From positions 1 through 64,000 of the IMG/VR virus record IMGVR_UViG_3300038441_001101: DNA of 64,000 nucleotides; one strand, 5' to 3'. Under the pieces are notes generated by a model, which was not told the origin of the DNA, did no database searches, and saw nothing but the letters and a program-made list of their open reading frames with translations. The stretch comes from a virus. The translations under genes were made by a program, and so were the position numbers. How positions within the stretch are numbered: the stretch's first letter is position 1; each line of letters begins with the position of its first letter. Below are positions 1 to 64,000 of this stretch, piece by piece.

Positions 1-656
1 CTGTCCTTGACACTGTGTTCACGTTGAACAACGGGTGGATACCTGTTTCGATAACGTGGACAAGGACAGGTAATCATACATTTACGGTGTCGGGGGATTT
101 GGCTTCCACGTACCGAAAGGGGACACGAGTCAGGTATCAGGATGGCGGTGGGCGCGAGTTCGGCGTGGTCGGCTCCTCTTCCCATCTTGGAGGGACGACC
201 ACGGTCAACCTCATCCCGAACACCGACTATGCAATGGCAGCCGCAACGATCACGGACACATACATAAGCTACACGGACAATCCTGAGGAATGGCCAGATT
301 GGTTCACGTATGCTCCAGGTGCCCCAACTGCCAGCGGAAGCATGACAATCGTTTCTCATTCCTACGACTATGCCAAGTGGTGTGCAAATGGGAAGACATT
401 GAAATGGAAACTGCGAGCCACTGTTGAACTTGGAGGGACAGCTAGCACGCAGATCAGTGTTGCAATACCGATCAACTTTGCCAGCATAGGTGGAAACGGG
501 GTATTCGTGGCAACCATTGGCGATACCGCTGGCGATGTTGGGCGTGGCATCTGGAACTTGGCCACCAACAAGGCGGTGTTTCTGAAGATAGGCAGCGTCA
601 ACTGGGGTCTTGGCGCAGGCAGGAGCATTATCGGTGAAGGGTTTTACGAATACTAA
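1..656 (+). CDS. Tail fibre / receptor-binding protein, C-terminal part (5' end outside window)
   Basis: The reading frame is open from the first base and ends at a TAA at 654-656, so only the C-terminal ~217 residues are seen. The part has beta-rich, Gly/Thr-rich composition with a segment (TRVRYQDGGGREFGVV) like those in phage tail fibre and tail-tip proteins, where a ligand-binding domain follows a repeated beta scaffold. It lies just upstream of the lysis group, which fits the distal end of the tail operon. Function is inferred from composition and position; no catalytic motif is visible. Confidence 0.6.
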   Translation, partial: VLDTVFTLNNGWIPVSITWTRTGNHTFTVSGDLASTYRKGTRVRYQDGGGREFGVVGSSSHLGGTTTVNLIPNTDYAMAAATITDTYISYTDNPEEWPDWFTYAPGAPTASGSMTIVSHSYDYAKWCANGKTLKWKLRATVELGGTASTQISVAIPINFASIGGNGVFVATIGDTAGDVGRGIWNLATNKAVFLKIGSVNWGLGAGRSIIGEGFYEY

Positions 657-666
657 TGGAGAATGA

Positions 667-861
667 ATGAATATATTCGAGTTCGGTATGGAAGACATTG
701 AGCTGAGCCTGTGGGCCGCTACGCTCATCCTCCTGCCCTGGTCCCTCCTGCGCAGGAAGCACGATTTATTCTGCGGTATACTTCTAGCATTCTTTATGCT
801 GGGCATTGGTGTCATGGCCCGGATCCACACGATGGGTAACGTCTGCATTTGCGTTCCTTAG
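667..861 (+). CDS. Small two-segment membrane protein
   Basis: A 64-residue protein with two hydrophobic stretches (about residues 15-30 and 36-52) separated by a basic turn (RRKH), typical of a small inner-membrane hairpin. It starts at ATG 667 behind GGAGAATGA and sits between the tail fibre and the response regulator. It could be a holin or antiholin because lysis genes follow, but nothing in the sequence proves this. Confidence 0.5.
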   Translation: MNIFEFGMEDIELSLWAATLILLPWSLLRRKHDLFCGILLAFFMLGIGVMARIHTMGNVCICVP

Positions 862-891
862 CTGGACGTTCCCCGCAATCAGAAAGGAACT

Positions 892-1878
892 ATGGCAATC
901 TCCAACGGCAAATCCAAGTTGCAAGTCTTGATCGTTGAAGACAACACGGATGACGTCTATTTGATTGTTGAATGGCTCAAGAAGGAATGGCATGTAGTCT
1001 GGCACAGGGTGGAGAACGAGCCTGCCCTGCTGCTGGCGCTGGACGATCCCTGGGACGTCATCATCTGCGACGTGCGACTCCCGACATTGAGCGCCGAGCG
1101 AGTGCTGTCGGTGACCACCGAGTATCTGGCCTTGCGGCGTTGGTCGCTGATCCCCATCATCATCGTCAGCGGGATTGTGGACGAGAACGAGGCCATCGCC
1201 TACCTCAAGAAAGGCGCGAGGGACTTCATCTCGAAGGACAAGATGCAAAGGTTGGCCCTGGCGATCAAGCGCGAGCTGCGGCACGGTGGGGAGCTGCTGG
1301 CCTCCAGGCTGAAGATCGAGGAAGCCTACGATGCAGTCATCGAGGCCTGGGGCAAAGCAATGGAGCTCAGAGACCATTACACCAGTGGGCACACCGACAG
1401 GGTCACGACCCTCTCCCTGCGTCTCGCAATCGAGATGAACATCCCCCGCAAGGACTTCATCAATCTGAATCGCGGGGCAGCCCTGCACGACATTGGCAAG
1501 ATGGGAATCCCGGATGCGGTACTGCTGAAGCAGGACGAGCTGACTCCGGAAGAAAGGGAGATCATGAAGATGCACCCCACGCTGGGATACGAGATGCTCA
1601 AGAACATCCCCTTCCTGAAGGATGCGGTGGACGTGCCTTACTGCCATCACGAGCGCTGGAACGGCACGGGCTACCCGCGTGGACTGGCGGGAACGGACAT
1701 CCCCCTGCTGGCGCGCATCTTCGCAGTGGTGGACGTCTACGACGCCCTTACCAGCGACCGTCCCTACCGCAAGTCCTGGGAGAAGTCCCAGACGATTGCA
1801 TTCATCATCGAAGAACGCAACATCTCCTTTGACCCGGAGGTGGTCGACGCGTTCATCAACATGATTGGAAGAGGCTAG
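892..1878 (+). CDS. Response regulator with receiver and HD-GYP domains (probable cyclic-di-GMP phosphodiesterase)
   Basis: This 328-residue protein has an N-terminal receiver domain (about 10-130: LIVEDN acidic pocket, ICDVRLP with the phosphoacceptor Asp, and SKDK at the conserved Lys) and a C-terminal HD-GYP domain (about 145-328: SGHTDRV, LHDIGKMGIPD, HHERWNGTGYP, VVDVYDALTSDRPYR). All signature residues of an active HD-GYP phosphodiesterase look present. The family hydrolyses cyclic-di-GMP in the cytoplasm. Bacterial two-component parts are rare in phages. The gene starts at ATG 892 behind AGAAAGGAA and lies between tail and lysis genes, so it is probably expressed late. A partner kinase is not visible in the window. 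Confidence 0.93.
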   Translation: MAISNGKSKLQVLIVEDNTDDVYLIVEWLKKEWHVVWHRVENEPALLLALDDPWDVIICDVRLPTLSAERVLSVTTEYLALRRWSLIPIIIVSGIVDENEAIAYLKKGARDFISKDKMQRLALAIKRELRHGGELLASRLKIEEAYDAVIEAWGKAMELRDHYTSGHTDRVTTLSLRLAIEMNIPRKDFINLNRGAALHDIGKMGIPDAVLLKQDELTPEEREIMKMHPTLGYEMLKNIPFLKDAVDVPYCHHERWNGTGYPRGLAGTDIPLLARIFAVVDVYDALTSDRPYRKSWEKSQTIAFIIEERNISFDPEVVDAFINMIGRG

Positions 1879-1879
1879 C

Positions 1880-2443
1880 ATGGGCGTGGAGACTCCGGTC
1901 ACCTTTGGAGGCCTGATCATCGCCGTCATCTTCGTCACGGTGCTCAACTTTGCGCCGCGCCTGTACGATTGGCTCAAGCTGCGGGCCGAGATTCGCGAGC
2001 GGGAAGCCCAGGCCAAGCGAGAGACGGAGATGCGGGCCCTCCAGATCGAGGAGGAGAAGGACGAGAAGGTCTGGGACAGGGTTGTCCGCGAGTATGAGCG
2101 GCAGATCGATCGGGGCAGCAAGCTGGAGATCGAGCTGGAGCAGCTGCGCCCGCTGGCCCTGGCGAATGCAATCCTGGAGCAGAAGATGCAGCAGTGCCGG
2201 GAGGACAAGGAAGACTGGAAGACCCATGCAACTGGCCTGGAGCAGCAGCTCACGGAGCACAACATCATTCCTAGACCGTTCCGCAGGCTTCCGCGATTCG
2301 AGGACACGCAGGAAAGGCTCAAGACGATCAGCAAGAAGATGAAGGCAATCAAGGAAAGCAACGGTATCCAGGAGAAGGCGGACGGAGGCTCTCCCACGCT
2401 GATCCTTCCCCCAATAGATCCGACAACAGGAGAAAAGAAATGA
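1880..2443 (+). CDS. Membrane-anchored coiled-coil protein, spanin-like
   Basis: An N-terminal hydrophobic segment (about residues 8-28) is followed by a long charged helix rich in Glu, Arg and Lys (about 35-130), then a Pro-rich tail. This architecture matches i-spanins (Rz-like) or phage membrane coiled-coil proteins. The ATG at 1880 is preferred over an upstream TTG at 1865 because GGAAGAGG lies at the right distance. It ends in an ATGA overlap with the lysozyme gene, suggesting translational coupling. Spanin function is inferred from topology and neighbourhood. Confidence 0.6.
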   Translation: MGVETPVTFGGLIIAVIFVTVLNFAPRLYDWLKLRAEIREREAQAKRETEMRALQIEEEKDEKVWDRVVREYERQIDRGSKLEIELEQLRPLALANAILEQKMQQCREDKEDWKTHATGLEQQLTEHNIIPRPFRRLPRFEDTQERLKTISKKMKAIKESNGIQEKADGGSPTLILPPIDPTTGEKK

Positions 2444-3486
2444 TACTCGGTGGTGACTACTCTCACTGGGATGCAGTCCTGGACTGGCCCAATCATGATT
2501 GGAAATATGCCTTCATCAAGGTCAGCGAGGGCACTGTGGAGGACAGTGTATTCAAGGAGCAATGGAAAGCGGCACATGATCGGGTGTATCGCGGTGGATA
2601 CCACTTCTTTCGCCCCCTGGTGCCCTGGAAGTCTGCGGCAGAAAAGTTCATGCAGTTGATGGATCGGGAAGGCCTGGGCGAGCTCCCGCCCGTCTTGGAC
2701 CTGGAGGCCACCAACGGTGTCAGTAACAACGGCATCTGTACGTCTGCGCTGGAGTGGCTGCGGTACGTCCACCGAGAGAGTGGACAGCGCCCACTCGTGT
2801 ACACAGGCCCAGGCTTTGCGGACAGCATCCGCCTCTGGAGGTACATAGAGTTCTCGGACTATCCCCTCTGGCAGGCAACCTATCCCTGGGACACCATCAG
2901 TAATACCTGGTCGGAGGCGCAGCGGGAGCAGCGACTTGGAGAGATTGTCCACGGTGATTACGCAGTCCACTTCCCGGTGGCAGCCCGGCCCTGGCAGGAC
3001 GTTGGTCGCAGTGCAACCTTCTGGCAGTTCACGGGAGCCTGCCCACCGATCTTCGTTCCAGGCTATCCCCTCGGGAACAAGAAGGAAGTGGACGTCAACC
3101 TGTACAGGGGCACGCTACAGGATCTTATATTCCAGTTCAACCTACCGGAACTGGGAGGAGGAACAGTGGTCGATAAACCTATTACATGGAAAGCAACGTT
3201 GAAGGATGGACAACAGGCCAGGGTTCGCAATGCCCCTGGGATCACCGGGACGTCCATCCTGGAGCTGCTGACAGGCCCGCTGTCTTTGCAGGGCACGGGC
3301 TCCAAGATCTTCAAGGATGGTTATTGGTGGGCAGAGCTTGTATTGCCGCGCCCAGGCTGGATTGCCTTCACGACCAGCATCACAGTCCCAGAATGGATCG
3401 TGCCGATGCCCTCCAAGAAGGTGGTCAAGAGCACCCTGGAGTTCGACGACGGCTCCGTGGAGGAGCTCTTCCCGAAGCAGTCATGA
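2440..3486 (+). CDS. Endolysin, GH25 family lysozyme with C-terminal SH3-like region
   Basis: The first ~220 residues carry GH25 muramidase marks: GGDYSHWD at the N-terminus, FIKVSEG, the catalytic-region PVLDLEA, LWQATY, and the closing WQFTG / VDVNLYRG. GH25 enzymes cut the MurNAc-GlcNAc bond of peptidoglycan. Residues ~250-320 (ARVRNAPG to WIAF) look like a bacterial SH3 cell-wall binding domain. There is no signal peptide, so release would need a holin. The start overlaps the upstream gene by ATGA. Confidence 0.93.
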   Translation: MILGGDYSHWDAVLDWPNHDWKYAFIKVSEGTVEDSVFKEQWKAAHDRVYRGGYHFFRPLVPWKSAAEKFMQLMDREGLGELPPVLDLEATNGVSNNGICTSALEWLRYVHRESGQRPLVYTGPGFADSIRLWRYIEFSDYPLWQATYPWDTISNTWSEAQREQRLGEIVHGDYAVHFPVAARPWQDVGRSATFWQFTGACPPIFVPGYPLGNKKEVDVNLYRGTLQDLIFQFNLPELGGGTVVDKPITWKATLKDGQQARVRNAPGITGTSILELLTGPLSLQGTGSKIFKDGYWWAELVLPRPGWIAFTTSITVPEWIVPMPSKKVVKSTLEFDDGSVEELFPKQS

Positions 3487-4286
3487 CGAAGCAGACCGTC
3501 CATTACGACGACGGGACATTCGATGTCCTGACGCACCCTCTCCAGTATTACCGGCACAAAGGTGACGTGGAGATCAAGGGCCGCCTCCGCAGCTGCGCCA
3601 CCCCCGAGGGAGCTTCCCCGAACACCAACGGCTGTCCGGCTGTGTGGACGATGCTGGACGAGATCCAGCCGTTGAACAAGTACTGGCAGTTCGCGCTCTG
3701 CGGCTGGAATCCAGGGATCCCTCCCAAGAGCGTGATGGCGGAGCTGGGTGGCACGCGCGCCCTGGCCAACCGCCTCGGGTACGGCATGGGGAAGAACCTG
3801 ACGAACTGGCCCGTGGGATCCAACACGGACTCCCCGTACGATCCAGCTTTTGACAAGGTCAGGACGATGTCGCACAGCATGCTCAGTGGGGTAGCTGCGC
3901 CGGAGGGCAAGCTGTGGTTCCGGGACTACAGAACCGACAGGATGAAGATGTATACGGGTTATCTGATCGTGGACTTGTTTGACGGGAGCAAGAATCCACC
4001 CATGAAGCCTGGCAAGCGTCAGCCCGAGACGATGTCTGAGGTGAACTTCGAGAACTACCTGTACAATCCCCGCGACCACTGGCACCTGTTCTTTGCATTG
4101 AACATCGTCAACTTCAGCGGGGAGCTCGTCCCGTTCGCAGGTGGAGCAACCTACCCGTGGTTCTTTGAAGGCAAACATCCCGTCTGCTTCATGCCGCATG
4201 TGTCCCGAAAGCAGGTGCTGTACCCGTTGGAATTGTTGGAGGAGTTACCGTTAGGGACTCCCCGTGTCAGACCATACACCAAATAG
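3483..4286 (+). CDS. Hypothetical late protein next to endolysin
   Basis: The protein has 267 residues and I do not recognise its family. It starts at ATG 3483, overlapping the lysozyme stop (ATGA). It has no membrane segment or signal peptide. Its sequence is rich in aromatic and Pro residues with two Cys near residue 35-50 (SCATPEG, NGCPAVW). The overlap and co-orientation suggest co-translation with the lysozyme, so a role in lysis or as a virion protein is possible. Confidence 0.7.
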   Translation: MTKQTVHYDDGTFDVLTHPLQYYRHKGDVEIKGRLRSCATPEGASPNTNGCPAVWTMLDEIQPLNKYWQFALCGWNPGIPPKSVMAELGGTRALANRLGYGMGKNLTNWPVGSNTDSPYDPAFDKVRTMSHSMLSGVAAPEGKLWFRDYRTDRMKMYTGYLIVDLFDGSKNPPMKPGKRQPETMSEVNFENYLYNPRDHWHLFFALNIVNFSGELVPFAGGATYPWFFEGKHPVCFMPHVSRKQVLYPLELLEELPLGTPRVRPYTK

Positions 4287-4294
4287 GAGATGAA

Positions 4295-4690
4295 ATGAAA
4301 AGATTGCCGTTTGTTGTCGTATTTGTTTTGTTACTGTTGACCGCCTGCACCCCGACTGTCACGCAGCTGCAGACCAGCAATGCCGTCCAGGTCAACCCCA
4401 CGCTGTTTGACGGCCTGCTTGTTGCACTGTTCACAGCCGGGACAATCTACTTGTTCGAGAAGTTCGGATTGGACCTGCGACAGTATGCCGTCCCGGTTGC
4501 ACTCTCCACCTCCACATTCTTTGTCGGCATCCTGCAGGGCTGGATCAACGTGCAGCCCGTCGAGTCCGATCCGTGGATCATACTGGGACTTCGCATTGCA
4601 GCAGCCCTCCTGGCAGGCTTCGGAACCTTGCGCCTGTTCAGCAGGCAGCCTGCCACATTGCTGGAGCATGGATCCAGTCAGCGCCACTGA
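4295..4690 (+). CDS. Lipobox-containing membrane protein, holin-like
   Basis: The N-terminus MKRLPF plus a hydrophobic run ending LLTAC resembles a lipoprotein signal with a lipobox Cys at about residue 18. Two further hydrophobic segments follow (about 42-58 and 65-82) with a third near 95-112. The protein of 131 residues ends just before a strong terminator and follows the lysozyme group, so holin or outer-spanin-like roles are both possible. The upstream GGAGATGAA fits the ATG start. Confidence 0.55.
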   Translation: MKRLPFVVVFVLLLLTACTPTVTQLQTSNAVQVNPTLFDGLLVALFTAGTIYLFEKFGLDLRQYAVPVALSTSTFFVGILQGWINVQPVESDPWIILGLRIAAALLAGFGTLRLFSRQPATLLEHGSSQRH

Positions 4691-4709
4691 TCCAGCAGGC
4701 AACAAAAAA

Positions 4710-4747
4710 GGGACACCCGAGAGAGATCTCCTGGTGTCCCTTTTTTT
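4710..4747. terminator. Bidirectional intrinsic terminator
   Basis: The 8-bp stem GGGACACC (4710-4717) / GGTGTCCC (4733-4740) has a T7 run after it (4741-4747) and an A6 run before it, so it can terminate the plus-strand lysis operon and the minus-strand operon, which converge here. The stop codon of the minus-strand gene lies inside the T run. Confidence 0.9.
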
Positions 4748-4928
4748 ATTCCTCAACGATGTCCTCGTCATCGTCGTCGGGTTCAAGGTTGATCACGCCA
4801 CTGTTGTTACGCCTTAACTCTGCCGTCACAGCAATCATGAAGACCGTGAAGCCAATCACCCCGAACAGAAGCAGAAGGCAGGCAGGTGAGAAGTACATTC
4901 CATTGACATACATGATGAATAATCTCAC
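4746..4928 (-). CDS. Small single-pass membrane protein with acidic tail
   Basis: 60 residues: a hydrophobic segment (about 14-36) followed by basic RR and a very acidic C-terminus (EPDDDDEDI). Translation may start at GTG 4928 (overlapping the upstream stop) or at an ATG at 4913. It is the last gene of the minus-strand operon. Confidence 0.6.
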   Translation of the reverse strand: MRLFIMYVNGMYFSPACLLLLFGVIGFTVFMIAVTAELRRNNSGVINLEPDDDDEDIVEE

Positions 4929-5035
4929 TTTCCTTTGGACCTCGTGTTGTGGGCCATGACGATGATAGCAGCCACTATCATCAGGCCGAAGCCAACCATT
5001 GCCACAATCTGAGCAGGATTATAGCCAAGCATCAT
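4925..5035 (-). CDS. 36-residue membrane microprotein
   Basis: The start ATG at 5035 overlaps the upstream stop (ATGA), and the stop at 4925-4927 overlaps the next GTG start. The sequence is one hydrophobic helix (GFGLMIVAAIIVMA) with a basic tail (RSKGK). It is supported by coupling on both sides. Function unknown. Confidence 0.6.
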   Translation of the reverse strand: MMLGYNPAQIVAMVGFGLMIVAAIIVMAHNTRSKGK

Positions 5036-5244
5036 TCACCTCGCTTGCTCTTCTTGCTTCTAACAACGGTATGGTACTCTGGATTGCCGCTGGGGGAGTC
5101 CTTGGGATCTGTCTTCACTTGACCGGGATCGTGACGCCAGCCAACAGTAGTCGAACGAACTTCATCCTTATTGGCTTTACCTGAACGGTAAAGTTCTCGA
5201 TTGTGCTTTATGTCTTCGATCATTTCTTTGATGAATTCAAACAT
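5032..5244 (-). CDS. Hypothetical protein
   Basis: 70 residues with an amphipathic, charged N-terminus (MFEFIKEMIEDIK) and a polar tail. The start at 5244 is chosen because AAGAAAGGAGAAAAC lies just upstream; the longer open frame to 5439 has no such site. No recognised domain. Confidence 0.65.
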   Translation of the reverse strand: MFEFIKEMIEDIKHNRELYRSGKANKDEVRSTTVGWRHDPGQVKTDPKDSPSGNPEYHTVVRSKKSKRGE

Positions 5245-5275
5245 TGTTTTCTCCTTTCTTCTTGTGAGGTATGTT

Positions 5276-5506
5276 TTATCTGTGTAACTCGCAGATCCAT
5301 TCCTTGCCACCGAGCCCGAACGGGCCAATGCTCCGCAGGCGCCAACCCTTTGTATGATACAGGTACGTATGGAAGTTGTTCTGGGTGTTAGTTTCGGGCT
5401 TGGAGGCCTGCCACTCCACTTTGATTCCGCACTCCGCACAGGTCTTCATGTATACAATATCGTCAAACCTCCACTTTGAATTTCTATCCACGTGTGTCAT
5501 TCCCAT
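5276..5506 (-). CDS. Small zinc-ribbon-like protein
   Basis: 76 residues with a CAEC pair near residue 23 and a single Cys near the end (WICELH), rich in aromatics. It may bind a metal ion with a partner. Starts at ATG 5506. Function unknown. Confidence 0.55.
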   Translation of the reverse strand: MGMTHVDRNSKWRFDDIVYMKTCAECGIKVEWQASKPETNTQNNFHTYLYHTKGWRLRSIGPFGLGGKEWICELHR

Positions 5507-5741
5507 CCAATCCTCTTTCTACTGTCCTCACAGGTTGAACCTGTTTTCGCAGTTCGTTATATCGCCGTTCGGCATCGGCGTTGGTCCAATAGATGGCGCG
5601 AGAAGTTGTGCCATCTGGATTGTTCACAGTCTGGGACAAGAGGAACCTTGCCGCCAGTGTCTGCATCTCACTGTTGATTCTAGCCATCCGCATTCTGTCC
5701 ATTGGACTCCTTTCGGACATGCTCTGTTGGTTGACTGGCAT
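5484..5741 (-). CDS. Hypothetical protein
   Basis: 85 residues, basic and polar, with a SEMQTLAARFL helix and NADAERRYNELRK segment. It overlaps both neighbours by 23 and 62 bases, typical of compact phage operons. No family recognised. Confidence 0.55.
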   Translation of the reverse strand: MPVNQQSMSERSPMDRMRMARINSEMQTLAARFLLSQTVNNPDGTTSRAIYWTNADAERRYNELRKQVQPVRTVERGLDGNDTRG

Positions 5742-6060
5742 CTGTGATCTTGGGCCACTCCCTCCCCCTGTTGATGTTCTGCTTCTCGATCAGAGCCGAG
5801 GCGATCTGCTCGGGAGTGTAGCCCTCCCGTCCGGCTCCATCAAATGCCAGTATGATGATGTCCATCCACTCCAGCAAGTTGTGCGGGAATCTTCTGACTT
5901 CCTCCACTTCCTTCTCGATGTGCTTGAGCAAGCCTTCCGTGTGATTCCCTTCCCCGAATGTTTTCAGAGACCACTCCTGATGCTCCTGGATGTATTCCTT
6001 GATGGTCATCATCTTCACTTGATACAGACTAGGTTGTGTCTTTCTTCTGATTAGGCTCAT
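5680..6060 (-). CDS. DUF550 / MazG-like dATP/dGTP diphosphohydrolase
   Basis: Residues ~18-105 match the DUF550 family (TIKEYIQEHQEWS, EKEVEEV, EWMDIIILAFDGA, GYTPEQIASAL, REWP). The EKEVEEV and EWMDIIILAFD acidic helices are the metal-binding pattern of MazG-type all-alpha NTP pyrophosphohydrolases. Characterised members remove pyrophosphate from dATP or dGTP; in Z-genome phages the relative MazZ makes dGMP for dZTP synthesis. No PurZ gene is seen here, so a nucleotide-pool role is more likely. Start at 6060 follows GGAG. Confidence 0.85.
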   Translation of the reverse strand: MSLIRRKTQPSLYQVKMMTIKEYIQEHQEWSLKTFGEGNHTEGLLKHIEKEVEEVRRFPHNLLEWMDIIILAFDGAGREGYTPEQIASALIEKQNINRGREWPKITDASQPTEHVRKESNGQNADG

Positions 6061-6406
6061 GCGATTTTCTCCAGTTCATGTATTGTTGAATCACTTTCTC
6101 TCGCTCCTGTTTTGGAAGTCTCCTCCACGCAAGGAGATACTCTGGCAGTGGAACTTTCTGTATTGGTGGAGCTTTCCCGGATTTCTTTTTTGTCAGTGGT
6201 AGGAATAATTTCCTCCTCGCCTCTTTTCCCTTCTCGGACCTATCTGTTGGCTCCACTCCATTCTTCAACAGCTGCCAGACTCGTGCCGGATTTACTCCAA
6301 GAGACTCTGCTGTCTTGTAACAGTTCCCATGAAACTTCTTATAGCGTCTCCATAGTCTCGGAGGAGTATTTGGATGCGGAGTTTCAATCGTGCCAGGCTT
6401 TCTCAT
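6029..6406 (-). CDS. Putative helix-turn-helix DNA-binding protein
   Basis: 125 residues. The section AESLGVNPARVWQLLKNG (about 30-47) reads like a helix-turn-helix of the phage terminase-small/repressor kind. The remainder is very basic. The ATG at 6406 overlaps the stop of the HNH gene (ATGA), which favours this start over 6439. Could be a regulator. Confidence 0.55.
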   Translation of the reverse strand: MRKPGTIETPHPNTPPRLWRRYKKFHGNCYKTAESLGVNPARVWQLLKNGVEPTDRSEKGKEARRKLFLPLTKKKSGKAPPIQKVPLPEYLLAWRRLPKQEREKVIQQYMNWRKSHEPNQKKDTT

Positions 6407-6786
6407 TTCCTCCCACTCCCATAAACCCAACGATGCCACTCCGGTCTCCGAAAGTGATAACCCTCGTCGTTGACTTCCTCTGTCCTTTCAATGAGGGTCA
6501 GTCCAGAATCATCTTCATCTCCAGATGTTGTAATCTCCTTGATTGTCCTCAGAGGAGTTTCAGATGCTTCAACGGAGCGTTCACATTTTCTGCAAAGCGT
6601 CAGAAGGTTCTCAAGGACAGCCCTACCACCCTCCGGCTTTGGGATGACATAGTGTGCCACGATTCTCTTGCCCTGTTTGTTCTTTCTTCCGCAACGTTTA
6701 CATGTGAACTTGTCACGCTCAAAACAACTTCTTCGCACCTCCTTCCAGGCTTTCCTGGACTGTTTTGGTACCCTTGCAGTACGCAT
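6403..6786 (-). CDS. HNH endonuclease
   Basis: 127 residues with the HNH fold pattern: CKRCG zinc knuckle, AHYVIPKPEGG (the first His of HNH), then NLLTLCRKCE. Two CxxC pairs hold the structural zinc. HNH proteins of this size act as nicking or double-strand nucleases. The start at 6786 is set by AGGAGG 6 bases upstream; the frame is open to 6975 but the extra part lacks support. Neighbour is a possible DNA-binding protein. Confidence 0.87.
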   Translation of the reverse strand: MRTARVPKQSRKAWKEVRRSCFERDKFTCKRCGRKNKQGKRIVAHYVIPKPEGGRAVLENLLTLCRKCERSVEASETPLRTIKEITTSGDEDDSGLTLIERTEEVNDEGYHFRRPEWHRWVYGSGRK

Positions 6787-7002
6787 CGCTAGCCTCCTGT
6801 AACGCCAACAGGTGTCCTTGTAATCGTTTTTGGTCTTGTAAGGCACCCGTCTACGGGTAGTGGAAAATTGTGTAACAAAACTCCCCTTGCGGTTTTTATA
6901 TTTTATAAAAATGAAGCCAGGTTCCCAGTCTAAACTTTTGGCTGAAAAACCTGACCTCGTTTCGTTCGGTTGCACGTACGTGCGTGCGGGAAAGCCTACG
7001 TT
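6787..7002 (-). other. AT-rich gap, possible promoter region
   Basis: No convincing gene. The minus strand has an AT tract (TATAAAATATAAAA near 6895-6910) that could hold a -10 element for the HNH operon, and an ACCCG-TAGA-CGGGT hairpin around 6845-6860. A hairpin AAGCCTAC/GTAGGCTT (6992-6999 / 7008-7015) overlaps the 3' end of the upstream gene and may be a weak terminator. All are tentative. Confidence 0.3.
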
Positions 7003-7668
7003 TTAGGGTAGGCTTGATGTTAGGGCGGGGGTGGGGTTACGCGCCTGCCGGAGGAGCTCTTGCAGGTCGTACTCCTTCTTGACCCACTCAGAAGAATATT
7101 CCCAGAAGTAAGTGATGCCCTTTTCGGTGAGCTGGAACCCGCTCAAGTTGTTCTTGGGATTGCGCAATTGGATCAACCCAGCGCGGAGCAGCTCGTGCTT
7201 GATTTCACGGATCTTGGACGAGCCAATCACGGTGTCCTTCCAGTCACTCTCTGCTAACGTCTTCGTTCCCGTGAGTAGACCATCCGCGATGACTTGCGTG
7301 CGTTCTGGTGACAGGTTCAATGTGAATACCTTCATTGCATAGATGTCACTCTCACCTGCTTCTCCGGTGACGTTGCTCTGGAGCTTGACTGTTCTGGGAG
7401 GAGTGATAAATCCGAGTGTACCCCAAAGCTCCGGAGGTGTCTTCTGGAGCTTGTCAATGTCCCGACCAACGTTCTGCCAGTACTCGGAATACTTCTCGAT
7501 GGTGATGGAGACTGCAATACTGACACAGGTGACCAGACAGACAATTGCAACAACGACGAACGCCACACCTGTCTGCCAGCTCGGAAAGAAGCCCGTCACA
7601 ACTGCTGTGACCAACAGGATGATGATCGGTAATAGGATGTGTTGCGGTTTGGGTACATAGGAAAACAT
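7003..7668 (-). CDS. Membrane-anchored protein with winged-helix-like C-terminus
   Basis: 221 residues. Two hydrophobic segments at about 11-30 and 34-56 form an N-terminal membrane hairpin. The C-terminal ~90 residues (SKIREIKHELLRAGLIQLRN, GFQLTEKGITYFWEYS) look like a winged helix-turn-helix of the MarR/transcription-factor type. This suggests a membrane-tethered DNA- or protein-binding regulator. Exact function unknown. Confidence 0.6.
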   Translation of the reverse strand: MFSYVPKPQHILLPIIILLVTAVVTGFFPSWQTGVAFVVVAIVCLVTCVSIAVSITIEKYSEYWQNVGRDIDKLQKTPPELWGTLGFITPPRTVKLQSNVTGEAGESDIYAMKVFTLNLSPERTQVIADGLLTGTKTLAESDWKDTVIGSSKIREIKHELLRAGLIQLRNPKNNLSGFQLTEKGITYFWEYSSEWVKKEYDLQELLRQARNPTPALTSSLP

Positions 7669-7711
7669 GAGGCGATCATTATACCCCTTTTTGGAAAGGG
7701 CTGAATACTTC

Positions 7712-8044
7712 TCACAGAGTCATCTCGAGGACTTTCAGTAATTGCTCGTAGTCGTGGCAGTGGATGCCCTCCTTCCACCGCTTTCCGATGGCCAGCTTGC
7801 CACTGGAAGGCCACCACTCGATCATCTTGGATTGGTATGTGTAGAAGATCCAGTGGTGACCGTTGTTCCTGATGTTCAATCTCCATTTGTGTTGTTGGCA
7901 CCAGAGGTCTACTTTGTCCTTGTTATCCAGAGCCACTTGCATCCTGCGATGATGACGGGCCTGCCAGCTCTCACTCTCCACGTACGGGACGAGACTGCTT
8001 CTTCCGATGCGATACTTGTCGGGGTTTCTGTATCTTTTTCTCAT
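7712..8044 (-). CDS. Hypothetical protein
   Basis: 110 residues, rich in Trp, His and Lys (HKWRLNIRNNGHHWIFY, IEWWPSSGKLAIG). Start at ATG 8044 follows AAAGGAGAAT. It overlaps the 3' end of the methylase gene by 74 bases. The WPSSGK-containing segment recalls small conserved phage proteins of unknown function. Confidence 0.65.
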   Translation of the reverse strand: MRKRYRNPDKYRIGRSSLVPYVESESWQARHHRRMQVALDNKDKVDLWCQQHKWRLNIRNNGHHWIFYTYQSKMIEWWPSSGKLAIGKRWKEGIHCHDYEQLLKVLEMTL

Positions 8045-8753
8045 ATTCTCCTTTCTGGAAAAAGGATAGTTGTGTGACATCATAGTCGGTGGGCAGGTTA
8101 CTCCAGATGGCTTCTGTGGTGAACGTGTTTGCTACCCCATTGATCATCTTCATGGGGTAGAAGGGGAGCCAATCGGCTTTAGTGTTTTCGCAGACAATCA
8201 CTTGCCCTTTGCGGGTACGACACCATTCAGCCAGGGATTGGAAATCCAGGTTCTTGTTGCCTTCTGTATAACCTTCACCACCATATTGATAAGGAGGATC
8301 GATGAACCAGGTGGCTTCCATGTTCTCCAGATCTTCATAGGATCCATGGACAATGTTCCAGTTCTTGATCTTATGGAGATGGGAGAGAGTCCGCTTTTTG
8401 AATCTCCTGTACTCTTGTTCTCCGAACTCGGTAACAGTCCATCGTCCATTACCTCCTGCTCTGGAACAAAGGAATCTTCCCAGGTTGAAAGCCTCTTCGC
8501 AATCAAACATCTCCTTGGAAACCCTGTCGCCTTTCTTCAAGACAGGGAACCTGAGGATGTCCTCTCTACTACATTGTTGGAACCATTTCCATATTCCAAC
8601 AACCTTCTTATCCTTGTCGACAAGGGTGATGTCATGATCCCAGTAAAGTAGGCTGTAACGGGCTGTCCCAGCAAACGGCTCAATGATCCTGTCAAACTTT
8701 GGTTTGGGATACAGGTGGACTATCTTGCTCTTAGAACCGTAATAAGGCCACAT
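7971..8753 (-). CDS. DNA adenine methyltransferase (D12 class, Dam-like)
   Basis: The 260-residue protein has the D12 class order: YYGSKSKIV near the N-terminus, the SAM-binding motif IEPFAGTARYS (about 23-33) and the catalytic FIDPPYQYGG (DPPY, about 150). It should methylate adenine N6 in a short DNA site; specificity cannot be read. It lies next to the clamp gene in the replication/modification block and may protect phage DNA from restriction. The last ~25 residues are very basic. Confidence 0.92.
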   Translation of the reverse strand: MWPYYGSKSKIVHLYPKPKFDRIIEPFAGTARYSLLYWDHDITLVDKDKKVVGIWKWFQQCSREDILRFPVLKKGDRVSKEMFDCEEAFNLGRFLCSRAGGNGRWTVTEFGEQEYRRFKKRTLSHLHKIKNWNIVHGSYEDLENMEATWFIDPPYQYGGEGYTEGNKNLDFQSLAEWCRTRKGQVIVCENTKADWLPFYPMKMINGVANTFTTEAIWSNLPTDYDVTQLSFFQKGEYEKKIQKPRQVSHRKKQSRPVRGE

Positions 8754-8759
8754 GCAACC

Positions 8760-9857
8760 TCACAACACGATCGGCATGATCACATGGTAGAAGGTATCAA
8801 ACCCTTTCATCTTGAAGACGATAGGGGAGTTCTTGTCCACCAGCTCCACAGTGACGTACTCCGTCTTGCAGACCTCCAGGAACTCGTGTAGCAAGTGAAC
8901 ATTGATCCCCACCTCCACGTCCTTGCCCTTCTTGATGGCCGCGAACGTGATGTCGGCATCACCCTTCTCCTGGGTGATGGTGGAGTAGCGCATGAGCATG
9001 CCAGTGATAGCCAGCTTGGACTTCCCGGTCTCTGAGGCAAAGACGCGGATCTGTCGGGCAGCCCGCAACAGTTCCATGGTTGGAATGCTCAAGGTAGTGG
9101 AGGGCTCAGAGATTGCCTGTCCCAATCGTTTATGATCCGGGAACTCTCCCTGCAACAACTGTGTAATCACATCCACACTGCCGGAATGGAACATGACCTT
9201 GCCTGTCCCAACCTGCACCTGGAGCTCGCCTTCCTCGGGCAGGATCCTGGAGATCATTTCCAGGGTCGTACCCTTGATGATGAAGGGAGTGTTCTCGGTG
9301 TTGATCTTGCCAGTGAGAGCAGTCTCCTCGTAGGAGAAGTGAAAACCGTCCACTGCGAACATGATCATCTTTTTACGTTCAATGGAAATCTGAACGCCAC
9401 CCAGTACCGAGTCGGAGGTGGCACTGCTTGCGAAGGCTACACGTTGAACCATCTCTTTGAACTGTGTAACCGACATTGTGAAGCTGGGCTCTTCTACACC
9501 AGGGATGTCCGGGAACTCATCCGCAGGCGCACAGTGGATGTTACTCGTGGACGTCTCCGTCATTACCGTAATGGACTGGTTCTTAGGATCCAGTTCCAGG
9601 TCAACCTCGTCGGAGTGGAGGGCTTCCACCAGGCTGGAGATGGTCTTGGCGGGAATACACGTCTTGAACTTCTTGCCCTTGGATGGGAATGTATAACCGA
9701 TTCCAATCTCCAGGTTGGTCGCTGCCACACGGGAGCTCCCGTTAGCACTTTCGAACAGGATGTTGCTCAATAGAGGGAGTACCGGATTGGCACCCACAGC
9801 TTTCACAACAGTGCCAACTGCCTTGGATAGCAGATCTTTACGAACGGTAGTTGTCAT
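8760..9857 (-). CDS. dnaN: DNA polymerase III beta-like sliding clamp
   Basis: 365 residues, the length of bacterial DnaN (about 366). Recognisable marks are PVLPLLSNILFE in domain 1, ATNLEIGI, the PADEFPDIP motif between domains 1 and 2, and a C-terminal VIMPIVL like the MPMRL end of DnaN. The clamp encircles DNA and tethers polymerases. ATG 9857 follows AAGGAGTAAT. No phage DNA polymerase is seen in the window, so it may recruit a host polymerase or the nucleases nearby. Confidence 0.93.
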   Translation of the reverse strand: MTTTVRKDLLSKAVGTVVKAVGANPVLPLLSNILFESANGSSRVAATNLEIGIGYTFPSKGKKFKTCIPAKTISSLVEALHSDEVDLELDPKNQSITVMTETSTSNIHCAPADEFPDIPGVEEPSFTMSVTQFKEMVQRVAFASSATSDSVLGGVQISIERKKMIMFAVDGFHFSYEETALTGKINTENTPFIIKGTTLEMISRILPEEGELQVQVGTGKVMFHSGSVDVITQLLQGEFPDHKRLGQAISEPSTTLSIPTMELLRAARQIRVFASETGKSKLAITGMLMRYSTITQEKGDADITFAAIKKGKDVEVGINVHLLHEFLEVCKTEYVTVELVDKNSPIVFKMKGFDTFYHVIMPIVL

Positions 9858-9858
9858 A

Positions 9859-10077
9859 TTACTCCTTGAAGATGGACTTCTGTCCATCTGATTTTTGACG
9901 TTCCTGACGTTCCTTGCGGCCGGGAGTTCCGATGTGTGTAACCTTGCCACGATGGTCGCACTTGTCGCATTTGATCACGGTGCCCTGGAGCAGCTGCGCC
10001 TCCAGGACGGAGTCCACTTCCACGACGAACAGGTGTGGATGGTTCTCTAGCATTACCTCAACTTCAAAGTCAGGCAT
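9859..10077 (-). CDS. Small zinc-finger-like protein
   Basis: 72 residues with one CDKCDHRGK pair and a basic tail (GRKERQERQKSDGQK). Two ATGs (10083, 10077) follow the ribosome site GGAAGGAGA; 10077 has the better spacing. It sits just before the clamp gene and may bind nucleic acid. Confidence 0.55.
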   Translation of the reverse strand: MPDFEVEVMLENHPHLFVVEVDSVLEAQLLQGTVIKCDKCDHRGKVTHIGTPGRKERQERQKSDGQKSIFKE

Positions 10078-10228
10078 GTTCATTCTCCTTCCTGGAATCG
10101 CACCAGTGTATTGCATTCGACATGAGGAGCTGATGCTTGCGGTCACGCTCCATACTGACTGCATTTGGAAACATGATCCTGTCCAGGACAGCGATCAGAA
10201 GCCGGATTACAAGAACTTGGAACTCCAT
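10070..10228 (-). CDS. Small hypothetical protein
   Basis: 52 residues: a hydrophobic N-terminus (MEFQVLVIRLLIAVLDRI) and a polar, charged tail. It starts behind the same AAAGGAGAATGAAC leader as the next gene and overlaps that gene's start. No family recognised. Confidence 0.5.
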   Translation of the reverse strand: MEFQVLVIRLLIAVLDRIMFPNAVSMERDRKHQLLMSNAIHWCDSRKENEHA

Positions 10229-10230
10229 GT

Positions 10231-12420
10231 TCATTCTCCTTTCATCAACAGTTCCACGTTTCTGGAACGCAGGCTACTGGCGAACTTCCTCCAGGTCACG
10301 ACGACCTCCGGAGGCAGGTTATTCTTGCGATATTCCAGTTCTGTGTACTCCGGATACACCTTGTTCAGGGCTTCCGCATCCCCGCTTGTAATGTAAAGTC
10401 CACTAGCGCCACCTCCAGGAAGCTCCGCAAAGTGAACAGAGAATGCGTTGTGTACCACCGTAACGTATCCATCGACAATGTGCTTGAGGGCAAACTCGTA
10501 GTCTTCGTACAGTTTGAGTGCAGGGTTGAAGCCCTGGCCCGTCTGGATGTTGACCAGCATGAGACCACGCACAGCATCGTTGACCGTGAACGGGAGACTA
10601 TTATCTTCTCCATTGATGTTCACACCTAGCAACGCTACGTTGGAATAGTCTTCCACCCAGCGTTCCAGTGTGCTGAACAGGGCCCGTAACGTGGAAGCCT
10701 CCCTGCTTTGATCTAACACTGCATCAATATCGTCATCCAGTATCCACGCATAAGGGTAGCCCTGCTCCTTACAGGTGGCATAGATGTATTCTCTGGCAGC
10801 TCCAGTCCCGATCGCTCCCTTGGGGAGTACCATCACGTCTGCATTGGGGAATCTATCATGGTAGTGATCCAGGTCTGTGCTTGGAACAACAAGAGTGTAG
10901 TTGATACGGGAGTTGTCCAACAACTTCATTGTGGTGGCTGTAGCCCAGCGCCTACGGCTGATCACATAGATTGGATATGCCACGTGCCCAAAGTTCGTTC
11001 CGTCCGCAGTCATTTCATCGAAACGTTCCGCATTAGGCTTGCCAGCCATGCGCAGCTGGAACGCCAACTCATTCACGGAGCCTATCCTTACGCCCTCTTC
11101 AATGAAGGGCTTGTTGTACAGGTAGATGATGTCCCCGTTGTCATCTGGAGCAGAGGCTACCAATGCGCCACCAAAGTACCGATTCGGGCTCTGCCAAGAG
11201 TTTGGTGTATTCCAGATGTCGTGCATGTAGTCATACATGGATTGATAACGACGCTTGGCACGCTCCACGCTATCCGATGGAAATCCTTCAGCGGTATAGA
11301 CTTCAATTCCACTGAGAACCTCATGAGCCTCCTCAGCGATATCCGACCAGGTCACGTAACCCTTCTCTCTGGCGATCAGGATTGCATGAGCGTACTGCCC
11401 GTGGTTGACATTGGATAACGGGCCCGTTTCCGGGAGTCCACAGCAGCCCGCGTGGTAACTGTCCTCTTTATGGTGTGCATCACTCACAAAGAATTTCAGG
11501 TTATGGCGTTCAGCGGAGTCTTTCATCTCCAGGATGTAGGGTCGCTTGAGATCATAGTTCAACCGGAGCAATCCACTGGCTCGCGCGCTATTCTTCATGT
11601 AGAAGTCCCAGACGTCGTACCCCAGCGTTTTACTCATGGCGTCCAGGCGTTCCTTGGAGGTGTTACTAGCACGCGACTCCCAGGTGAGGAACTCCGTGGT
11701 AACGCTATAGCATCCAGCATCCTCCGCCAATGTCATCATTTCTTCGATGCACTTGTCACTGGTGCCCAGTACAAAGGGCCGGAAGCGCAGGGTGGTCGCG
11801 CCCACTCCCATCTTGTTCAGCTTTTCCATGGCCGCAAAGCGTGCCCGTGCAAGAGGGACACCTGGCTCCAGCTTCTTGACGTGTTCCTCAATGCTGGATA
11901 TGATGGAGTACTTCCAGTGCATGTTCTTGGCACCTGTGCAGACCTCGATGTACTCCGAATCATCAACCCACCACACACCTTTCGTGCTAATGGAAATCGG
12001 GTAGTCGATCTCACGGAAGAAACGTAGCAGCTCCAGAGACTTCCGGAACTTGCGCTCGTACCAGTCGAAGCCATCACTGAGCCCACCCCACTGGAGCACC
12101 ATGCGCTTCTTGATGTAACCTGCGAACTGTCCACCGAACTCATCCGGGTGTAGGAACATACGCTTGATCTTCTCGATGTTCACCGGGCGAACCTTGTGGT
12201 GTAGATAATCATCCGCACCATCTCCAATAGCTCGCTGGAAGAAGCTGAAGCAATACAGACACTGATGCGCACAGTTACTGTACGTATCAAATGTCATGGG
12301 CATGGCACAATCTAAAATCTCATAGGTCCACCTCGGTGAACCGTAGAACCCCTCATCCAGCTTCAGTCCACCCATACTATCCGACTTGTCAGTTTTGATA
12401 TTCTTTGGTTTTGGGGGCAT
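10231..12420 (-). CDS. Radical SAM protein fused to GT-A glycosyltransferase (probable DNA base modification enzyme)
   Basis: 729 residues. The N-terminal half (about 20-330) is a radical SAM domain: CAHQCLYC gives the CxxxCxxC iron-sulfur motif at residues 50-57. The C-terminal half (about 490-700) resembles the GT-A family linked to TET/JBP dioxygenases in phages: IYVISRRR, VLPKGAIGTGAAREYI and the metal-binding ILDDDID at about 560. Those transferases add sugars to hydroxylated DNA bases. A fusion with radical SAM is an unusual arrangement. The gene opens a cluster with kinase, sulfotransferase-like, helical and amidotransferase proteins, so a role in DNA hypermodification is inferred. Substrate unknown. 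Confidence 0.8.
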   Translation of the reverse strand: MPPKPKNIKTDKSDSMGGLKLDEGFYGSPRWTYEILDCAMPMTFDTYSNCAHQCLYCFSFFQRAIGDGADDYLHHKVRPVNIEKIKRMFLHPDEFGGQFAGYIKKRMVLQWGGLSDGFDWYERKFRKSLELLRFFREIDYPISISTKGVWWVDDSEYIEVCTGAKNMHWKYSIISSIEEHVKKLEPGVPLARARFAAMEKLNKMGVGATTLRFRPFVLGTSDKCIEEMMTLAEDAGCYSVTTEFLTWESRASNTSKERLDAMSKTLGYDVWDFYMKNSARASGLLRLNYDLKRPYILEMKDSAERHNLKFFVSDAHHKEDSYHAGCCGLPETGPLSNVNHGQYAHAILIAREKGYVTWSDIAEEAHEVLSGIEVYTAEGFPSDSVERAKRRYQSMYDYMHDIWNTPNSWQSPNRYFGGALVASAPDDNGDIIYLYNKPFIEEGVRIGSVNELAFQLRMAGKPNAERFDEMTADGTNFGHVAYPIYVISRRRWATATTMKLLDNSRINYTLVVPSTDLDHYHDRFPNADVMVLPKGAIGTGAAREYIYATCKEQGYPYAWILDDDIDAVLDQSREASTLRALFSTLERWVEDYSNVALLGVNINGEDNSLPFTVNDAVRGLMLVNIQTGQGFNPALKLYEDYEFALKHIVDGYVTVVHNAFSVHFAELPGGGASGLYITSGDAEALNKVYPEYTELEYRKNNLPPEVVVTWRKFASSLRSRNVELLMKGE

Positions 12421-12422
12421 TA

Positions 12423-12638
12423 TTATTCTGCCTTTCTGACAGAGACTAGCTCAACTACCAACGAGTAGGTAAAATGGAAACTCATTACACAACTCTTCTT
12501 TTTGATACCAGAGCAGGGAACAACTTTCTCTATTTCACCATTCACTGCAATTGGATCCTTCTTCAGATCAATCTCGATTGTCGTTGTCTCCCCGCAATGT
12601 GGGCATATTCGCTTGAAACTAGGATTCTTATTTACCAT
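12423..12638 (-). CDS. Small zinc-ribbon protein
   Basis: 71 residues with ICPHCGE near the N-terminus and two further Cys (VPCSGIKKKSCV), fitting a zinc ribbon. ATG 12638 follows GGAG; it overlaps the stop of the kinase gene. Likely nucleic-acid or protein binding; function unknown. Confidence 0.6.
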   Translation of the reverse strand: MVNKNPSFKRICPHCGETTTIEIDLKKDPIAVNGEIEKVVPCSGIKKKSCVMSFHFTYSLVVELVSVRKAE

Positions 12639-12640
12639 AT

Positions 12641-13225
12641 TCAACTCCAGAATGATTTGATCTTACTCTTCACAGGAGTGGAAGTCCACTCTCCGTTGAT
12701 CTCTGCCACCAGCTCCAGGGCAGCCTGCTCCTTATCGGCTTTGGTATCGTTCTGTAAGTGGTGATGAACGGGATGAGTCATAGCCAGCCGATCCACTTTG
12801 GTCTCACGGCCCTTGCGCCAGCTGACGTTCTGCTCCGAACGGGCATTGCGGCGCTGCTCCAGGAGCTTCCTACTCATGGAAACGATACATAGGACAACTT
12901 CAAAGTGTTCCTCCAGGAAGGCCAGCATCTTCTCGTTGAACAACCGATCCCCTTCAAAGAAGATTACTTTACCACCGGAAGCCTTGCTCAATAGGAACTT
13001 CTGCGCTTCGGGCTGTACGTTCAATGGAAATCTGTCAGTACCAGGGAACGTCTCAGAGGGAGCATACGTTCCTAATATGATCAACTCTTTGGACTCCATC
13101 CAGGAGACGATGCCTTTGCGCTCAGACTTGAACGTGTGACCTTGCTTCTCTAGCAACTCAATCATCCTGCGAACAATGGTACTCTTGCCGGAGCCTGGAT
13201 AGCCTCCCACAACGATCACTTTCAT
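12641..13225 (-). CDS. P-loop kinase, candidate DNA base (5-hydroxymethyl-dU) kinase
   Basis: 194 residues. A Walker A motif GGYPGSGKST is at residues 7-16, and IFFEGDR near 90 could act as the Walker B/acceptor site. The fold is a nucleotide/small-molecule kinase. In thymidine-hypermodifying phages, P-loop kinases of this size phosphorylate 5-hydroxymethyl-dU in DNA to prime it for amino-acid transfer. Here it lies beside an amino acid:DNA transferase-like gene, which supports that reading. It could also be a general nucleotide kinase. Confidence 0.72.
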   Translation of the reverse strand: MKVIVVGGYPGSGKSTIVRRMIELLEKQGHTFKSERKGIVSWMESKELIILGTYAPSETFPGTDRFPLNVQPEAQKFLLSKASGGKVIFFEGDRLFNEKMLAFLEEHFEVVLCIVSMSRKLLEQRRNARSEQNVSWRKGRETKVDRLAMTHPVHHHLQNDTKADKEQAALELVAEINGEWTSTPVKSKIKSFWS

Positions 13226-13246
13226 GGCACTCTCCTTCTACTGTTG

Positions 13247-14569
13247 TTATTCATATCCGTAACGCTTTGCCTGCGAACGGATTCCATCTGCCAGTGACTT
13301 GCCTACCTGGAGTTCCAGCTCCGCCCAGGTCAATGGTTCATATTGGCCCCAGCCGCTGGCCTGGTTGGTTGCACCGAGCTGCGGGTCAGGTGTACCAGGC
13401 AGCTCCAGGACGTCCATTAGGTCACCCCAGTGATCATGGATCTGCTCCAATTGACAACGATACTCCGCTTGCTTGCTCTCGTCGATCCTTTTATTAATCC
13501 CATAATACATGGAAGCATTCCTGTAAATGCTGCTCCCGTCCATGGCCTTTGGGTCCATTGCGCCATTGTCAGCCCAGAACTCGGGGTTGATCGCTGGATA
13601 GTTCCGCATGAGGCTTGGAATGCACCACAATGGGTGACGAACGATATGTAACACATGAGCATAGGTATAGTCACTACGACGTTCACCAACGTTAGCACAG
13701 TCTCCACCGCCATAGACCGGGAACCAGGGATACCAGTCGTGATCGACCGCAAACTCTGCCCCAGAGCAACCGTCTTTTCCATTCCGTTGGTGACCAACGT
13801 CCAGTCCTAACATTGTCAGCAGATCACTGAAGTAGGTTGTCCCGCTGCGGCCCGTACCCGTAACTAACACGTGCCGTTTGACGGAGCCCTGTTTGGACTT
13901 TGACAACGGATCCACTCCCCACTTCTCCTCGTCCATTTTCTTATGAACATACTTCTTTGGATACCAGTGGATCTGTCGTTGCCTGGCCTCGGAGTAGTAC
14001 CTCCGCATCATGGTGGACAAGGGTGTCTCGACGGGATCGGTATCCGCGCTGGAGACCTTTTCCAGGGTCTTTATTGGATAAACCAGTCCATACTGATGGG
14101 ACATCCTTTTCGAGATGATCAGGGAGGTGGTCTTTTCTGTTGAGTAGGAAATCCATACAGCACCGAGTGGCTTGTTCTGGCTGATCTTGACGATCCGCTC
14201 CAGTTGTTTATAGTCTGCATTTGGATACGTGTGAGCCAACAGGTAACAACTGAATTTCAATTTCCCTTCGGTTTCCATCTTGCGGAACTGTCGCAGGGTA
14301 CTCTCGTTCAGCTTGAGCCTTGTCCAGATCTGCCAATTCGTTGCAGCGTATTCCTCCACCAACTGAAGCAGAGCCTTCATTGGAAATCTCACGGACTGTT
14401 CCCCCGAGACGACAAGTACTGCCTGTCTTGACCAGCTACAGATAGATAAGCCTCCCTCTGAGTGTTCCAGTTTGGACTTTCCGTACGTTCCAAGCTGTTC
14501 AATCAGCTCCTGATAGAACTTCTCCTGGACTTCCTCAGAGCTGCTTTCCACGGAAATCAAATCTAGCAT
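13247..14569 (-). CDS. Sulfotransferase-like protein with unknown N-terminal domain
   Basis: 440 residues. From about 225 a PAPS-type sulfotransferase pattern begins: HVLVTGTGRSGTTYFSDLL (5'-phosphosulfate binding loop) and a later HIVRHPLWCIPSL (3'-phosphate binding segment). Residues 1-220 are of unknown type. ATG 14569 is chosen because CAGGAGG lies 7 bases before it. Such proteins transfer a sulfo group or have lost that activity; the acceptor is unknown. Context with DNA modification genes suggests a base or carbohydrate acceptor. Confidence 0.78.
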   Translation of the reverse strand: MLDLISVESSSEEVQEKFYQELIEQLGTYGKSKLEHSEGGLSICSWSRQAVLVVSGEQSVRFPMKALLQLVEEYAATNWQIWTRLKLNESTLRQFRKMETEGKLKFSCYLLAHTYPNADYKQLERIVKISQNKPLGAVWISYSTEKTTSLIISKRMSHQYGLVYPIKTLEKVSSADTDPVETPLSTMMRRYYSEARQRQIHWYPKKYVHKKMDEEKWGVDPLSKSKQGSVKRHVLVTGTGRSGTTYFSDLLTMLGLDVGHQRNGKDGCSGAEFAVDHDWYPWFPVYGGGDCANVGERRSDYTYAHVLHIVRHPLWCIPSLMRNYPAINPEFWADNGAMDPKAMDGSSIYRNASMYYGINKRIDESKQAEYRCQLEQIHDHWGDLMDVLELPGTPDPQLGATNQASGWGQYEPLTWAELELQVGKSLADGIRSQAKRYGYE

Positions 14570-14583
14570 GTATTTACCTCCTG

Positions 14584-15561
14584 TCAAAATAATGAGAGCT
14601 GTTTAGACTGCGTCCCGGCTCCATTCCATAACTGGCTATTGTCCTTGCCGGTCTTTTCTATGAGCAACTCAAATGGATAGAACTCTTCCCGGAACTGCCA
14701 TAATACCTCCCAGCAGACACCCTCCTGGACGTTCTTCTGCATGGAAGAGATTTCTTTGGCTTGTCGAGTAATGTAGTAACCTGGATAACGTTTCCCACGA
14801 TGCCACTTCTTATAGGCACACAACGTGGTTTCCACATTCCAGATGTCCACTCGTGTACCTGGGGACTCCTTTCGCATTAGGCTCAAAAGTTCTTTGAACT
14901 TTTTGTGTAGCCACTCCATTTCGGAACTAGAGATGTGATCCCTGCCGTAGTTGTGACCACATAATAGATCATCTCGCCCGAGCGCAAAACATAGTCCGTT
15001 GCGGGAGGACTGTGCCTCTTCGAGTGGAAAGTAGTCAGGCTCAATAGGTAGATCAGTAACCACATGTACAGCCTCCAATAAAAGGAAGAGTTTGAACCTA
15101 CCCATATACTTGACGTTCTTGAAATAATCGTAGCAGGCTTGATAGGGACTGCTGCTTGATTGAATTGCCCTCGAGACAATCTCATGATAAGTGTTCTCCT
15201 GATCTTCTCCGCAAAGACTGCGATAGTCCATGTACATTCCCACGAACAGGTTCGAGGATCGTATCCACCTACAGTCCGTTTGGAAATCCAGCTGGTGGCG
15301 GTGGGCATTCCACCAGCGCTCCAGCCGTCCAACGTCCACACCCAGGTAATCCGGGAACTCGTTATAGATGTAGAATACCGTCGCGGCATTATAGCAAGTA
15401 GCGTACAGATATGCCAACCAGTAGCGCTGTTCCATGTTCAGCTCGAAGCGGTCACAGACATACTTCAGCAGTTCATAGCTTGGATCAATGTCCTTGAGCT
15501 CCTCACTGTAACGGTGGTACTCCAGGAACTCCCGCACGCGTCCTTCGTTGATTAGAGCCAT
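14584..15561 (-). CDS. Helical protein resembling amino acid:DNA transferase / alpha-glutamyl-putrescinyl thymine pyrophosphorylase
   Basis: 325 residues, mostly helical. The stretches LNMEQRYWLAYLYAT, YNEFPDY, WWNAHRHQLDFQTD and RWIRSSNLFVGM recall the helical family predicted and shown to act on 5-pyrophosphoryl-methyl-dU in hypermodified thymidine phages, where an amino acid or polyamine displaces the phosphate. The identification rests on recalled motif similarity, not on a search. It overlaps the amidotransferase gene by 10 bases and follows the kinase and sulfotransferase genes in the same operon. Confidence 0.6.
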   Translation of the reverse strand: MALINEGRVREFLEYHRYSEELKDIDPSYELLKYVCDRFELNMEQRYWLAYLYATCYNAATVFYIYNEFPDYLGVDVGRLERWWNAHRHQLDFQTDCRWIRSSNLFVGMYMDYRSLCGEDQENTYHEIVSRAIQSSSSPYQACYDYFKNVKYMGRFKLFLLLEAVHVVTDLPIEPDYFPLEEAQSSRNGLCFALGRDDLLCGHNYGRDHISSSEMEWLHKKFKELLSLMRKESPGTRVDIWNVETTLCAYKKWHRGKRYPGYYITRQAKEISSMQKNVQEGVCWEVLWQFREEFYPFELLIEKTGKDNSQLWNGAGTQSKQLSLF

Positions 15562-16190
15562 ACAGGCTCCATGGGTGGAATGTCTAACGCGCTGAGATAG
15601 TAGAACTCCGTAGACTGGATCGCCCTACTCCAGATATCATACGTGGAAAAGACAAACTCCACATCCATGGATAGGGCCCTCCACAGGGGACGCCGCTCGT
15701 TCCGGAGAGCCATTGCTTTATTGTTCACGTGGGCTACTCCTGCGAATGTTACACGCTTCTGTTCCAGCAAGCTCATGAGCCTACGGTCTTCTTCCACTAA
15801 CATTCGCAGGATGATCTCACCATCATTCTCTGTGGTGTATTCCCTTTGGAACTCCTGCTGATATTCCTCCCGAGTGGACATCCTGACTACACCGTTGAAA
15901 GCCAGGAGGCTCTGCCCTAGAACAATTGGTTGATTGTTATTGATGATCTTCCAGTCTCCGCTGGTATCATAACGGCAGTGACCAATCAGCTCTGAGAATG
16001 TGTTCTCCCGAATGAACTCGATGGCTGCTGGAAGGTCAAACGTTCGCACAGTCTGGAACTCTTCTTTAGAGCTGCTCCGTAGACTCACCCCAAACGCATG
16101 TAATCCCCGGATACGGGACTGTTCCAATACTCTAATGACCAGTCCTTTATATCTATTGCCATCCCCTCGGAAGTAAAGTACACCGCACAT
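15552..16190 (-). CDS. Class II glutamine amidotransferase-like protein
   Basis: 212 residues. The N-terminus MCGVLYFRG gives a catalytic Cys2 after Met removal, and IGHCRYDTSGD plus the NNNQPI and AFNGVV strings match the substrate-binding loops of Ntn-type glutaminase domains. These release ammonia from glutamine for a partner synthetase. The usual synthetase domain is absent, so the ammonia acceptor must be another protein. Placement in the modification cluster suggests ammonia is used to aminate a base or side chain. Confidence 0.82.
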   Translation of the reverse strand: MCGVLYFRGDGNRYKGLVIRVLEQSRIRGLHAFGVSLRSSSKEEFQTVRTFDLPAAIEFIRENTFSELIGHCRYDTSGDWKIINNNQPIVLGQSLLAFNGVVRMSTREEYQQEFQREYTTENDGEIILRMLVEEDRRLMSLLEQKRVTFAGVAHVNNKAMALRNERRPLWRALSMDVEFVFSTYDIWSRAIQSTEFYYLSALDIPPMEPVWL

Positions 16191-16372
16191 CAGTAGTCTC
16201 CTATCGTCCAGATACAGGTTTCCAGGTCAGCATCATAGAAGCTGATGCTGATTGCGTTCTGCTTCCCGTTCCATCCCCAGGTGAACAGGAAACGCCCAAT
16301 CCAGAGGAAGTTCCAACGGATGGAGTGGAAGAAGGCCTCCACTCGGTTCATCTTATGAGGTCGAACAGCCAT
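16190..16372 (-). CDS. Hypothetical protein
   Basis: 60 residues, Trp- and Phe-rich (HSIRWNFLWIGRFLFTWGWNG). It ends by overlapping the amidotransferase start. An ATG at 16372 follows AAGGAG; a GTG at 16378 is possible. Function unknown. Confidence 0.55.
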   Translation of the reverse strand: MAVRPHKMNRVEAFFHSIRWNFLWIGRFLFTWGWNGKQNAISISFYDADLETCIWTIGDY

Positions 16373-16575
16373 TGCCACACGCTCCTTCTCTTCTCCTTCT
16401 TGAGGAACTGGCCCTTCTCGCGAGCCTCCTCTGTCATTGGATAGGCTATCGTAATGACATCGTTCACCATCCAGAGTGTGGGCTCACTGATCCCCTCACG
16501 GTATAGATCTCCTTCATATATGCAAAGGGTTTTGTCTGGATCCGGTCTGGGATTAGATTGGTGCTCGGGCTTCAT
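16348..16575 (-). CDS. Hypothetical protein
   Basis: 75 residues with a basic C-terminus (KKEKRRSVWQW). The ATG at 16575 follows GAGG with good spacing; ATG 16593 is a longer option. No domain recognised. Confidence 0.5.
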   Translation of the reverse strand: MKPEHQSNPRPDPDKTLCIYEGDLYREGISEPTLWMVNDVITIAYPMTEEAREKGQFLKKEKRRSVWQWLFDLIR

Positions 16576-16954
16576 CAGGGTCAACCTCGTCATCTTTCCG
16601 GGAGGGTTCCAGGCCCAGCATATCTCGCTCCCAGGCTTCCAGCAGCGTGAGCCCGTCCTTCATCACGGCAATCCCGTTCAGGGTACCGATCTTAGCACCT
16701 GCCGCCAGGCCCTTGCGGCCACGTTTCGTTAGAGCTGTGATTGCCCGTATCATCTCTTCTCGGGATGGAAATACAATGAAGAGAGTATAGGTTGTAGCAC
16801 CGTTGGCATTAGCCTGATACCGAGGGCTATCCGGAAGCGTAGCGGCATCAAAGTAAGTCACGTTCTTCACGCCATCCAGGAAGTATTCCTCCTCGGCTTC
16901 CTGGAGGAACGTTTCCATTCCGGGCAAGGTTACTTTATTGTTATTCTTTGGCAT
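16553..16954 (-). CDS. Hypothetical protein
   Basis: 133 residues with a mixed alpha/beta pattern; TLFIVFPSREEMIRAITALTKRG looks like a strand followed by a helix. The C-terminus is acidic (KDDEVDPDEA). ATG 16954 follows AGGAG. Function unknown. Confidence 0.6.
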   Translation of the reverse strand: MPKNNNKVTLPGMETFLQEAEEEYFLDGVKNVTYFDAATLPDSPRYQANANGATTYTLFIVFPSREEMIRAITALTKRGRKGLAAGAKIGTLNGIAVMKDGLTLLEAWERDMLGLEPSRKDDEVDPDEARAPI

Positions 16955-16956
16955 TC

Positions 16957-17148
16957 TCACTCCTGTTCCACGATCTGAATATCGTCATCAATCAGCTCCC
17001 TCACAGCATCAAGGTCATCCGAGAGGATGACCAGATCACCATTGTCGACAAGGTCTTGAATGTTTTCTGTTTCCTGGCCTGCATCCATGAGGGACTCGCT
17101 GAACTGCAAGGCATACCACTTACGGCTGACTCTAACCACTCTCCACAT
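16957..17148 (-). CDS. Small acidic protein
   Basis: 63 residues, strongly acidic (QDLVDNGDLVILSDDLDAV). ATG 17148 lies behind AAAGGAGTAAGA. Such acidic mini-proteins in phages often mimic DNA or inhibit host proteins, but nothing here shows that. Confidence 0.55.
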   Translation of the reverse strand: MWRVVRVSRKWYALQFSESLMDAGQETENIQDLVDNGDLVILSDDLDAVRELIDDDIQIVEQE

Positions 17149-17401
17149 TCTTACTCCTTTCAAATATCTCACCTTGATGGACAGGGCAATCAGCGCTCAG
17201 TACCTTTGGATATGAAAAGCAATTACAGGTGGAGGCAGACCACCTTCCCCATAACTCCTCTTCCTTCCAGCACAGATTGAGATATTCTACCCTGAGGCCC
17301 GCCTTGCTGAAATAGGCTTCCTCCGGCAAGTCCTGTAGGGCTTTCAATAGCCAGGATTGGAAATCAATGTGGTTGTGCTCCAGTAATAAAAGTTGTGGCA
17401 T
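17132..17401 (-). CDS. Hypothetical protein
   Basis: 89 residues with several Cys (NLCWKEE, STCNCFS, ADCPVHQ), possibly metal binding. ATG 17401 follows GGAGGAGCA. It overlaps the next gene by 17 bases. Confidence 0.55.
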   Translation of the reverse strand: MPQLLLLEHNHIDFQSWLLKALQDLPEEAYFSKAGLRVEYLNLCWKEEELWGRWSASTCNCFSYPKVLSADCPVHQGEIFERSKNVESG

Positions 17402-17409
17402 TGCTCCTC

Positions 17410-17682
17410 CTAGAATCCCAGCTCAGAGATGTTCTTCTTGCTTTCGGCTTCCCGCTGCTCGCTGCCCCTCTTGTCGCGGAGAACCTTGCACCTCCCGTAG
17501 AATCTTGCAACCTGGACAGTCATCAGGTTCTCCAACTCCTCTCGGGCTTTCCTCATGGAGGCAATGTGATCCATGATGCTTGCAAACGTCACTTTCCCTT
17601 TTTCATACTGTTCCTGCAACACTCCTCCTTCTATCATTAGGAGAGTGAATTTTTCTGCCAACTCATTGACGCTCTTATCCAT
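17410..17682 (-). CDS. Hypothetical coiled-coil protein
   Basis: 90 residues, mostly a charged helix (EEGG aside), with basic segment VLRDKRGSEQREAESKK. It begins inside the 3' end of the helicase gene, so the two are coupled and may work together as a helicase accessory or loader. Function not shown. Confidence 0.55.
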   Translation of the reverse strand: MDKSVNELAEKFTLLMIEGGVLQEQYEKGKVTFASIMDHIASMRKAREELENLMTVQVARFYGRCKVLRDKRGSEQREAESKKNISELGF

Positions 17683-18907
17683 GCTTCACCTTCACCTTTC
17701 CGTTGCTCAATATCTTCTTGATGGTCGACTTGTCCTGCTGCACGATGCTCCAAAAAGAGCTGTTCCCTGTCCCGCTGAAGGCGAGACGGTCGTTCAGCAG
17801 ATCCTTTGCAGCATAAAGGTTGGACCTGCTGTAGCCTGCCTGCCCTGCAATCTCCGCCAGATCCTTGAGGGGCATACCGTTCTTGCTCTTGGACAAGGCT
17901 TCCATGATCCACTCTGCACAAAGCTCCTTCTTGCTCCTCTTCTCGGGAGGGGCGACGTACGGGTCAAACAGGAACCCGGTGAAGTGCTTATTGTCGTCCA
18001 GCAAGGGCTTGGCGAGGATTGGCTCTCCGATCATAGCCAGATTACTTTTGATCACACGTATCTTGATACTGTCATTGGAACGCTCCACAACAAAGATGCT
18101 GCGGCAGTATCCCGTGATACCTGTGGATCCCCGGATCCTCCCCAGGGAGACCTCTGCCATCTCGTCCTTGCGCTCCTTGTTCAAGTGGTGGACCACCAGT
18201 ACACCAATCTGGTAATCCCTGGCCAAGGTCGCTAGGAACTCCATGATTGGCCGGATGTCCTCGATCTTGTTCTCGCCACGCGTATGACTACCAGCTAAGC
18301 TGTCCAGTATCAGCAGATCGGGCTCGGTTCCCTCGATTACATTGATGATCTGCTCCCGATCCTGTGACGCTCCCAGATTTGCACGTGAAAGGAGGTCACC
18401 GTCAATCACTGGAATGAATACCTTGCTCTTGTCCATTCGCATGGTTCCAGCCCGTACTTTGAGGATCTGCTGGGCAGACTCCGTGTCCACCCAGATGACG
18501 TTTGCGGGATTACCGAAGGGCTCTGGTTGCAATGGAAATGTACCACCTTCCGTAACAATCTTGGCGATGTACTGCGCTATGGCACTCTTGCCAATCCCTG
18601 GCTCCCCAGCAATCATTGTGATAAACCCTCTTGGGATCCAGCCCTCCCAGAGCCACTGGATGTCTCCGAGGATTTCGTCCAGCTCTCCCAGGGTAGCAAA
18701 TAGTCCCGTCTTGGAGACCTTGATTTTGGTACGCTCGGAGACCTCCAGGATCTTCTCCCATACACTCTCCAGGCTGATGAAGCCCGCTGGCATTCGGAAC
18801 ACCAGGGTTTCCTTGCGAGTCTCGACGGACATCAACGTGAACAGCTGCCTCTGGGAGGGGTTCAATACCTTATGGAGCTCCTTCAGGAACTTTTCTCGTG
18901 GTTCCAT
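17675..18907 (-). CDS. RecA-like replicative helicase (RepA/AAA_25 type)
   Basis: 410 residues. Walker A GEPGIGKSA at about 105-113 and Walker B LLILDSLAG at about 200 mark the RecA fold; a later VVHHLNKERKDEM and RGSTGITGYCRS match the hexameric RepA-type helicase H3/arginine-finger region. The C-terminal part (from about 320) has a winged-helix-like segment. It should unwind DNA at forks. The start codon lies 5 bases after a predicted pseudoknot (18913-18979) that would sequester its ribosome site, so translation may be regulated. Confidence 0.88.
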   Translation of the reverse strand: MEPREKFLKELHKVLNPSQRQLFTLMSVETRKETLVFRMPAGFISLESVWEKILEVSERTKIKVSKTGLFATLGELDEILGDIQWLWEGWIPRGFITMIAGEPGIGKSAIAQYIAKIVTEGGTFPLQPEPFGNPANVIWVDTESAQQILKVRAGTMRMDKSKVFIPVIDGDLLSRANLGASQDREQIINVIEGTEPDLLILDSLAGSHTRGENKIEDIRPIMEFLATLARDYQIGVLVVHHLNKERKDEMAEVSLGRIRGSTGITGYCRSIFVVERSNDSIKIRVIKSNLAMIGEPILAKPLLDDNKHFTGFLFDPYVAPPEKRSKKELCAEWIMEALSKSKNGMPLKDLAEIAGQAGYSRSNLYAAKDLLNDRLAFSGTGNSSFWSIVQQDKSTIKKILSNGKVKVKHG

Positions 18908-18912
18908 TTTGC

Positions 18913-18979
18913 CTCACAGTAAAAGTAATTCAACGAGAGTACTATCAACTGTGAGACACTTGTATTATTCCTCTCGTTG
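18913..18979 (-). promoter_or_regulatory. H-type pseudoknot leader upstream of the helicase start codon
   Basis: On the minus-strand RNA, CAACGAGAG (18979-18971) pairs with CTCTCGTTG (18939-18931), 9 bp, and CTCACAGT (18955-18948) pairs with ACTGTGAG (18920-18913), 8 bp. The stems interleave, so they form a pseudoknot. The 3' strand ACTGTGAG plus the next G supplies the only Shine-Dalgarno-like bases before ATG 18907. This is a candidate translational switch; the ligand or protein that acts is unknown. Confidence 0.65.
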
Positions 18980-18985
18980 GAAACA

Positions 18986-20107
18986 TTATTCAGATGTTCG
19001 AATCTTTTCCCAGGCATCCTGGACTTCCCCTCTCCCCATGGACATGATTTCGTCAACATCGCCCAAGCCCAGGATTTCCATGACCTTCTCGGAGTCCATA
19101 CCATATTCGGACATGGCCTTCGTGAGCAACGTGATGGGTGTGGTGGGCTCCTCATCTTTAGAACCATTCTTCCTGAGGATGCGATTGCGAGCCTTGAGAT
19201 TGCGCTCCTCCTCCTCGCGCTCGCGCTCGGCATCGATGCGTGCCATGGCCAGCACGTCCTTTTGGTCCTTGGTCAGGATGCCATCCAGGATGGACAGCTC
19301 GAACTCGTTCAGCTCTTCCTCCGGGGAGGGCTTGGTGTTCCCGACGGGATTGTTCCAGTACCAGATCAAACGCTCCCACGTGAATGGATGAACCTTGCGG
19401 TGCGTGACGTTGATGGGTCGCATACCATAGTCGCCCACCTCGGCCTTGCTGAGCCTTTTCAGCATGAGGCCGGTAGGCTCGGGCGTATCTGAGCTGTGCC
19501 GAAGGAACACGCGCATGCGGCACTTCTCGATCAAGGGCCGCTTGGCTTCGGCAACCTCCCGCTTGGAGGCGTCCTTCTTGAGGTGACTGGTCAGGATGAC
19601 CAACGGGACAATCTCCGTCATTGCAGAGATCACGGCAGCCTCGTATTCAAAGGAGGCGTTCCACTGCTCGGCACCCTTGATCTGGCCCATCGGTGAGTAA
19701 AACTGCTTGTACTTGGAAGGGTTGGCCACAACCACCGGATGGAACGTGTTCTCAAAACGTTTCCAGGTATCCCAGACCAGGACGTCATACTTTCCGGGCT
19801 CAATGTCATCCAGGATGCTGATGCAGAGCTTATGGAACTCCAGCTCTCGCAGGTTGTTCCCGTTGGAATCCTTGCCCTCTTTGATCAGGTTGCGGTAGTA
19901 GCCGAACTTGCGCCCCATACTCTCCACTTCATTGACGATAGCCTCGCCCTTGACATCGTCGTCAATGAAGGCTGTGCGTTCTGGGGCAGCGCCGGAGCTC
20001 AACGCGAACCAGCTCTTGCCACTGTCGGGCTCGCCTGTGATGTTGATGGCTCCCGTGATGGGATTCTTAGACTTGCGGATTTTGACTTCCTGTTGCTTAG
20101 GAGGCAT
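18986..20107 (-). CDS. Sak4-like RecA-fold ATPase (single-strand annealing/recombination)
   Basis: 373 residues. Walker A GEPDSGKSW lies at about 25-33 and VLVWDTWKR at about 105 may be Walker B. This AAA_24-type phage ATPase family includes Sak4 annealing/recombination proteins. The C-terminal ~110 residues are charged and end in a helical GLGDVDEIMSMGRGEVQ segment. Neighbours are the helicase, an ERCC4 nuclease and a UvrD helicase, forming a recombination/replication set. Confidence 0.75.
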   Translation of the reverse strand: MPPKQQEVKIRKSKNPITGAINITGEPDSGKSWFALSSGAAPERTAFIDDDVKGEAIVNEVESMGRKFGYYRNLIKEGKDSNGNNLRELEFHKLCISILDDIEPGKYDVLVWDTWKRFENTFHPVVVANPSKYKQFYSPMGQIKGAEQWNASFEYEAAVISAMTEIVPLVILTSHLKKDASKREVAEAKRPLIEKCRMRVFLRHSSDTPEPTGLMLKRLSKAEVGDYGMRPINVTHRKVHPFTWERLIWYWNNPVGNTKPSPEEELNEFELSILDGILTKDQKDVLAMARIDAEREREEEERNLKARNRILRKNGSKDEEPTTPITLLTKAMSEYGMDSEKVMEILGLGDVDEIMSMGRGEVQDAWEKIRTSE

Positions 20108-20303
20108 AGCGATAGTACTCCTTTTCCAAGATGGTATCCCATTCCTCTTCTGTGAGAGCTGGGGGTGGTGGGCATTCTGCGAATGGGCCTACGCAAAAGA
20201 AGCTGTCATCAGTAAGATGAACCTCTTTCCCTCTGTACGGTCTCACTTCGCACTCTCTTTCATGCTTCAGGCAATACATGAAAACGATATTCTTATTTGC
20301 CAT
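20097..20303 (-). CDS. Small Cys-rich hypothetical protein
   Basis: 68 residues with four Cys (MYCLKHERECEV, FFCVGPFAEC), possibly a metal site. ATG 20303 follows GGGAAGAAGA. It overlaps neighbours at both ends. Confidence 0.55.
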   Translation of the reverse strand: MANKNIVFMYCLKHERECEVRPYRGKEVHLTDDSFFCVGPFAECPPPPALTEEEWDTILEKEYYRYAS

Positions 20304-21180
20304 TCTTCTTCCCTTTCTTGTTGCCATTGTTGGATTGTTCTTCTTCATCCCGGACAACCATGAGGTATTCGCCCTCCTGCAACCCCAGCGCTGCCCGAAA
20401 GTTTGTAACCATCATATCCCCCCAGCCTTCTGGTCGACTCTTCTTATGGATCTTCCCCAGATTGCTCCCCCAGCAAAGCATCTCCGCCAGCGTTGGTGTG
20501 CCTGTATCGTTGTTACTCCTGGAGAACTCCTTCAGGGAGCGCGTGCGCTTGAGCCCGATGCTTGGAAATGTCGCTATGAGGCCCTCGCTGAACTCTATTG
20601 GCGGGAACGTGACGTAACGTTTGCGGTCCAGCATCTGGACATGTTCGGCTGGCTTGGAGCAGAACCTTGCTAGGTCCACAATCATATTCGGCAGGGAGCT
20701 GGGCTCAATGGTAATGATAGGACAGCCACTCCACTCGATGGCGTACATGGCTCCGCGGATGCTGGCTCCTGGCCAACCCGTGACCTCATATCCATTCACG
20801 TGATCGAACCTGTCAAATGTCGGGATGACTGCCATGTCATCCTTGTCGTAGCTGATCACGCCCTCCACGATGATGCAAGGCCAATTGGCATTGTTAGCCA
20901 TGTTCTCCACTTGCTTGAAGATGCGGCGGGAGCCGATGCTCCCAAGGAAGTCTCCGGCCCGCTTGCGCTCGATAGCCAGGACGCCTCCCTCGCCATCCAG
21001 TATAACGTTGATGTCCCCACAGGTCAGCGGGCCCTGCTGGAGCTTTGGAAAATACTTCTTCAAACGGTTGATCATCCGGATGTTGGACTGATCCTTGCGG
21101 GCTTCCCCGCGCTCCTCTCGTTCTATGTTCTCTTTCTTATCACGATCAGTGCCTTCATTACTATCCACAATAACAAACAT
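20293..21180 (-). CDS. ERCC4-type nuclease
   Basis: 295 residues. CGDINVIL and IERKRAGDFLGSI (about 50-80) give the ERKxxxDF active-site signature of XPF/MUS81/ERCC4 nucleases. Such phage enzymes cut branched or flapped DNA. The C-terminal part carries a GLKRTRSLKEFSRS stretch that could be a helix-hairpin-helix-like DNA contact. It sits between the Sak4-like ATPase and small membrane proteins, within the replication block. Confidence 0.85.
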   Translation of the reverse strand: MFVIVDSNEGTDRDKKENIEREERGEARKDQSNIRMINRLKKYFPKLQQGPLTCGDINVILDGEGGVLAIERKRAGDFLGSIGSRRIFKQVENMANNANWPCIIVEGVISYDKDDMAVIPTFDRFDHVNGYEVTGWPGASIRGAMYAIEWSGCPIITIEPSSLPNMIVDLARFCSKPAEHVQMLDRKRYVTFPPIEFSEGLIATFPSIGLKRTRSLKEFSRSNNDTGTPTLAEMLCWGSNLGKIHKKSRPEGWGDMMVTNFRAALGLQEGEYLMVVRDEEEQSNNGNKKGKKNGK

Positions 21181-21189
21181 AGACCTCTC

Positions 21190-21312
21190 CTAACGTAAAA
21201 AGATGTAACCCCACGAAAAGGATACCAGTGCAACGACCAGCAGGAAGCCAAAGGCAAAACTATACCACCAGCAGCCTGGTTCTGTTTGGAATTTATGCTT
21301 TATGAATCTCAT
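21190..21312 (-). CDS. 40-residue membrane microprotein
   Basis: MRFIKHKF then a hydrophobic helix (SFAFGFLLVVALVSFSWGYIF). It overlaps the next gene (ATGA-type junction at 21309-21312). Function unknown. Confidence 0.6.
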   Translation of the reverse strand: MRFIKHKFQTEPGCWWYSFAFGFLLVVALVSFSWGYIFLR

Positions 21313-21518
21313 AAGTCCTCCTCGTTGGATTTCAAGTCCAGGACGGCCTGCTCCAGGGAATGACCCTGTCCGGCTAGGTTTCCCCGGACAAAGTGGTTGG
21401 CAAAGATGAACATGCGGCCGTTCACCTGCTGGATGCGAATGCTGTATCCGTTGGAGATCATGCCCTGCAAACGCTCCACCGCCATCATGGCGGCCTTGCA
21501 TCTTTCATCGTCTGCCAT
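21309..21518 (-). CDS. Hypothetical protein
   Basis: 69 residues, mixed alpha/beta. RIQQVNGRMFIFANHFVRG and SLEQAVLDLKSNEE hint at a small beta-sheet protein. Start ATG 21518. Unknown. Confidence 0.55.
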   Translation of the reverse strand: MADDERCKAAMMAVERLQGMISNGYSIRIQQVNGRMFIFANHFVRGNLAGQGHSLEQAVLDLKSNEEDL

Positions 21519-21717
21519 GATAAGCACCTTTCCTGCTGTTAGTGGAGGCGACAGTAGTCGTAAACGTGTAGTGATGGTATTCAGGCTCCAGCAGCCTGTT
21601 CAACTCGCTGCACACCTCGCCGGCAGCCACATCGTCGTAAAACGTGTAGGGCAGCGCCCTCTCGATGCCCTCCTTTGGGATCTGCGCCATGATCCTCCAA
21701 ACAGTCCTGTCAGGCAT
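21505..21717 (-). CDS. Hypothetical protein
   Basis: 70 residues, basic C-terminus (STNSRKGAYHGRR). ATG 21717 follows GGAGGAGCA. No domain seen. Confidence 0.55.
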   Translation of the reverse strand: MPDRTVWRIMAQIPKEGIERALPYTFYDDVAAGEVCSELNRLLEPEYHHYTFTTTVASTNSRKGAYHGRR

Positions 21718-21725
21718 TGCTCCTC

Positions 21726-21971
21726 CTAAAAGGGTAAGTCATCCACGAAGCCATTGACAGTATCTGACACAGCTTCTTGGATCGCAAGACGGAAATCGCC
21801 GCCAATCTGCTTTGAGACCAACACGACCAACCTGTCCACTTCTTCCACGCGCAAGCTTTTGGAGACAGGATACAGTTGCGCAATCTGACTCAAGGCTTCA
21901 AAGCATTGCTCCCAGAGGGAGTCCCCCTTGGATCCCTCTGGTACATTCTCCTGGAATAGCTTCGAGAACAC
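21726..21971 (-). CDS. Hypothetical helical protein
   Basis: 81 residues; start GTG 21971 is chosen because GGAGG lies 7 bases upstream and it avoids overlap with the upstream membrane protein. Predicted mainly helical (EQCFEALSQIAQLY, EAVSDTVNGFVDDL). Function unknown. Confidence 0.55.
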   Translation of the reverse strand: MFSKLFQENVPEGSKGDSLWEQCFEALSQIAQLYPVSKSLRVEEVDRLVVLVSKQIGGDFRLAIQEAVSDTVNGFVDDLPF

Positions 21972-21973
21972 GG

Positions 21974-22306
21974 TCAGCCTCCGATCAAGCTGAGGGCTCC
22001 TGCCACAACGAACAGCACCAACAGCCCGATGCACAGTCCAAAGACCAGCTTGGCGAACCCCAGGTAGGCACGCTCTCGGTGTCCGACCCTGCTGTGGAAG
22101 GGCACCTTCATCCTGCGGGTGGTTCGGAAAGGATTGCCCAGCATCCCGCTCACGAGCAGCAGGGGAGCTTGCGGGCCCAAACTCCCGTAGGCGTCCCGCG
22201 CCAGGTATGCCAACACCAGTACCAATACGATCAACAGGAACAGCAGCACTGTTCCCCTGTTTGAATTGCCCTTACCAGTCGTGCGCTTGCCAAAATTGTC
22301 GTTCAT
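21974..22306 (-). CDS. Two-segment membrane protein
   Basis: 110 residues with two hydrophobic segments (about 19-36 and 88-108) and basic termini (KRTTGKGNSNRG, RTTRRMKV). Inner-membrane hairpin; function unknown. Confidence 0.6.
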   Translation of the reverse strand: MNDNFGKRTTGKGNSNRGTVLLFLLIVLVLVLAYLARDAYGSLGPQAPLLLVSGMLGNPFRTTRRMKVPFHSRVGHRERAYLGFAKLVFGLCIGLLVLFVVAGALSLIGG

Positions 22307-22316
22307 GATGGATCTC

Positions 22317-22547
22317 CTAGGAAAAATGTCTGAGTGCTTCTTGATAGACGGGTAACAGGAACGGATTCCATCTGTGATCCCGCGCCAGCTGCTCCAGCTT
22401 CTCCCTGGAGTAATAGTAGATGGTGCAGGGTTGCAGTCCCTTGTGACAGATGCCGACCTTGGTGCTCCCTTTAGAAGCGGTGCAGACGATGTAGTCGTAC
22501 CACTGGAGCTCGTGCGGAAAACGTTGGTTGTTCAGTTGATTATTCAT
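22317..22547 (-). CDS. Hypothetical protein
   Basis: 76 residues, Tyr-rich (YIVCTASKG, TIYYYSREKLEQLARD), mixed fold. Close 4-base spacing to its upstream neighbour suggests one transcript. Unknown. Confidence 0.55.
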   Translation of the reverse strand: MNNQLNNQRFPHELQWYDYIVCTASKGSTKVGICHKGLQPCTIYYYSREKLEQLARDHRWNPFLLPVYQEALRHFS

Positions 22548-22550
22548 GGG

Positions 22551-22901
22551 TCACTCATTCTTTCGAGTGTAGTACACCTGGAGCTGCTCCAGGGTCTGGA
22601 CAACATACTTGATGACGATCACGCCTGTGCTAGCGGCGAATGGAAATAATACCTGGAGGACGGGCTCCCCGTAAATGTACCACAGGATGAATAGCGACAC
22701 CCCGATCCAGATGCTCAGGCACCACTCGCACGTGAAGCCTTCGTGGAGCCTGAACCTGTGCAGGACAGCAAAGCGATTGTCCAGCTTCCAGACAATGTCC
22801 CGGATGCCCTGGAACACCCTGAACGGGCCAGTCTCATTGGCGAACAGGCTGACCAGCCGCCAGAGGGCCATCGTGAAGATGAAGTAGTTCATGAATTGCA
22901 T
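22551..22901 (-). CDS. DUF1360-like membrane protein
   Basis: 116 residues. The FTCEWCLSIWIG segment (about 56-67) and flanking hydrophobic helices match the DUF1360 family of bacterial and phage membrane proteins. Two or three membrane segments are visible. ATG 22901 follows AAGGGAGACC. Function of the family is unknown. Confidence 0.75.
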   Translation of the reverse strand: MQFMNYFIFTMALWRLVSLFANETGPFRVFQGIRDIVWKLDNRFAVLHRFRLHEGFTCEWCLSIWIGVSLFILWYIYGEPVLQVLFPFAASTGVIVIKYVVQTLEQLQVYYTRKNE

Positions 22902-22934
22902 GTTGGTCTCCCTTATGGAAATGTTATTCAGTTT

Positions 22935-23985
22935 TGGATGGAAAAGTCCCGGTTACACGATCCGGGTCGGCTTACCTTTTCCTGTGAGTTATGGTATCTA
23001 ACTGGGAAACCCTCTGTACCAAACACGTTCTCCTCACTTGTTGACTGGCTGGCAACCCTTTCGGATGGAGATTGAACTGCTCTGACACGTGGTGTCCGTA
23101 CTCCAATAGGTGTTTCTAATTGCGCCAGTTTCACAGCCGATGCTCCCTCATGCTTTTGATGCCTTGCCTGAGGATACAAGGAGTTCCCCACCTGCACCGT
23201 TGTCCTGACCAACCTAACAGTCCAACCAGTGAGGCTTATATTTCATCCTCTACCTGAACTGTTCAAGGATTGTTGCATACCCGCCAGGGCTGACGAATGC
23301 GGCAGGGACAATTTTCTTGCCTGCCCACTGGACTTGCGTTCGTAGCTGGTGCCAGTGGGCAGGTCCACAATTTGTATACCGCAGGGATTTCTTCGTGCGG
23401 TTGGATGCTTCAGCCGTGTTCCTATGTTTCATCTGAAGTTTGCCTTCACAGACAGAGTGATTACTCTCTACATCTCCATCCAGTTTAGAACACAGGGTTC
23501 CCTTTGTATGTCCATTGCTCTGGAACACCGCAAGCAACAGAGTTCCATCACGGGATCCGCCTTAGGCATTCTCTCCGGATATGAGTCTTGCGCCTGGCCT
23601 GCCGCATCACGTCATGCAGGGTATACCCGCACCGCAGGCCATGCCGTTTCAGGGTACAGATGGATTGTTCCTGCATTCTGTTGTCCTGACTGTTGACAGG
23701 ACTTGGGGCGTCATTCAGTTCCCGAAATAGGATGCCAATTTTAGCGCTACTTGAGAACATCCTATCTTTGATTTTTACAGCCCTCTCACACCGTCGGGAA
23801 TGGCGCGGTGAGCCCCTGTTCCAGCAACATGGGAACATGTCTAGTTCAACGAGTCCTTTCGGACTGAGAACCTTTGGGGCTATGGAGTCTCATGCGATTT
23901 ACTCCACTAGCATCCTTCTGACAACGCATCCGCAAAATGGATGTGGTAGATGCTATGCACAACTGGCATCTGCATGCCAGACCAT
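22935..23985 (-). ncRNA. Candidate giant structured noncoding RNA (GOLLD/ROOL-like)
   Basis: About 1,050 nt with no credible gene on either strand. Stems on the minus-strand RNA include 23963-23969/23974-23980 (7 bp), 23908-23914/23949-23955 with inner 23927-23931/23939-23943, 23852-23856/23861-23865 (AGTCC-GAAA-GGACT, a GNRA loop), 23827-23831/23836-23840, 23727-23734/23758-23765 (8 bp), 23683-23688/23697-23702, 23596-23602/23634-23640 enclosing two hairpins, 23521-23526/23542-23547, 23379-23383/23396-23400, 23320-23331/23352-23363 (12 bp, CCTGCCCACTGG), 23084-23088/23092-23096 and 22948-22952/22962-22966. Giant phage RNAs such as GOLLD and ROOL have this size and setting; exact family membership is not shown. 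Confidence 0.7.
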
Positions 23986-23987
23986 GC

Positions 23988-24791
23988 CTACTCAATCCCA
24001 GCAGCCTCCAGGAGCTCGTCAGGATCATAGTTCCCGAACGGATTGCCTTCCAGCATCTTCTTTGTCCGCTTCTTGTTCTTGACGTTGGAATTGTAAAGGG
24101 TAACCACCTGTTTGATGACGTCCGCGGGAATGTCTCCTTCCTCGACCTCTTCTTCCCCAGCTTCCACTTCTTCCTCATCATCGGGCCCGAATGTCATCTC
24201 GGCTTCTGCGTCGCGTGGCGGATAGCGCAGGTCGTGTGCAGCCTTACACTCTTCCAGGGTCTTATAGACCCCAATGAACTTTGGAACCTTGTAGGGTTTC
24301 TTGTCACCCTTGGGAGGCTCGATCGCTTCCACAGCCTCGGCTGCCACGTACACGGTAGGCGAACTCTTCCCGTTTGAGATCAGCTTATCCTCCCATTCCT
24401 TGCCGAACACCTTCACGAGGGAGGGCTGAACAATCTCTGACCAGCTGGTCAGAAGCCACTTGTTGGGATCCTTGTTGGTCTTGTTGCTGACCTTGATGTC
24501 GATCTCACGTTGAAAATGGAAATCCAGGGCAGGGTTGATCTCCGTGATGTCGATGTCGAATGCCAGCTGGAAGGACTCCTTGCCTTCCTCGAGCTCGATC
24601 TCCTCTTCGTTCTTGAGGCCGAACTCCTTCACGTACTCGGGCAGCGTATACTTGTCGGGCTTCTGCCCACGGCCTTTCCAGCGGATGATTATCGGCATGA
24701 CCGTCATCGAGCCGAAATTGACATTGGCACCACCTCCGGTCGCGACCGGAGCTTCATCCACCATCTTCTTGACCTTGTCTATGAACTTCAT
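23988..24791 (-). CDS. Hypothetical replication-block protein, acidic
   Basis: 267 residues with an acidic stretch (GPDDEEEVEAGEEEVEEGD, about 200-220). A Gly-rich start after residue 15 precedes beta-rich segments (MPIIIRWKGRGQKPDK). It lies between ERCC4 and UvrD genes and could be a single-stranded DNA-binding or recombination accessory protein, but no diagnostic motif is present. Confidence 0.6.
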   Translation of the reverse strand: MKFIDKVKKMVDEAPVATGGGANVNFGSMTVMPIIIRWKGRGQKPDKYTLPEYVKEFGLKNEEEIELEEGKESFQLAFDIDITEINPALDFHFQREIDIKVSNKTNKDPNKWLLTSWSEIVQPSLVKVFGKEWEDKLISNGKSSPTVYVAAEAVEAIEPPKGDKKPYKVPKFIGVYKTLEECKAAHDLRYPPRDAEAEMTFGPDDEEEVEAGEEEVEEGDIPADVIKQVVTLYNSNVKNKKRTKKMLEGNPFGNYDPDELLEAAGIE

Positions 24792-24793
24792 GA

Positions 24794-25087
24794 CTACCTA
24801 CTCCTTTTTCTTTTTTGTTTGGATACGCGTTTTGAGCTTTTGATCAACTGTTCAAACTTTTCATCATCTTCTACGGTAGCAATGGATCCGTTTCTGGAAG
24901 CCTCCACGCTGTCCATGAACCACTGCGCAGCCACACGGACAAGAGCCATCCCGTCTATGCCTTTCCTGGCTGCCTCCTTCCGGTACCAATCCCATTGCTT
25001 TTGGGACAAGCCATTGTTCAGAATGATTTCACCTCTGTCCTCTTTCGGAGGACGTCCGAGCTTGGTTCCATTGCCGGGAACTAACAT
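24794..25087 (-). CDS. Putative DNA-binding protein with GRPPK motif
   Basis: 97 residues. KLGRPPKEDRGE near the N-terminus resembles an AT-hook, and the remainder is helical with a basic tail (SSKRVSKQKRKRSR). ATG 25087 follows GAAAGGAGGTGAG. It may bind AT-rich DNA or be a ribbon-helix-helix regulator. Confidence 0.6.
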   Translation of the reverse strand: MLVPGNGTKLGRPPKEDRGEIILNNGLSQKQWDWYRKEAARKGIDGMALVRVAAQWFMDSVEASRNGSIATVEDDEKFEQLIKSSKRVSKQKRKRSR

Positions 25088-25128
25088 AGTTGACTCACCT
25101 CCTTTCTCTGATTGGATTTTATTCTTCT

Positions 25129-25404
25129 TCATAATACGTCCTCGTCCTGTTGCTCCCTGGATTCATAATGACTGCACCTTGCCTCCTCGCAGGACATCCC
25201 GGCATGGCATTCGGTCATGTGGCCCTCCATGCAGAAGTGGGCCTGCATTGGATGATGGCAATGGCAATCTGGATTGCAGTCGTCCTCCGTGATGATGGCT
25301 GTCTTGTCGGTGTGCTCCCCAAGCGGTTGCACGATGCCGAGCTCTGCCGCAGACTTGCTCTTGGGGTGCCCGATCCAGCACCTCGGCAACTTATGCTCAG
25401 ACAT
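25129..25404 (-). CDS. Cys/His-rich protein
   Basis: 91 residues with a dense Cys/His stretch (DCNPDCHCHHPMQAHFC, TECHAGMSCEEARCSH) able to bind several metal ions. ATG 25404 follows GGAGGCG. Function unknown. Confidence 0.6.
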   Translation of the reverse strand: MSEHKLPRCWIGHPKSKSAAELGIVQPLGEHTDKTAIITEDDCNPDCHCHHPMQAHFCMEGHMTECHAGMSCEEARCSHYESREQQDEDVL

Positions 25405-25669
25405 CTTTCGCCTCCAATGGATCGGGACGCCCCAGGTCGGGCTCCCTCGTTGTGGAGGCAATCACAGAGCCATCGTTAGATATAGAAATCCGTACCTGGC
25501 GACCGTCCGTCAGCCAGAAGCAGCGGGCACCCTCTTCGACTAGCGTGGAGCCACGACTGTAATCTGTCAGGTGCAGATCCAGGACGAGGGCTCCCAGACC
25601 AATGTTCCGAGCGATCATAGCAATCTCAGAGGGGTTCATTGGTCTGCGACTTCCGATTTGATCATCCAT
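25397..25669 (-). CDS. Hypothetical protein
   Basis: 90 residues, beta-rich (ALVLDLHLTDY, RCFWLTDGRQVRISISNDG). Starts at ATG 25669 and overlaps both neighbours by about 8 bases. Unknown. Confidence 0.6.
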   Translation of the reverse strand: MDDQIGSRRPMNPSEIAMIARNIGLGALVLDLHLTDYSRGSTLVEEGARCFWLTDGRQVRISISNDGSVIASTTREPDLGRPDPLEAKDV

Positions 25670-25865
25670 ATTTCTCCTTTAGGTGTTGAATGTAAGCCCT
25701 GTGTATGATGGACTGCAACTGCTTCTGAGTCTTCTCGGGCAGGGCTTCAATATCAATGTAGCTGTTCGCAAGGACAGTATGCTTCGTTTCCTCACCATTG
25801 ATCTGCCAGGTGGGGGTGAACGTGACCGCCTTCAGCTTGATCTCCACTTTATACCTATTTGGCAT
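25662..25865 (-). CDS. Hypothetical protein
   Basis: 67 residues: a beta stretch (YKVEIKLKAVTFTPTWQI) then a basic helix (EKTQKQLQSIIHRAYIQ). ATG 25865 overlaps the upstream stop (TGATG) and follows AAGGAGG. Unknown. Confidence 0.6.
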   Translation of the reverse strand: MPNRYKVEIKLKAVTFTPTWQINGEETKHTVLANSYIDIEALPEKTQKQLQSIIHRAYIQHLKEKYG

Positions 25866-26017
25866 CAGTCCTCCTTCCTTGCAGCCAGTTTTTTTGCAGC
25901 AGCCTCGACTTCTTCCTTGCGTTTTGCCTCCTCCTGATATTCCTTGCATTCGGCGCAGAGATGGACGTTGCCATGCGAAACAACCGCAGGACGTTCTTTA
26001 TGGAAACTACAGTTCAT
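25865..26017 (-). CDS. Small zinc-binding protein
   Basis: 50 residues. CSFHKE and HLCAECKEY give a CxxH...CxxC-like site, followed by a charged helix (AKRKEEVEAAAKKLAARKE). ATG 26017; stop overlaps the next start. Probably a nucleic-acid or protein adaptor. Confidence 0.55.
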   Translation of the reverse strand: MNCSFHKERPAVVSHGNVHLCAECKEYQEEAKRKEEVEAAAKKLAARKED

Positions 26018-26018
26018 G

Positions 26019-27860
26019 TCATCCCTCCCATCCACTCACATAATACAGGGTGTCCTTGGAGCGTGTCAGCGCCACCACTAGCATGTTCTCCTCCTGCTCC
26101 AGATCTTCCTGATGACCTTTGGCCTTGGGATGCGGCAGCAGGTCGGGCCGCAGGAAGAAGATGCGGTTGGCTTCCAAGCCTTTAGCACGGTGGATGCTGC
26201 TGAACACCACGCCCGCATTGTCGTCGCTGAACAGGGTGACCAACCGCGTGGTCAGCTGGGCAACGCTGCTGCACTCCCTGGCGACCTCCACAATGGTCTC
26301 GTAACGCTCCTTGACCTGCTCCGCCATCATCTCCTTGTTCTTGTCCAGGTAACGGGCGATCTCATGCTCGGTATGCTCCTGCATGAGGACGTCCAGCCTG
26401 CCCAGGTCGTCGCATTGGAAACGGTCGATGTAGCTGACCAGATCTTCGCCAATCTTCTTGCCCTTGATCATGGCCTTGACGCCCCTCTTGATCAGCGTGA
26501 AGGCGGGCTTGACCAACGGAGCGTTGATGCGGCACAGCACCATGTCCTCCTCCTTGAGGATCTCCATCATCTCGTCGTACTTGAGCTCCCCGAGCGTGCC
26601 TTCCTTGGCGTTCGGAGCCGCCTCGATCTGGGGGACATGCGGCTTGACGTTCTCCACGTGGGAGCGCGGGCAGCGGTAGCAAATGCTCAGTGGGAGTGTC
26701 TTGGCGTTCAGAGCCTCGATCAGGTGGTCTATCGCATGGATGTCCGCGCCGCGAAATCCATTGATGGACTGCTTCCGGTCGCCCACGGCGATCATGCGGC
26801 CACCCGGAGCCAGGTGCTTGAGCAGCAATTGGATGTTGGCTGCGTTCCAATCCTGACACTCGTCGCCTAGGATGAAGTCGTACTGGTCGAACTTGTCCTG
26901 CAACCTTGGATGGATCACCGGTAGATAGATCTGGTCGTCGTAGTCCACCACGGACAGGTCGCTATTGTTCTTCTCCATCACGTAGGGCAGCCTCTCGATG
27001 ACCTCCTGCTCCAGCATCTCGTCAATCTCGATGCGGTACCTCTCGATGATGTCCAGGACAGCCTCGGGATTGTGGTAGTCCGCCAGCGTGTTCTTGACCA
27101 ACCCAACAACATTGCGCATGGCTCTGCGCTTAAGGCGGTTCTCGGAGCGGGTCTTTGGATCCTCGATCTCCTTGCGGCTGATCGGCCAGAACTCGTTCAT
27201 GATCCCACTGACCTTGTCCTCGTCCAGGTCTTCGAACTCATCCAGCTTCCGGATCACGCTGAAGCCCAGGCTGTTCAATGTGGAAGCCCGGATGTGCTGG
27301 GGCAGACGGGTTTTGAGCTCCTTCACGATGTCGCGATTGAACGCCACGAACAGCACTCGCAGACTGGACGGAAACAACTCCAGCATCTTGACGATAGTAG
27401 TGGTCTTGCCGCTCCCAGCCACGGCCTCCATGACCGCATTGCCCTCGTCATTCAGAGCCCAATCAAAGGCACCCTGCTGATATACGCTCGGAATAAAGGC
27501 TTTCGGGCGTTTTGCCTGCCCGGCTTCCGTTTCATCGTCATAGCTTCCACCGCAGCCAAGGCAGGCAACTCCGTCCTCGTGCTCTGGAGCAAGAGGGCAG
27601 CCTGCTTCATAGGGAATGGCTTCCTCTTCTATTTCCATTGGAACGTTCACGCCAACAACCTCAGGGGTCACGCCCAGCAGCTGCCTGAATGTCTTGCCGA
27701 AGCCCTTGCCCTTTGGGCACTCCACATGCACCAGTACGTTGCTCTCGTAGCAGAGTGGAGTCTCGACCTTCCAGGGCTTCCCACACTTTTGGCAGGTTCC
27801 GGGCCACTTGGCGGGGAACTCCTTGCTACGGAACGATTTCTTTTTGTTCTTGTACTTCAT
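26019..27860 (-). CDS. UvrD/PcrA-like SF1 helicase with N-terminal zinc domains
   Basis: 613 residues. SF1A motifs are in order: AVAGSGKTTT (Walker A, about 150), a DECQD box at about 332, AVGDRKQSIN, an SSIHRAKGLE motif V/VI region, and VALTRSKD near the C-terminus. The first ~110 residues hold several CxxC pairs (CQKCGK, CLGCGG), forming zinc sites absent from standard UvrD. It should unwind DNA 3' to 5'. The insert between motifs is shorter than in host UvrD. Confidence 0.9.
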   Translation of the reverse strand: MKYKNKKKSFRSKEFPAKWPGTCQKCGKPWKVETPLCYESNVLVHVECPKGKGFGKTFRQLLGVTPEVVGVNVPMEIEEEAIPYEAGCPLAPEHEDGVACLGCGGSYDDETEAGQAKRPKAFIPSVYQQGAFDWALNDEGNAVMEAVAGSGKTTTIVKMLELFPSSLRVLFVAFNRDIVKELKTRLPQHIRASTLNSLGFSVIRKLDEFEDLDEDKVSGIMNEFWPISRKEIEDPKTRSENRLKRRAMRNVVGLVKNTLADYHNPEAVLDIIERYRIEIDEMLEQEVIERLPYVMEKNNSDLSVVDYDDQIYLPVIHPRLQDKFDQYDFILGDECQDWNAANIQLLLKHLAPGGRMIAVGDRKQSINGFRGADIHAIDHLIEALNAKTLPLSICYRCPRSHVENVKPHVPQIEAAPNAKEGTLGELKYDEMMEILKEEDMVLCRINAPLVKPAFTLIKRGVKAMIKGKKIGEDLVSYIDRFQCDDLGRLDVLMQEHTEHEIARYLDKNKEMMAEQVKERYETIVEVARECSSVAQLTTRLVTLFSDDNAGVVFSSIHRAKGLEANRIFFLRPDLLPHPKAKGHQEDLEQEENMLVVALTRSKDTLYYVSGWEG

Positions 27861-27903
27861 TGTAGGTCTCCTTTATATACTGACTTCACTGCACTTGGAC
27901 AGT

Positions 27904-28047
27904 TCACGGCTTCTTGTTTCCTTTGTTCAGCTCTTCCATTGCCTTCTTGTAGGCTTCGTCGATCTTCTTGCGGCAAGTGGGACACAGGGCGTACCAGTAT
28001 CCCTTCTTGCCGCACTTCACACAGGGCCGATACGGTTCTGAAGGCAT
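27904..28047 (-). CDS. Small zinc-ribbon protein
   Basis: 47 residues with CVKCGKKG and CPTCRKK, two CxxC pairs forming a ribbon, then a charged helix. ATG 28047 overlaps the neighbour gap by 1 base. Likely nucleic-acid binding. Confidence 0.6.
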   Translation of the reverse strand: MPSEPYRPCVKCGKKGYWYALCPTCRKKIDEAYKKAMEELNKGNKKP

Positions 28048-28048
28048 C

Positions 28049-28360
28049 TCAGCTCCCTGCCTTTCTGCTGACCAACTCCAGATCGTTCACGCTCCAGGTC
28101 CAGTAGCCACCCAGGCGCTTCTCTAGGCGGACCAATCCCCGGATGTCCGGGAACAGGCTCTTGATACGCGTTTGCGTGACCAGGCGGCCCGCGAACACCT
28201 CGCCTTCCAGCTTCTTGTAGAGTACCAGGGCCCTGGGCCGCAGCTCCACGAGGTCGCCAACCTTGAACGTCTCCTTGAACGCGCTGGTGTAACTGTAGAC
28301 CCGCTTGGAATACACCCTGTCCTTCAGCTTCCGCTCGGTACTTGCTATCTTATTCACCAT
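28049..28360 (-). CDS. SH3-like beta-barrel protein
   Basis: 103 residues. FKVGDLVELRPRALVLYKKLEG and a closing YWTWSVNDLELV suggest an SH3/KOW-type barrel. ATG 28360 has GAAGGAGG before it, but an upstream in-frame ATG at 28411 also has GGAGG just after an 8-bp hairpin, so the start is uncertain. Function unknown. Confidence 0.6.
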   Translation of the reverse strand: MVNKIASTERKLKDRVYSKRVYSYTSAFKETFKVGDLVELRPRALVLYKKLEGEVFAGRLVTQTRIKSLFPDIRGLVRLEKRLGGYWTWSVNDLELVSRKAGS

Positions 28361-28420
28361 GAGAACCTCCTTCGTTCTGGCAAACAATGTTTGGATAATA
28401 ACGAACCACATGATGCCTCC

Positions 28421-28447
28421 GCTCTGTGATTATTGCGAGCACAGAGC
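28421..28447 (-). promoter_or_regulatory. Intergenic hairpin
   Basis: GCTCTGTG (28421-28428) pairs with CACAGAGC (28440-28447), an 8-bp stem with an 11-base loop, next to the start of the SH3-like gene on the minus strand. No T run follows, so it is not a classical terminator; it may be an mRNA processing or stability element. Confidence 0.55.
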
Positions 28448-28456
28448 AACTCGCTT

Positions 28457-28711
28457 CTAGGATACGATCTTATACTTCCTCAGGTAGAACCCGCGCCGCC
28501 TGAGGATTTCGATGTACGTCCTGTTGCGCACGTCGTACGGGTGATCCTGGAAGTCCTCGGCGAGCAGATTGCTCAGAGCCTTGAGTCCCAGCTCCGCAGC
28601 CTTATTATGAACGTTCTCCATGATCCCCATGTTGACGGCACCGGAACGTCGCACCAGCTCGAATTGCAGCATGACCTCCTTGGTGATCTTCGGATTGACC
28701 TTGTCACCCAT
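28457..28711 (-). CDS. Hypothetical helical protein
   Basis: 84 residues, helical, ending in a basic YRKYKIVS-type tail. It overlaps the next gene's stop (28704-28711). Unknown. Confidence 0.6.
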   Translation of the reverse strand: MGDKVNPKITKEVMLQFELVRRSGAVNMGIMENVHNKAAELGLKALSNLLAEDFQDHPYDVRNRTYIEILRRRGFYLRKYKIVS

Positions 28712-28865
28712 GGAAGTACTCCTTCATCACCAGGAAAACAATGGTGAGCAGGCACGTCCCGGCAACAAGGAGTCCAACCACAAGGATGTAATAGAACAAA
28801 GGCCGGGCGCGCTTCAGGGTACGCTTCACGCCACCGTGCTTCACAAGATACGATTTTATGCTCAT
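28704..28865 (-). CDS. Small membrane protein
   Basis: 53 residues: a basic N-terminus (KHGGVKRTLKRARP) and one hydrophobic helix (YYILVVGLLVAGTCLLTIVFL). ATG 28865. Function unknown. Confidence 0.6.
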   Translation of the reverse strand: MSIKSYLVKHGGVKRTLKRARPLFYYILVVGLLVAGTCLLTIVFLVMKEYFHG

Positions 28866-28874
28866 GACTGCCTC

Positions 28875-29039
28875 CTACGGCAACGGGGTTGGTTCCCCAA
28901 ATATGAACTGGATGACTTCGGGGTACATCAGGAACAGCAGCGTGCAAGAAGAGGCGATCAGGATCGCCAGGACTGCCAGTAAGATGACTGCCAGGGGACT
29001 CAGGGGTGGCTGCTTGCCGTTGTTAGACGGATTATCCAT
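28875..29039 (-). CDS. Small membrane protein
   Basis: 54 residues: Pro-rich start, hydrophobic helix (LAVILLAVLAILIASSCTLLF), short tail. ATG 29039 has the better spacing to AAGGAGAAT than 29045. Unknown. Confidence 0.6.
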   Translation of the reverse strand: MDNPSNNGKQPPLSPLAVILLAVLAILIASSCTLLFLMYPEVIQFIFGEPTPLP

Positions 29040-29041
29040 TC

Positions 29042-29329
29042 TCATTCTCCTTCCTGCCAGATCTTCTCGTAGCTGATCCGCTTCCGGTTGGTGCCGTTCT
29101 GCTTCTGGGTGAACACCTTGATGTCCTTCATAGAGTTCACAAGAACCTCCGTCACCTGCAGGCAGGTGTGGCAGGAGATGACCTTGTGCCCGTTGTCCCG
29201 CTTGCGGATGCGAATGTCGATCGGCTTGCGGCAGCCCTCACATGTCACCCGAACCATCGTGGCCGGGATGGCCTTCTCCGGCTTCGGCTCGGGCTCGTCA
29301 AACGGGTTATCTCTCAGCCACGGTGCCAT
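29042..29329 (-). CDS. Zinc-ribbon protein
   Basis: 95 residues with CEGCRK and CHTCLQ, two CxxC pairs, and a Pro/Glu-rich N-terminus. Starts at ATG 29329, overlapping the next gene. Likely nucleic-acid binding. Confidence 0.65.
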   Translation of the reverse strand: MAPWLRDNPFDEPEPKPEKAIPATMVRVTCEGCRKPIDIRIRKRDNGHKVISCHTCLQVTEVLVNSMKDIKVFTQKQNGTNRKRISYEKIWQEGE

Positions 29330-29558
29330 GTTTCCTGGCTCCCTTCTGCAAAGGCTTGTTCATGATGTAATGGATGGATCGGTTGGTGATGTACCCGATG
29401 ATCTTGCCATCCGAGAATACGCGATAACGCTTGCGCGCGGAAGACTCCAGGCTGACTGTGAGCTTGTCTCCTTCCACCAGGACCAAACGGTTGCCATTCC
29501 CGATATCAACACTGATCATCGGGACGGCACATTCAATGACTCTTTCTTTTTGTTCCAT
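29307..29558 (-). CDS. Hypothetical beta-rich protein
   Basis: 83 residues, beta-strand rich (ISVDIGNGNRLVLVEGDKLTVSL, YRVFSDGKIIGYITN). ATG 29558 follows TTGGAGGAAC. It is preceded by the long hairpin at 29593-29681, which may act as a leader. Unknown. Confidence 0.6.
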   Translation of the reverse strand: MEQKERVIECAVPMISVDIGNGNRLVLVEGDKLTVSLESSARKRYRVFSDGKIIGYITNRSIHYIMNKPLQKGARKHGTVAER

Positions 29559-29592
29559 ATAAGTTCCTCCAATAGGATATTCAATTTGCTTC

Positions 29593-29681
29593 CCCTCCAG
29601 CCCTTGAGTGTGGGCAGGACTTCCCCAGCGAGTGGAGACCAATCCAGCCGGGACTCCTGCCCACAATGGAGGGCTGGAGGG
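29593..29681 (-). promoter_or_regulatory. Long structured leader upstream of the 29307-29558 gene
   Basis: Two perfect stems, outer CCCTCCAGCCCT/AGGGCTGGAGGG (29593-29604/29670-29681, 12 bp) and inner TGTGGGCAGGA/TCCTGCCCACA (29609-29619/29655-29665, 11 bp), frame a 35-base terminal region. A second smaller hairpin follows (TGTAC... AGGG-CCCT... GTACA near 29710-29740). It lies between two minus-strand genes; a cis-regulatory RNA or processing signal is inferred. Confidence 0.6.
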
Positions 29682-29748
29682 CTCAATGAGGTACGTTGCG
29701 GTGACAGTGTACAGGGACGTAACCCTAAATCAGGTACACAACGTGCAA

Positions 29749-30018
29749 TCATTTCTCTTCTTCAAAGTAGGCCGCCATAACCAGCAGCTCCCCGGCATAC
29801 ACCTCCACGCGAGAATGCTTGCGAACGATCCTGGGCTCCTTCCCCTGGTACACGGGATGCTCGGGCTGCTCCCGATAAATCTTCTCCCAGCTGTTCAGGA
29901 ACATCTGGGCTCCAACATGGGTCACGTGCGTGTCATAGAGCATTGAAGGGGGATTGCGCTGGTAATGCCATGTAAGGGTTCTGTAAGTGCGGGAGCCTTT
30001 GCGTTTCTTCTCTTCCAT
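29749..30018 (-). CDS. Hypothetical protein
   Basis: 89 residues, basic N-terminus (KKRKGSRTYRTLTWHYQRN) and beta-rich end (VEVYAGELLVMAAYF). Starts at ATG 30018. Unknown. Confidence 0.6.
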   Translation of the reverse strand: MEEKKRKGSRTYRTLTWHYQRNPPSMLYDTHVTHVGAQMFLNSWEKIYREQPEHPVYQGKEPRIVRKHSRVEVYAGELLVMAAYFEEEK

Positions 30019-30022
30019 GGCA

Positions 30023-30064
30023 TCACTCCACGTTCACCCACCGCATGCAGACCTGTTCCTCCAC
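30023..30064 (-). CDS. Possible 13-residue peptide ORF
   Basis: A GTG start at 30064 with AAAGGAG 6 bases upstream reads 13 codons to TGA. It fills the gap between two genes and may only be a chance frame. Kept because the ribosome site is good. Confidence 0.25.
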   Translation of the reverse strand: MEEQVCMRWVNVE

Positions 30065-30065
30065 G

Positions 30066-30230
30066 TTAGGCTCCTTTCCTGACCATCCAAATGATGGTTG
30101 CACTCACTGCTCCCCAGATGATCCCAATCAGCAACGCCCTTGCCAGATCCAGGTTGGCAAAGCTGACCAGGAGGCTTCCAAGGAGTGCAAGTGCCGATAA
30201 GATGAAAATGGAAATGAATCTCTTTACCAT
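30066..30230 (-). CDS. Small membrane protein
   Basis: 54 residues with two hydrophobic segments (SIFILSALALLGSLLVSF and ALLIGIIWGAVSATIIWMV) and basic ends. ATG 30230 overlaps the upstream stop (TGATG). Unknown. Confidence 0.6.
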   Translation of the reverse strand: MVKRFISIFILSALALLGSLLVSFANLDLARALLIGIIWGAVSATIIWMVRKGA

Positions 30231-30466
30231 CAGGCTCCTTTCCTGAACCACTTGTTGAACTCCGCCACGGGGCAGGTCTCCATGGCGGTCTTGATGCTGG
30301 GATCCTTGTAGAACTTGGCGTAGCGCACGTGCCCGTCCTCCACCCATTGCGGGACAACATGGCTGATCATGTCGTGCGGATCCCGGTCTTTGTGGTGGTA
30401 AACCACGCCAACCTCCGGCAGCACGGGCTCGACTTTGACCAACCAATTACCAATCTTCAGCTTCAT
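30230..30466 (-). CDS. Hypothetical protein
   Basis: 78 residues starting at ATG 30466 behind AAAGGAG. Contains VYHHKDRDPHDMISH and ends basic (FNKWFRKGA). Unknown. Confidence 0.6.
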   Translation of the reverse strand: MKLKIGNWLVKVEPVLPEVGVVYHHKDRDPHDMISHVVPQWVEDGHVRYAKFYKDPSIKTAMETCPVAEFNKWFRKGA

Positions 30467-30489
30467 AGATCTCCTTTCAGGAATGGAAA

Positions 30490-30790
30490 ATGTCTGCCGC
30501 ACCCACCGTGGCCCTCCAGCTCTCAGGAACCATACCTCTGGCAGGCACTCGTATGGAGCAGCAGGTTGCGCCAGCGTTTACACTGGCAATTCAACAGAGG
30601 CTTACAGGTCAGGTGACGCTGACACCATCATGCTCTGTTAGTAACTGGTTGCTTATCTCAATCCGTTCAGGTCTCAAGAGACTTTCACTCGCCAGGGGAT
30701 GTCTTCAAACTGACTTCCACAGTCACCTGGGTTCCTAAACTTGGGCATGTTCGCCTCGAGGCAAGCCCGCAAGATTGAGATAAGCAATCA
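30490..30790 (-). ncRNA. Candidate structured RNA closed by a 15-bp stem
   Basis: No credible gene on either strand. TTGCTTATCTCAATC (30649-30663) pairs perfectly with GATTGAGATAAGCAA (30773-30787). A hairpin at 30570-30577/30580-30587 contains a pair that matches only on the minus strand (G-U wobble), indicating a minus-strand RNA. A GTCTC-AA-GAGAC hairpin and a GCCTCGAGGC stem lie inside the loop. Promoter and true ends are not clear. Confidence 0.5.
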
Positions 30791-30798
30791 ATCACCAA

Positions 30799-30832
30799 CA
30801 AAAAAGGGCCGAGCGAGTTCAGGTCTCGGCCC
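30799..30832 (-). terminator. Intrinsic terminator
   Basis: An 8-bp stem GGGCCGAG (30806-30813)/CTCGGCCC (30825-30832) is followed on the minus strand by a T7 run (30805-30799). It ends transcription arriving from higher coordinates and separates the 31 kb genes from the structured RNA at 30490-30790. Confidence 0.85.
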
Positions 30833-30837
30833 TAACT

Positions 30838-31134
30838 CCACCAACGTCTCCTTTCTTTATATAAGATGGCATAAAAATAAATCCCCCTATGAAAGTGATA
30901 ATCCTTTTTATTCTTAGGTTGTCAACCGTACCAATTCGTTATTCGTGTAGGCTCTTTTCCCTTAGCTACCGTGTGCTGACCACAGACCTGCGATTGAAGC
31001 TGATGCGCATCTTACTGCAATCACGTCTTCCCCTCCAGCACTGTCTCAGGGGTAACGAGCACCATAAGGATCACCTCCTATCCAAGATGTTTGTTAGCTT
31101 ACCCTTTCGGTTCCATCTTTGCCAGGTCAATGAT
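30838..31134 (-). other. Noncoding stretch with stems and tiny ORFs
   Basis: About 300 nt with no clear gene. On the minus strand there are stems 31084-31089/31114-31119 and 31030-31034/31048-31052, and a 14-codon ORF (31021-31065) behind an exceptionally strong AGGAGGTGA site, followed at a GTGA overlap by a 20-codon ORF (30962-31024). They could be leader peptides or part of an RNA that continues to the terminator at 30799-30832. An AT-rich tract is at 30855-30920. Confidence 0.35.
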
Positions 31135-31368
31135 CTACTCGACATTTCCGTTGGTGAGCAGCAACCAAAGCCGATGGAAATGATCTAGTGCCTGTGGGAC
31201 TAGATGGCAGGCATTGAGGCAGATCAACTGGTCTCCATCCAGCCTGCAATGGGCTCCGCAAGTTGGGCACAGGATGTCACTCAAGCCCAGCTTCTGGTGA
31301 ATGGAACCCTCAAAGTCAGGATCCACTTTTTTGACAGTTTTCTCCCAATCAGGATTTATAGGATTCAT
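31135..31368 (-). CDS. Zinc-ribbon protein
   Basis: 77 residues. CPTCGAHC and a following LICLNACH provide several Cys for a metal site. Starts at ATG 31368 and overlaps the DUF2786 gene by 4 bases. Unknown role. Confidence 0.6.
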   Translation of the reverse strand: MNPINPDWEKTVKKVDPDFEGSIHQKLGLSDILCPTCGAHCRLDGDQLICLNACHLVPQALDHFHRLWLLLTNGNVE

Positions 31369-32240
31369 CCTTCCAGCTCCTTTGCACCGATATTGATCTC
31401 AGAACCAACCTTGGAGCCCTTTGCGAAGCCACCCCAGTTCGTGGTGCTCCCACGAGACTTTGAAGACTTGAAGCCCTCATTGAGCTTGAACTCCTCGTAT
31501 GCTACAGTGAGCTTGTCCTGGATCAGGATGATTGCCTTAGAGGTCTCAGCGCTGCGGGCCTGCTCCTGCTTATAAAGCTTGCGGTCAATAGCAATGGTAC
31601 ATCCCAACAACCAACCATTCAGGAACGCCCTGGGGGTATCCTCCGGGTCAATCCCATACTTTTTGTAACTGCTACCACCCTTGCGTTCCAGCTCCACGTC
31701 CGGGCCGTATTCCGCTCGGACGCGTTCCAGGAGCTCTTCCTTGTATGCCCGAGTGGCATCCAGGGCCATCTTACGGATGACTACCACCCAACGGTCAAAG
31801 AGTACGGTAGCGATCTCCACTGCAGAGGGAGTTCCATAGAAGGAGATCGTCTGGTACACCTGTCGGTCACGGGTGGTACCTGTCCGCTTCCAATATTTGC
31901 CGTGGGTGTGTTTCACACCAGCGCGCTTGGCTTCCGTGTACCGACTGGAGCTGTAATGCTTCGTTTGTGTGATGCGCCCGATGGAACGTGCCAGAGCCCA
32001 GTGCCAGCTCTCAATCCCTTGGATGGAAACGGTAGCAGGCTGGTTCACGAACTTGGCGTCCATCGCTTTGTTCCCGGACAGCTCCACTTCCGCCAATGTG
32101 ATACCGTACTTGTCCATGAGTTTTTGCGCCAGGGCCGCAGCGTTTGCCATCTCACCCTGGAAGGCATTAGCAGACGTCTCCTGGATCTCCATCATGTGGC
32201 GGATCCGGTCGATCAGTTGTTCACGTTCTTTATTTTCCAT
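31365..32240 (-). CDS. DUF2786-like protein
   Basis: 291 residues. The N-terminus has the DUF2786 pattern (a short helix pair with NAAALAQKLMDKYGITLAEV, about 30-50). The middle (ISFYGTPSAVEIATVLFDRWVVVI) and basic C-terminus look like a conserved phage protein of unknown function. ATG 32240 follows AAAGGAGACC. Confidence 0.65.
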   Translation of the reverse strand: MENKEREQLIDRIRHMMEIQETSANAFQGEMANAAALAQKLMDKYGITLAEVELSGNKAMDAKFVNQPATVSIQGIESWHWALARSIGRITQTKHYSSSRYTEAKRAGVKHTHGKYWKRTGTTRDRQVYQTISFYGTPSAVEIATVLFDRWVVVIRKMALDATRAYKEELLERVRAEYGPDVELERKGGSSYKKYGIDPEDTPRAFLNGWLLGCTIAIDRKLYKQEQARSAETSKAIILIQDKLTVAYEEFKLNEGFKSSKSRGSTTNWGGFAKGSKVGSEINIGAKELEG

Positions 32241-32275
32241 TGCATAGGTCTCCTTTGAATAATTCCTCTACCCCG

Positions 32276-32335
32276 ACAGGATTTCTACCTGTTATATGTT
32301 GCAGCGCGCCGCAACCTTCACATCATGTATATGTG
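32276..32335 (-). promoter_or_regulatory. Three tandem hairpins in a leader
   Basis: Hairpins ACAGG/CCTGT (32276-32280/32288-32292), GTTGCAGC/GCCGCAAC (32298-32305/32308-32315, with a G-U pair on the minus strand) and CACAT/ATGTG (32319-32323/32331-32335) lie upstream of the DUF2786-like gene. The G-U pair supports transcription of the minus strand. Confidence 0.5.
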
Positions 32336-32375
32336 GACGAATAACCTACCACAAATGACGAGGCACAAAATAAAC

Positions 32376-32804
32376 TTACTTCATCAGGAACAAAAAGTCC
32401 GTCTGAGTGTAGCGCCTTGGAGCCTTGCGGGTGGTCAGCACCACGCCATCCACCAGGTCGATGGAGGGCCGGTGCTGACGCTCAGCTTCCAATGGATCCG
32501 CCCAGGCGCTCACGTGACGGCCTTGCCCCTGCGCGATGAACTCGAACACGGCGATGGTGTGGGAGCAGGCTGTCGCGCCCTGATGCTCCACCAACGCATC
32601 TTGCCGCTTTAGAGCCCAGTCGCAGTTGCAGCTGGCTCCACCGGATTGGAACACGTTGACCGTGTACTCGTTTCCACTGCCCCCACTAATAACCTTGTAG
32701 CGCCCGTAACGGGGATCATCCACTAGGACAGTGTGACCCTTGGCCTTCTGCTGAAGGCTCTTGGCGTGCCGCTTGATCTTCTTGGGTTGAAATTGTTCTT
32801 CCAT
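32376..32804 (-). CDS. SWIM zinc-finger protein
   Basis: 142 residues. A CNCDWAL...CSHT pattern (about 54-80) matches the SWIM CxCx(n)CxH zinc finger. The C-terminus is basic. ATG 32804 follows GAAAGGAGACCC. SWIM domains bind DNA or proteins. Confidence 0.75.
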   Translation of the reverse strand: MEEQFQPKKIKRHAKSLQQKAKGHTVLVDDPRYGRYKVISGGSGNEYTVNVFQSGGASCNCDWALKRQDALVEHQGATACSHTIAVFEFIAQGQGRHVSAWADPLEAERQHRPSIDLVDGVVLTTRKAPRRYTQTDFLFLMK

Positions 32805-32817
32805 CTTGGGTCTCCTT

Positions 32818-33066
32818 TCAGTCGTCAGCCAATGCAATGAAGGCATCGAAGATCAACGCCATCCTGCGCAAGTGGATGTATCCAAAGACCTGCGCTTTAT
32901 TTTCCTTGCTGATCTTACCCTGTTTGATCGCCTCTTCCACCGTAGTGTTGACCAGCCAGTCTTTGTTGTCCGCAACAGCTTCAAACGTTTCCGGGTCAGC
33001 CAGCCGCAAGTCTCTGAACGCGAGGACTTCCGATGCAGTCCATCGGATAGAGTTCTTATTCTCCAT
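32818..33066 (-). CDS. Hypothetical helical protein
   Basis: 82 residues, helical (SEVLAFRDLRLADPETFEAVAD, EEAIKQGKISKENKAQVFGY). ATG 33066 is used; it overlaps the next gene by 11 bases. Unknown. Confidence 0.6.
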   Translation of the reverse strand: MENKNSIRWTASEVLAFRDLRLADPETFEAVADNKDWLVNTTVEEAIKQGKISKENKAQVFGYIHLRRMALIFDAFIALADD

Positions 33067-33439
33067 CTTCATACTCCTTCATCCGGGCAGCCAGGAACTC
33101 CCGCGCAGCCCGCTCCGCCCGTTCAGGGGAGCCGTGTTCAGAGATTGGAAAGGTCTTCTGACGCTGGCGGCCTTCAGACCGCTTCGTCCATACTACATAG
33201 AAACCCTCGCCCTTGATGCCATAACTGTCCTTGATCTTCCCCATGATTGGCTTGCGGCCCTTCTCCAGGGGAGCAGGATACTCTTTTGCCATGCGGCTCA
33301 GCCAGCGCCCTGCCGCAGCCTCTGCCTTTGCGCGGCCACCAAATTGATCATCATGGAAGTATTCCTGCAGCGGGCTGGACTTGCCCCAGTAGTGGTCAGC
33401 ACGCCAACCACCCTGGATGCGTATGATGTTCTTTGTCAT
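33056..33439 (-). CDS. AP2/integrase-like DNA-binding protein
   Basis: 127 residues. The segment GIKGEGFYVVWTKRSEGRQ with a trailing helix (PERAERAAREFLAARM) resembles AP2-type or arm-binding domains of phage DNA-binding proteins. No catalytic integrase residues are seen. ATG 33439 follows AAGGAGACC. Confidence 0.6.
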   Translation of the reverse strand: MTKNIIRIQGGWRADHYWGKSSPLQEYFHDDQFGGRAKAEAAAGRWLSRMAKEYPAPLEKGRKPIMGKIKDSYGIKGEGFYVVWTKRSEGRQRQKTFPISEHGSPERAERAAREFLAARMKEYEDGE

Positions 33440-33466
33440 TGGTCTCCTTCACGAGTGGAACAGGAC

Positions 33467-33709
33467 TCAATTCCCATTCCGCAGCTCGATCAATATGAAG
33501 TCGTCCAGGGTAGCCTTGGAAGGGCTGCCCGGAAGCAGGTAATTCTCGTGGATGTAGTTATCCATCCAGGGATGGATCGTGTTCTCCAGGTAGCTGTCCG
33601 AGAAGGACAGCAAGCGCGGCCCAAAGTGCCTGCGGGCCGCTCGGATCACCGCCTTAGCCACCGACTGGATGTTCTCCCAGGTGACGATCGTCTTTTCAGG
33701 GCTCCTCAT
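33467..33709 (-). CDS. Hypothetical protein
   Basis: 80 residues, helical; ATG 33709 overlaps the upstream gene stop (ATGA). KAVIRAARRHFGPRLL is basic. Unknown. Confidence 0.6.
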   Translation of the reverse strand: MRSPEKTIVTWENIQSVAKAVIRAARRHFGPRLLSFSDSYLENTIHPWMDNYIHENYLLPGSPSKATLDDFILIELRNGN

Positions 33710-33975
33710 GTGTTTGCCTCCTTGACTTCCGCCAGGCAGCCGTTCTCGAGCCACCATTGCCTGCAAGTTTCCGTCCAGAGCCTGTCCTCGAACGGGTACA
33801 CGCAAGGGACTTTCAGCTTCTTTCCGGAGGAATGCGTCACGGTCACGTTGAACTTCGGGAGCCACGTGACGTCCGAAGCAGCCTTCCACGCCCCATAACG
33901 GGCCTTCATGCTGACGCTGAGCTTCCTCCAGTTGAGCACCTTCATCCCGGCCTCATGGTAACTGCTGTTGTTCAT
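33706..33975 (-). CDS. Hypothetical protein
   Basis: 89 residues. KFNVTVTHSSGKKLKVPCVYPFEDRLWTE is beta-rich. ATG 33975 overlaps both neighbours. Unknown. Confidence 0.6.
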   Translation of the reverse strand: MNNSSYHEAGMKVLNWRKLSVSMKARYGAWKAASDVTWLPKFNVTVTHSSGKKLKVPCVYPFEDRLWTETCRQWWLENGCLAEVKEANT

Positions 33976-34210
33976 GCGTTCCTTTATGGATGGCCTTGGC
34001 GGCCAATAAGATCTCCCGACTGGAGCGCAGGCAACCCTGTCGCTCCAGGTTATATAGCAGGAAACGCCTCGTGGAAGGCAGGTCGTAATGGGGATGACCT
34101 TTGCGCGTTCCGCGGAACCACCAGTCGCCAACCCCGTTCCGCTTTGCCCAATCGTGGAGCTCTTCCAGGCTTGCTGTGGATACGACGTGGATGCCATCTG
34201 TGATGATCAT
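33953..34210 (-). CDS. DUF4031-like protein
   Basis: 85 residues. MIITDGIHVVSTASLEELH and WWFRGTRKGHPHYDL match the DUF4031 family of small bacterial/phage proteins of unknown function. ATG 34210 is the conserved start. Confidence 0.75.
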   Translation of the reverse strand: MIITDGIHVVSTASLEELHDWAKRNGVGDWWFRGTRKGHPHYDLPSTRRFLLYNLERQGCLRSSREILLAAKAIHKGTHEQQQLP

Positions 34211-34211
34211 A

Positions 34212-34301
34212 TTAGTCCATCTCAATAGTAGAAACAAATAACTGACCCACTCCAAAGAACTCTTCCATAGCTTTGGCAGCACGCTTGGCTCCCCGCACCA
34301 T
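34212..34301 (-). CDS. Short ORF, possibly the remains of a frameshifted gene
   Basis: 29 codons from ATG 34301. Upstream a strong AAAGGAGACTAAA site precedes ATG-AAG, whose frame stops after 9 codons. A one-base shift after the second codon would join it to this frame, giving about 40 residues. So this is either a small intact gene or a frameshifted one. Confidence 0.4.
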   Translation of the reverse strand: MVRGAKRAAKAMEEFFGVGQLFVSTIEMD

Positions 34302-34370
34302 GGTTACTGTCGCCCGATTAACTTGTTCTTCATTTTAGTCTCCTTTGAAATGCTGGCTTGCCTTGTCGAT

Positions 34371-34434
34371 GCATGAGTAGCCAGCTCATGCAGACCGGAG
34401 TGGATCATGTTTGTATCCCCAGCTCCACTCCGGT
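34371..34434 (-). promoter_or_regulatory. Two tandem hairpins
   Basis: An 11-bp stem ACCGGAGTGGA/TCCACTCCGGT (34394-34404/34424-34434) and a 7-bp stem GCATGAG/CTCATGC (34371-34377/34385-34391) lie between a gene stop and the next AAAGGAGAC leader on the minus strand. Not a T-run terminator; likely a processing or stability element. Confidence 0.55.
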
Positions 34435-34468
34435 TTCGGCTATTCAGTTATTTCCTGCAAGAAGGTGA

Positions 34469-34831
34469 TTACTCGGCAGCAGGTGCGGCAGCGGCCTTGG
34501 CGGTCTTAGCAAGGCGACCAGTGGACGTCCCACCAACGAACGGGCTCCTGGAACCATTGACTTTCTTGGAGGGAGCTTTCTTGGAGGAGACCTTCGTGAC
34601 CTTCTTGGGGGCAGCCTTCTTGGACTTGGCCTTGCGCTCCCCTTTGGGGGCAGCCACGAACTTATGATCGGCACAGAACTGTGCCTTCTTGCCACGCACC
34701 GTCCAGCCAGCAGCCTTGGCTGCCAGTTTCACAGAACGATGGGTCACGTTCTCGCCTTCCTTGATGAACGTGTGATCACAGGACTTGCCATCGCGACCAT
34801 CGCAAACGAACGTAATTTTGGTTGTAATCAT
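34469..34831 (-). CDS. Basic Lys/Ala-rich protein, histone-like tail
   Basis: 120 residues. An N-terminal metal site (FVCDGRDGKSCDHTF, CADH) is followed by a Lys/Ala/Pro-rich tail (KSKKAAPKKVTKVSSKK) like histone H1 or HU extensions. ATG 34831 follows AGGAGATATGA. Probably binds DNA. Confidence 0.7.
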   Translation of the reverse strand: MITTKITFVCDGRDGKSCDHTFIKEGENVTHRSVKLAAKAAGWTVRGKKAQFCADHKFVAAPKGERKAKSKKAAPKKVTKVSSKKAPSKKVNGSRSPFVGGTSTGRLAKTAKAAAAPAAE

Positions 34832-34914
34832 TTCATATCTCCTGATAGGTTGAATTTTTGAACGGACGAATTTTACTACGACGGGTAACAACTTGTTGAA
34901 CTTATACACTTATA

Positions 34915-35160
34915 TTATTTCATCGAGCGCACCTCCATTGTGATTTCAGCATAGTCGAATGTGGCTTCCGTCCAGACGTAGTGCTCGTGTAGTCCACGCT
35001 TAACACGGATCTCAATTCGATCGGGATCGCGTTTCCAGGTTTTCACACTAGTCACTCGAAAGCGAGCTGGGGTACCATCCGCATTGGGTCGTGCGCCACT
35101 GTGATGTAGGATTACACCAGGCTTCAGGGTCTTGGTGTTCTCGAACGTAACTTCTTCCAT
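34915..35160 (-). CDS. Hypothetical beta-rich protein
   Basis: 81 residues, strongly beta-stranded (RFRVTSVKTWKRDPDRIEIRV, HYVWTEATFDYAEITMEV). Starts at ATG 35160. Unknown. Confidence 0.6.
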   Translation of the reverse strand: MEEVTFENTKTLKPGVILHHSGARPNADGTPARFRVTSVKTWKRDPDRIEIRVKRGLHEHYVWTEATFDYAEITMEVRSMK

Positions 35161-35173
35161 TTTGGTCTCCTGT

Positions 35174-35374
35174 TTATAACGTTGCCAGTTTTGCCATGAT
35201 CTCCGCTTGCCTGCACTTGAGCTGGACGTAGCGATCCGAGCGGACCTCTTCCATTGTCAGGGAATGGATCTCCCGGCTGATGGCGTCCTTTTCCACGATC
35301 AGGCCCTGGCGGGTACGGGCCCGCATCTTGACTTCCTCGCTGATCTCCGATTTCCAATTACTCCTGCGATCCAT
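35174..35374 (-). CDS. Hypothetical helical protein
   Basis: 66 residues from ATG 35374 (GGGAGAATGAC precedes). Charged helix (EEVKMRARTRQGLIVEKDAIS). May be a regulator. Unknown. Confidence 0.55.
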   Translation of the reverse strand: MDRRSNWKSEISEEVKMRARTRQGLIVEKDAISREIHSLTMEEVRSDRYVQLKCRQAEIMAKLATL

Positions 35375-35376
35375 TG

Positions 35377-35802
35377 TCATTCTCCCTTGAAGAATTTCAG
35401 AACGTCTTGCCATTCGCCTGTCACAAGCTCAACCATCTTTCCGTTGAAAAGCCTTCCGTGCATGCTTGCCTTCCCGTTGAGCTCCGGTGCAGAGTAGCCG
35501 AGTCTTGGCGCTATCGTGAAGACAACGTCCCCGGTTTCCATATCGCAGATCCGGAAGTCATCATAGAGCTTGCCGCACAGTGGGCAGTTGTTCTTGAAGA
35601 TGACGTAAACCTTTTGCGGATCAAAGAAGGCAAACTCCTTGTCCTGATTGATTTTCATCACCTGGCGCAGCTTGGCAACCAGGGTCTTGCCTCGGCTCTG
35701 TAAGGACTTATCTGTACAGAACCAATCGTAGAACAGATTGATTTCAGTTTCCAGATGGAAGTTAGCTTTCAGTTGCTGTGCTAAATTTTCTTGCTTGTTC
35801 AT
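35377..35802 (-). CDS. Hypothetical protein with CPLC motif
   Basis: 141 residues. NNCPLCGKLYDDFRIC holds a CxxC and a further Cys. Rest mixed alpha/beta. ATG 35802 follows AAAGGAGACC. Unknown. Confidence 0.6.
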   Translation of the reverse strand: MNKQENLAQQLKANFHLETEINLFYDWFCTDKSLQSRGKTLVAKLRQVMKINQDKEFAFFDPQKVYVIFKNNCPLCGKLYDDFRICDMETGDVVFTIAPRLGYSAPELNGKASMHGRLFNGKMVELVTGEWQDVLKFFKGE

Positions 35803-35837
35803 TTTGGTCTCCTTTGAAATGGTTCGTCATCATCAGT

Positions 35838-35880
35838 AGGCAAGTTACCATCTTACCTATACGGCAGCACCCCCAGCCGT
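35838..35880 (-). promoter_or_regulatory. Two tandem hairpins
   Basis: AGGCAAG/CTTACCT (35838-35844/35852-35858, pairing with a G-U only on the minus strand) and ACGGC/GCCGT (35861-35865/35876-35880). They lie after the stop at 35906 on the minus strand and before the next AAAGGAGACC leader, as at 34371-34434. Confidence 0.5.
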
Positions 35881-35905
35881 TTCGACTAGCTATTCAGTTG
35901 TTGGA

Positions 35906-36061
35906 TCATTTGCTCTTGGCATTCAATTGCTTGAGTGCCCGGCGAACCTGCCGACGAGTGGCAGTGCCTTTGGTCACTTTGAATTGGAAGCCTCGCGTGC
36001 CAGGGTTGGTCACGACAGCCGTCCAGGTTTCCGTCTTGATGGTTTTCTGTTTTGCGTTCAT
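35906..36061 (-). CDS. Small basic protein
   Basis: 51 residues, net basic (MNAKQKTIKTETW, GTATRRQVRRALKQLNAKSK). ATG 36061 follows AAAAGGAGATTA. Probably nucleic-acid binding. Confidence 0.6.
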   Translation of the reverse strand: MNAKQKTIKTETWTAVVTNPGTRGFQFKVTKGTATRRQVRRALKQLNAKSK

Positions 36062-36088
36062 TAGATAATCTCCTTTTGGTTTATCCAG

Positions 36089-36343
36089 TTATTGAAAATT
36101 CCTTCCAGTTCGTCTCTCCAAATGGTTCAACGTCTGGAAGTAAAGCTCGTTCCCATCGATCACAATTGCAATCCCATCCCGGTCATCTTCTGGCAGGCTT
36201 TCGTCTTCCAGATAACACACCAATGGGTTGTCGCTTTCGCAACCGGGGAAGGTTTCCCAATCGCTCTTGTCGAATGGCGCGAAACTATTCTCCGCAACCA
36301 TTCGCAAGGCTTCTGCTTTCGTCTTTGGCAATTCGTACATTGG
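36089..36343 (-). CDS. Hypothetical acidic protein
   Basis: 84 residues. The region CESDNPLVCYLEDESLPEDDRDG is acidic. ATG 36343 follows AAAGGAGACCA. It is the first clear gene of the minus-strand block. Unknown. Confidence 0.6.
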   Translation of the reverse strand, partial: PMYELPKTKAEALRMVAENSFAPFDKSDWETFPGCESDNPLVCYLEDESLPEDDRDGIAIVIDGNELYFQTLNHLERRTGRNFQ

Positions 36344-37259
36344 CATTTGGTCTCCTTTATAGAACATAAAATGGATTGGACATTCCATTCCCCCATATAA
36401 ATAGAAGCTCCCGAATTGAACGGGTCCCAGTGTACTGAACTTTTCCACTTGGCCTTCCTAGTCGCTTCTGATATAAATTCAAATCTGTTTTCTGTGATCG
36501 GGCTGTGAACTCCCAATCTGCCACAACTTATTCCACCGTTTGGGGCGAACCATAACCATCTTATCAAGTACTCCGTTAGGTTCAGCAATTGGGTGCCGTT
36601 TCTTGGAGGAGGAGGTGCCCTACGGCGATCCTGCCAAGTGTCGTATCCCAATCCCGTTCCAGCGTTTCCAGGGGAGGCATTCCCAGCCTCCGGTCATGTG
36701 AACAATCCTAGCACAAGAGAAGCTCCGCTCGATTGGGTGGGGCAAAGTCTAAGTTACCTTCACGCACTTCCAATCGATCCACTCCTGCTGCGATCTCCCG
36801 ATTGAACGATCGGGCGCTAGCTATCGTTTCCTGCGTTCGTTCACACGTTACTTTGGTGCCAAAATCAGGGCCTAAAAAAACGGGCTCCAATTCCAAAGTT
36901 TATTCAGTTCTCGGTTTTTATATGTGGGGGTTTCGTTTTACAGGTTTGGCGGTTACTACCTTTTAGGTTTGCTCACACGTCCTACCATTTTTTCGCGCTT
37001 CCGTTCCGCTGGGGCTTTCTCCAGTCCTGGCGTCACTCTTATCCAGGCTCGGGCGTCAAAAATACTCTCGGGGCTGACACGTTCACCGCTTTTCTGTTTT
37101 CAAGGTTCGGGGAGGCGGGCAAGCCCGTCCTCGGGGTCAATTCTACCTTTTTCGCCCGTTTTGTAAAGGGGCAAAATCCCCTCCCAGCTTACCCCTAAAA
37201 TAGAACATTTGTTTTACATTTACGGGCCAGTGTAGGAGGTTTTTCGTGTGTCAAACGTC

Positions 37260-37283
37260 CTACACTTACTACACTTACTACAG
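37260..37283 (-). repeat. Iteron-type repeats, inverted orientation
   Basis: On the minus strand this reads CTGTAGTAA GTGTAGTAA GTGTAG, about two and a half 9-bp units. Orientation is opposite to the arrays at 37519 and 37625. Confidence 0.6.
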
Positions 37284-37518
37284 TAAGTATAGTAAAGCTA
37301 GGTACAACATGGCCTTACCCATTTTTACACTACTGCGTTCTAAAAGGTTCAATTGGCAGTAGGGTAAATGGATTATAGAAATAATTCAACAGGAAAATAT
37401 GGTTCCAGGCTGGCACAAATATTTATAAACGTGATCCAATGTTGTCCATCCAATGTGATCCAATAAGAGCCCGCGTGCAGTCAGGAACGTCCAGTTCAAA
37501 GGGCTCTGGCACGTTCTA

Positions 37519-37554
37519 CTGTAGCAAGTGTAGTAAGTGTAGCACGTGTAACAC
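37519..37554 (+). repeat. Iteron array (4 x 9 bp)
   Basis: Four adjacent 9-bp units CTGTAGCAA, GTGTAGTAA, GTGTAGCAC and GTGTAACAC. Regular 9-base spacing of the GTGTA core fits a protein-binding iteron. Confidence 0.75.
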
Positions 37555-37593
37555 ACAAGAAAAGGCATTTTTTAGGGTTACTCGGTGGGTGAG

Positions 37594-37599
37594 TATAAT
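37594..37599 (+). promoter_or_regulatory. Possible -10 element of the late promoter
   Basis: TATAAT 16-17 bases after TTTAGG or TTAGGG (37571-37577). It is the best sigma70-like match upstream of the terminase gene and lies between two iteron arrays, so bound proteins could repress or activate it. The -35 is weak. Confidence 0.4.
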
Positions 37600-37624
37600 C
37601 TACGGGAGCTAAAATAGGGCTCCA

Positions 37625-37669
37625 GTGTAGCAAGTGTAGCAACTGTAGTAAGTGTAACAAGTGTAGTAA
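37625..37669 (+). repeat. Iteron array (5 x 9 bp)
   Basis: Five adjacent 9-bp units GTGTAGCAA, GTGTAGCAA, CTGTAGTAA, GTGTAACAA and GTGTAGTAA. It lies 74 bp upstream of the small terminase gene; origin, pac site or operator are all possible. Confidence 0.78.
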
Positions 37670-37742
37670 TCTAATTCCAGTTCCAGGTCGGCAATCCATT
37701 CCACCCTTGCTGGGGAACATTGACTAGATCTAAAATGACCCC

Positions 37743-38333
37743 ATGAGAAAAAAGAAATCAAACGATAAAGGTAAGAATATCCCAATACCGATTGACGAGC
37801 AGCCGGGAGTTGCTATCGGCTCTGATATTGTCACTCGGGAAATCCAGGTAACAGGTAAAAAGCAGGAAAAGAGAACTCTGCCAGAAGCTGCTGTCCCTTT
37901 CAAATTCAAGCCAGGGCAATCTGGCAATCCTAACGGTCGCCCAAGGGATGTGCTCAAAGAGATCGGCAAGCGCATCGCTAAGGCTTCCGTCAGGAGATAC
38001 TTGAACAAGGAGGAGCGCGAGATCGCCGAGCAATTGGAGATGAACCCGGACGACATGAACATGGTGGAATCCATTATGCTTTCCTTAGCGACGTCTAAGC
38101 GCCCGGAGAAGATTGCGATGTTCCTGGAGCGCGTGTACGGGAAGGTACCTAATCTCAATATCAATGCACAGATCTCAGAAAGTTTAGTAGCGCGCTTCCG
38201 GTCCAAGCTGACGGATGCAGAATTGGAACGCATCGGGGCCGGGGAGGACACCCTGCAGATACTATTGGACAAGCTCCCAGATGTGAATGAAGACGAGGAG
38301 ATCGTAGATGCCGAATATGAAGCTCCAGTTTGA
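37743..38333 (+). CDS. Terminase small subunit-like protein
   Basis: 196 residues. The FKPGQSGNPNGRP segment (about 54-67) is the DUF5681-type signature found in phage terminase-adjacent small subunits. The C-terminal half is helical. It precedes the large terminase gene, as small subunits usually do. Start ATG 37743 has a weak ribosome site; a three-codon ORF (37734) ends at it in an ATGA overlap. Confidence 0.72.
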   Translation: MRKKKSNDKGKNIPIPIDEQPGVAIGSDIVTREIQVTGKKQEKRTLPEAAVPFKFKPGQSGNPNGRPRDVLKEIGKRIAKASVRRYLNKEEREIAEQLEMNPDDMNMVESIMLSLATSKRPEKIAMFLERVYGKVPNLNINAQISESLVARFRSKLTDAELERIGAGEDTLQILLDKLPDVNEDEEIVDAEYEAPV

Positions 38334-38556
38334 ACCGTACGTGTTGGAACCCTTTGACGACTTCTACAAGTTCCCGCATGAACAGAAGGAGGAGCAGGCG
38401 AGGAATCTCATCCATCGCGACTATCAGATGGATCTGGCAAGGCTCCGGCAAGATCATGCAATGCAGTTGGCTGACCGACAGCGGTGGCACCAACAGGAGA
38501 TAGCAGAACTCCACAATTATTTTGCACAGAAGATGGCCGATGGAACAGCCACATAG
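38308..38556 (+). CDS. Small hypothetical protein
   Basis: 82 residues, polar, with a QRWHQQEIAELHNYFAQKM helix. It overlaps both the small subunit gene and the terminase gene, which is typical for this operon. Unknown. Confidence 0.55.
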   Translation: MPNMKLQFEPYVLEPFDDFYKFPHEQKEEQARNLIHRDYQMDLARLRQDHAMQLADRQRWHQQEIAELHNYFAQKMADGTAT

Positions 38557-40105
38557 CAACCTCCAGAACATGATCCAGGCCGAGCTGGAGCTGCGCCATC
38601 GTCGTCGAACGGGCAAGCAGCTCAAGGCTCCTGCTCATTGGAAGGACTGGTGCGTCACGCTGTTCCCGAACTACTTCAGTGCGCCGTTCGCGTATCGACA
38701 TGAGGAGCTCTGGGGTTGGATCAGCTCCCTGACATTGGATAACTACGTCCAGGCCTTCCTGGCGTTCTGGGGACGAGGTGGTGCGAAGTCCACCAATGCG
38801 GAGGCTGGGACAGTCTGGTTGGGTGCGGAAGAGCGTAGACGATACGCTCTTTATGTTAGTTCCACGCAAGATAAGGCCGATACGCACGTGGCGAACATTG
38901 CCGGCATGATCGAGTCCAAGAAGTTCGGCGAGTATTATCACAAGATGTCCATGCGGGCGCGTGGCAAGTTCGGCAACGTAAAGGGCTGGCGCAGGGAACA
39001 CCTCCAGGCCGCTAATGGGTTTTCAGTGGATGCGTTCGGATTGGACAGTGGGTTGCGGGGTATCAAGATCGACGAGGTCCGTCCCGACGTCATCATATTG
39101 GATGACATAGACGAGAAGTTCGAGTCCCCCAAGGTGACGTTGAAAAAGATGCAGACGATCACGGATACCGTCCTGCCGAGTGGATCGAAGAACTGTGCGG
39201 TGTTGTTCATCCAGAACATGATCAGTGCGGACAGCATCGCCAGTCGGTTATTGGATATGCGGGCAGACTTCTTACGCGACCGGATTGTCAGTGGTCCGTT
39301 CCCGGCCATCGACGACTTCGCGTACGAGCTCCGGGATCACCTGTTCGTCATCACGGATGGAACACCCACCTGGGCCGGGCAGGATCTTGCAACGTGTCAG
39401 TCCCAGATCAACCTGTGGGGGATCAGCGCCTTCCGCAGGGAGGCTCAGCACGAGGTGGATCTCACGGGTGGCATCTGGGATGGAGTGGAGTGGTGGAAGA
39501 TCAAGTACGAGGAGCTGCCCAAGCTCAAGCGGATCGTATGTTGGATCGATCCCGCCATCACGGACAAGCCCGAGAGCGCCAGCCAGGGCATCTCCATCGG
39601 TGGATTGGATTACGAGGACAACCTGATTGGGCTCTATTGGTGGGAGGGCATCGACTCTCCCGAGAAGGTCTTGGAACGCGGCATCTACAAGGCGCACCAA
39701 TGGGGATGCGAGCAGATCGGCGTGGAGACCAACCAGGGTGGCGACACATGGAAGAGTGTGTATAAACTGGCAGCAGCCGAGGTCATCAAGAAATTGGAAA
39801 AGGAATGGAGAGAGGCCAACCCTGGTCGTCCCAATGTGCCTCCGGTCAGTCTTCCAAAGTTCACGGACGCCAAGGCTGGTGCCGGGGACGGGCCTAAGAT
39901 CGAACGCAACGGACAGCTCCTCACGGAGTATGAACGCGGAAAGGTGAAGCATATGTTAGGCACACACGAGGTGATCCAGAAGGCCCTGCGGCGCTTCCCG
40001 AACCCGCCACTGGACGTCGCGGACAGCTGGTGGTGGGTGTGGCAGGATCTCATCGGCAAAGCCAAGAAGAAGGCCGGAGCCTGGGGCCAGGGATTATTCG
40101 GATGA
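38540..40105 (+). CDS. terL: Terminase large subunit
   Basis: 521 residues. Walker A FWGRGGAKST lies at about 75-84, Walker B VIILDDID at about 184, a coupling region follows, and the nuclease domain begins at about 330 (CWIDPAITD, then VETNQGG for metal-binding acidic residues). It packages DNA through the portal and cuts at completion. ATG 38540 is preferred over a TTG at 38522. It ends in ATGA overlap with a small membrane protein gene. Confidence 0.95.
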   Translation: MEQPHSNLQNMIQAELELRHRRRTGKQLKAPAHWKDWCVTLFPNYFSAPFAYRHEELWGWISSLTLDNYVQAFLAFWGRGGAKSTNAEAGTVWLGAEERRRYALYVSSTQDKADTHVANIAGMIESKKFGEYYHKMSMRARGKFGNVKGWRREHLQAANGFSVDAFGLDSGLRGIKIDEVRPDVIILDDIDEKFESPKVTLKKMQTITDTVLPSGSKNCAVLFIQNMISADSIASRLLDMRADFLRDRIVSGPFPAIDDFAYELRDHLFVITDGTPTWAGQDLATCQSQINLWGISAFRREAQHEVDLTGGIWDGVEWWKIKYEELPKLKRIVCWIDPAITDKPESASQGISIGGLDYEDNLIGLYWWEGIDSPEKVLERGIYKAHQWGCEQIGVETNQGGDTWKSVYKLAAAEVIKKLEKEWREANPGRPNVPPVSLPKFTDAKAGAGDGPKIERNGQLLTEYERGKVKHMLGTHEVIQKALRRFPNPPLDVADSWWWVWQDLIGKAKKKAGAWGQGLFG

Positions 40106-40320
40106 GCAATACTGCGTTCTGGCTCACGGCTGTCCTTGTGTTCCTGTCCCTGGTGTTCATGATGTTCTTTGTCGTCGTCGCCGTGAAGAGCTCCTATCGC
40201 AACGGGGTGCGGGACGGCTATCAGAACACCTGGCTACCGAGCGTCAAGAGACAGGTCCAGGAGGAAGGGCTCATGCAGGGCGAAGCAGTGTCGTTACCAC
40301 TTGATACGGATGTCAAGTGA
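40102..40320 (+). CDS. Small membrane protein
   Basis: 72 residues. An N-terminal hydrophobic helix (AFWLTAVLVFLSLVFMMFFVVVAV) is followed by a polar tail. ATG 40102 overlaps the terminase stop. Unknown. Confidence 0.6.
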   Translation: MSNTAFWLTAVLVFLSLVFMMFFVVVAVKSSYRNGVRDGYQNTWLPSVKRQVQEEGLMQGEAVSLPLDTDVK

Positions 40321-40341
40321 GTTTATAGATAGGAGTGAACC

Positions 40342-40485
40342 ATGCCATCAGTTATATTCTTTGTATTGGCCGCGATCTTCTTTGCGGCTGGAGCACTGGG
40401 TGCGAACCTGGTTCTCTTTGGGAACAGGGTGAACTGGACGGATGCTGGATTGTGCATGCTGACGATAGGTGCTTTCCTCGTATGA
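40342..40485 (+). CDS. Small membrane protein
   Basis: 47 residues, hydrophobic throughout (IFFVLAAIFFAAGALGANLVLF and a second short segment). ATG 40342 follows AGGAGTGAAC; the stop overlaps the next ATG (ATGA). Unknown. Confidence 0.6.
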   Translation: MPSVIFFVLAAIFFAAGALGANLVLFGNRVNWTDAGLCMLTIGAFLV

Positions 40486-40742
40486 ACATTTTGCAGGAAG
40501 CCCTGGCAAGGCATGTGCATGCGGCCTGGTCCGCCCGCATGCAGAACGTCCTGGGCAAGAGCACGCTGTACCCAGACGGATCGGTGACCATCCCGGCAGT
40601 CCTGGCCCGAGAATGGACGTGGAAGTCCAACACGCTGTACAAGAATCTCCCCGAGCGCGAGAAGGAGGAGGCTCGGGCTGAGGCTGACAAGATCATCAGC
40701 CTAATGAGCAGTCATGAATGGTTCAAGAAGGAGGAGTCATGA
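40482..40742 (+). CDS. Hypothetical protein
   Basis: 86 residues, helical, charged (LPEREKEEARAEADKII). Starts at ATG 40482 and ends in an ATGA overlap. Unknown. Confidence 0.6.
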   Translation: MNILQEALARHVHAAWSARMQNVLGKSTLYPDGSVTIPAVLAREWTWKSNTLYKNLPEREKEEARAEADKIISLMSSHEWFKKEES

Positions 40743-40966
40743 AGATGCACATCGACATACGTGTGAAAGTTCCGGATGCCCTGGCGGAACAGCGATTGGA
40801 GTTCGTCGAGGGCGTGATGGCGGTGTTCCGGGCAACCTTCCCGGAGGCCGAGCCTATTTACGAACCGGACAGTCCCAGTCCCGTGACCGTCACATTGTTC
40901 AACGATGATGGCACACCAGTGGATCTCAGCTACCATGAGGACAGCACCGATGATCATCCGGAATGA
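40739..40966 (+). CDS. Hypothetical protein
   Basis: 75 residues with a beta/alpha start (MHIDIRVKVPDALAEQRLEF) and acidic tail. ATG 40739 follows AAGGAGG. Unknown. Confidence 0.6.
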   Translation: MKMHIDIRVKVPDALAEQRLEFVEGVMAVFRATFPEAEPIYEPDSPSPVTVTLFNDDGTPVDLSYHEDSTDDHPE

Positions 40967-41162
40967 AGACGATCCGGGAGGGAGTTGCACTGCAACGGAA
41001 GCCTCCGACTTCGACGGCTGGGAGATCATACATGTGGGCAACTGGAAGCCTGGCGTCAAGCGTGTGTATATGCGCAAGATTGATCCGAGTGGCAGCGGCT
41101 CCTTCCAGATGGTCTTCGCGGACGAGAGCATTGTCCCGGAGGTGACCAATGGAGCAGATTGA
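40950..41162 (+). CDS. Hypothetical protein
   Basis: 70 residues, beta-rich with Asp/Glu clusters (DDPGGSCTATEASDFDGWEII). ATG 40950 overlaps the previous gene by 17 bases. Unknown. Confidence 0.55.
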   Translation: MIIRNEDDPGGSCTATEASDFDGWEIIHVGNWKPGVKRVYMRKIDPSGSGSFQMVFADESIVPEVTNGAD

Positions 41163-42177
41163 CTTCCTTGCTACCCAGGCGCACTATATTGACCACATTG
41201 CTCCCGTCTGGGACGCGCTGGTGGACGACAACGTGGGCACCTTCTATGTCCCGCAGCACCTGGTCGGGCACGCCCAACGCAAGCTCAAGAACCATCTGTA
41301 TCTGTTCAGCTACGAGAGGAACAGCCCGGCCACTTACGGCTTGAATCCCATCCTGGTCTGCGCATACGGGGACATGAAGTACGCGCACAGGGTGAGCCCG
41401 GAGCGTCGCATCTTCATGATGGAGCACGGTACGGGGCACGGCTTCGGCACCAGCGCCTATCCGGATGGACCAGGAGATCGCGACCTTGTCAGCCTGTTCC
41501 TTCCACCCAATCAGTACACTGCCGACAGGATCCATACTGTCCGCGACACGCCCTGCGAGGTCATCGGGACACCAAAGCTGGACTGGATGCACGGAGCAAT
41601 GTTCGAGCGTCATCGTCCCCCAGTGGTGTGCATCAGCTTCCATCATGGGCACAAGCACCGCAAGCCTCCGGAGGCCAGCTCGGCCTTCGAGCACTATGCC
41701 GACTCCGTGCTGGAGCTGAAGAAGAGCTTCAACCTGATTGCGCACGGCCACCCGTTGAGCAGGGACAGGGACATTGCGTTCTATCAATCCGTTGGCGTGC
41801 CGTTCATCGAGGACTTCCGGCAGGTGCTGGAGCTAGCGGACGTGTATGTGAACGACCTGAGCTCCACCCTGTACGAGTTCCTTGTCACGGGCAAGCCTGT
41901 GGTGGTGCTGAACGCGCCCTGGTTCCGGAAGGACAAGCAGTTCGGCTTGCGCTTCTGGGACTACTCCGACATCGGCATCCAGGTGGATCATCCTGTCGAC
42001 CTGAAGGGAGCCATCAGCAGGACGTTGTCGGATCCCACGCTGTTCCTGCCGCAGCGCCGGAAAGCCATCAACGACCTGTTCCCGCACTTGGGGCACTCCG
42101 CCATCCGGGCCGCCAACGTGATCCGGCAGCAGCTCAGCGAGGAAGCGGATCTTCAGGAGGCCAGCCATGCTGATTGA
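41149..42177 (+). CDS. CDP-glycerol transferase-like glycosyltransferase
   Basis: 342 residues. The motifs FMMEHGTGHGFG, HGHPLSRDRD and VYVNDLSSTLYEFLVTGKPVVVLNAPW recall GT-B enzymes of the CDP-glycerol:polyglycerophosphate glycerophosphotransferase type. It would transfer a glycerophosphate or sugar from a nucleotide donor. It sits inside the packaging operon, before an FkbM methyltransferase and a fused glycosyltransferase. The acceptor, such as phage capsid, host surface or DNA, is unknown. Confidence 0.8.
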   Translation: MEQIDFLATQAHYIDHIAPVWDALVDDNVGTFYVPQHLVGHAQRKLKNHLYLFSYERNSPATYGLNPILVCAYGDMKYAHRVSPERRIFMMEHGTGHGFGTSAYPDGPGDRDLVSLFLPPNQYTADRIHTVRDTPCEVIGTPKLDWMHGAMFERHRPPVVCISFHHGHKHRKPPEASSAFEHYADSVLELKKSFNLIAHGHPLSRDRDIAFYQSVGVPFIEDFRQVLELADVYVNDLSSTLYEFLVTGKPVVVLNAPWFRKDKQFGLRFWDYSDIGIQVDHPVDLKGAISRTLSDPTLFLPQRRKAINDLFPHLGHSAIRAANVIRQQLSEEADLQEASHAD

Positions 42178-42388
42178 GCTGACCAACGAACGCATGGAAA
42201 AGTTCTGGGTGAACACCATCAACATCAAGACCGTGCGCCCGCTCATGGGTGGCAAGTCCCAGATCGACTTCTCCAGCGGCAGCTACGTTGTTTGCATGGA
42301 GTCGGGCGACGTCGTCTCTGAGAAGGTCAACAAGGCCCTCTTGATTGCAAAGTCCTTCAACGAGGAGAATGGTGAGCAACATGCATGA
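42167..42388 (+). CDS. Hypothetical protein
   Basis: 73 residues, mixed alpha/beta, overlapping both glycan genes by a few bases (11 and 8). It may be an accessory of that cassette. Unknown. Confidence 0.55.
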   Translation: MLIELTNERMEKFWVNTINIKTVRPLMGGKSQIDFSSGSYVVCMESGDVVSEKVNKALLIAKSFNEENGEQHA

Positions 42389-43019
42389 CGAGGCGGGGAG
42401 CCCGATGTTCCTGGAGCGCATCACCGGCATCATCCATGTTGGTGCGAATGCCGGGCAGGAGAGGGAGCTGTATGCGGAGCACAGTCTGCATGTGCTGTGG
42501 ATCGAGCCGATCCCGGAAGTGTTTGACGCATTGGTGGAGAACCTACGGGAATTCCCCAGGCAGCGGGCTGTTCGAGCCCTGCTCTCCGAGAGGGACGACA
42601 GATTGGAGACCTTGCATGTTGCCTCCAACCAGGGCATCTCTTCCTCCATCCTGGCCCTGGCTCAGCACCAGGAGATCTTCCCGGAGATCCATTACGTGGA
42701 CTCCATCCCGTTGCCGACCGTCACGCTGCCCACCCTGCTCAGGAGGGAGCGGATTGATCCGGGATGCTATCAGGCTTTGCTGTTGGATGTGCAGGGCGCG
42801 GAGCTGCGGATCCTGGAGGGCAGCATCCCCATGCTGTGCAACTTCGACTACATCCAATTGGAAGTGGCGGACTTCGAGTCCTATCGGGGATGCTGCAAGC
42901 TGGTGGACATCGAACGTTTCATGTCCATGAATGGATACGTAGAGCTGGAGCGAGTTGTATGTCCGCTGCCCGTCGGGAACTATTACGAGATGGTGTATTG
43001 CAGGGAGAGCTCATCATGA
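42381..43019 (+). CDS. FkbM-family methyltransferase
   Basis: 212 residues. GIIHVGANAGQE gives the SAM-binding motif and LLLDVQGAELRILEG the second FkbM signature. Family members O-methylate sugars or other hydroxyls. ATG 42381 is embedded in an ATGCATGA overlap with the previous stop. It ends in an ATGA overlap with the fused glycosyltransferase, so the two are coupled. Confidence 0.9.
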   Translation: MHDEAGSPMFLERITGIIHVGANAGQERELYAEHSLHVLWIEPIPEVFDALVENLREFPRQRAVRALLSERDDRLETLHVASNQGISSSILALAQHQEIFPEIHYVDSIPLPTVTLPTLLRRERIDPGCYQALLLDVQGAELRILEGSIPMLCNFDYIQLEVADFESYRGCCKLVDIERFMSMNGYVELERVVCPLPVGNYYEMVYCRESSS

Positions 43020-45136
43020 TCATCAGTCACAGCACCCTTGGCAAGAACGGCAGGCTGGGCAACCAGCTGTTCCAGGTGGCGTCCACACTGGGCCTGGCGG
43101 AGAAGCACGGCACCACGGCTGCCTTCCCGCAATGGGAATACGAGCGTTACTTTGACATCAGCCTCCCGCACGGGCCCATGAGCAGCAACGTTGTCCAGGA
43201 GAAGTACTTCCACTATCATGACTGGGAGATCGCCGGAGACGTGGACGTGATGGGATTCTTGCAGTCCGAGAAGTATTTCGGCTCCACTAAGTTGAAGCTG
43301 AAAGAGGAGTTCGTCCAGGAGGTGAAGTCCAGGGTGCCTGGACTGTTCACTCACGAGACGGTGTGCATCCAGGTGCGGCGTGGGGACTACGTTGGAAATC
43401 CCAATTACCACCAGCTGCCGATCACGTATTACATCTGCGCCTTACTGGAGCACTTCCCCAACTGGAGGGACATGGACATCCTGGTCATCAGCGATGACGT
43501 GGAGTACTGTAAAGTCCACTTTGGCTGCCTGCCCAATGTAACGTTCTCGGAGGGCAACAATACGGACATCCAGGACATGGCACTGGCCTCCCTCTGCGAC
43601 CACTTCATCATAAGTAACTCCAGCTTCGGCTGGTGGTGCGCCTGGCTCGGGGAGAAGAAGCACACCAAGGTCGTTCACAGTGGGCATATGTTTGCCGGGA
43701 AGCTGGCACGTAAGAACGCCAACGACTATCGTCCGGCAAGATGGATCTCTTACAACAGGGAGAGCTACAAGATTCCCCTCAAGGACGTCACGTTTACCAT
43801 CCCTGTTTACTTTGACCATCCGTTCCGCAAGGAGAACCTGGACCTCATCTGCTACTTGCTGTTGAACTCCTTCGAGACCCAGCTCATTGTCAGCGAGCAG
43901 GGTGGCAACAAGTTCAAGTACGTGGAGTCCTGGGCCACCTACATGGTGCACGCGGGCAACGTCTTCCATCGGACCAAGATGCTCAACGATATGTGCAACA
44001 GGGCCGGGACACCCTACGTCGCCAACTGGGACGCAGACGTGATCGTTGCACCAATGCAGGTGCTGCTGGCAGTGGAGGCCCTGCGCAATGGGGCCGACAT
44101 GGCATACCCGTACGATGGAGGCTTCGCGAGGATGCCAAGGTTGGAATGGTTCCCGAAGCTCCAGAAGTCCTTTGACATCGGCGTGGTGGGCAACACGTTC
44201 TTCAAGGGAAGGGATCCTTCCGAGAACAGCTCGGGTGGGGCTGTCCTTTGGAACAAGGAGGCCTTCATCGATGCCGGGATGGAGAACGAGTACATGGTTT
44301 CTTTTGGACCTGAGGACGGAGAGCGATTGGATCGCGCCAAGAAGCTGGGGTACAGGGTGGAGCGCATCCAGGGCCCGCTGTTCCACATGAACCATCACGT
44401 GGGACCGAACTCCTCTCCAAAGAACCCTTACTTCAATGCGAATGTGATCGAGCAGAAGAAGGTGTTCAGCATGAGTGCGAGCGAGCTGCGGGCTTACGTG
44501 GACACCTGGCCCTGGCGGCATCAGTACACCAACCGATACTATCGCGAGATCAGCGAGGGTGCAATGCGCTCTGCCAGGATCGTCATGGAGGCCTTGCCGT
44601 TCCAGGTTGGCTCCGTGATCGACGTGGGGTGCGGCGTGGGCGAGTGGAGCAACGGCAATCCTGATTACATTGGCATAGACTATCGCATCGACAAGGATAA
44701 ACTGCTCATCCCTTACGGGAGCTACGTTGAATGCAATCTCAACAGGGAGTTCGTTGTCCCTCCAAAGAAGTTTGACCTGGCCCTTTGCCTGGAGGTGGCG
44801 GAGCACCTGCATCCCAGCCGGGCCGAGCCTTTGGTGGAGTACCTCTGCTCGCTCAGTGACCGCGTCTTGTTCTCGGCAGCCATCCCCTATCAAGGTGGCA
44901 GTGGTCACGTGAATGAGCAGTGGCAGGAGTGGTGGGCCGAGCTGTTCTACAAGAATGGGTTCGGCACCACGGACAACTCCGTCAAGCTCGCCCTGACCGT
45001 CGTCCATCATGAGGAAGTGGAGCTCTGGTACCGGCAGAACATGGTGCTGTACGAGAGGGGTGGCCCTGGACGAGTGACCAACTTTGTCCTGCCGGAGTAT
45101 TACGAGCAGATCGTGAAAGGAGCGAAGGATGGCTAG
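43016..45136 (+). CDS. Trifunctional protein: GT11 fucosyltransferase-like, GT-A glycosyltransferase and methyltransferase domains
   Basis: 706 residues. About 1-260 is GT11-like: GRLGNQLFQVAS, the IQVRRGDY donor motif and SSFGWWCAW. About 265-480 is a second glycosyltransferase, with ANWDADVIVAP as its metal-binding DXD-like site and DGERLDRAKKLGYRVERI. About 520-690 is a class I SAM-dependent methyltransferase (VIDVGCGVGEWSN). ATG 43016 overlaps the FkbM stop. A three-enzyme fusion of this type is unusual. It could build and cap a glycan in one chain; the acceptor is unknown. Confidence 0.85.
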   Translation: MIISHSTLGKNGRLGNQLFQVASTLGLAEKHGTTAAFPQWEYERYFDISLPHGPMSSNVVQEKYFHYHDWEIAGDVDVMGFLQSEKYFGSTKLKLKEEFVQEVKSRVPGLFTHETVCIQVRRGDYVGNPNYHQLPITYYICALLEHFPNWRDMDILVISDDVEYCKVHFGCLPNVTFSEGNNTDIQDMALASLCDHFIISNSSFGWWCAWLGEKKHTKVVHSGHMFAGKLARKNANDYRPARWISYNRESYKIPLKDVTFTIPVYFDHPFRKENLDLICYLLLNSFETQLIVSEQGGNKFKYVESWATYMVHAGNVFHRTKMLNDMCNRAGTPYVANWDADVIVAPMQVLLAVEALRNGADMAYPYDGGFARMPRLEWFPKLQKSFDIGVVGNTFFKGRDPSENSSGGAVLWNKEAFIDAGMENEYMVSFGPEDGERLDRAKKLGYRVERIQGPLFHMNHHVGPNSSPKNPYFNANVIEQKKVFSMSASELRAYVDTWPWRHQYTNRYYREISEGAMRSARIVMEALPFQVGSVIDVGCGVGEWSNGNPDYIGIDYRIDKDKLLIPYGSYVECNLNREFVVPPKKFDLALCLEVAEHLHPSRAEPLVEYLCSLSDRVLFSAAIPYQGGSGHVNEQWQEWWAELFYKNGFGTTDNSVKLALTVVHHEEVELWYRQNMVLYERGGPGRVTNFVLPEYYEQIVKGAKDG

Positions 45137-45428
45137 GTATGTCTCAAAACCCGAACACGTGGAGGCGATCACATTTGAAGAGTTGGTGGAGATCGGGAGA
45201 AGCAGTGGTACTCCACTCCATGGAAAGAACGGGATGCCCTGGTCGTTCGAGTACAAAGGGAAACCCGTCACGCACGAGAGCGACGCCTGCTACCTTGTTC
45301 CAGGGGAGTCTGGGGAAACCATGCGATTCACTCCCCAGCATATGCTCATGAATGATGAGCAGGGAAACCTGTTCACCTGTGGATTGGATATCTTCAATCA
45401 GGTGTATGAGGAAGTGAAAGATGGCTAG
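45129..45428 (+). CDS. Hypothetical protein
   Basis: 99 residues with a beta-rich centre (PVTHESDACYLVPGESGETMRF). It overlaps the previous gene by 8 bases and the next by 8. Unknown. Confidence 0.6.
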   Translation: MARYVSKPEHVEAITFEELVEIGRSSGTPLHGKNGMPWSFEYKGKPVTHESDACYLVPGESGETMRFTPQHMLMNDEQGNLFTCGLDIFNQVYEEVKDG

Positions 45429-45660
45429 CATATTCGACCGCGAAACCTATAAAGAGGTGTTTGGACATTATCCAGATGGTGACTATGAAGTCCTGGATGC
45501 TGTTCCAGGGGAGGATGGAGTCTATCGGGTGCCTCCCCTGGAAGAGCCTGTTGCACAATGGAAAGTGGAGTGGAGGTTCATGCCAGGAGCCTTTGGGATA
45601 GATTATGCAGCTGGTAAGGACAAGGGCATCTTGGGCATCTTCCATGTCACCGGCTTGTGA
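45421..45660 (+). CDS. Hypothetical protein
   Basis: 79 residues, acidic N-terminus, no domain recognised. Starts at ATG 45421 after AAAG; ends before the portal gene leader. Unknown. Confidence 0.55.
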   Translation: MASIFDRETYKEVFGHYPDGDYEVLDAVPGEDGVYRVPPLEEPVAQWKVEWRFMPGAFGIDYAAGKDKGILGIFHVTGL

Positions 45661-45712
45661 TCCCCAGAAGCCTGAAATGGATGTATACTTCCCTGAAGCA
45701 AGGAGCTGATTT

Positions 45713-47185
45713 ATGCCTACTGCCAAGAGACCAACCACCCGCAAGAAGAAAAGGACAACCCAGAACGAACAGCAGATGGACGCCGAGCTGAGCGCCTCCA
45801 TGCAGCGCATACTGCAGAACTCCCAGCTGCTCTCCCGATCCATGCTGGGCAGCCGTCTGGGTGTGCAGTTCGGGGGGGAGCGCGACCTTTACGAGACGTT
45901 TGGCTACAAGCGTTTTGCAGACTTCCAGGATTACCAGAACATCTATGACCGGCACGGCCTGGGGCACCGCGTCATCAAGAAGTATGCCACCTCCACCTGG
46001 AACAGGATGCCCGTGCTGATCGACGGGGAGGAGCGCTCCGACCAGCTGGACAAGGGCTCCACCCCGTTCCTGAAGGAGTGGATGGCTCTCTCCAAGCGGT
46101 TGGGCATCTTGCAGGTCATGCGGCAAGCCGACATCATGTGCCAGATCGGGAGGTACTCCATCCTGTTCCTGGGAGCCAGTGGAGACGACTACAGCCAGCC
46201 CGTCAAGAAGAACGACGGGCTGTTCTATGTGGCTGCTTACAACGAGAACCAGTCCGTGATCCAGAGACTGATTGGCGACACGAAGAACGAGAAGTTCGGC
46301 ATGCCCGAGAGCTACACGGTGGCGTTCAACGAGGAGGACATTGGCGTGCCCATGCCAGGCGGGACGAACGTCCATTACACCAGGGTGGTCCACATCAGCG
46401 AGGACAGGCTGGGCTCCCGCATCTACGGCACGCCGCGCTTGCAGGCTCCACTCAACCGATTGTTTGATCTGGAGAAGGTCACGGGTGGTGGAGCAGAGGC
46501 AGCCTGGCTGGCAGTGTGGGGCGGGATGCTGTTCTCCACGCAGGAGGGCATTGACATCCCTGACGAGGGCTCCCCGGAAGGCAAGTACATGGCGGAGCAG
46601 ATGCAGAAGTACTTCCACCGGATGCAGCGCTATGCGGTGCTCAAGGGATTGGACGTAAACAACCTTGGAACGCAGACCGTGAACATCGAGCAGATCTACA
46701 ACGTCCTCAAGGAGGACTTCGCGGGGACGGTGGGTGTCCCACAGCGCATCCTGTTTGGAAGCGAGCGCGGAGAGTTGGCTTCCAGTCAGGACATGCAGGA
46801 ATGGAACGGGGAGATGGAGAGTCGCCGGATGAACTTTGCCGAGCCCGAGATCCTGGACCCCTTCCTCATGTGGTGCATTACATACGGCGTCCTGCCTACC
46901 CCTGAGAACTCCAGCAAGGAATGGAAATATGAGTGGTATCCAGTCTACTCCATGACGGACATCGAGAAGGCCACCTATGCGAACCTGCTGGCGACGGGTG
47001 CAAGCTCTGTCAGCGGTGGGGTGCCGGAGACAGCCCTGGATGTCAACGAGTGGCGCGTGAAGGCGGGGCTCCCGGCTCGCGAAGAGGTCGACATGGAGGA
47101 CGAATCCCCCATGGAACGTGAACAGCGTGACTTTGTGGAGAGGGAGGAGTTCAAGCTGGACATAGATGGTCAGCGACAGGAGTAA
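45713..47185 (+). CDS. Portal protein, DUF1073 type
   Basis: 490 residues. YDRHGLGHRVIKKYATSTW near the N-terminus, HYTRVVHISEDRLGSRIYGTPRLQ in the centre, and a GVPQRILFGSERGELASSQD helix match the DUF1073 portal family of siphoviruses. The portal forms the dodecameric DNA gate at the head vertex. ATG 45713 lies after an AAGGAGCTGA site. It is followed by the MuF-like gene, as usual for phage head modules. Confidence 0.85.
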   Translation: MPTAKRPTTRKKKRTTQNEQQMDAELSASMQRILQNSQLLSRSMLGSRLGVQFGGERDLYETFGYKRFADFQDYQNIYDRHGLGHRVIKKYATSTWNRMPVLIDGEERSDQLDKGSTPFLKEWMALSKRLGILQVMRQADIMCQIGRYSILFLGASGDDYSQPVKKNDGLFYVAAYNENQSVIQRLIGDTKNEKFGMPESYTVAFNEEDIGVPMPGGTNVHYTRVVHISEDRLGSRIYGTPRLQAPLNRLFDLEKVTGGGAEAAWLAVWGGMLFSTQEGIDIPDEGSPEGKYMAEQMQKYFHRMQRYAVLKGLDVNNLGTQTVNIEQIYNVLKEDFAGTVGVPQRILFGSERGELASSQDMQEWNGEMESRRMNFAEPEILDPFLMWCITYGVLPTPENSSKEWKYEWYPVYSMTDIEKATYANLLATGASSVSGGVPETALDVNEWRVKAGLPAREEVDMEDESPMEREQRDFVEREEFKLDIDGQRQE

Positions 47186-47250
47186 TCAAAGCAGATTGAC
47201 TCAAAGTTCTCCAACCTAGTGCAGAAGAATGGAAAGAAAGGAAAATCGCT

Positions 47251-47643
47251 ATGAGTGGTATCAGTTTACGTAAGTTATTTCAACAGAAGTTTGAAGGCCA
47301 CAAGGGTAGACCCGGAAAGGTTGGCGGAAGTCAACCGAGAAGTGGAAGTGGTGGAAAGATCCAAGCACCTACTGAGGAAGTATTTTCTGAAAGAGGTAAA
47401 CTACCTTCAGGTTGGTCTAGATCCCGCGATACAGCAACTAAGAAAGTTTCAACAAGTAAACACGGAGATTACAAAGTGATTGTAGAATGGAATAGTGGTT
47501 ACAATGGACACCTTGTTGCTATAGGAGATATGAGATCAGAGAATTTCCTTCCTAACTCCCCTACAATAGATAAGGGGGACGTAAAGTGGGAAAATATGCA
47601 ATCTGAACTAGACTCTCTTATGGAAGAACTCTCTAAACTGTAA
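47251..47643 (+). CDS. Tagged effector-like protein A (GHxGRPGKVGGS N-terminus)
   Basis: 130 residues. It starts ISLRKLFQQKFEGHKGRPGKVGGS (tag, about 5-27), shared with other genes here. The rest is AT-rich coding with no known domain. ATG 47251 follows AAAGGAAAATC. The tag suggests targeting to the head; function of the remainder is unknown. Confidence 0.7.
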   Translation: MSGISLRKLFQQKFEGHKGRPGKVGGSQPRSGSGGKIQAPTEEVFSERGKLPSGWSRSRDTATKKVSTSKHGDYKVIVEWNSGYNGHLVAIGDMRSENFLPNSPTIDKGDVKWENMQSELDSLMEELSKL

Positions 47644-47644
47644 T

Positions 47645-48451
47645 ATGCCCACTCTTTTGCGCTCCCCCCAGAACTTCCTCAGTGAGAACCTACGTGTCCT
47701 GGATCCTATCCGGGCCCACCGCTACTTTGCAGACTTTGGCGAGGAGGAGGACTTCCAGGTTCGCAGGTTCTGGCAGGTGTATGCCTCCCGCAAGGACTTG
47801 ATCGACTTCGGCTCCCGCCGCACGAAGATCCGCTACTCCTTCAACAATGAGTCCAAGAAGTATTACCGTCAGGTGAGGGGCCTGCGCAAGCAGGTTGTCC
47901 CACTGCACAGCATCAAGCTGGACATCACGCGCTTTGCAGCCAACATCTGTAAGGTACAGCGCGAGTTGGCGCAACCGCTGGTCACCGGACAGATCACTGT
48001 GCAGGAATGGTACGGCGGCACCACTCGCCTGATGAAGTACTCCTACAGAGCCGCCATCGACATAGCCAGGGGTTCCAGCAACCCCATGAGCCTGGAGGAA
48101 GAGCGCGAGTTCCTGCGTGTGATCGAAGAGGAGAACTCCAAGTTCGGGATGTACGCCAAGCAGGTGGCGAATGGAAGCGTCCCGTTGGATGGCAGGATCC
48201 TGAACGCGGCCTGCTCCCTGGGCAAGCGCATCAACAGCATCTTTGAGAACTGGAAGCTGTGGGACGCCAGGCGCAGCGGGTTCACGCAGGCCCGCCGACG
48301 ACTCACGGCAGCGGAGCACTGCCGCAGCACCGAGCGTCGTCACGGTTGCGTGGAGCTGGCTCGCAAGGGCTGGCAGTCCATCTGGGCAATCACACCGATT
48401 GGCGGCGCTGCCTGCTGGCACGGCTGCCTGTGCGAGATGGAGTACAGATGA
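47645..48451 (+). CDS. Minor head protein, MuF-like
   Basis: 268 residues. The C-terminus has Cys and His pairs (AAEHCRSTERRHGCVELAR, AACWHGCLCEM) like MuF C-terminal domains, and the N-terminal two-thirds are helical. It directly follows a tagged gene and the portal. MuF proteins enter the head and are often hubs for attached effector domains. Identification rests on size, place and pattern. Confidence 0.7.
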   Translation: MPTLLRSPQNFLSENLRVLDPIRAHRYFADFGEEEDFQVRRFWQVYASRKDLIDFGSRRTKIRYSFNNESKKYYRQVRGLRKQVVPLHSIKLDITRFAANICKVQRELAQPLVTGQITVQEWYGGTTRLMKYSYRAAIDIARGSSNPMSLEEEREFLRVIEEENSKFGMYAKQVANGSVPLDGRILNAACSLGKRINSIFENWKLWDARRSGFTQARRRLTAAEHCRSTERRHGCVELARKGWQSIWAITPIGGAACWHGCLCEMEYR

Positions 48452-48452
48452 C

Positions 48453-48599
48453 ATGCCCATGAATGACGGGCCCAGCAAGGTCATCTTCTGGAGTGATAAT
48501 GGCAACATCTATGTCACAAGAAACTTCAATGAGGACTTCCCGGAATGGAGACATTACAAGAGGATGGGTTGGGCACTCAGGTATCTCTATGGAGAGTGA
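48453..48599 (+). CDS. Small hypothetical protein
   Basis: 48 residues, aromatic-rich (FWSDNGNIYVTRNFNEDFPEW). ATG 48453 and stop TGA at 48597-48599 touch the next ATG. Unknown. Confidence 0.55.
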   Translation: MPMNDGPSKVIFWSDNGNIYVTRNFNEDFPEWRHYKRMGWALRYLYGE

Positions 48600-50591
48600 A
48601 TGATGGATACATCCCTGCGGAAACTGTTCAAGCAGACATTTGAGGACCACAAGGGGAGGCCTGGAAAGGTTGGCGGAAGCCTTCCTCGTGGAAGCTCTAA
48701 TTTGTTTCATGGAACAAACTTGAAGGTCATTGATAGTATATTAGAAAACGGCCTAGATATTAACAAGGCTATCTCTGAATCTATTGTTGAAGATGAGAAA
48801 ACAATATGGACAACCTCTGATCTAAATCTTGCTCAGAAACATGGACGTGGGTTCAACAGGGAAAGTGGTCAGTATGCAATTGTTGTCCTAAAATCTGAAG
48901 TCTCTGAACTTTCCAATCATTCTTTCATAGGCGTCTACTCGTTCTCAGAAAGCATTCCTCCTGAATACATTGACAGAGTTGATGTGTATAAGTTCAATTC
49001 TGTTATGAATCCTATTTCTGAGGATAAGATTGTCAAGACAAAGTACCCTAAGGAAGCAATCCGTAATTCTAGTGAAATCTATATTTCTGTACAGTTTGAT
49101 GATGAAGATTATAAAATTATCCCATTAGAGGCACATAAGCAACTCTTCACTCACGGTGGCCCTGGATCAGGCTTCAAAGGTCATGCAGGAAGGAAAGGTC
49201 TTGTTGGTGGTTCAAAGAAATCCAACATTGAGACTGTAAAGCAGCCCACTTGGCCCTACGAGTACAAGGTTGACCGCTCGGTCCTGTCTGGAGACCCAGA
49301 AGACCCCAATTCCCAATTTGTCAACGGATATTCCGACCTGAAGGACATCCCTGGCATAGACCCTTCGTACGGTTCGGAGTCGGAATATGTGTGGCGGTCC
49401 ATGTCTGCTTATGAGTTGAACAAGATCCGCGAAAGCGGGGAGATACAGTCCAAGGGCCCAATGGTGTTTCACGACCAGGGTGAGATGACGTTCTATTCCA
49501 GCAACCCCTCCAGGATGTATGCTGAAGACAATTTCAAAGCCAAGGTTGTTGCGCGCATCCAAGAGGTGCTTCCAGATTTTCCTGAACCGAAATTTGGAGA
49601 CCATGCCTATATTGTTGCAGTCCCTAAGAATCTGGTCCCCAACCGCAACCGGCAAGGCGAGTTTTACACGACTTCGCCCATCTCTTCCTCCTCTATCGCC
49701 AGGGTGATTGCTGGAAGACCTGCTGTGAAGGACTCCAGTGGATACTCTATTTTTGGCTGGAAGGACATCACGGATGTATGGGAGATAGAGAAAAGCAGGA
49801 AGCTCTTCAAGTTTGGTGGGCCCGGCAGCGGCTTCCGCGGCCATCATGGACGGCCAGGCAAGGTTGGTGGGAGCTCCAAGGGCGACAGGAGCCTGGAGGA
49901 TGTCCTGGCGGAGCAAGACAAGACCAACGAGGAGGAGGCTCGCAAGATGGAGGAGTTCCTCAAGAAACCTGTTGACCACCGCAAGCGCGTGGAGGACGTT
50001 GTCAAGAAGCTGGGCTATCCAGCAGGGCAGGTGATCTCCACCGAGGATGAAGGCTACGTCTTCCATGTCGGCAACCAGACCTTCCGGGCCGACGGGGAGT
50101 ACGACCCCAAGACGGGCAGAATCACCGTGTTCGACGTGGACGAGAAATCCAACAAAACCCTGGAGGGCATCCTTGCCCATGAGGTCCAGCATAGCCGTTG
50201 GCAGAAGTACAAGGACTCCTTCCAGGGGCAGTTCGTGGAGATCCAAAAAAGCATACGTGACAACCCTCACCCTGACGATTGGCTGATCAAAGCGGACGGC
50301 TCCCTGCGCAACCCTGCCGACAAGGACAGGCTCTGGGCGTACGAGATCCATGAGGAGTTCCTGTCAGGGGATAAATGGGAAACGTTGCAGAAGGAGGATG
50401 GCGTGACTTCCTATTCCATTTCCTATTGGGATGCCGTCAACCCGAACTCCCTGTACGACAGGGATCGGGCCGTGGATGAAACATTGGCGGAGATCGCTCG
50501 CATCGAGATGGAGATCCCTTTGGGTAAGATGCAGTCTGTCCCGGACGTGTGGAAGGACTTGTACAAGAGAGTGAGGAAATATGGATCCTAA
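48600..50591 (+). CDS. Tagged multidomain effector-like protein: two ADP-ribosyltransferase-like domains plus metallopeptidase-like domain
   Basis: 663 residues with three copies of the Gly-rich tag: about 14-27 (FEDHKGRPGKVGGS), 183-206 (GGPGSGFKGHAGRKG) and 404-426 (GGPGSGFRGHHGRPG). Between the first two is an AT-rich ADP-ribosyltransferase-like domain (LFHGTNLKVIDSILENGL, TIWTTSDLNLAQKHG). Between the second and third is another (VWRSMSAYELNKIRESGEI, TFYSSNPSRMYAED). After the third is a domain with GILAHEVQHSRW, a HExxH-type zinc peptidase motif near 526. The tags behave as linkers. A role as a packaged, injected effector is inferred. Confidence 0.8.
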   Translation: MMDTSLRKLFKQTFEDHKGRPGKVGGSLPRGSSNLFHGTNLKVIDSILENGLDINKAISESIVEDEKTIWTTSDLNLAQKHGRGFNRESGQYAIVVLKSEVSELSNHSFIGVYSFSESIPPEYIDRVDVYKFNSVMNPISEDKIVKTKYPKEAIRNSSEIYISVQFDDEDYKIIPLEAHKQLFTHGGPGSGFKGHAGRKGLVGGSKKSNIETVKQPTWPYEYKVDRSVLSGDPEDPNSQFVNGYSDLKDIPGIDPSYGSESEYVWRSMSAYELNKIRESGEIQSKGPMVFHDQGEMTFYSSNPSRMYAEDNFKAKVVARIQEVLPDFPEPKFGDHAYIVAVPKNLVPNRNRQGEFYTTSPISSSSIARVIAGRPAVKDSSGYSIFGWKDITDVWEIEKSRKLFKFGGPGSGFRGHHGRPGKVGGSSKGDRSLEDVLAEQDKTNEEEARKMEEFLKKPVDHRKRVEDVVKKLGYPAGQVISTEDEGYVFHVGNQTFRADGEYDPKTGRITVFDVDEKSNKTLEGILAHEVQHSRWQKYKDSFQGQFVEIQKSIRDNPHPDDWLIKADGSLRNPADKDRLWAYEIHEEFLSGDKWETLQKEDGVTSYSISYWDAVNPNSLYDRDRAVDETLAEIARIEMEIPLGKMQSVPDVWKDLYKRVRKYGS

Positions 50592-51279
50592 CATTGTCTA
50601 TCTCACGAAGGATTTTGAACCCGTGGAGGTCTCCGATCCCCGCATGGCGATGGTCAAGGTGCGGCAGCCGGATGGGAAGATTGTGTTTGGATTTCCAGTC
50701 AGGACTCAGCAGAACAAGTTGTTCCACTCTGGCGGTCAGGGCTCAGGCTTCAAGGGTCACAGCGGTAGGCCCGGACAAGTGGGAGGGAGTCAGAAGGAGG
50801 AAAGTTCAACCAAGAAAGTGAAAGGAAGTGTGAATATGTATCATGGAACAAGTGATAAATTTATAGATGATATTATCTGGGATGGCCTCAAGAAGCAATC
50901 AAATGCTTCTAAGAGTGTGATTGGAGGCGGAGAGCGTCCTGCCTCTGTGTATATGTCTACTGATTATGATCAAGCCAGGGCCTATGGAGAAGCCTTTGCA
51001 ACAGGCAGTTATGGAATTGTTGAAGTTGCTGTTCCGAAAGAGTATCAGGAAAAGGTTCTTCAGGATGAATACGATCTGGAAAATTTTGGCATTGAGAACA
51101 ACTACAGGATAGAAAGGGACATTCCTCCTGTATGGATTTCTAAGATAACACTTTACGAGAACGATGAGGAAGAGAGAGTTATCTTCATGAAAGATGGCAA
51201 GGTTTCAAGGATAGTCAAGAATCTGTTCTCTTCTCAGAGAAAGTATTACGCTCCCGTTATAATCAGGAAAAGGAAATGA
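50581..51279 (+). CDS. Tagged ADP-ribosyltransferase-like protein
   Basis: 232 residues. A tag copy lies at about 51-70 (GGQGSGFKGHSGRPGQVGGS). From about 85 an ART-fold domain follows: MYHGTSDKFIDDIIWDGLK and VYMSTDYDQARAYGEAF, which fit the H and Y positions of H-Y-E type transferases; the third catalytic residue cannot be assigned. It should modify a host protein or nucleic acid with ADP-ribose if active. The coding part is AT-rich compared with its neighbours. ATG 50581 overlaps the preceding stop. Confidence 0.8.
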   Translation: MDPNIVYLTKDFEPVEVSDPRMAMVKVRQPDGKIVFGFPVRTQQNKLFHSGGQGSGFKGHSGRPGQVGGSQKEESSTKKVKGSVNMYHGTSDKFIDDIIWDGLKKQSNASKSVIGGGERPASVYMSTDYDQARAYGEAFATGSYGIVEVAVPKEYQEKVLQDEYDLENFGIENNYRIERDIPPVWISKITLYENDEEERVIFMKDGKVSRIVKNLFSSQRKYYAPVIIRKRK

Positions 51280-51506
51280 CGGATAACCCCTGGCTTGAGA
51301 TCCGCAACAGTGCTGGGCACCTTTTATTCCGCTATAACCCTTACACGAATGAGATTGAGTTCCGTAAGGGTGGATGGGTGTACGAGTTGATCCGCCTGGA
51401 CGAGATCCGCGCCAAGTACCAGGTCGTGGAGCTGTATGCGGACGGCACCAAGATTGACATTGTCACAGTCCAAGAAAGGAAAGGTAGTAATGGGAATCAG
51501 CCTTAG
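51276..51506 (+). CDS. Hypothetical protein
   Basis: 76 residues, beta-rich (HLLFRYNPYTNEIEFRKGGWVYEL, KYQVVELYADGTKIDIV). Overlaps neighbours by 4 and 17 bases. Might be a head or immunity-like partner, but not proven. Confidence 0.6.
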   Translation: MTDNPWLEIRNSAGHLLFRYNPYTNEIEFRKGGWVYELIRLDEIRAKYQVVELYADGTKIDIVTVQERKGSNGNQP

Positions 51507-51966
51507 GAAGTTGTTCCGGCAAGGTGGCCCTGGTAGTGGCTTCGAAGGCCATGAAGGGAGACCTGGAGAGGTTGGTGGCAGTGTACCAGAGTCTGGTAGT
51601 ACTCCCGGAAGTTCAAAAAAAGTTAGGAAGCCGAACCATCTTGGCTGGTCTCCTCCAGCTAAATTTGAAAAGTATGATCTACCTCTTCAACGCCCAGATT
51701 ATTCGCCAATTACCTCCACACCTGATCGAGACTCCGCTCGTAGGAGCCTGAGGGTAGGAATACAGGCTTATGGGAACTACTCTCCTGCTTCAGGTTTCGG
51801 ACAGGGCTCTGGTAAGACTGTTCGCGGAGAGATTATTGGCTTTGTGAATAACCACAAGAACCATCCGGGTGGTTCCAGTGGAGATGTTGTCATCTTTGAC
51901 GAGAAGAATGAAATGCTTTACTTTGTTGCTTCCAGGAACGTCTTTTCAGTGAAAAGAAAGAAGTAG
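51490..51966 (+). CDS. Tagged protein of unknown function
   Basis: 158 residues. Tag at about 10-31 (GGPGSGFEGHEGRPGEVGGS) after MGISLRKLF. The following ~120 residues are AT-rich coding of unknown fold (RDSARRSLRVGIQAYG, SSGDVVIFDEKN). ATG 51490 follows AAAGGTAGTA. Confidence 0.7.
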   Translation: MGISLRKLFRQGGPGSGFEGHEGRPGEVGGSVPESGSTPGSSKKVRKPNHLGWSPPAKFEKYDLPLQRPDYSPITSTPDRDSARRSLRVGIQAYGNYSPASGFGQGSGKTVRGEIIGFVNNHKNHPGGSSGDVVIFDEKNEMLYFVASRNVFSVKRKK

Positions 51967-52044
51967 TATTCCTGGAGACGCTTTACAAGAACCTGATTTC
52001 TGTAGTAAACTTTCACGCAAATCCGACCTTGTCTGTAGACTCCT

Positions 52045-52080
52045 AGAGAGCGAGAACTTTTTATAAGGAACTCGCTCTCT
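52045..52080 (+). terminator. Inverted repeat, possible terminator or processing site
   Basis: AGAGAGCGAG (52045-52054) pairs with CTCGCTCTCT (52071-52080), 10 bp, loop of 16. The bases that follow (TCGCGTTT) lack a clear T run, so it may be an attenuator or RNase site between the tagged genes and the capsid genes. Confidence 0.45.
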
Positions 52081-52095
52081 TCGCGTTTACGGCCT

Positions 52096-53235
52096 ATGAC
52101 CACTCTGACAGTAAAAATCAACAGGAAGAAACAAGGCCCTCGCAAGATATCCACCAGGGGAGCATTCACCAATCAGCAAACCGAGGATGCCCGAACCCTT
52201 TTCACGAACCAGGCAAAATCCATCTCTAAGGACGGCAAGAGCTATCTTGTTGTCCCTGGCGTGCCTGTCCGTGAGCAGGTAATGAATACCTACCTCCTGC
52301 CAGCTTCTGAGATCCATCCGGAAGACTGGGACGGTACCCCTATCTCCATCCGGCATGCCCGGAAGAACAACGGGAGTGTGCAGGTGGAGCACCCGGATGT
52401 TCCCATCATTGGACACCTGACCAACACCTCCTGGGATGACTCCAACAAGCGTATGCTGGCTGACTACTGGATCGACGAAGCCGAGGCTATGCGTTGGCCG
52501 GAGGGCCAGGTCATCCTGGGCTCCATCAAGAACGGGCAGATGCTGGAGACCTCCACGGCTTACTGGGCAGACGAGCAATATACTCCAGGTGTATTCAACG
52601 GTAAGAGCTACCAGACTGTCCACCGCAACCCCAAGCGCGACCACATCGCTATCTTCCCCGACAGCCAGATCGGTGCCTGCTCCATCCAGGACGGCTGTGG
52701 CGTCAACCGGAACATGCAACATAATGGAGATTGTCAGTGCATGCGGCACAACGTCACAGGAAACCTCCCAGAAGAAGGGAAAGCCCTTTGGGAGAAGGTC
52801 TACGAAGCCAACAAGGACAAGGGTGAAGAGTCTGCCGCTAAGATCGCCTGGGCTGCCTGCAAGAAGGCGGGTTGGTCAAAGAACGACAAAGACGAGTGGG
52901 TGAAGCAGAACAATGCGGGCTACCCGGAGTACAAGTCGAACCACCTGCCCACCGCCATGCTGATCGGATACGCCCTGAACAAGGGCTCCCGCACGAAGGA
53001 AGAAATAGAGAGGACGCGCAAGATTGTCCTCGAGAAGGGCATCACGAAGCCCGTCTGGGTGATGTGCAACGGGACATACAAGATCCTGGACGGAAACCAC
53101 AGGGTTCACCTGGCGGACGAGCTGGGGATCGAGCAGATCCCTGTTCGCGTGGTGAATGCCCACCTGATGGAGCTGGATCCGGAGGCAGTCTACCGGAAGT
53201 GGCTCCACGAGCAGGATCAAGGATACCTAAAATGA
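52096..53235 (+). CDS. DUF2213-like head protein fused to ChaB-like and ParB-like domains
   Basis: 379 residues. The N-terminal ~210 resemble DUF2213 (phage head maturation proteins: VPGVPVREQVMNTYLLP, IGHLTNTSW, NGQMLETSTAYW, HIAIFPDSQIGACS). About 228-275 is ChaB-like (LPEEGKALWEKVYEAN, AAWSKNDKDEW-like AGWSKNDKDEW). About 310-365 is ParB/Srx-like (ILDGNHRVHLADELGIEQIP). The fusion is unusual. The DUF2213 part may act in capsid maturation; the ParB-like part may bind DNA or have nuclease or ATPase activity. ATG 52096. Confidence 0.75.
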   Translation: MTTLTVKINRKKQGPRKISTRGAFTNQQTEDARTLFTNQAKSISKDGKSYLVVPGVPVREQVMNTYLLPASEIHPEDWDGTPISIRHARKNNGSVQVEHPDVPIIGHLTNTSWDDSNKRMLADYWIDEAEAMRWPEGQVILGSIKNGQMLETSTAYWADEQYTPGVFNGKSYQTVHRNPKRDHIAIFPDSQIGACSIQDGCGVNRNMQHNGDCQCMRHNVTGNLPEEGKALWEKVYEANKDKGEESAAKIAWAACKKAGWSKNDKDEWVKQNNAGYPEYKSNHLPTAMLIGYALNKGSRTKEEIERTRKIVLEKGITKPVWVMCNGTYKILDGNHRVHLADELGIEQIPVRVVNAHLMELDPEAVYRKWLHEQDQGYLK

Positions 53236-53549
53236 AATATTCTCTACGTCAGTTATTCTCGAACGCATTTGAAGATCACAGGGGCCGTCCAGGTAAGGTT
53301 GGTGGAAGCCTTCCTAAGAGTGGTGGAACAGGGCCCAAAGATGACGATGATGAAAAGACGATCTATCATAAATTTCCAGAAAGCAAACGGAGTGACTATG
53401 AACATTTCACTGACGTTGGCTTGAGGGAACAGTTCAGAAAAGCTCGGGTTGCAGGAAGTACCAGTTCTATAAAGGCAATCAAAGAGGAAATGGATCGTAG
53501 GAGACATATCCGGCAAAAGAAGTATCGTCTAACAGGAAGATTCAAGTGA
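53232..53549 (+). CDS. Tagged small protein
   Basis: 105 residues. YSLRQLFSNAFEDHRGRPGKVGGS tag at about 3-26, then a short AT-rich, basic region (HIRQKKYRLTGRFK). ATG 53232 overlaps the previous stop. No known domain; it may be a short remnant or small effector. Confidence 0.65.
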   Translation: MKYSLRQLFSNAFEDHRGRPGKVGGSLPKSGGTGPKDDDDEKTIYHKFPESKRSDYEHFTDVGLREQFRKARVAGSTSSIKAIKEEMDRRRHIRQKKYRLTGRFK

Positions 53550-53601
53550 TGTTCATGCCGAATGGCATGTTATCTAAGACTTACTGATAAAGGAGTAAAA
53601 C

Positions 53602-54177
53602 ATGAAGCTAAGTCTGAACGGATTGGTCGGTTATCTGCAAGGCAAAGGGTGGAAAGTGAAGATGAATGCAGATGACGACGAGGAAGAGGTCTTCGAGATC
53701 GAAGAAGCTGAAGGGAAGGAGAAGGAAGAGGAAGAGGAGGAAGAGGCCAAGAAGAAAGTGAAGGCCAACTCCATCGACGACCCCACCATGATCAGCGAAG
53801 AGGAACTGTTGGCGCTGAAAGGTCTTGCCCAGGTGCTCGCCAAGAACGGGAAACTCGTGGAAGCGATTTCCGACGGCACCCTGGACACAGCCCTCAACAC
53901 AGTTCCTGCCGCAGCCGAGCTGGTGCGCAATGCCCAAGCTCAACAGAAGTCAGAGAAGGATTCCCTGGTCGCGCAGATCAAGGCCAACAGTGCCAACATC
54001 TACACGGATGCTGAGCTGGAAGCCATGACGAATCCTATCCTGGTCAAGCTCAATGCACAGATGAATGTCAACTATGCCGGATTGGGTGGGGTTGCAGTCT
54101 CCCAGAATGCCGAGCAGCCGTTGGTCATTCGTCCGGCGCTGTTAGCGCCGCAAGCAGAGGAGGCCCGCAATGTCTGA
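53602..54177 (+). CDS. Scaffold-like acidic protein
   Basis: 191 residues. A long Glu/Asp stretch (DDDEEEVFEIEEAEGKEKEEE, about 22-45) and a Lys cluster, then helices (EELLALKGLAQVLAKNGK, DAELEAMTNPILVKL). Acidic, helical proteins of this size and place just before the decoration and capsid genes fit scaffold or capsid accessory roles. ATG 53602 follows AAAGGAG. Confidence 0.6.
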   Translation: MKLSLNGLVGYLQGKGWKVKMNADDDEEEVFEIEEAEGKEKEEEEEEEAKKKVKANSIDDPTMISEEELLALKGLAQVLAKNGKLVEAISDGTLDTALNTVPAAAELVRNAQAQQKSEKDSLVAQIKANSANIYTDAELEAMTNPILVKLNAQMNVNYAGLGGVAVSQNAEQPLVIRPALLAPQAEEARNV

Positions 54178-54622
54178 AGTTCGCAATGAAACTGCCCGGA
54201 CAGTCCTGCTGAACGTTCGCAACCAGCACGAGAAGGACTTCCCGCTGGAGAGTGCTAGCTTCCCAGTCACGCCAGGGATGCTGGTGGAGCTCAATGCCGA
54301 CCGCAAGGTGATCCCGCACGATGCGGCTGGAGCCATCCCGACACCCATCCTGGTGGCCGTGGAGATGCCAATCCGCTCTGGTGCGGACATTGAGACAGCT
54401 TTTGACGTGGCCGACGAGGCTGTGCCTGTCCATTATGCCCTTCCTGGTGACCTGCTCTACATGATGCTGGAAGCTGGCGAGAACGTTGCCATCAACGACC
54501 TCCTGGAGAGCTCCGGCAATGGACACCTGCGCGTCGGGAGCACTGCGATTGGTCATGCCACCGAAGCCGTGGACAATAGTGCTGGGTACGACGGTGTCCG
54601 TATCCGCGTGGAGATACTCTAA
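54170..54622 (+). CDS. Capsid decoration / stabilising protein-like
   Basis: 150 residues, beta-rich (VHYALPGDLLYMMLEAGENVAIND, DGVRIRVEIL). Small beta proteins just before the major capsid gene are commonly decoration (cement) proteins. Identification is by position and composition. Confidence 0.6.
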   Translation: MSEVRNETARTVLLNVRNQHEKDFPLESASFPVTPGMLVELNADRKVIPHDAAGAIPTPILVAVEMPIRSGADIETAFDVADEAVPVHYALPGDLLYMMLEAGENVAINDLLESSGNGHLRVGSTAIGHATEAVDNSAGYDGVRIRVEIL

Positions 54623-55710
54623 TGGATACTAACGCTGTGATCTTTCAGAACGGGTACATGCGGCCTGGCGAGGACATCCTGGATCCCTATCGCATGCGGC
54701 CGTACAGAAACTCTCGGGGTGAGAACGTTGTCGTGGTCAGTAATGGCCACCGGATTGTCCAGAACGCGGACGGCTCCACGAAGCTCGTCCCTGTCTGGAA
54801 GGAGAAGGTAGTTTATCAGAATGCCCTGCTCCGCAAGTACGAATGGGAGACGATCGACGCGGCTGTCCTGGACGTCATGCGGCAGCCCTTGATCGGCATC
54901 CAGGACTTGATTGCTGCTGGCCTCACGCGCCCGCTGGGCGGCATCGGCACCTCCATCGCCACCTATGAGCAGCTCTCGGACATGACCTCCGCGGACGTCA
55001 GCATGAACATCACTCCCCGCAAGGGCGAGAATGATCGTGTGGCGTTCACTCCCCAGAGCGTGCCTGTCCCGATCATCTCGAAGCCCTTCAGCCTGGACAT
55101 GCGCACCCTGGAAGCCTCCCGCAAGGTTGGCGAAAGCCTGGACGTCACGCAGGCGCGTGTAGCGACCCTGAAGGTTCGGGAAGCCCTCGAGGACATGTAC
55201 TTCAACGGGCACACCATCCAGATGCAGAGCTTCAAGGTGTACGGGCTGACCAATGCACCCAACCGTCTCACGGACACGGCTGCCAATTATGGTGGTGGTG
55301 ACTTTGGCACGGACGGCAACGGGCACAAGACCATCACCGGCATGATTGCAGCCCTCATCGCGAGGGGTTTCACAGGTCCATTCGGCGTGTATGTCTCCCC
55401 GACGCAATACTCCCAGCTGTTGGCTCTGACTGGTGCAAACCTGACGGAGACCCAGCTCAGCGTCATCATCCGCACGATCCCTGACCTGAAGTTCATCAAG
55501 CGGGCTTCGCGCCTGGCGGACGGACTCACGGTCATGGTGCAACTCACTGCGGAAGTAGTGGACCTGGCGATTGGCCAGGACGTGACTCCGCTCAGCTGGC
55601 AGGAGTTCGGTGGGCTCATGAACGAGTTCCGCGTCCTGATGGCAGCCGTGCCCCGAATCAAGTTCGACGCTAATAATGCCTGCGGCGTGGCCGTTGCAAC
55701 GAACTGTTAG
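54622..55710 (+). CDS. Major capsid protein
   Basis: 362 residues, consistent with an HK97-like fold. Features include a helix (YEWETIDAAVLDVMRQPLIGIQDLIAA), YMSTAD-like beta stretches and the string NYGGGDFGTDGNG in a surface-loop position, ending in an alpha/beta half. It is the largest abundant-type gene after the decoration protein and before connectors. ATG 54622 overlaps the previous stop (TAATG). HK97-fold assignment is by setting and pattern. Confidence 0.8.
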   Translation: MDTNAVIFQNGYMRPGEDILDPYRMRPYRNSRGENVVVVSNGHRIVQNADGSTKLVPVWKEKVVYQNALLRKYEWETIDAAVLDVMRQPLIGIQDLIAAGLTRPLGGIGTSIATYEQLSDMTSADVSMNITPRKGENDRVAFTPQSVPVPIISKPFSLDMRTLEASRKVGESLDVTQARVATLKVREALEDMYFNGHTIQMQSFKVYGLTNAPNRLTDTAANYGGGDFGTDGNGHKTITGMIAALIARGFTGPFGVYVSPTQYSQLLALTGANLTETQLSVIIRTIPDLKFIKRASRLADGLTVMVQLTAEVVDLAIGQDVTPLSWQEFGGLMNEFRVLMAAVPRIKFDANNACGVAVATNC

Positions 55711-55722
55711 TGGAGGCATGCA

Positions 55723-56010
55723 ATGGCTGTTCATAAGTATCGCGTCCGAGAAGGTTACACGTATGGAGCCTACAGTCAGTACGGGCCTGGCTCTATCGTG
55801 GAGCTGGATGACGAGACCGCCAAACATGTGATGGATAAACTCGAGTTGGCGGAGATTGTCCAGAACGTTGTCCCTCCTGCTCCTCCTCCTGGCAGTGAGG
55901 ATACTGACGAGGGTGGGGATGGTTCCACGGAAGGAGCATCCCCACTCGAACCTGAGGAACCTTCCGCGCGGAAGGCTTCCCGGCCCAAGTCCAAGTCTGG
56001 AGGAGATTAA
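55723..56010 (+). CDS. Small head protein
   Basis: 95 residues with an acidic, Gly/Pro-rich C-terminus (PPAPPPGSEDTDEGGDG). KYRVREGYTYGAYSQYGPGSIVEL near the start is a small beta module. It may be a head completion or decoration accessory. Unknown. Confidence 0.6.
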   Translation: MAVHKYRVREGYTYGAYSQYGPGSIVELDDETAKHVMDKLELAEIVQNVVPPAPPPGSEDTDEGGDGSTEGASPLEPEEPSARKASRPKSKSGGD

Positions 56011-56013
56011 TCC

Positions 56014-56481
56014 ATGCCGTACGGCACGCAGGAACAGGTGGCGACAATGGCTTCCACGTGGACAAATGACGGGATTTGGGAGGACGACAATCCGGAGTAT
56101 CCCGGAACAGGCACTCCTTCCAATCCCACTTTGTCTGAAGTCAACGATTGGTTGGATCAGGTCTCGGCGGAGTTCAACATCGCGTTGGGTTCCCACTTCT
56201 TTGTGCCTTCCTCCGTGGATTCAGTGGACACCCCCAACGCCTACAAGGCCATCTCCAAGTACGTGGTCAACCTTGTGGCGGACCTATGCAATTTCAAGAA
56301 CAGCTCCGGGAGGTTCTTCACGGAGAAGGCCGTGGAGCGCGGCATCACCCCCATGGCGGCCATCCAGAAAGACATGAATAATTGGATCCAGATGAACTCG
56401 GACGGCCTCCTGGCGGACGGTGTGCAGCAGATTGTCAAGTCCTCCATTCGCAAGACGGCCTACTTCCGGGTGATAGGCTGA
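56014..56481 (+). CDS. Head-tail connector protein
   Basis: 155 residues, helical with a DUF-like pattern (WLDQVSAEFNIALGS, NLVADLCNFKNSSG). Position between capsid and tail terminator genes fits an adaptor (gp6-like). ATG 56014. Confidence 0.7.
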   Translation: MPYGTQEQVATMASTWTNDGIWEDDNPEYPGTGTPSNPTLSEVNDWLDQVSAEFNIALGSHFFVPSSVDSVDTPNAYKAISKYVVNLVADLCNFKNSSGRFFTEKAVERGITPMAAIQKDMNNWIQMNSDGLLADGVQQIVKSSIRKTAYFRVIG

Positions 56482-56483
56482 AC

Positions 56484-56969
56484 ATGGCAAAGATCACCGC
56501 CAGCATCCAGGTCAAGAGCAACGCCAAGCTGGTCCGCAAGGGCCTGGAGAACCTGCGGGCAGCCCTGCCCAAGATTGGAAATCACAGGGCTCTGGAGGCC
56601 GCCACGGAGATTGCTCGCAGGATGGCGCGACCCGGCAAGAGGATCAAGTATCCGGTCAATTGGGACTCCGTCAAGCAGAAGATCAAGGTCATCATCATGA
56701 TCCTTCGGAAGCAGGGCTTCCTGCCGTACAAAAGCACGCATGCACACGAACGCGGTTGGAAAGTCGAGCGGACCTCCAATGGTGCCAAGACCTACAATGC
56801 CGTGCGGGGATCCAAGTATCTGTACGGTACCATGCGCAACAAGAGGCAATCCAATATCCATGTTGGGAGACACTTGATCTTTCGCATCGTTTATGACGCA
56901 GTTGTTTCCCAGCTCCCCAAGAAGATCAAGGAATCCCTCAAGAAGGTTCCGAAGGCCACTAATGGCTGA
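56484..56969 (+). CDS. Neck / head completion protein (HK97 gp10-like)
   Basis: 161 residues, very basic (RRMARPGKRIKYPVNW, KQGFLPYKSTHAHERGW). HK97 gp10-like proteins have this length and charge and bridge head and tail. ATG 56484 follows the connector stop. Inference from place and charge. Confidence 0.65.
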   Translation: MAKITASIQVKSNAKLVRKGLENLRAALPKIGNHRALEAATEIARRMARPGKRIKYPVNWDSVKQKIKVIIMILRKQGFLPYKSTHAHERGWKVERTSNGAKTYNAVRGSKYLYGTMRNKRQSNIHVGRHLIFRIVYDAVVSQLPKKIKESLKKVPKATNG

Positions 56970-57453
56970 AGTCTGGGATTTCTATCAGCAGTGCGAGGAT
57001 GCCCTGGCGACCCGCATACGGGCCCTCAAGCCTGCCTTCTTCAAGAAGGACGAGCAGGTGTCGGACGACGACACTGTCCTCAGCGATGGCGCGGACTACT
57101 GGATCATCTATCGGCCGGGAGCCTTCCCCATTGCGGACAACAAGCTCACGCAGAAGATCATGGACATCGACTGGAATGTGACTATGGATCTGTACGTGCG
57201 GTACAAGACCTACAAGGAATCCTGGGGCAAGTTCCGCAAGTTCCGTGGGGCGCTGTTCTTCCTGCTCCATGCGGATCAGCACCTGGGTGGCGAGCACGCC
57301 ATCTCCAGAGTGACGCTCAGCTCCAATGAGATTGCGCAGTACTTCCGCTTTGCGAACACTCCGCAGGAAGCCAAGCCCAATTTCATCATACAGACCTGCA
57401 ACGTTGTCATCAGACAACAAGTTCGTTTTGATAAAACAGTATTCAATCTATAG
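56962..57453 (+). CDS. Tail terminator / neck protein-like
   Basis: 163 residues. Beta-rich with ADYWIIYRPGAFPIAD, MDLYVRYKTYKES and an aromatic centre; phage tail terminators of this size have such patterns. ATG 56962 overlaps the previous gene by 8 bases. It precedes the tail tube gene. Confidence 0.65.
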   Translation: MAEVWDFYQQCEDALATRIRALKPAFFKKDEQVSDDDTVLSDGADYWIIYRPGAFPIADNKLTQKIMDIDWNVTMDLYVRYKTYKESWGKFRKFRGALFFLLHADQHLGGEHAISRVTLSSNEIAQYFRFANTPQEAKPNFIIQTCNVVIRQQVRFDKTVFNL

Positions 57454-57464
57454 AAGGAGAAACT

Positions 57465-58277
57465 ATGGCAGCTCCATCAACTCAATTCTGGGGAGGGGAT
57501 GTTTACCTCTCCACGGTGTTCCCGCTGGATTCCAGTGGAGCACTTCAACCACCGGACGACTCAGTCTACGAGGGCCTGGAAGTGGACGGTGCTCGGACGT
57601 TCGACCTCACGCCTGCGGAAGGCAGCTACCTGGTCAACGTTGGCAATGGTCGGCTGCGGGACACGATCTATCGGGCTCCCCGAGAGGCCTCCCGAGCCGA
57701 GCTTCGGGTGGGCTATTCGCAGTTGGATGTCGTAGCGGCCCTCAGTGGCGTCAAGGTGTACGAGATTGCAGAAGCCAAGGCGATTGGTCGCCTGACTAAC
57801 CTGCAAGGCTCAGAGCCGGACGTGGCCCTGTTACTGATCCAGAAAGGCCATGACGAGAATGGTCTCACACGTTATTTGAGCTATGTGATCCCCAAGGGTA
57901 AGTGCATCCCGATCAGCAGCCCGTTCAACGAGAATGCCCTGGAGGTCCGCTACACGGTCACCATCAGCAACACAAAGAAGGAGATCTGGGGAGAGTCCTA
58001 TACAGTCCTCCGGCACGGCTTCACAGAGAACGGCTACCTGGAGATGGTCACGGTGGGTGTTCCCAAGATCGTGGCCTGGAAAGCCAATGGCTACGACGAG
58101 AACTTCAGCTTCCCGGCCGCCAAGCCCGCCATTGACGTGGCGAAGATCTCCGTGTGGAACTGGAATGACGGCACCGAGTACGAGGAAGGTGTTGACATCT
58201 TCCGCTACGTTGACCACGTCGACTTCGTCTCCGCACCAACTGCGGACGACATCATCGTTGCGAAATATGAGTATTGA
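57465..58277 (+). CDS. Major tail (tube) protein-like
   Basis: 270 residues, beta-rich with Ig-like segments (LEVDGARTFDLTPAEGSYLV, RFADGDNIIVAKY-type end). Place between tail terminator and tail chaperone fits the tube protein. ATG 57465 follows AAGGAG. Confidence 0.7.
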   Translation: MAAPSTQFWGGDVYLSTVFPLDSSGALQPPDDSVYEGLEVDGARTFDLTPAEGSYLVNVGNGRLRDTIYRAPREASRAELRVGYSQLDVVAALSGVKVYEIAEAKAIGRLTNLQGSEPDVALLLIQKGHDENGLTRYLSYVIPKGKCIPISSPFNENALEVRYTVTISNTKKEIWGESYTVLRHGFTENGYLEMVTVGVPKIVAWKANGYDENFSFPAAKPAIDVAKISVWNWNDGTEYEEGVDIFRYVDHVDFVSAPTADDIIVAKYEY

Positions 58278-58279
58278 TC

Positions 58280-58957
58280 ATGGCTATGCAACTGCGGCGG
58301 AAAGAAGTCGTTCTCGGTGAAACGGAGAGGATCGTTGTCTGTGAGGCTGGCTGGGATTACTCCTTTCGGTTCACCGAGAACGAGAAGGAGCTGGAACCCC
58401 TGCTGGCAGATCCTGCCAGCAGCGAGACCTTCAAGTACTTCTGTAGGAACTATTACTCACTGATGGCTTCCTGTGTGGTGGAGGGGAACACGCCCACTCC
58501 CCAGGAAGCCTTTGCGTTGTCCAGGCTCCATCTGGACAACTGGTACTTCACGGTGTGGGAGCTGAACGAGGACATCATTGGCTCTCCTTGCCCCAAGGCA
58601 ACCGAGCATGAGGAAGTGGAGTTCCGGGACGGCAGCAGTGTCACGGTCTGGCAAAGTCACGGCGTGCCTTCCTTCGTGCTCAAGCTGATCGAGATAGAAG
58701 ACTATGCAACAAAGAACCCGCTGGAAGGTGACCCAGCAGGGCAGGTCTTCTATTCCATGTTCTACCCCAAGCTGGCAGCCAGCTGTAATGGCTCCAGCAA
58801 CATCCCGGACGGCAGGGAGGTCCGCAACTGGCCACGAGGTGAGATCCAGAAGTGGCTGGAAGCCTCCCGCAGGCTGAACCCTGACTGGTTCGTGATCACC
58901 GAGAAGCAGCAGGAGGAGACTGCTCAATCGAAGAAAAAAAAAGTGAGGAAACGGTAG
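58280..58957 (+). CDS. Tail assembly chaperone (gpG-like, short form)
   Basis: 225 residues: acidic, helical protein (PQEAFALSRLHLDNWYF) ending in a Lys-rich tail (SKKKKVRKR). It lies between tail tube and tape measure genes as G in lambda-like phages. ATG 58280 follows a GAGTATTGATC leader. The A-rich end (58934-58942) is a slippery site for the longer form. Confidence 0.82.
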   Translation: MAMQLRRKEVVLGETERIVVCEAGWDYSFRFTENEKELEPLLADPASSETFKYFCRNYYSLMASCVVEGNTPTPQEAFALSRLHLDNWYFTVWELNEDIIGSPCPKATEHEEVEFRDGSSVTVWQSHGVPSFVLKLIEIEDYATKNPLEGDPAGQVFYSMFYPKLAASCNGSSNIPDGREVRNWPRGEIQKWLEASRRLNPDWFVITEKQQEETAQSKKKKVRKR

Positions 58958-59214
58958 GATGGCTCGTCAGCCGTCTTTCGCCGTTCTTCAAGGATTCGGG
59001 GAACGCCCTGCCCTCCTCCCTGAGGTCTTCCAGGGAGAACATTGTCCACTGGTGGGACTACTGGCTGCTCTGGAGGATGTCCGGGAAGCGCGTGGAAGCC
59101 TTCGTGCTGGCGACGGACTGGCAGGGAGCCCTGCCGCGTTCCATGCTGGACACCTTCTTTGAGCTGGACGACTTCTATGGCCGCATGGAATCGCAGAAAC
59201 TTGAGGAAACTTGA
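58280..59214 (+). CDS. Frameshifted tail assembly chaperone (gpGT-like, long form)
   Basis: At the A9 run (58934-58942) just before the short-form stop, a -1 shift opens a clean frame to TGA at 59212-59214 that adds about 90 residues (starting SEETVGWLVSRLSPFF, ending SQKLEET). Lambda-type phages make a G and a GT protein by this mechanism, and the location just before the tape measure gene matches. No intergenic start codon for the extension is visible. The coordinates span both frames; exact slip position is inferred. Confidence 0.85.
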
Positions 59215-59237
59215 GAAGGAAATAAAGGAGAAACAGC

Positions 59238-61904
59238 GTGGCAGATGACACCTATACTACCCTTTTGAACTTCGTATCCGAAACCTCGGCAGCAGACACG
59301 GACATCAAGAACACCACCGAGAATCTCAAGAAGATGGAGACTCAGGTGGAGAAGATCGGCAAGAGCAGCGCACAGGCACTGGGTGGCATCTCGTTTCCGG
59401 GAGACGAGCTCTCTGCCGACTTCGACCTGTTCGTCAAGGCATATGACAAGACGTTCCAGCGAGTTGGGGAAAAGACTGTTGACTTGCGATCGGGACTCAA
59501 GGCCACCCTGGGGGATCTGCAGAAGTTCAGCAGGACTTCCGTGGATGCACTCAAGGCAATCAATCTTGGGGACATCAACATCGAGCGGATCAAGGAGGGC
59601 GCCAAGAAGGCTGGCCAGGAGATCTCTGACGAGCTCGCGGCAGGTCTGGCCAGCGGAAATCTCACAGAAGCAGACTACATCGAGATCGAAGCCATCGAGA
59701 AGCAGATCAAGGGATTGCAGGAACTAGAGGAGGCTCGCCGGGAAGACCTGAAAGGGGCCATCCAGGCTTCCTCGATCAAGTCCAGGCTTCTTACGAGGGA
59801 GGCCTCCCTGCTGCGGAAGCAGGCGGCCGACATCCGCGAGAATGCGCAGATTCTCCGCAACCAATCCCAGCAACTGGCGAGCATCTCGCAGGTGAGCCTG
59901 GCGATCGGCACCGGCATTGTTGGCGGCATCTTTGGATTTGCGGCCAAGTACGTGAACTCCGCCAAGGAGGCCACCACGGTCACGGCAGCCTGGAAGAAGG
60001 CGCAGGACAGTCTCAAGGAGAGCGGGGAAAAGACCGGAGCCGTATTCGCGCAGGTGGCTTTGCCACTTTTGCAAAAAGCCGCTGACACAGCCGCCAAGGC
60101 CGCCTCCTTCATAGAGAAGCATCCGGAGATCATCCAGGCAGCTCTGAACGCTGGACTGATTGCAGCAGGGCTGGGTGCGGTGGGGTTGGCTGTCAGCAAG
60201 GGCATCAAGCTGTATGCCGACCAGCTGTACCTCAGCTCCATCCCGTTGCAACTGGAGGCGGGCAAGCTCCAGTTCGCGGCGGCGCGAGAGCAGCTGGTGG
60301 CGGCTCGCCTGCGAGCCGGAGCCATCACGCCCGATCAAGCGATCCCGACTTCTGTGCCTTCCTCCACGCAGAAGGTTCCTGGCATTGGGAACGCCCTCGG
60401 GACGCTGGCCAAGGTCACGCTGGTGGCAACCTCCGTGATCATCGGGGCAGAGCTGGGACTGACCCTCGGGAACGCCATCGCCAAGCTGATCGATCCGAAC
60501 TCCAAGGACATGACGATGCGGGAGACCCTGTTCTATGGTGGCGTGCGAGCTATCGAGGCTATAGAACAGAAGTGGTTCACGTTCCTTGGGAACATCGGGA
60601 AGTCCATCCCCGACCTGCTGGGAGGCAAGGCCCTGCGCCACCTGGGCGAGGCCGGGAACAAGAACCTCCAGAAGGTCGACAAGTTCTTCCAGGAGCTCCT
60701 GCTGGGTGCAGACGAGCTCGGCAAGGCCGCTGAGAAGCTCAGTGGCGTGCGCGGCTCTGCGAACTTTGAAGCTGTCCTGAAAGCCTACGAGGACTACAAG
60801 CGAGACGACCTGGCCATCATCCAGAAGCACTATGCCGAACGCAGCAAGGTCATCAGCGACGCCCTGCGAGCGGAAGCCAAGTCCAACGAGGAGTTCGCGA
60901 GGAACGCGGCCCGCATCCGCTCGCAGATGGGAAAGTCCATCGCAGATGCCACTGCCTCCTATGAGCAGCAGAGCATCCAGGCCGAGCAGCAATATGCGCA
61001 GGAGCGCGCCCGGATCATCCGGGACAGCGGGATCGAGATCCAGCGCATCGAGGAGCAGCTCCAGGAGAACTTGCGCAAGTTGCGGTTGGACCACGAGGAT
61101 AGGATCGAAGAGCTGGTCGCCTCCAGGGATGCCCTCGGCATCCTCAAGGAGCAGCAGAGCTACGAGAGGGCCCGTTCAGAAGAGATCCGGCAAGCCAATC
61201 AGGAGATACGCCAACGCAGGGAAGACCTGGCCCTGCGACTGCAAGACCTCGCGGAGAACTACGCCCAGGAGAAGGCTCAGCGCTACGCGGAGTTCCAGAC
61301 TCGCCTGGAGGAGATCCGTAATAATGCTGCGGAGCAGCTGCGCGAGTTGACTGCACAGCACCAGGCCGAGATCGCAGAGATCCGCGCCAATGCTGCCCAG
61401 CGCGTCAAGGAGCTCGATGACCAGCTCAAGGAGGAGCGCAAGCGCCGCTACGACTACTTCATCGCGCAACTGCAAGACCTGGACGCAAACCTGCTTGGCG
61501 AGAAGGCTCTCCGCAAGCAGCGCCAGGACGAGATGATCGCAGAGCTGGATGCCTTCCTGCTGCGGTACAAGGCCGGGATGGGAACCCTGCTGGCGGCTCC
61601 ACCACCCAAGGCCAGCGGTGGGTACGCCACCTACGGAACCTACCTGCTCGGGGACGCCATGGGTGGAGGGCGTGGGAAGACCGAGTACGTCCTGGGTGGA
61701 GACGTCACGGAATTGGCGGAGCGGGTGATGGGAGGCCGCATCTCCCGCAGCAAGATGATTGCCATGCTCTCCGCCGTGAACGGGGGTTCCCGCAACAACG
61801 TGACCTACAACGACTCCCGCAGGATTGAGAGCCGAGTCAGCGATGCAGACCGTCAGCGCATGATTGACGACACGTTAGATGCCCTTTCTATTGCATTGGA
61901 GTGA
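59238..61904 (+). CDS. Tape measure protein
   Basis: 888 residues. Helical and coiled-coil throughout, with three hydrophobic segments at about 220-245, 300-320 and 395-415, and a long charged coiled coil (about 560-790, repeats such as EEIRNNAAEQLREL). It sits after the tail chaperone and sets tail length; 888 residues corresponds to a tail of moderate length. The start is GTG 59238 behind AAAGGAG. Confidence 0.88.
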   Translation: MADDTYTTLLNFVSETSAADTDIKNTTENLKKMETQVEKIGKSSAQALGGISFPGDELSADFDLFVKAYDKTFQRVGEKTVDLRSGLKATLGDLQKFSRTSVDALKAINLGDINIERIKEGAKKAGQEISDELAAGLASGNLTEADYIEIEAIEKQIKGLQELEEARREDLKGAIQASSIKSRLLTREASLLRKQAADIRENAQILRNQSQQLASISQVSLAIGTGIVGGIFGFAAKYVNSAKEATTVTAAWKKAQDSLKESGEKTGAVFAQVALPLLQKAADTAAKAASFIEKHPEIIQAALNAGLIAAGLGAVGLAVSKGIKLYADQLYLSSIPLQLEAGKLQFAAAREQLVAARLRAGAITPDQAIPTSVPSSTQKVPGIGNALGTLAKVTLVATSVIIGAELGLTLGNAIAKLIDPNSKDMTMRETLFYGGVRAIEAIEQKWFTFLGNIGKSIPDLLGGKALRHLGEAGNKNLQKVDKFFQELLLGADELGKAAEKLSGVRGSANFEAVLKAYEDYKRDDLAIIQKHYAERSKVISDALRAEAKSNEEFARNAARIRSQMGKSIADATASYEQQSIQAEQQYAQERARIIRDSGIEIQRIEEQLQENLRKLRLDHEDRIEELVASRDALGILKEQQSYERARSEEIRQANQEIRQRREDLALRLQDLAENYAQEKAQRYAEFQTRLEEIRNNAAEQLRELTAQHQAEIAEIRANAAQRVKELDDQLKEERKRRYDYFIAQLQDLDANLLGEKALRKQRQDEMIAELDAFLLRYKAGMGTLLAAPPPKASGGYATYGTYLLGDAMGGGRGKTEYVLGGDVTELAERVMGGRISRSKMIAMLSAVNGGSRNNVTYNDSRRIESRVSDADRQRMIDDTLDALSIALE

Positions 61905-61907
61905 ACG

Positions 61908-62348
61908 ATGCCCTTGCCGAATGAGCTCATGATCGGAACGTTTGCTGGAGGGTTGGCAGGCATGGTGGCCTTGTCCAGCCTTGGAGAAGGGGTGTATTCC
62001 TCTGCAATCATGGAGGGCTCCTTCACGGTGGATCCTGTCCATCGCTCCACGCTCGTCATCAACATGGACGGACTGCAGAAGGAGATGGGCTGGCTCCAGG
62101 CTGCCTGGCACGTCAACGGATTGCGGGACGAGCAGTATGCAGCCCTCGTTGCCTACAAGACGGCCCACTCCACCAAGCTGTACATTCGTACATTGAATAA
62201 CAGTGGCAAGATATTCTCGAATTATCTTGTCATCTCTCATTGGCCTGTGAAGCCCGCCCGAGGGCATCCCACTGCCGTGGAGGCCGGGATCGTCCAGGAC
62301 TTCACGATCACATTCACGATGATGGTGGAAGCCGGGGAAGAACCCTAA
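61908..62348 (+). CDS. Tail protein, distal or tail-tip-like
   Basis: 146 residues, beta-rich (YSSAIMEGSFTVDPVHRSTLVINMDG, KLYIRTLNNSGKIFSNYLVIS). Between the tape measure and a large distal gene. May be a tail tip component. ATG 61908. Confidence 0.6.
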   Translation: MPLPNELMIGTFAGGLAGMVALSSLGEGVYSSAIMEGSFTVDPVHRSTLVINMDGLQKEMGWLQAAWHVNGLRDEQYAALVAYKTAHSTKLYIRTLNNSGKIFSNYLVISHWPVKPARGHPTAVEAGIVQDFTITFTMMVEAGEEP

Positions 62349-62349
62349 C

Positions 62350-64000
62350 ATGTCCATTGAGGCGAGGGCCGCCACCTCTGCAGAGCTTGCACTGTTCCGC
62401 ACAGAAGGGCACTGGGGAAAATACTTTGCCGCCATCCTGGCGCCGACCACAGTGTACACCGCCAGGGTGAACCAGACGTTCTCCACGACGGACAAGATCA
62501 TAGAGGTCACGTACGACACGGGATCTGGAACCCTGGCGGACGTGCTGGCCGACATGACCATGCTGGTCGGCTCGTCGGCTGGCGCGCACGACGTTGGCAT
62601 CTGCCGGGTGAAGTCCATCGACGCCGCCAAGGTGTACATCGGGGAGACCTCCCACATCGGCTGGGCCAATGGCCTCTATCTGACCATCCTGCGGGACTGG
62701 GGATTGTGGGCTCGGCACGTCCGCATCGTGGACGAGGTCGCCTACATGGACGGGACCATCGCCTACTCCGATCAGCATACAAACTTTGATCCTGTTGTGA
62801 TTGCCGGTGGCAATCGCGTCCTGAAACTCACAGCAGCAAGTGTTTCCACGCAATGGAATCTTGGCGCTTCGTATGTCCATGACTCCACGATCTCCAGTTA
62901 CTCCACCAGCGCCCCCAGCGCCAGTGGAACCAGTGGGTTGACGACTTCCACTCCCACAACAACGTTCAACGTGACGGGCTGGCATCCCGTCTACTTCACG
63001 CTCACGGCCGCCACTGGGAAGACCTGGTGGGAGATCCGCTGGGTGTACGTGTGGAGCGAGGCATCTCCTCCGCCTTCCGCAGAGTTCCCGAACGCCCCCA
63101 AGCAAGACCTGGAGACGGGTGGCTGGCAATTCAGCCTTCGCCTCTCGGAAAACGTGGACATCGCCACGGTGCGCGAGCGAGCCCTGGTCATCGTGTTCGG
63201 GGAGGAGTACTACGGCGTCACGCAGCAGTCCATTGGACAACTGGCTGGCTGCGAGAACGTCGTCGTCACAGGTTGGATTGGTGGCGAGGAGGAGATCAAC
63301 TGGAACCCGATGCAGGGCAGCGTGAGCTTTACGGCCTACACGGCCCACTACTGGTTTGGGAAGATCCCCTCCTATCCGGATGGTGTCCAGTTCATCACGG
63401 GCGCATCCTCAAAGTGGACACAGATGAAGAACCTCACCGTGGACAAGGGCCTGTACCACTTCCTGCACTGGCGCACTACCGCCACGCGCGTGATGGACGT
63501 GTCCCTGACTGGCGACACGCGCTACTCTCCGGAGGTCCATTCCCTGGCCTCGAACCTTTGGGAGCAGCTGCGTGAGATCGGCTGGCTGCAGATCCTGGCG
63601 ATCAGTGGCGTGGACAGGTTCAACCGATTGTTCATCCGCATCCATCCGCAGCTGGTTCCGCCAGCCAGTCGCACCTGGGCGACCGTCATGACGATCACGA
63701 AGGAAGACCTGGCCGAGGAAGTGGAGTTCAGCCGTGTCACTGTTCAGCCTAATGCGTTCGTGGATCTCAGTGGGGTGGCGGTCAACGAGAGCAAGAAGGG
63801 CACGCCCTACTTCTCCATCTCTCCGGGCAACACCTATCCCCCTTACGGCTCCCCGGAGATTGTTGACCATCTCCTTTCGGCGAGCCAGGCCCAGTCAAAC
63901 ACGCTGGCGGGCCTGTATCGCGGTTGGCTGAACAACGAACTCCCGGACATCCCCGCGAAGTTCATTGGGAACAACCGCATGATTGACTGCTTCCCGCAAC
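62350..64000 (+). CDS. Distal tail / baseplate protein (3' end outside window)
   Basis: Open from ATG 62350 through the window end with no stop (550 codons visible). Beta-rich with several Trp (ARHVRIVDEVAYMDGTIAY, INWNPMQGSVSFTAYTAHYWF) and a VRERALVIVFGEEYYGV segment. It follows tail genes and is likely a tail tip or baseplate hub. Family not named. Confidence 0.6.
   Translation, partial: MSIEARAATSAELALFRTEGHWGKYFAAILAPTTVYTARVNQTFSTTDKIIEVTYDTGSGTLADVLADMTMLVGSSAGAHDVGICRVKSIDAAKVYIGETSHIGWANGLYLTILRDWGLWARHVRIVDEVAYMDGTIAYSDQHTNFDPVVIAGGNRVLKLTAASVSTQWNLGASYVHDSTISSYSTSAPSASGTSGLTTSTPTTTFNVTGWHPVYFTLTAATGKTWWEIRWVYVWSEASPPPSAEFPNAPKQDLETGGWQFSLRLSENVDIATVRERALVIVFGEEYYGVTQQSIGQLAGCENVVVTGWIGGEEEINWNPMQGSVSFTAYTAHYWFGKIPSYPDGVQFITGASSKWTQMKNLTVDKGLYHFLHWRTTATRVMDVSLTGDTRYSPEVHSLASNLWEQLREIGWLQILAISGVDRFNRLFIRIHPQLVPPASRTWATVMTITKEDLAEEVEFSRVTVQPNAFVDLSGVAVNESKKGTPYFSISPGNTYPPYGSPEIVDHLLSASQAQSNTLAGLYRGWLNNELPDIPAKFIGNNRMIDCFPQ

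Follow-up and report, generated by a model that had tools for sequence, protein, structure and literature searches.

A receiver-HD-GYP protein encoded among lysis-type genes in an uncultivated phage, and the recurrent linkage of viral HD-GYP genes to a coiled-coil membrane protein

Among the described proteins that most resemble the one considered here are the bacterial HD-GYP proteins PmGH, RpfG, and TM0186, all c-di-GMP phosphodiesterases. RpfG and TM0186 combine a receiver with an HD-GYP domain, and c-di-GMP controls biofilm formation and motility in many bacteria (PMC4159591, PMC12072042). Within the family, the Y/F subfamily is predicted to be binuclear, and replacement of the PmGH residue E185 by alanine reduces activity without abolishing it (PMC4159591). 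Other HD-GYP proteins, the V-cGAPs of V. cholerae and PmxA of M. xanthus, cleave 3'3'-cGAMP. HD-GYP proteins are also encoded by jumbo phages; the accessible part of the paper describing them (PMC7824862) reads them as counter-defence enzymes, and mentions neither a link to lysis genes nor a receiver domain.

On the lysis side, holin-like proteins with one transmembrane (TM) helix occur in mycobacterium and gordonia phages (PMC13056207, PMC9671378). LysF1b, which is found in mycobacteriophage lysis cassettes, is a single-TM protein of N-out/C-in orientation with a highly charged cytoplasmic part; its deletion spoils lysis timing and burst, and it behaves like a holin (PMC13056207). A coiled coil is reported to be absent from the 1-TM proteins of PMC9671378.

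The protein analysed here, P0001, is encoded in an IMG/VR virus record of 66,463 bp; the window, that is, the whole stretch of DNA under analysis, comprises 64,000 nucleotides (bases 1-64000 of the record). In contrast to the phages of PMC7824862, this 66 kb phage is not a jumbo phage. Where contig end and contig start are joined, the frame encoding a 587-aa tail-region protein runs through unbroken, as would be expected if the genome were circularly permuted or nearly complete. No DNA-level relatives were found among named phages, and searches of the record for an integrase and for a histidine-kinase ATPase domain (HATPase) were negative. The + strand carries the terminase, portal, head protease, and capsid genes between 38.5 and 55.7 kb, and its gene run continues past the contig end into 1-4.7 kb. 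Thus, from gene order and strand only, the gene for P0001 at 892-1878 would most simply be a late gene. The features of this region are:

667..861, + strand: possible membrane ORF of 64 aa, a possible small holin-like gene (tentative; ORF, hydropathy, GGAG stretch 5')
892..1878, + strand: receiver-HD-GYP protein P0001, 328 aa, ATG start (Pfam, conserved catalytic residues, AF2 model, structural matches)
922..1266, + strand: receiver domain of P0001, residues 11-125 (PF00072, AF2 model)
1360..1842, + strand: HD-GYP catalytic domain of P0001, residues 157-317 (Pfam HD_5, Foldseek)
1880..2443, + strand: CC-TM protein, 187 aa, predicted to have one TM helix at its N-terminus (7-25) and a charged coiled coil on the cytoplasmic side (hydropathy, flanking charges, AF2, homologues)
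2440..3486, + strand: GH25 endolysin, 348 aa (Pfam Glyco_hydro_25, E 6e-21; PHROG endolysin)
3480..4286, + strand: conserved protein of unknown function, about 268 aa (29% identity to L027 4326-5183; profile matches)
4295..4690, + strand: 3-TM holin-like protein, 131 aa (hydropathy, homologues near HD-GYP)

Elsewhere in this phage, DNA hypermodification genes occupy 10231-15561 (- strand). They encode an ADDT amino acid:DNA transferase (14584-15561; PF18724, E 3.5e-20), a weakly sulfotransferase-like protein (13247-14587), and a 729-aa protein (10231-12420) that has a TAGT glycosyltransferase C-terminus (E 8e-25) and, in its N-terminal part, a radical-SAM-like CX3CX2C motif (PF04055 E 0.007, below cut-off). 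The phage also has its own DNA polymerase III beta clamp, complete with its three domains, at 8760-9950 (- strand). On the + strand, between terminase and portal, a 790-aa fusion protein (42764-45136) joins GT11-type glycosyltransferase, galactosyltransferase-like, and methyltransferase domains; L057, whose HD-GYP is the nearest to that of this phage, has a 708-aa relative next to its terminase. The head maturation protease-like protein (52096-53235, + strand) has a ParB-like C-terminal part.

The initial annotation of 892-1878 as a phage gene for a receiver-HD-GYP protein is borne out. The ORF has exactly these bounds, follows an AAAGGA Shine-Dalgarno-like stretch just 5' of its start, and lies in a virus record; its product matches Response_reg (PF00072, residues 12-125, E 5e-11) and HD_5 (residues 157-317, E 3e-39 in the protein and 2.5e-41 in the record), both above the curated cut-offs. 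In the AlphaFold model (11-row alignment, mean pLDDT 90.4), a long helix spanning residues 115-160 links the two domains. The structures that match the model are receivers (Z 17-20) and HD-GYP proteins (Z 19-25), the best of the latter being PA4781, PmGH, and DvhD (Z about 25). The receiver had been described as intact, and its pocket is indeed complete, with the acidic pair E16/D17, phospho-acceptor D60, S93, and K115. Given that the record holds no HATPase domain, phosphorylation of the receiver would need a host kinase.

That all motifs of an active HD-GYP enzyme are visible, as was also claimed, is correct for the core set and requires amendment for one metal ligand. The residues H167, H199-D200, K203, H228, H252-H253, G260-Y261-P262, D281, D284, and R290 are present in P0001, whose HD-GYP domain is 39% identical to PmGH (4mcw; Foldseek), and PmGH residues H189, H221, D222, H250, H276, H277, and D305, together with K225 and D308, are all matched. 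This leaves seven of the eight PmGH metal ligands in place; the eighth, E185, is Tyr163. Because the E/D-T-G (trinuclear) subgroup is recognised by a carboxylate as eighth ligand, P0001 falls instead into the Y/F subgroup and is predicted to bind two metals. From its sequence, P0001 looks catalytically competent.

Compared with PmGH, RpfG, and TM0186, P0001 has the same fold, the HD...GYP core, and the seven ligands, and it shares its two-domain build with RpfG and TM0186. It differs from all three in having Tyr163 in place of the bridging Glu185 (PmGH numbering), and in being phage-borne, inside a lysis cassette, with no kinase domain detected in the phage record. The HD-GYP fold is also common to the 3'3'-cGAMP phosphodiesterases V-cGAP3 (5z7c) and PmxA. 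V-cGAP3 has, like P0001, a YTxGH start with a Tyr at the Glu185 site, but it contains two HD-type domains, unlike P0001.

The placement of the gene beside lysis genes, already noted in the initial annotation, is confirmed. The HD-GYP, CC-TM, GH25 endolysin (2440-3486), and 3-TM genes lie on the same strand and form a lysis cassette in which the first three are adjacent or overlapping, the endolysin gene overlapping that of CC-TM by 4 nt. That the HD-GYP and CC-TM genes lie so near each other would fit co-production of their products or contact between them. The AF2 model of CC-TM is a single helix (9-126) with the low pTM expected of a lone helix, and its flanking charges predict an N-out/C-in orientation. 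Homologues of CC-TM were found in other viral loci (L064, 52%; L065, 34%, E 2e-20; L017, L041, L166, and L168). The 3-TM protein has homologues near HD-GYP genes in L065 (49% over 74 aa), L008/L024, L018, L025, L026, L032, L067, and L068, and the 268-aa protein has them in L027 and L008/L024. Upstream, the 667..861 ORF has about two hydrophobic stretches, one of which is above the TM threshold; the gene call is tentative, since its coding score is only marginal and no homologue was found.

Neither the CC-TM nor the 3-TM protein was found among named phages, and neither matched characterised lysis families, so position and topology are what make them candidates for a role in lysis. Like LysF1b-type proteins, CC-TM has one N-terminal TM helix, a predicted N-out/C-in orientation, a highly charged cytoplasmic part, and an endolysin neighbour. 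Unlike the 1-TM proteins of PMC9671378, it is predicted to form an extended helix or coiled coil, and unlike LysF1b-type proteins it has HD-GYP as a frequent partner. In its position and topology, CC-TM is a holin-like candidate of the LysF1b kind. A reading as an i-spanin (Rz) was ruled out because the flanking charges place the coiled coil in the cytoplasm. Relatedness to XhlA is unsupported, appearing for one relative only (E 0.21).

A single-sequence search found no close relatives of P0001 in viral contigs, and relatives were found instead by a degenerate DNA scan of IMG/VR with the motif HHE..[DN]G[ST]GYP. The strict scan gave 66 contigs, at least eight of which encode full-length receiver-HD-GYP relatives (L027, L055, L008/L024, L020, L011, L052, and L065; 40-56% identity to P0001). 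The earlier impression that few phage genes have both domains thus understated their number, and phage HD-GYPs as such had been reported from jumbo phages (PMC7824862). In the family alignment, invariant columns are confined to the HD-GYP part. Residues H167, H199, D200, K203, H228, D281, and R290, which lie outside the retrieval motif, are each found in 57-65 of the 65 viral sequences, and the missing residues mostly reflect truncated contigs.

The N-terminal part is more variable. In the L020 receiver, both the acidic pair and the Ser/Thr are gone, in that of L008 one acid is missing, L018 and L032 have another N-terminus that appears PAS-like by eye, and many other viral HD-GYPs have no sensor at all (about 190-230 aa). 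Across the 65 viral sequences, the constant part is evidently the set of catalytic residues and not the receiver. The dN/dS values of 0.13 (L008/L024) and 0.17 (L027/L057) show that these relatives are under purifying selection. Between the near-identical phages L008 and L024 (HD-GYP genes at 876-1850 and 3642-4616, respectively), 35 of the 38 nucleotide differences in the HD-GYP gene lie in the receiver part (nt 1-339), and the two genes that follow are identical. Recombination or fast sensor change could account for this, with the sensor varying and the enzyme hardly at all.

In a quick tree of 133 HD-GYP domains, P0001 groups with L027/L057 (support 97), near L055, and most stand-alone viral HD-GYPs form a separate group. 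Given the starred branches of the tree, the label must switch between viral and bacterial three times or more, which makes several acquisitions of HD-GYP likely. The P0001 group adjoins mostly Chloroflexota (Anaerolineae) sequences, but this is only a lead to the host, since the bacterial rows were chosen for their similarity to P0001. The CC-TM family was not found in 396 genomes of the class of Anaerolinea, from which nothing firm on the host follows.

The gene neighbourhood recurs with variations in these phages, and endolysin, SH3b, or 3-TM genes lie close to HD-GYP in many loci. In L065, the order is receiver-HD-GYP, CC-TM, SH3b-like protein, 3-TM; in L008/L024, GH25 and the 268-aa homologue precede HD-GYP, CC-TM, and 3-TM; in L067 and L026, 3-TM, HD-GYP, and CC-TM are followed by terminase-like genes; L041 has HD-GYP, CC-TM, and GH25. 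GH25 directly follows HD-GYP with a 4-nt overlap in L019/L054/L058, and an amidase gene adjoins HD-GYP in L011. Receiver-type and stand-alone HD-GYPs both occur in this kind of cassette. Some stand-alone phage HD-GYPs have no CC-TM, and in L052 the HD-GYP gene lies elsewhere, adjoining a methyltransferase gene. The L018 cassette (5594-8435, - strand) contains two HD-GYP genes, one with a sensor and one stand-alone; a gene for a 3-4-TM protein separates them, and a CC-TM gene follows the second. A further recurrent neighbour is an SH3b-like protein of about 118 aa ('VPG[DE]YT...IR.QM') without obvious catalytic domain, encoded after the HD-GYP or CC-TM gene in many phages (L055 3410-3766, L018 5232-5588, L059 6948-7322, L175 5337-5693, L176 2493-2846).

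The strength of this linkage was assessed in IMG/VR phages with at least two HD-GYP lineages, with relatives merged at 60% identity. A CC-TM gene lies directly downstream of 17 of 35 HD-GYP clusters and of 9 of 336 other genes on the same contigs, giving a p of about 1e-13 (5e-10 to 1e-14 over 12 threshold settings) that is indicative only, since the CC-TM classifier was designed after examples had been seen and the phages share ancestry. With merging at 80%, the count is 21 of 41 clusters. For bacterial HD-GYP loci, it is 2 of the 51 that were testable.

The reverse search from CC-TM families, a small test in which only newly found loci were counted, placed HD-GYP next door in L168 and L176; L165, L166, and L177 lack HD-GYP, and the L171 locus is truncated. 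L166 has 3-TM, CC-TM, and GH25 together without HD-GYP. The existence of such cassettes indicates that HD-GYP is a common optional member and that lysis does not need it. A search from the first 3-TM alignment returned its own seed contigs alone, and is therefore not independent evidence. No account of this association was found in the open-access literature searched, which covered HD-GYP in connection with holins and endolysins, anti-CBASS activity, and auxiliary metabolic genes; P0001 is an enzyme of a known family in a setting without description in that literature. The recurrence of the linkage in many other phages was beyond the reach of an annotation of one stretch of DNA, and is the most informative feature of this locus.

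The tentatively preferred explanation, whose chance of being right is put somewhat below even, is that P0001 acts late in infection, as a cyclic-dinucleotide phosphodiesterase in the service of the lysis machinery. As a member of the cassette with an N-terminal receiver, it would be made late together with the cassette and would hydrolyse a host cyclic dinucleotide near the membrane, c-di-GMP in the first place and possibly 3'3'-cGAMP, close to or touching the downstream CC-TM protein. It might aid lysis or release by setting the trigger time of the holin-like proteins; alternatively, it might put the host envelope into a state that lets progeny escape. A host kinase would feed the receiver, which would be just one input among several that can replace each other.

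A serious rival, albeit an unlikely one, is counter-defence, in which the enzyme would remove 3'3'-cGAMP or related CBASS signals (in STING-type systems, c-di-GMP) and thereby keep effectors from killing the cell ahead of the burst. This role has been predicted for the jumbo-phage HD-GYPs, the substrate is that of the V-cGAPs and PmxA, and the P0001 model aligns to V-cGAP3 with Z 19.1. Phages do encode proteins that cleave cyclic nucleotides, such as Acb1, as cited in PMC12072042; the Pfam and structural matches of P0001 are to HD-GYP and receiver only, a different fold with which the same outcome is conceivable. However, repeated pairing with CC-TM and endolysin would be unexpected for a free-acting enzyme, and a receiver dependent on a host kinase would make little sense. 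Reprogramming of the host, the view of the initial annotation, in which a late drop in c-di-GMP loosens biofilm or filaments, or restores motility, and so lets progeny reach new hosts, is given an equally small chance; as a whole, the interpretation in that annotation is supported in part. The activity of RpfG and TM0186 and the processes under c-di-GMP control make a c-di-GMP/biofilm reading of P0001 plausible, but in the infected cell, a change of expression that comes just ahead of lysis would have little time to take effect, and the CC-TM pairing and the stand-alone HD-GYPs in the same slot are left unexplained.

It could also be that HD-GYP genes are passengers, acquired from hosts and tolerated at an insertion spot beside the lysis genes. 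The optional presence of HD-GYP in the cassette and the probable multiple acquisitions are in keeping with this. Nonetheless, it is quite improbable, being disfavoured by conservation: the catalytic residues are kept over deep viral divergence, dN/dS is low, and the same type of downstream partner is found across lineages.

The timing of phage lysis is usually ascribed to holins alone, with host physiology entering via membrane energy. Since HD-GYP genes lie beside lysis genes in many uncultivated phages that are unrelated to each other, some phages may couple the time of lysis to a second messenger of the host. In its fullest and rather doubtful form, this idea would have phages of several lineages gate lysis through an HD-GYP protein whose sensor can be exchanged (a receiver, PAS, or no sensor) and which docks on a holin-like membrane protein with a coiled coil, catalysis or the nucleotide-bound state setting the trigger. 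A cyclic-dinucleotide enzyme recurring in lysis cassettes would connect host signalling to the burst decision by direct chemical means, and would account for the retention of such enzymes by phages. The loci described here also provide a large sequence set on which the counter-defence idea can be tested.

Follow-up and report, generated by a model that had tools for sequence, protein, structure and literature searches.

The base J pathway of kinetoplastids, in which JBP acts together with a glucosyltransferase, activates the thymine methyl group and then glycosylates it. TET/JBP enzymes require oxygen, which makes it puzzling by what means a phage with a strictly anaerobic host might modify thymine once the DNA has been synthesized. 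In Salmonella phage ViI and other Ackermannviridae, 5-hydroxymethyl-dU (5-hmdU) is made by a dUMP hydroxymethylase. The 5-(2-aminoethyl)dU pathway of Pseudomonas phage M6 is encoded by a cluster that combines a kinase (gp54), an amino acid:DNA transferase (AADT, gp51) and a radical SAM protein (gp53). Rhodococcus phage Tonitrus carries ParB, TET, aGPT-PPlase2 and a 5-hmU DNA kinase, which constitute a predicted thymidine hypermodification system (PMC11955845).

We analysed the first 64,000 nucleotides (here, the window) of the IMG/VR virus record IMGVR_UViG_3300038441_001101, whose whole length is 66,463 bp and which is possibly incomplete. The window shares with Tonitrus a homologous AADT and kinase, a ParB-like homologue in its relatives and a similar predicted purpose (PMC11955845), but it has a radical SAM domain in the place of TET, it adds a glutamine amidotransferase (GAT) and a fusion with a TET-associated glycosyltransferase (TAGT), and no ParB gene is adjacent to its cassette. 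With M6 it has in common homologues of gp54 and gp51 and a radical SAM protein; however, M6 also encodes a PLP-type enzyme and gp58, which is homologous to thymidylate synthase; gp53 is only distantly related to the radical SAM protein of the window, and neither GAT nor TAGT was found in the M6 cluster. The window AADT has full-length matches in the ViI/Ackermannviridae group of phages, at just ~27% identity. The logic of activation followed by glycosylation recalls base J, with a radical SAM enzyme where base J has a dioxygenase.

Layout and gene content of the operon

The cassette occupies 16190-10231 as one tight operon, in the order GAT, AADT, sulfotransferase-like protein, kinase, small ORF and radical SAM-TAGT fusion (Table 1). 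Intergenic distances range from -10 to +21 nt, the AADT and GAT genes sharing a 10 nt overlap, and ribosome-binding sites precede several of the start codons. The positions of the ORFs agree with those of a first-pass annotation of this DNA.

Table 1. Features of the cassette and of the adjacent genes
Feature	Coordinates	Strand	Length	Evidence or remark
Class II (Ntn) GAT, PurF-like, first gene of the cassette	15552..16190	-	212 aa	GATase_6 PF13522
AADT, aGPT-PPlase type	14584..15561	-	325 aa	ADDT PF18724, phrog_3271
Sulfotransferase-like protein, variable tailoring slot	13247..14569	-	440 aa	PF00685 weak, TGRSGTT motif
P-loop kinase, 5-hmdU DNA kinase kind	12641..13225	-	194 aa	PF18751, phrog_800
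Small cysteine-containing ORF, zinc-ribbon-like by eye	12423..12638	-	71 aa	
Radical SAM (~residues 19-450) and TAGT glycosyltransferase (482-663) fusion	10231..12420	-	729 aa	PF20691, NCBIfam, AF2
DNA polymerase III beta-like sliding clamp	8760..9950	-		PF02767 E 2.4e-22; given as context, with no modification role claimed
D12/Dam-like adenine methyltransferase	7971..8753	-		MethyltransfD12 PF02086 E 4e-5, just over cut-off

Curated cut-offs are passed by AADT, kinase, GAT and TAGT. The AADT matches its Pfam profile with E 3.5e-20 and its phrog with E 6.9e-41, and it resembles phage proteins annotated as aGPT-PPlase clade 2. The kinase matches Ploopntkinase3 (PF18751) with E 6.4e-8 and phrog_800 with E 5.5e-16; in a blastp comparison against a 9-protein set it matched M6 gp54 (E 3.4e-5), and the HMM of its family matches the TET-adjacent kinases of Tonitrus and Margaery (1e-24 to 1e-32). 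It is thus a 5-hmdU DNA kinase homologue, with that activity predicted. Likewise, our own HMMs recognise the Tonitrus kinase, AADT and ParB. The GAT passes the Pfam cut-off barely (E 2.6e-6) and matches NCBIfam purF with E 3.4e-9; its residues C2, R73, N99, G100 and D123, as expected of a class II active site, are invariant across 13 relatives, and its profile matches in the PDB are amidophosphoribosyltransferases and GlmS.

At the nucleotide level, the 12-kb region had no match in INPHARED. GAT lies immediately upstream of AADT in all 22 of the AADT loci fetched (interrupted by the contig end in L011), and the order GAT-AADT-[variable slot]-kinase-radical SAM was found again in other contigs; the cassette is therefore not a chance assembly. 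The region is very likely a DNA-hypermodification operon, and its gene set probably modifies thymines of the phage's own DNA. The first-pass annotation had proposed an operon of the thymidine hypermodification type, and the placement of AADT and kinase in the expected families, rather than in unrelated ones, supports this. Its calls of radical SAM, GT-A (here TAGT), kinase, AADT, class II GAT and Dam-like proteins also hold by Pfam, NCBIfam or phrog matches. The Dam-like and clamp genes are counted here only as neighbours of the cassette; the clamp gene follows the radical SAM-TAGT fusion in L025 and L041 too.

A radical SAM domain fused to TAGT

The C-terminal domain of the fusion is a TAGT glycosyltransferase (E 7.8e-25, 88.4 bits against a cut-off of 27.5). 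The match of the N-terminal domain to PF04055 is weak (E 0.007), while NCBIfam rSAM_PA0069 matches it with E 6.8e-13. The cysteines C50, C54 and C57 of its CxxxCxxC motif are invariant in 105 relatives, and this motif plus the fold matches place the protein in the radical SAM superfamily, as the earlier fusion call had it. The protein is a member of a large phage family, with full-length fusion relatives in L025, L026/L041 and L027 (61-63%); at position 246 it carries Thr instead of the Cys seen in 99% of family members. No isolated phage in INPHARED has a match, at E 1e-10, to a typical radical SAM member of this family.

In an AF2 model, the radical SAM domain has as its best structural match by VIA spore photoproduct lyase (Z 16.9, rmsd 3.7, 267 residues aligned, 12% identity), which acts at a thymine methylene in DNA. 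At the sequence level, SplB-like NCBIfam models match the protein far under their cut-offs, and the SPL profile PF20903 is absent from its Pfam matches up to E 1. The radical SAM profile, run against PDB sequences, hit only viral phosphoproteins, which we judged to be chance matches. The fold and family match could also indicate a DNA repair enzyme akin to spore photoproduct lyase that serves as an accessory or has entered the operon by chance. We regard this as very improbable: the lyase is a DNA repair enzyme with other partners, whereas the domain described here is fused to TAGT, its family is recurrently linked to AADT, kinase and glycosyltransferases, and some of its loci carry a SAM synthetase.

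The source of 5-hmdU and the comparison with TET loci

The first-pass annotation had found no dUMP hydroxymethylase in the window, and the whole 66,463-bp record likewise gave no match to thymidylate synthase, ThyX, TET/JBP, 2OG-FeII_Oxy_3 or C5-cytosine methyltransferase. The TET/JBP domain PF12851 (2OGFeDO) being among the profiles without a match, the proposed resemblance of the radical SAM protein to TET/JBP would be one of function only, not of membership. Tet_JBP and thymidylate synthase are also absent from 38/38 full records with a radical SAM gene and from six more that include the window (44 in total), 2OG-FeII_Oxy_3 is absent from 42 such records, and ThyX occurs in only 2 of 42. 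The relatives suggest that the radical SAM enzyme itself supplies the missing dUMP hydroxymethylase step. The earlier annotation had seen in the radical SAM part a hint at a so far undescribed base; the family call stands, and the relatives point instead to a role in filling this gap. The records are contigs and may be incomplete, and a hydroxymethylase could lie outside the record or be unrecognisable.

We then compared 117 radical SAM loci with 91 TET loci. The two kinds of phage have ParB-like, AADT, kinase, GAT and TAGT neighbours in common, and radical SAM and TET occur together in none of the loci. Partner counts, with TET and with radical SAM respectively, were 82 and 81 for ParB, 27 and 41 for AADT, 25 and 9 for GAT, 6 and 23 for TAGT-like GT, and 14 and 2 for another GT. 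Contigs with both GAT and AADT contained only TET (26), only radical SAM (9), neither (1) or both (0). S-adenosylmethionine synthetase, checked with Pfam, is present in 35/111 radical SAM loci versus 0/87 TET loci; in the window we found none of this kind. Trees of the partner families require only 1-3 changes of the TET/radical SAM label per family, so the loci are not independent events, which weakens an argument from repeated swaps, and the exclusion could be due in part to lineage. ParB-like genes may be common beside phage terminases generally.

Most of the 27 radical SAM loci from genome collections belong to gut or rumen anaerobes; examples with the operon include the Bacteroides fragilis S82 and Selenomonas ruminantium S137 loci. 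The isolated phages with this TET have aerobic or phototrophic hosts (Mycobacterium, Microbacterium, Gordonia, Arthrobacter, Prochlorococcus and the like). We think it slightly better than an even chance that the widespread phage radical SAM family is an oxygen-independent functional counterpart of TET/JBP; in phages that infect anaerobes, its members would activate the 5-methyl group of thymine in DNA and so supply the kinase, AADT and glycosyltransferase pathways that TET/JBP feeds elsewhere. In the literature covered, which left Iyer 2013, Lee 2018 and Lee 2022 outside its scope, no paper was found in which a radical SAM enzyme stands where TET would be.

The M6 cluster, with its kinase, AADT and radical SAM protein, offers a different reading, that of late tailoring: the radical SAM enzyme would rearrange an amino acid attached by AADT, as gp53 does, and 5-hmdU would come from an enzyme unseen in the contigs. 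An hhalign profile comparison does connect the domain of gp53 with the one studied here (70% probability, E 4e-5), but the similarity is undetectable by blastp or HMMER. Moreover, M6 has gp58, whereas a thymidylate-synthase homologue occurs in 0/44 of the radical SAM records tested, and no AADT is seen in 63/117 radical SAM loci, some of which have only ParB or glycosyltransferases. We consider late tailoring unlikely.

A proposed route to modified thymine

We favour, as the probable reading, that the operon hypermodifies thymines in replicated phage DNA, with the SPL-like radical SAM domain activating the thymine methyl group without oxygen, in place of TET or a dUMP hydroxymethylase. In the chemistry that we propose, this domain would generate a 5'-deoxyadenosyl radical and take a hydrogen from the thymine 5-methyl group; oxidation and addition of water would give 5-hydroxymethyl-dU, or an equivalent reactive methylene. 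We know of little precedent for hydroxylation by radical SAM enzymes, which counts against the proposal, as do Thr246 of the window protein and the window's lack of this kind of SAM synthetase. Judging by homology, the kinase would then phosphorylate the hydroxymethyl group, turning it into a leaving group, and AADT would replace the phosphorylated group, using a nitrogen nucleophile. Ammonia for this step may come from the PurF-like GAT coupled to AADT, and the product would then be 5-aminomethyl-dU. The variable-slot protein, here the sulfotransferase-like one, would cap the resulting group, and the fused TAGT domain, again by homology, would glycosylate a portion of the hydroxymethyl groups. 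The likely purpose would be shielding from host nucleases.

Since radical SAM chemistry is diverse and the residues gave no inference of substrate, the enzyme might instead make another handle, perhaps on a cytosine or a uracil, or add a one-carbon or other group rather than oxidize the thymine methyl. C5-MTases do occur in 4 of 36 radical SAM records (not in the window), so few that 5mC made by the phage is an improbable substrate in the majority. The top structural match is an enzyme whose target is thymine in DNA, and the kinase and AADT partners are typical of 5-hmdU pathways; both argue against another handle, which we find rather improbable.

If thymine methyl activation by the radical SAM domain is correct, this replacement would be a new enzyme class acting on DNA bases, would explain DNA shielding by gut and rumen phages and would offer a defined enzyme for experiments. 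The pairing of GAT with AADT, in turn, hints that an aminomethyl base is formed with the help of ammonia, possibly a new phage DNA nucleoside.

The protein in the variable slot of the window probably starts at ATG 14569, which follows AGGAGG, rather than at TTG 14587. Its match to PF00685 (on 13247-14587, E 0.034) reaches 14.0 bits against a cut-off of 22, so that we do not count it as a member of the sulfotransferase family, and the assignment relies on the P-loop-like motif TGRSGTT. The earlier sulfotransferase-like call remains a weak one. A pattern search found no viral relatives, and a single weak phage match was obtained (C48C1, E 6e-3). Matches of ~30 residues to kallikrein sequences in the PDB were judged to be chance, and an AF2 model built from the single sequence, without an alignment, was unusable (pLDDT 32). 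In relatives, the slot holds GNAT, amidoligase or phosphatase-like proteins. The L005 protein in the amidoligase place has no Pfam match, and L012 alone carries an amidoligase verified by Pfam (2.6e-7).

Gene content and conservation of the cassette

The first-pass annotation had read the minus-strand genes between 16190 and 10231 as one operon, and the profile searches uphold most of its family calls. The class II glutamine amidotransferase (GAT), the amino acid:DNA transferase (AADT), the kinase and the TET-associated glycosyltransferase (TAGT) all exceed curated cut-offs (Pfam, PHROGs), and a radical SAM domain is confirmed in the N-terminal half of the TAGT fusion protein; only the sulfotransferase-like call is weak. 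The genes overlap or lie at most 21 nt apart, with ribosome-binding sites before several. The source record is a virus contig of 66,463 bp, the window also encodes terminase, portal and head genes, and megablast against isolated phages gave no match. The cassette is very probably a DNA-hypermodification operon. Proteins like its 5-hmdU-kinase-like member recurrently carry wrong names in databases: phrog_800 and M6 gp54 are called 'terminase small subunit', and the label 'adenylate kinase' is also met with.

Among the 22 viral loci fetched as AADT relatives, GAT lies directly upstream of AADT in all 22 (in L011 it is cut by the contig end). The order GAT-AADT-slot-kinase-radical SAM is kept in L003, L005, L026 and L027, the last two retaining the TAGT fusion, and L025 has the kinase, the fusion and a more distant AADT. 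The slot varies, and no convincing ORF was seen there in L026/L027. Variable enzymes at one step fit a scheme in which different caps are put on a common intermediate.

The GAT active site is complete and its nearest relatives are PurF enzymes, in whose reaction ammonia displaces pyrophosphate; the leaving group that AADT displaces from the activated methyl is probably of the phosphate type. This makes it attractive, if rather doubtful, that the pair produces 5-aminomethyl-dU.

Features of the window and of related loci
Locus	Coordinates (strand)	Feature	Match or label
Window	16190-10231 (-)	hypermodification cassette	
Window	10231-12420 (-)	radical SAM-TAGT fusion	
Window	12641-13225 (-)	5-hmdU-kinase-like protein	wrong label in database annotations
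Phage M6 (L034)	16686-17249	5-hmdU-kinase-like protein, gp54	wrong label in database annotations
Window		variable slot: sulfotransferase-like protein	weak, E 0.034
L003		variable slot: GNAT acetyltransferase	
L005		variable slot: GNAT + second protein	
L012		variable slot: amidoligase	PF12224 2.6e-7
L025		variable slot: dual-specificity phosphatase	weak match
L071	5544-11242	SAM synthetase-ParB-GAT-AADT-kinase-GNAT-radical SAM operon	phage or prophage
L122	5591-11242	same operon	phage or prophage
L179	5029-5721	FkbM-type methyltransferase adjoining TET	
L060	2032-3562	APH-like phosphotransferase + putative cytidylyltransferase beside radical SAM gene	by eye (cytidylyltransferase)
L046	11245-12696	GTP cyclohydrolase I + another protein, directly downstream of radical SAM gene	PF01227 7.8e-52
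Window	42764-45136 (+)	790-aa multidomain protein between terminase and portal	family 11 glycosyltransferase + galactosyltransferase-like + methyltransferase
Window	52096-53235 (+)	head-maturation-protease-like protein	C-terminal ParB_N-like domain

Source of 5-hydroxymethyl-dU

In known systems AADT and the kinase act on 5-hydroxymethyl-dU. Pseudomonas phage M6 has its own thymidylate-synthase homologue, gp58, as the source, and Rhodococcus phage Tonitrus carries TET (PMC11955845). The window's record has neither: the dUMP hydroxymethylase first noted as missing from the window is absent, as a thymidylate-synthase homologue, from all 66,463 bp, and so is TET. We lean towards the radical SAM enzyme replacing TET or the hydroxymethylase.

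Where GAT-AADT loci have no radical SAM protein, TET lies directly downstream of AADT, except in L012 and truncated contigs. After both sides were expanded, the 117 radical SAM and 91 TET loci (some contigs fetched and counted twice) did not overlap. The 36 de-duplicated GAT+AADT contigs comprise 26 with TET only, 9 with radical SAM only, none with both and one with neither, the short contig L012. TET and thymidylate synthase were found in none of 38 full radical SAM records tested together, nor in six further ones including the window's, contigs that may be incomplete; 2OG-FeII_Oxy_3 was not found in 42 records, and ThyX occurs in 2 of 42. Since a C5-cytosine methyltransferase occurs in just 4 of 36 records, the methyl group acted on would most simply be thymine's own.

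The Fisher values (1e-7 for radical SAM/TET exclusion, 1e-10 for SAM synthetase) overstate the independence of the loci, because 1-3 TET/radical SAM label changes suffice in each partner-family tree. SAM synthetase genes occur in 35 of 111 radical SAM loci versus 0 of 87 TET loci, counted with an HMM built from, and favouring, the radical SAM side; such enrichment is as expected if SAM is consumed.

The radical SAM enzyme and its proposed step

C50, C54 and C57 are invariant, and C38, C246, C326 and C327 are conserved in addition; these extra cysteines could hold an auxiliary cluster oxidising the substrate radical. Residue 246 is Cys in 99% of 105 family members and Thr in the window protein, a possible sign of altered chemistry. 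The AF2 model is good over most of the radical SAM half and poor at the end of TAGT. In structure comparisons spore photoproduct lyase ranks first, with a Foldseek E of 4e-6 and, by VIA, Z 16.9, rmsd 3.7, 267 aligned and 12% identity; SuiB scores lower (Z 15.5). The reaction of this lyase on DNA involves a radical at a thymine methylene.

The 27 genome-collection matches to the enzyme come mostly from anaerobes of the gut and rumen (Clostridia, Lachnospiraceae, Bacteroidaceae, Prevotella, Selenomonas, one Methanobrevibacter bin), whereas the hosts of isolated phages that carry this TET are aerobic actinobacteria, cyanobacteria and Caulobacter. Because the two collections were sampled differently, the split can be no more than supportive of an oxygen-free role.

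Clustering of genes neighbouring 108 radical SAM and 87 TET anchors found ParB-like, AADT, GAT, TAGT-like and another glycosyltransferase around both. Likewise, the isolated phages Tonitrus and Margaery carry TET beside ParB and kinases of the radical SAM-locus family (HMM E 1e-24 to 1e-32). Radical SAM also occurs with TAGT or a GT-B enzyme where AADT is absent (L028/L042, L030, L044), so an early, pyrimidine-activating role fits better than amino-acid tailoring.

Other neighbouring genes

An FkbM-type methyltransferase adjoins TET in 30 TET loci and is found in 1 radical SAM locus. The APH-like and cytidylyltransferase-like pair (clusters 28 and 44) recurs in several radical SAM loci, hinting at a phospho-alcohol-type decoration. 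The GTP cyclohydrolase I of L046 perhaps means that this phage also makes a deazaguanine-type modification.

Follow-up and report, generated by a model that had tools for sequence, protein, structure and literature searches.

Coding potential and folding of the intergenic gap

The window, that is, the whole 64,000-nt stretch of phage DNA that was analysed (IMG/VR record IMGVR_UViG_3300038441_001101), carries two minus-strand genes separated by a gap of 1,086 nt (22902-23987; Table 1). With 28 genes of the window phage as its training set, a codon model gave negative values in all six frames of the gap (-0.13 to -0.33 bits/codon), against values above zero for every true gene scored when left out (+0.06 to +0.50 bits/codon). 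The longest stop-free run (116) did not exceed chance (shuffle mean 108, p 0.32), and a gene-finding seven-state HMM, independent of the codon model, called 22948-23988 noncoding; it made the same call for 6026-7042, 30465-31135 and 36456-37749, and the gap is therefore not unique in the window. Neither ARAGORN nor Rfam reported a tRNA or tmRNA in the window.

On the minus strand, the gap folds with a minimum free energy of -382.6, compared with -342.8 ± 7.8 for dinucleotide shuffles (z = -5.1), and on the plus strand with z = -2.5. The minus-strand excess of -39.8 kcal/mol goes beyond the value in each of 46 further strand windows of this length (mean -9.3, sd 10.4, minimum -32.1), making the gap richer in structure than any other stretch of its size sampled in the window phage, although the margin is not wide. 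A first-pass annotation, made from the sequence alone, had described about 1,050 nt without coding signal and with dense stems, among them a 12-bp perfect stem (23320-23331/23352-23363) and a hairpin with a GAAA loop (AGTCC-GAAA-GGACT). The codon model, the stop-free run and the HMM bear out the first point and the folding excess the second, while the long stem is an exact match and the hairpin is present at 23865-23852 on the minus strand, indicating that the original observation was real.

The stability signal comes from the gap's 5' portion of ~820 nt (z = -4.0 versus shuffles), where the stems cited in that annotation also lie; they are distinct from the evolutionarily conserved stems described below, which occupy a 3' core that is not more stable than its shuffles (z = +0.9). 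The gap thus holds two things, a conserved 3' RNA core and a 5' part of ~820 nt.

Other regions of the window also drew attention. Local folding excess reaches its highest level in the window (z = -5.4 at 30601) within the noncoding stretch at 30465-31135 (minus strand). This stretch contains an element of ~320 nt, which an imperfect stem of 28 nt (30636-30663/30773-30800) closes and which is preceded by a terminator-like hairpin and its T run (about 30800-30833); it has no Rfam match and is not a copy of the core family. The 1.3 kb noncoding region at 36456-37749, between leftward early and rightward late genes, contains direct and inverted ACACTTACTACA-type repeats and is probably an origin or control region. 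Genes for an amino acid:DNA transferase (ADDT), a glucosyl-HMC transferase-like protein and glycosyltransferases (14584-15561, 10231-12420 and 42764-45136) suggest hypermodified DNA.

Table 1. Features of the gap and its flanking genes, in order along the minus strand.
Feature	Position	Strand	Description and basis
Upstream gene	23988-24791	-	267 aa, without a family; also conserved in G004 and G022, the two relatives with synteny
Lineage-specific 5' part	23165-23987	-	Noncoding, z -4.0; holds stem 23320-23363 and GAAA hairpin 23852-23865
Conserved RNA core, P1-P4, family member	22946-23144	-	Covariance model R1, three islands in order, covariation
P1, 5' strand	23135-23140	-	UCGGCU; closes core; pairs with 22967-22972
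P2/P2b, 5' strand	23119-23129	-	ACUGGC-G-CAAU; pairs with 23044-23056
P2b/P2, 3' strand	23044-23056	-	GUUG-CCA-GCCAGU; pairs with 23119-23129
P3, 5' strand	23033-23037	-	GUGAG; pairs with 22984-22988
P3, 3' strand	22984-22988	-	CUCAC; pairs with 23033-23037
Island C, nearly invariant joining strand	22973-22985	-	ACAGGAAAAGGUA; alignment
P1, 3' strand	22967-22972	-	AGCCGA; pairs with 23135-23140
P4, 3' hairpin	22948-22966	-	Conserved loop AUCGUGUAA; alignment and covariation
Downstream gene	22551-22901	-	116 aa, DUF1360 / phrog_781

Homologues of the core in other phages

DNA of the window phage matched nothing among 50,697 phage records, and queries with the helicase neighbourhood, the DUF1360 gene or single proteins did not lead to relatives carrying the RNA. 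Alignment of the portal protein led to closer kin of the window phage. One relative, G004 (IMGVR_UViG_3300000956_000096), shares with the gap three short islands of matching DNA in collinear order, downstream of its homologue of the upstream gene (48% identical). These islands were used as degenerate patterns in scans of viral contigs and in one scan of bacterial genomes, with further islands required in order, and the core was found in 12 distinct phages, comprising the window and 11 further contigs (G004, L201, L208, L210, L222, L229, L230, L232 [= L233], L235, L238 and L239). The upstream gene and the helicase are common to the window, G004 and L235 (G022), which makes these three truly syntenic. 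The MAG that contains L222 carries a spirochaete label, but the content of the contig, including a clamp loader, a primase, a ribonucleotide reductase, an endolysin and six tRNAs, points to a phage.

Further searches returned no additional copies. There is none elsewhere in the window; covariance model R1 matched none of 50 other phage records related by portal or helicase, many of them fragments, at E ≤ 0.05; and a plasmid search gave matches to the query's tRNA portion alone. DNA matches of the L238 and L230 cores to named phages were at chance level. Among 393 genomes from the phylum of G028, the scan recovered a misbinned phage contig of G028 and otherwise only one-mismatch matches to island A. 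A 20-nt match in G005 was dismissed as chance, there being no window protein and no other island nearby.

A core fold maintained by compensatory changes

We aligned 11 copies over 113-116 nt, trimming variable inserts by hand and keeping L210 out; the manual trimming and the small number of copies, 12 in all, call for some caution. RNAalifold, run without a given structure, recovered P1, P2/P2b, P3 and part of P4, with changes on both sides in 16 of 27 pairs. In the named structure, 92.3% of cells are paired (76.9 ± 1.6 in shuffles) and 43 cells are compensatory (14.3 ± 3.0, with none of 500 shuffles as high); these shuffles do not preserve the relatedness among copies, but controls in which the partner was slid by 1-3 columns do, and there pairing falls to 18-43%. 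Double changes in the homologues convert CG to UA, GC to AU and UA to GC in P1, and interchange AU/GC, CG/UA, CG/AU and CG/GC in P2/P2b. All five pairs of P3 covary, the helix occurring as GUGAG/CUCAC, AUCCC/GGGAU, AAUAA/UUAUU and GUUUC/GAAAC. L210, although outside the alignment, was recovered by the model at 39.7 bits (E 3.6e-7). The core is thus a domain closed by P1, with arms P2/P2b and P3, joining strands and a 3' hairpin, P4, and its fold is maintained by compensatory changes and is under selection in phages.

The window copy has no mismatches to islands A, B and C, which occur in order, and forms P1 to P4 with all 26 pairs standard, placing it in the newly defined family; forcing these pairs onto it costs 0.5 kcal/mol, and it scores 96.1 bits across the full model, of which it is a training member. 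Three joining strands (GNGAA, CARCAA and ACAGGAAAAGG) are almost without variation, which, judged from sequence, looks like a functional site.

Homologues and strong covariation therefore support the structured noncoding RNA that the first-pass annotation had placed on the minus strand of the phage early operon. The covariation it had called for is found in the 3' core, and no relative was found in which the 5' part could be compared.

Extent of the core and lineage-specific extensions

The core spans about 130-440 nt across phages, a range set by variable inserts in P2 and P3; the shortest copy, L210, lacks P3. In L229 the core (274-467) sits between a tRNA-Arg ending at 271 and a tRNA-Gln starting at 469, and in L208 it starts ~20 nt past the end of a gene, indicating that the family unit runs from P1 to P4. 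By contrast with the proposal of a single giant RNA of ~1 kb, the conserved unit measures ~200 nt and lies at the gap's 3' end, and the stems cited in favour of that proposal belong to a part for which none of the compared loci has a relative.

Small genes occupy the place of this 5' part in G004 and G022. We considered whether it was a decayed version of them and rejected the idea, their counterpart in the window being at 34661-34780. G004 has a structured noncoding extension of its own on the opposite side of the core (z = -3.4), and L230 a long noncoding stretch behind the core that is not unusually stable (z = +0.3). The 5' part in the window and the extension in G004 show that some lineages have extensions, which can lie on either side of the core; the one of ~820 nt may be a separate RNA or serve as an accessory 5' domain. 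Long P2 inserts are alike within the pair L192/L235 and within the pair L230/L239, so that subtypes with additional conserved domains exist within the family. Around the G004 core, a P4-type hairpin, CCAGUAU-NNN-GUAAGCUGG, is present in three copies (L192, ~3899-3879, 3580-3560 and 3514-3494, minus strand), which gives it the look of a repeated module.

Association with tRNA genes

In 6 of the 12 phages the core lies in or beside tRNA genes, which number 15 in L201, 16 in L232, 6 in L229, 4 in L238 and 6 in L222/L242; in L235 the core comes directly before a tRNA. Among viral loci with chance matches, 1 of 16 has a tRNA, a single one. The window copy, G004, L208, L210, L230 and L239 have no tRNA nearby, and neither the tRNA link nor the guess at translation that follows from it is therefore universal. 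The sequence after the core also varies: tRNA-Gln comes next in L229 and a tRNA in L235, and in other phages the core is followed by short frames or by genes of other kinds. In four phages a gene for an ERCC4-domain nuclease is located no more than a few kilobases from the core; we take it to be shared early-region content and not a partner.

Two of the tRNA-rich loci have further elements. A tmRNA-like element stands directly before the core in L201 (~2060-1660, minus strand) and in L232 (just before 12735), recognised by eye from a 5' motif, a T-arm-like GGACTTCGAAGTCC and complementary ends, and unreported by ARAGORN and Rfam. In L201, ARAGORN also reports a tRNA with anticodon CUA (suppressor/Pyl type) inside the phage tRNA array (3470-3542, minus strand).

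Comparison with known phage RNAs

Searches against Rfam gave no family for the window stretch or for the L229 core, and on the homologous loci they returned only tRNAs, int-alpA and antisense-of-tRNA noise. A comparison with the literature, made by description and not by sequence, gave no recognisable account of the core, and a published motif absent from Rfam is possible.

GOLLD is an RNA of phages and prophages, of unknown function, that is often near tRNA islands and has a conserved 3' region beside variable sequence; ROOL is a phage RNA that is likewise often near tRNA islands. Neither RNA has been assigned a function, and in vitro both assemble into RNA cages (PMC12286853). The GOLLD model (RF02032) matched none of the 11 carrier records at E ≤ 10, nor the window at the gathering threshold or at E ≤ 10. 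The ROOL model (RF03087) also matched none of the 11 at E ≤ 10, but control genomes were unmatched too, leaving that search without a positive control; general cmscan gave no ROOL match either. Membership of either family, raised by the first-pass annotation, is thus not upheld. The analogy it drew holds in part: the phage setting, the tRNA islands at 6 of 12 homologues and the conserved 3' part by variable sequence recall GOLLD, and the first two of these recall ROOL, but the window itself has no tRNA. The conserved unit, at about 130-440 nt, is also smaller than the many GOLLDs that exceed 800 nt, and much smaller than that of ROOL.

By location, two other phage RNAs are the closest analogues. 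The stable RNAs C and D of T4 (species 1 and 2; 139 and 119 nt) lie within a phage tRNA cluster, but model R1 does not match them (best 4.9 bits in the region). Staphylococcus phage K lnc001 is a long noncoding RNA beside phage tRNAs and is abundantly transcribed (PMC9241854); model R1 is unmatched there as well (best 6.7 bits). In the phage K record (L263), ~1.1 kb of noncoding sequence at 1180-2334, from tRNA-Asp to gp191, is the place of lnc001.

Interpretation

The core is best read as a previously uncatalogued, structured phage RNA family, associated with tRNA arrays and here provided with a lineage-specific 5' extension. It would be transcribed within a polycistronic early transcript, in the window phage behind the ~820-nt structured extension, and tRNA-trimming enzymes (RNase P, RNase E/Z) would release it as a stand-alone, trans-acting RNA, a step suggested by the L229 copy, which exactly fills the space between two tRNAs, and by the gene behind the core, which differs by phage. 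Once released, it might act in the takeover of translation, in the manner of other RNAs that phages keep in their tRNA arrays, with the joining strands as a putative binding or assembly site; we offer this role tentatively and by analogy, guided by the half of the copies that have tRNA neighbours. Taken whole, with a new family at the 3' end of the gap, stand-alone release and, more weakly, a role in translation, this explanation is moderately probable.

The whole ~1,050 nt could instead be one giant ornate RNA, with a conserved 3' and a variable 5' domain, forming a large particle or multimer like GOLLD. The noncoding 5' part, folding above chance, and the structured extension across the core in G004 are consistent with such an RNA, but we consider it rather doubtful, since the 5' part has no relative found, small genes stand in its place in G004 and G022, and the L229 and L208 copies begin at the core, leaving no room for a 5' domain. 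That the core is a highly diverged GOLLD or ROOL would account for its phage hosts, the tRNA islands and the conserved part next to a variable one; with RF02032 and RF03087 unmatched in the 11 records (the latter without a positive control) and no Rfam model at all matching the core, this is very improbable.

A cis-acting leader of the next gene, riboswitch-like or an attenuator, is suggested by the end of the core ~45 nt ahead of the DUF1360 start codon and by the compactness of the domain and its invariant joining strands, features that riboswitches share. Against it speak the differing sequences downstream of the core, the relatives of DUF1360 that lack the core and the minus strand itself, which shows no terminator-like switch above chance; we regard such a leader as unlikely. 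The gap is also gene-sized, and introns and guide RNAs are structured, but a decayed gene, intron, guide RNA or other mobile element appears the least probable origin of all: no frame in the gap carries a signal, the small genes of relatives have their counterpart at 34661-34780 and not in the gap, and the scanned neighbours are not endonucleases, reverse transcriptases or transposases. Group I and group II introns in particular were rejected, as no Rfam intron family matched and both flanking genes are complete.

Returning to the uncatalogued family favoured here, it is a real possibility, if one we hold with less confidence than the explanation above, that it represents a third class beside GOLLD and ROOL, with a fold and function of its own, spread over unrelated phages, serving the takeover of translation and extended in places to kilobase size. 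An unrelated family in GOLLD- and ROOL-like places, with copies under 200 nt, would give a simpler handle on the non-tRNA RNAs kept among phage tRNAs, and its definition, three islands and five helices, can be searched by anyone at once.
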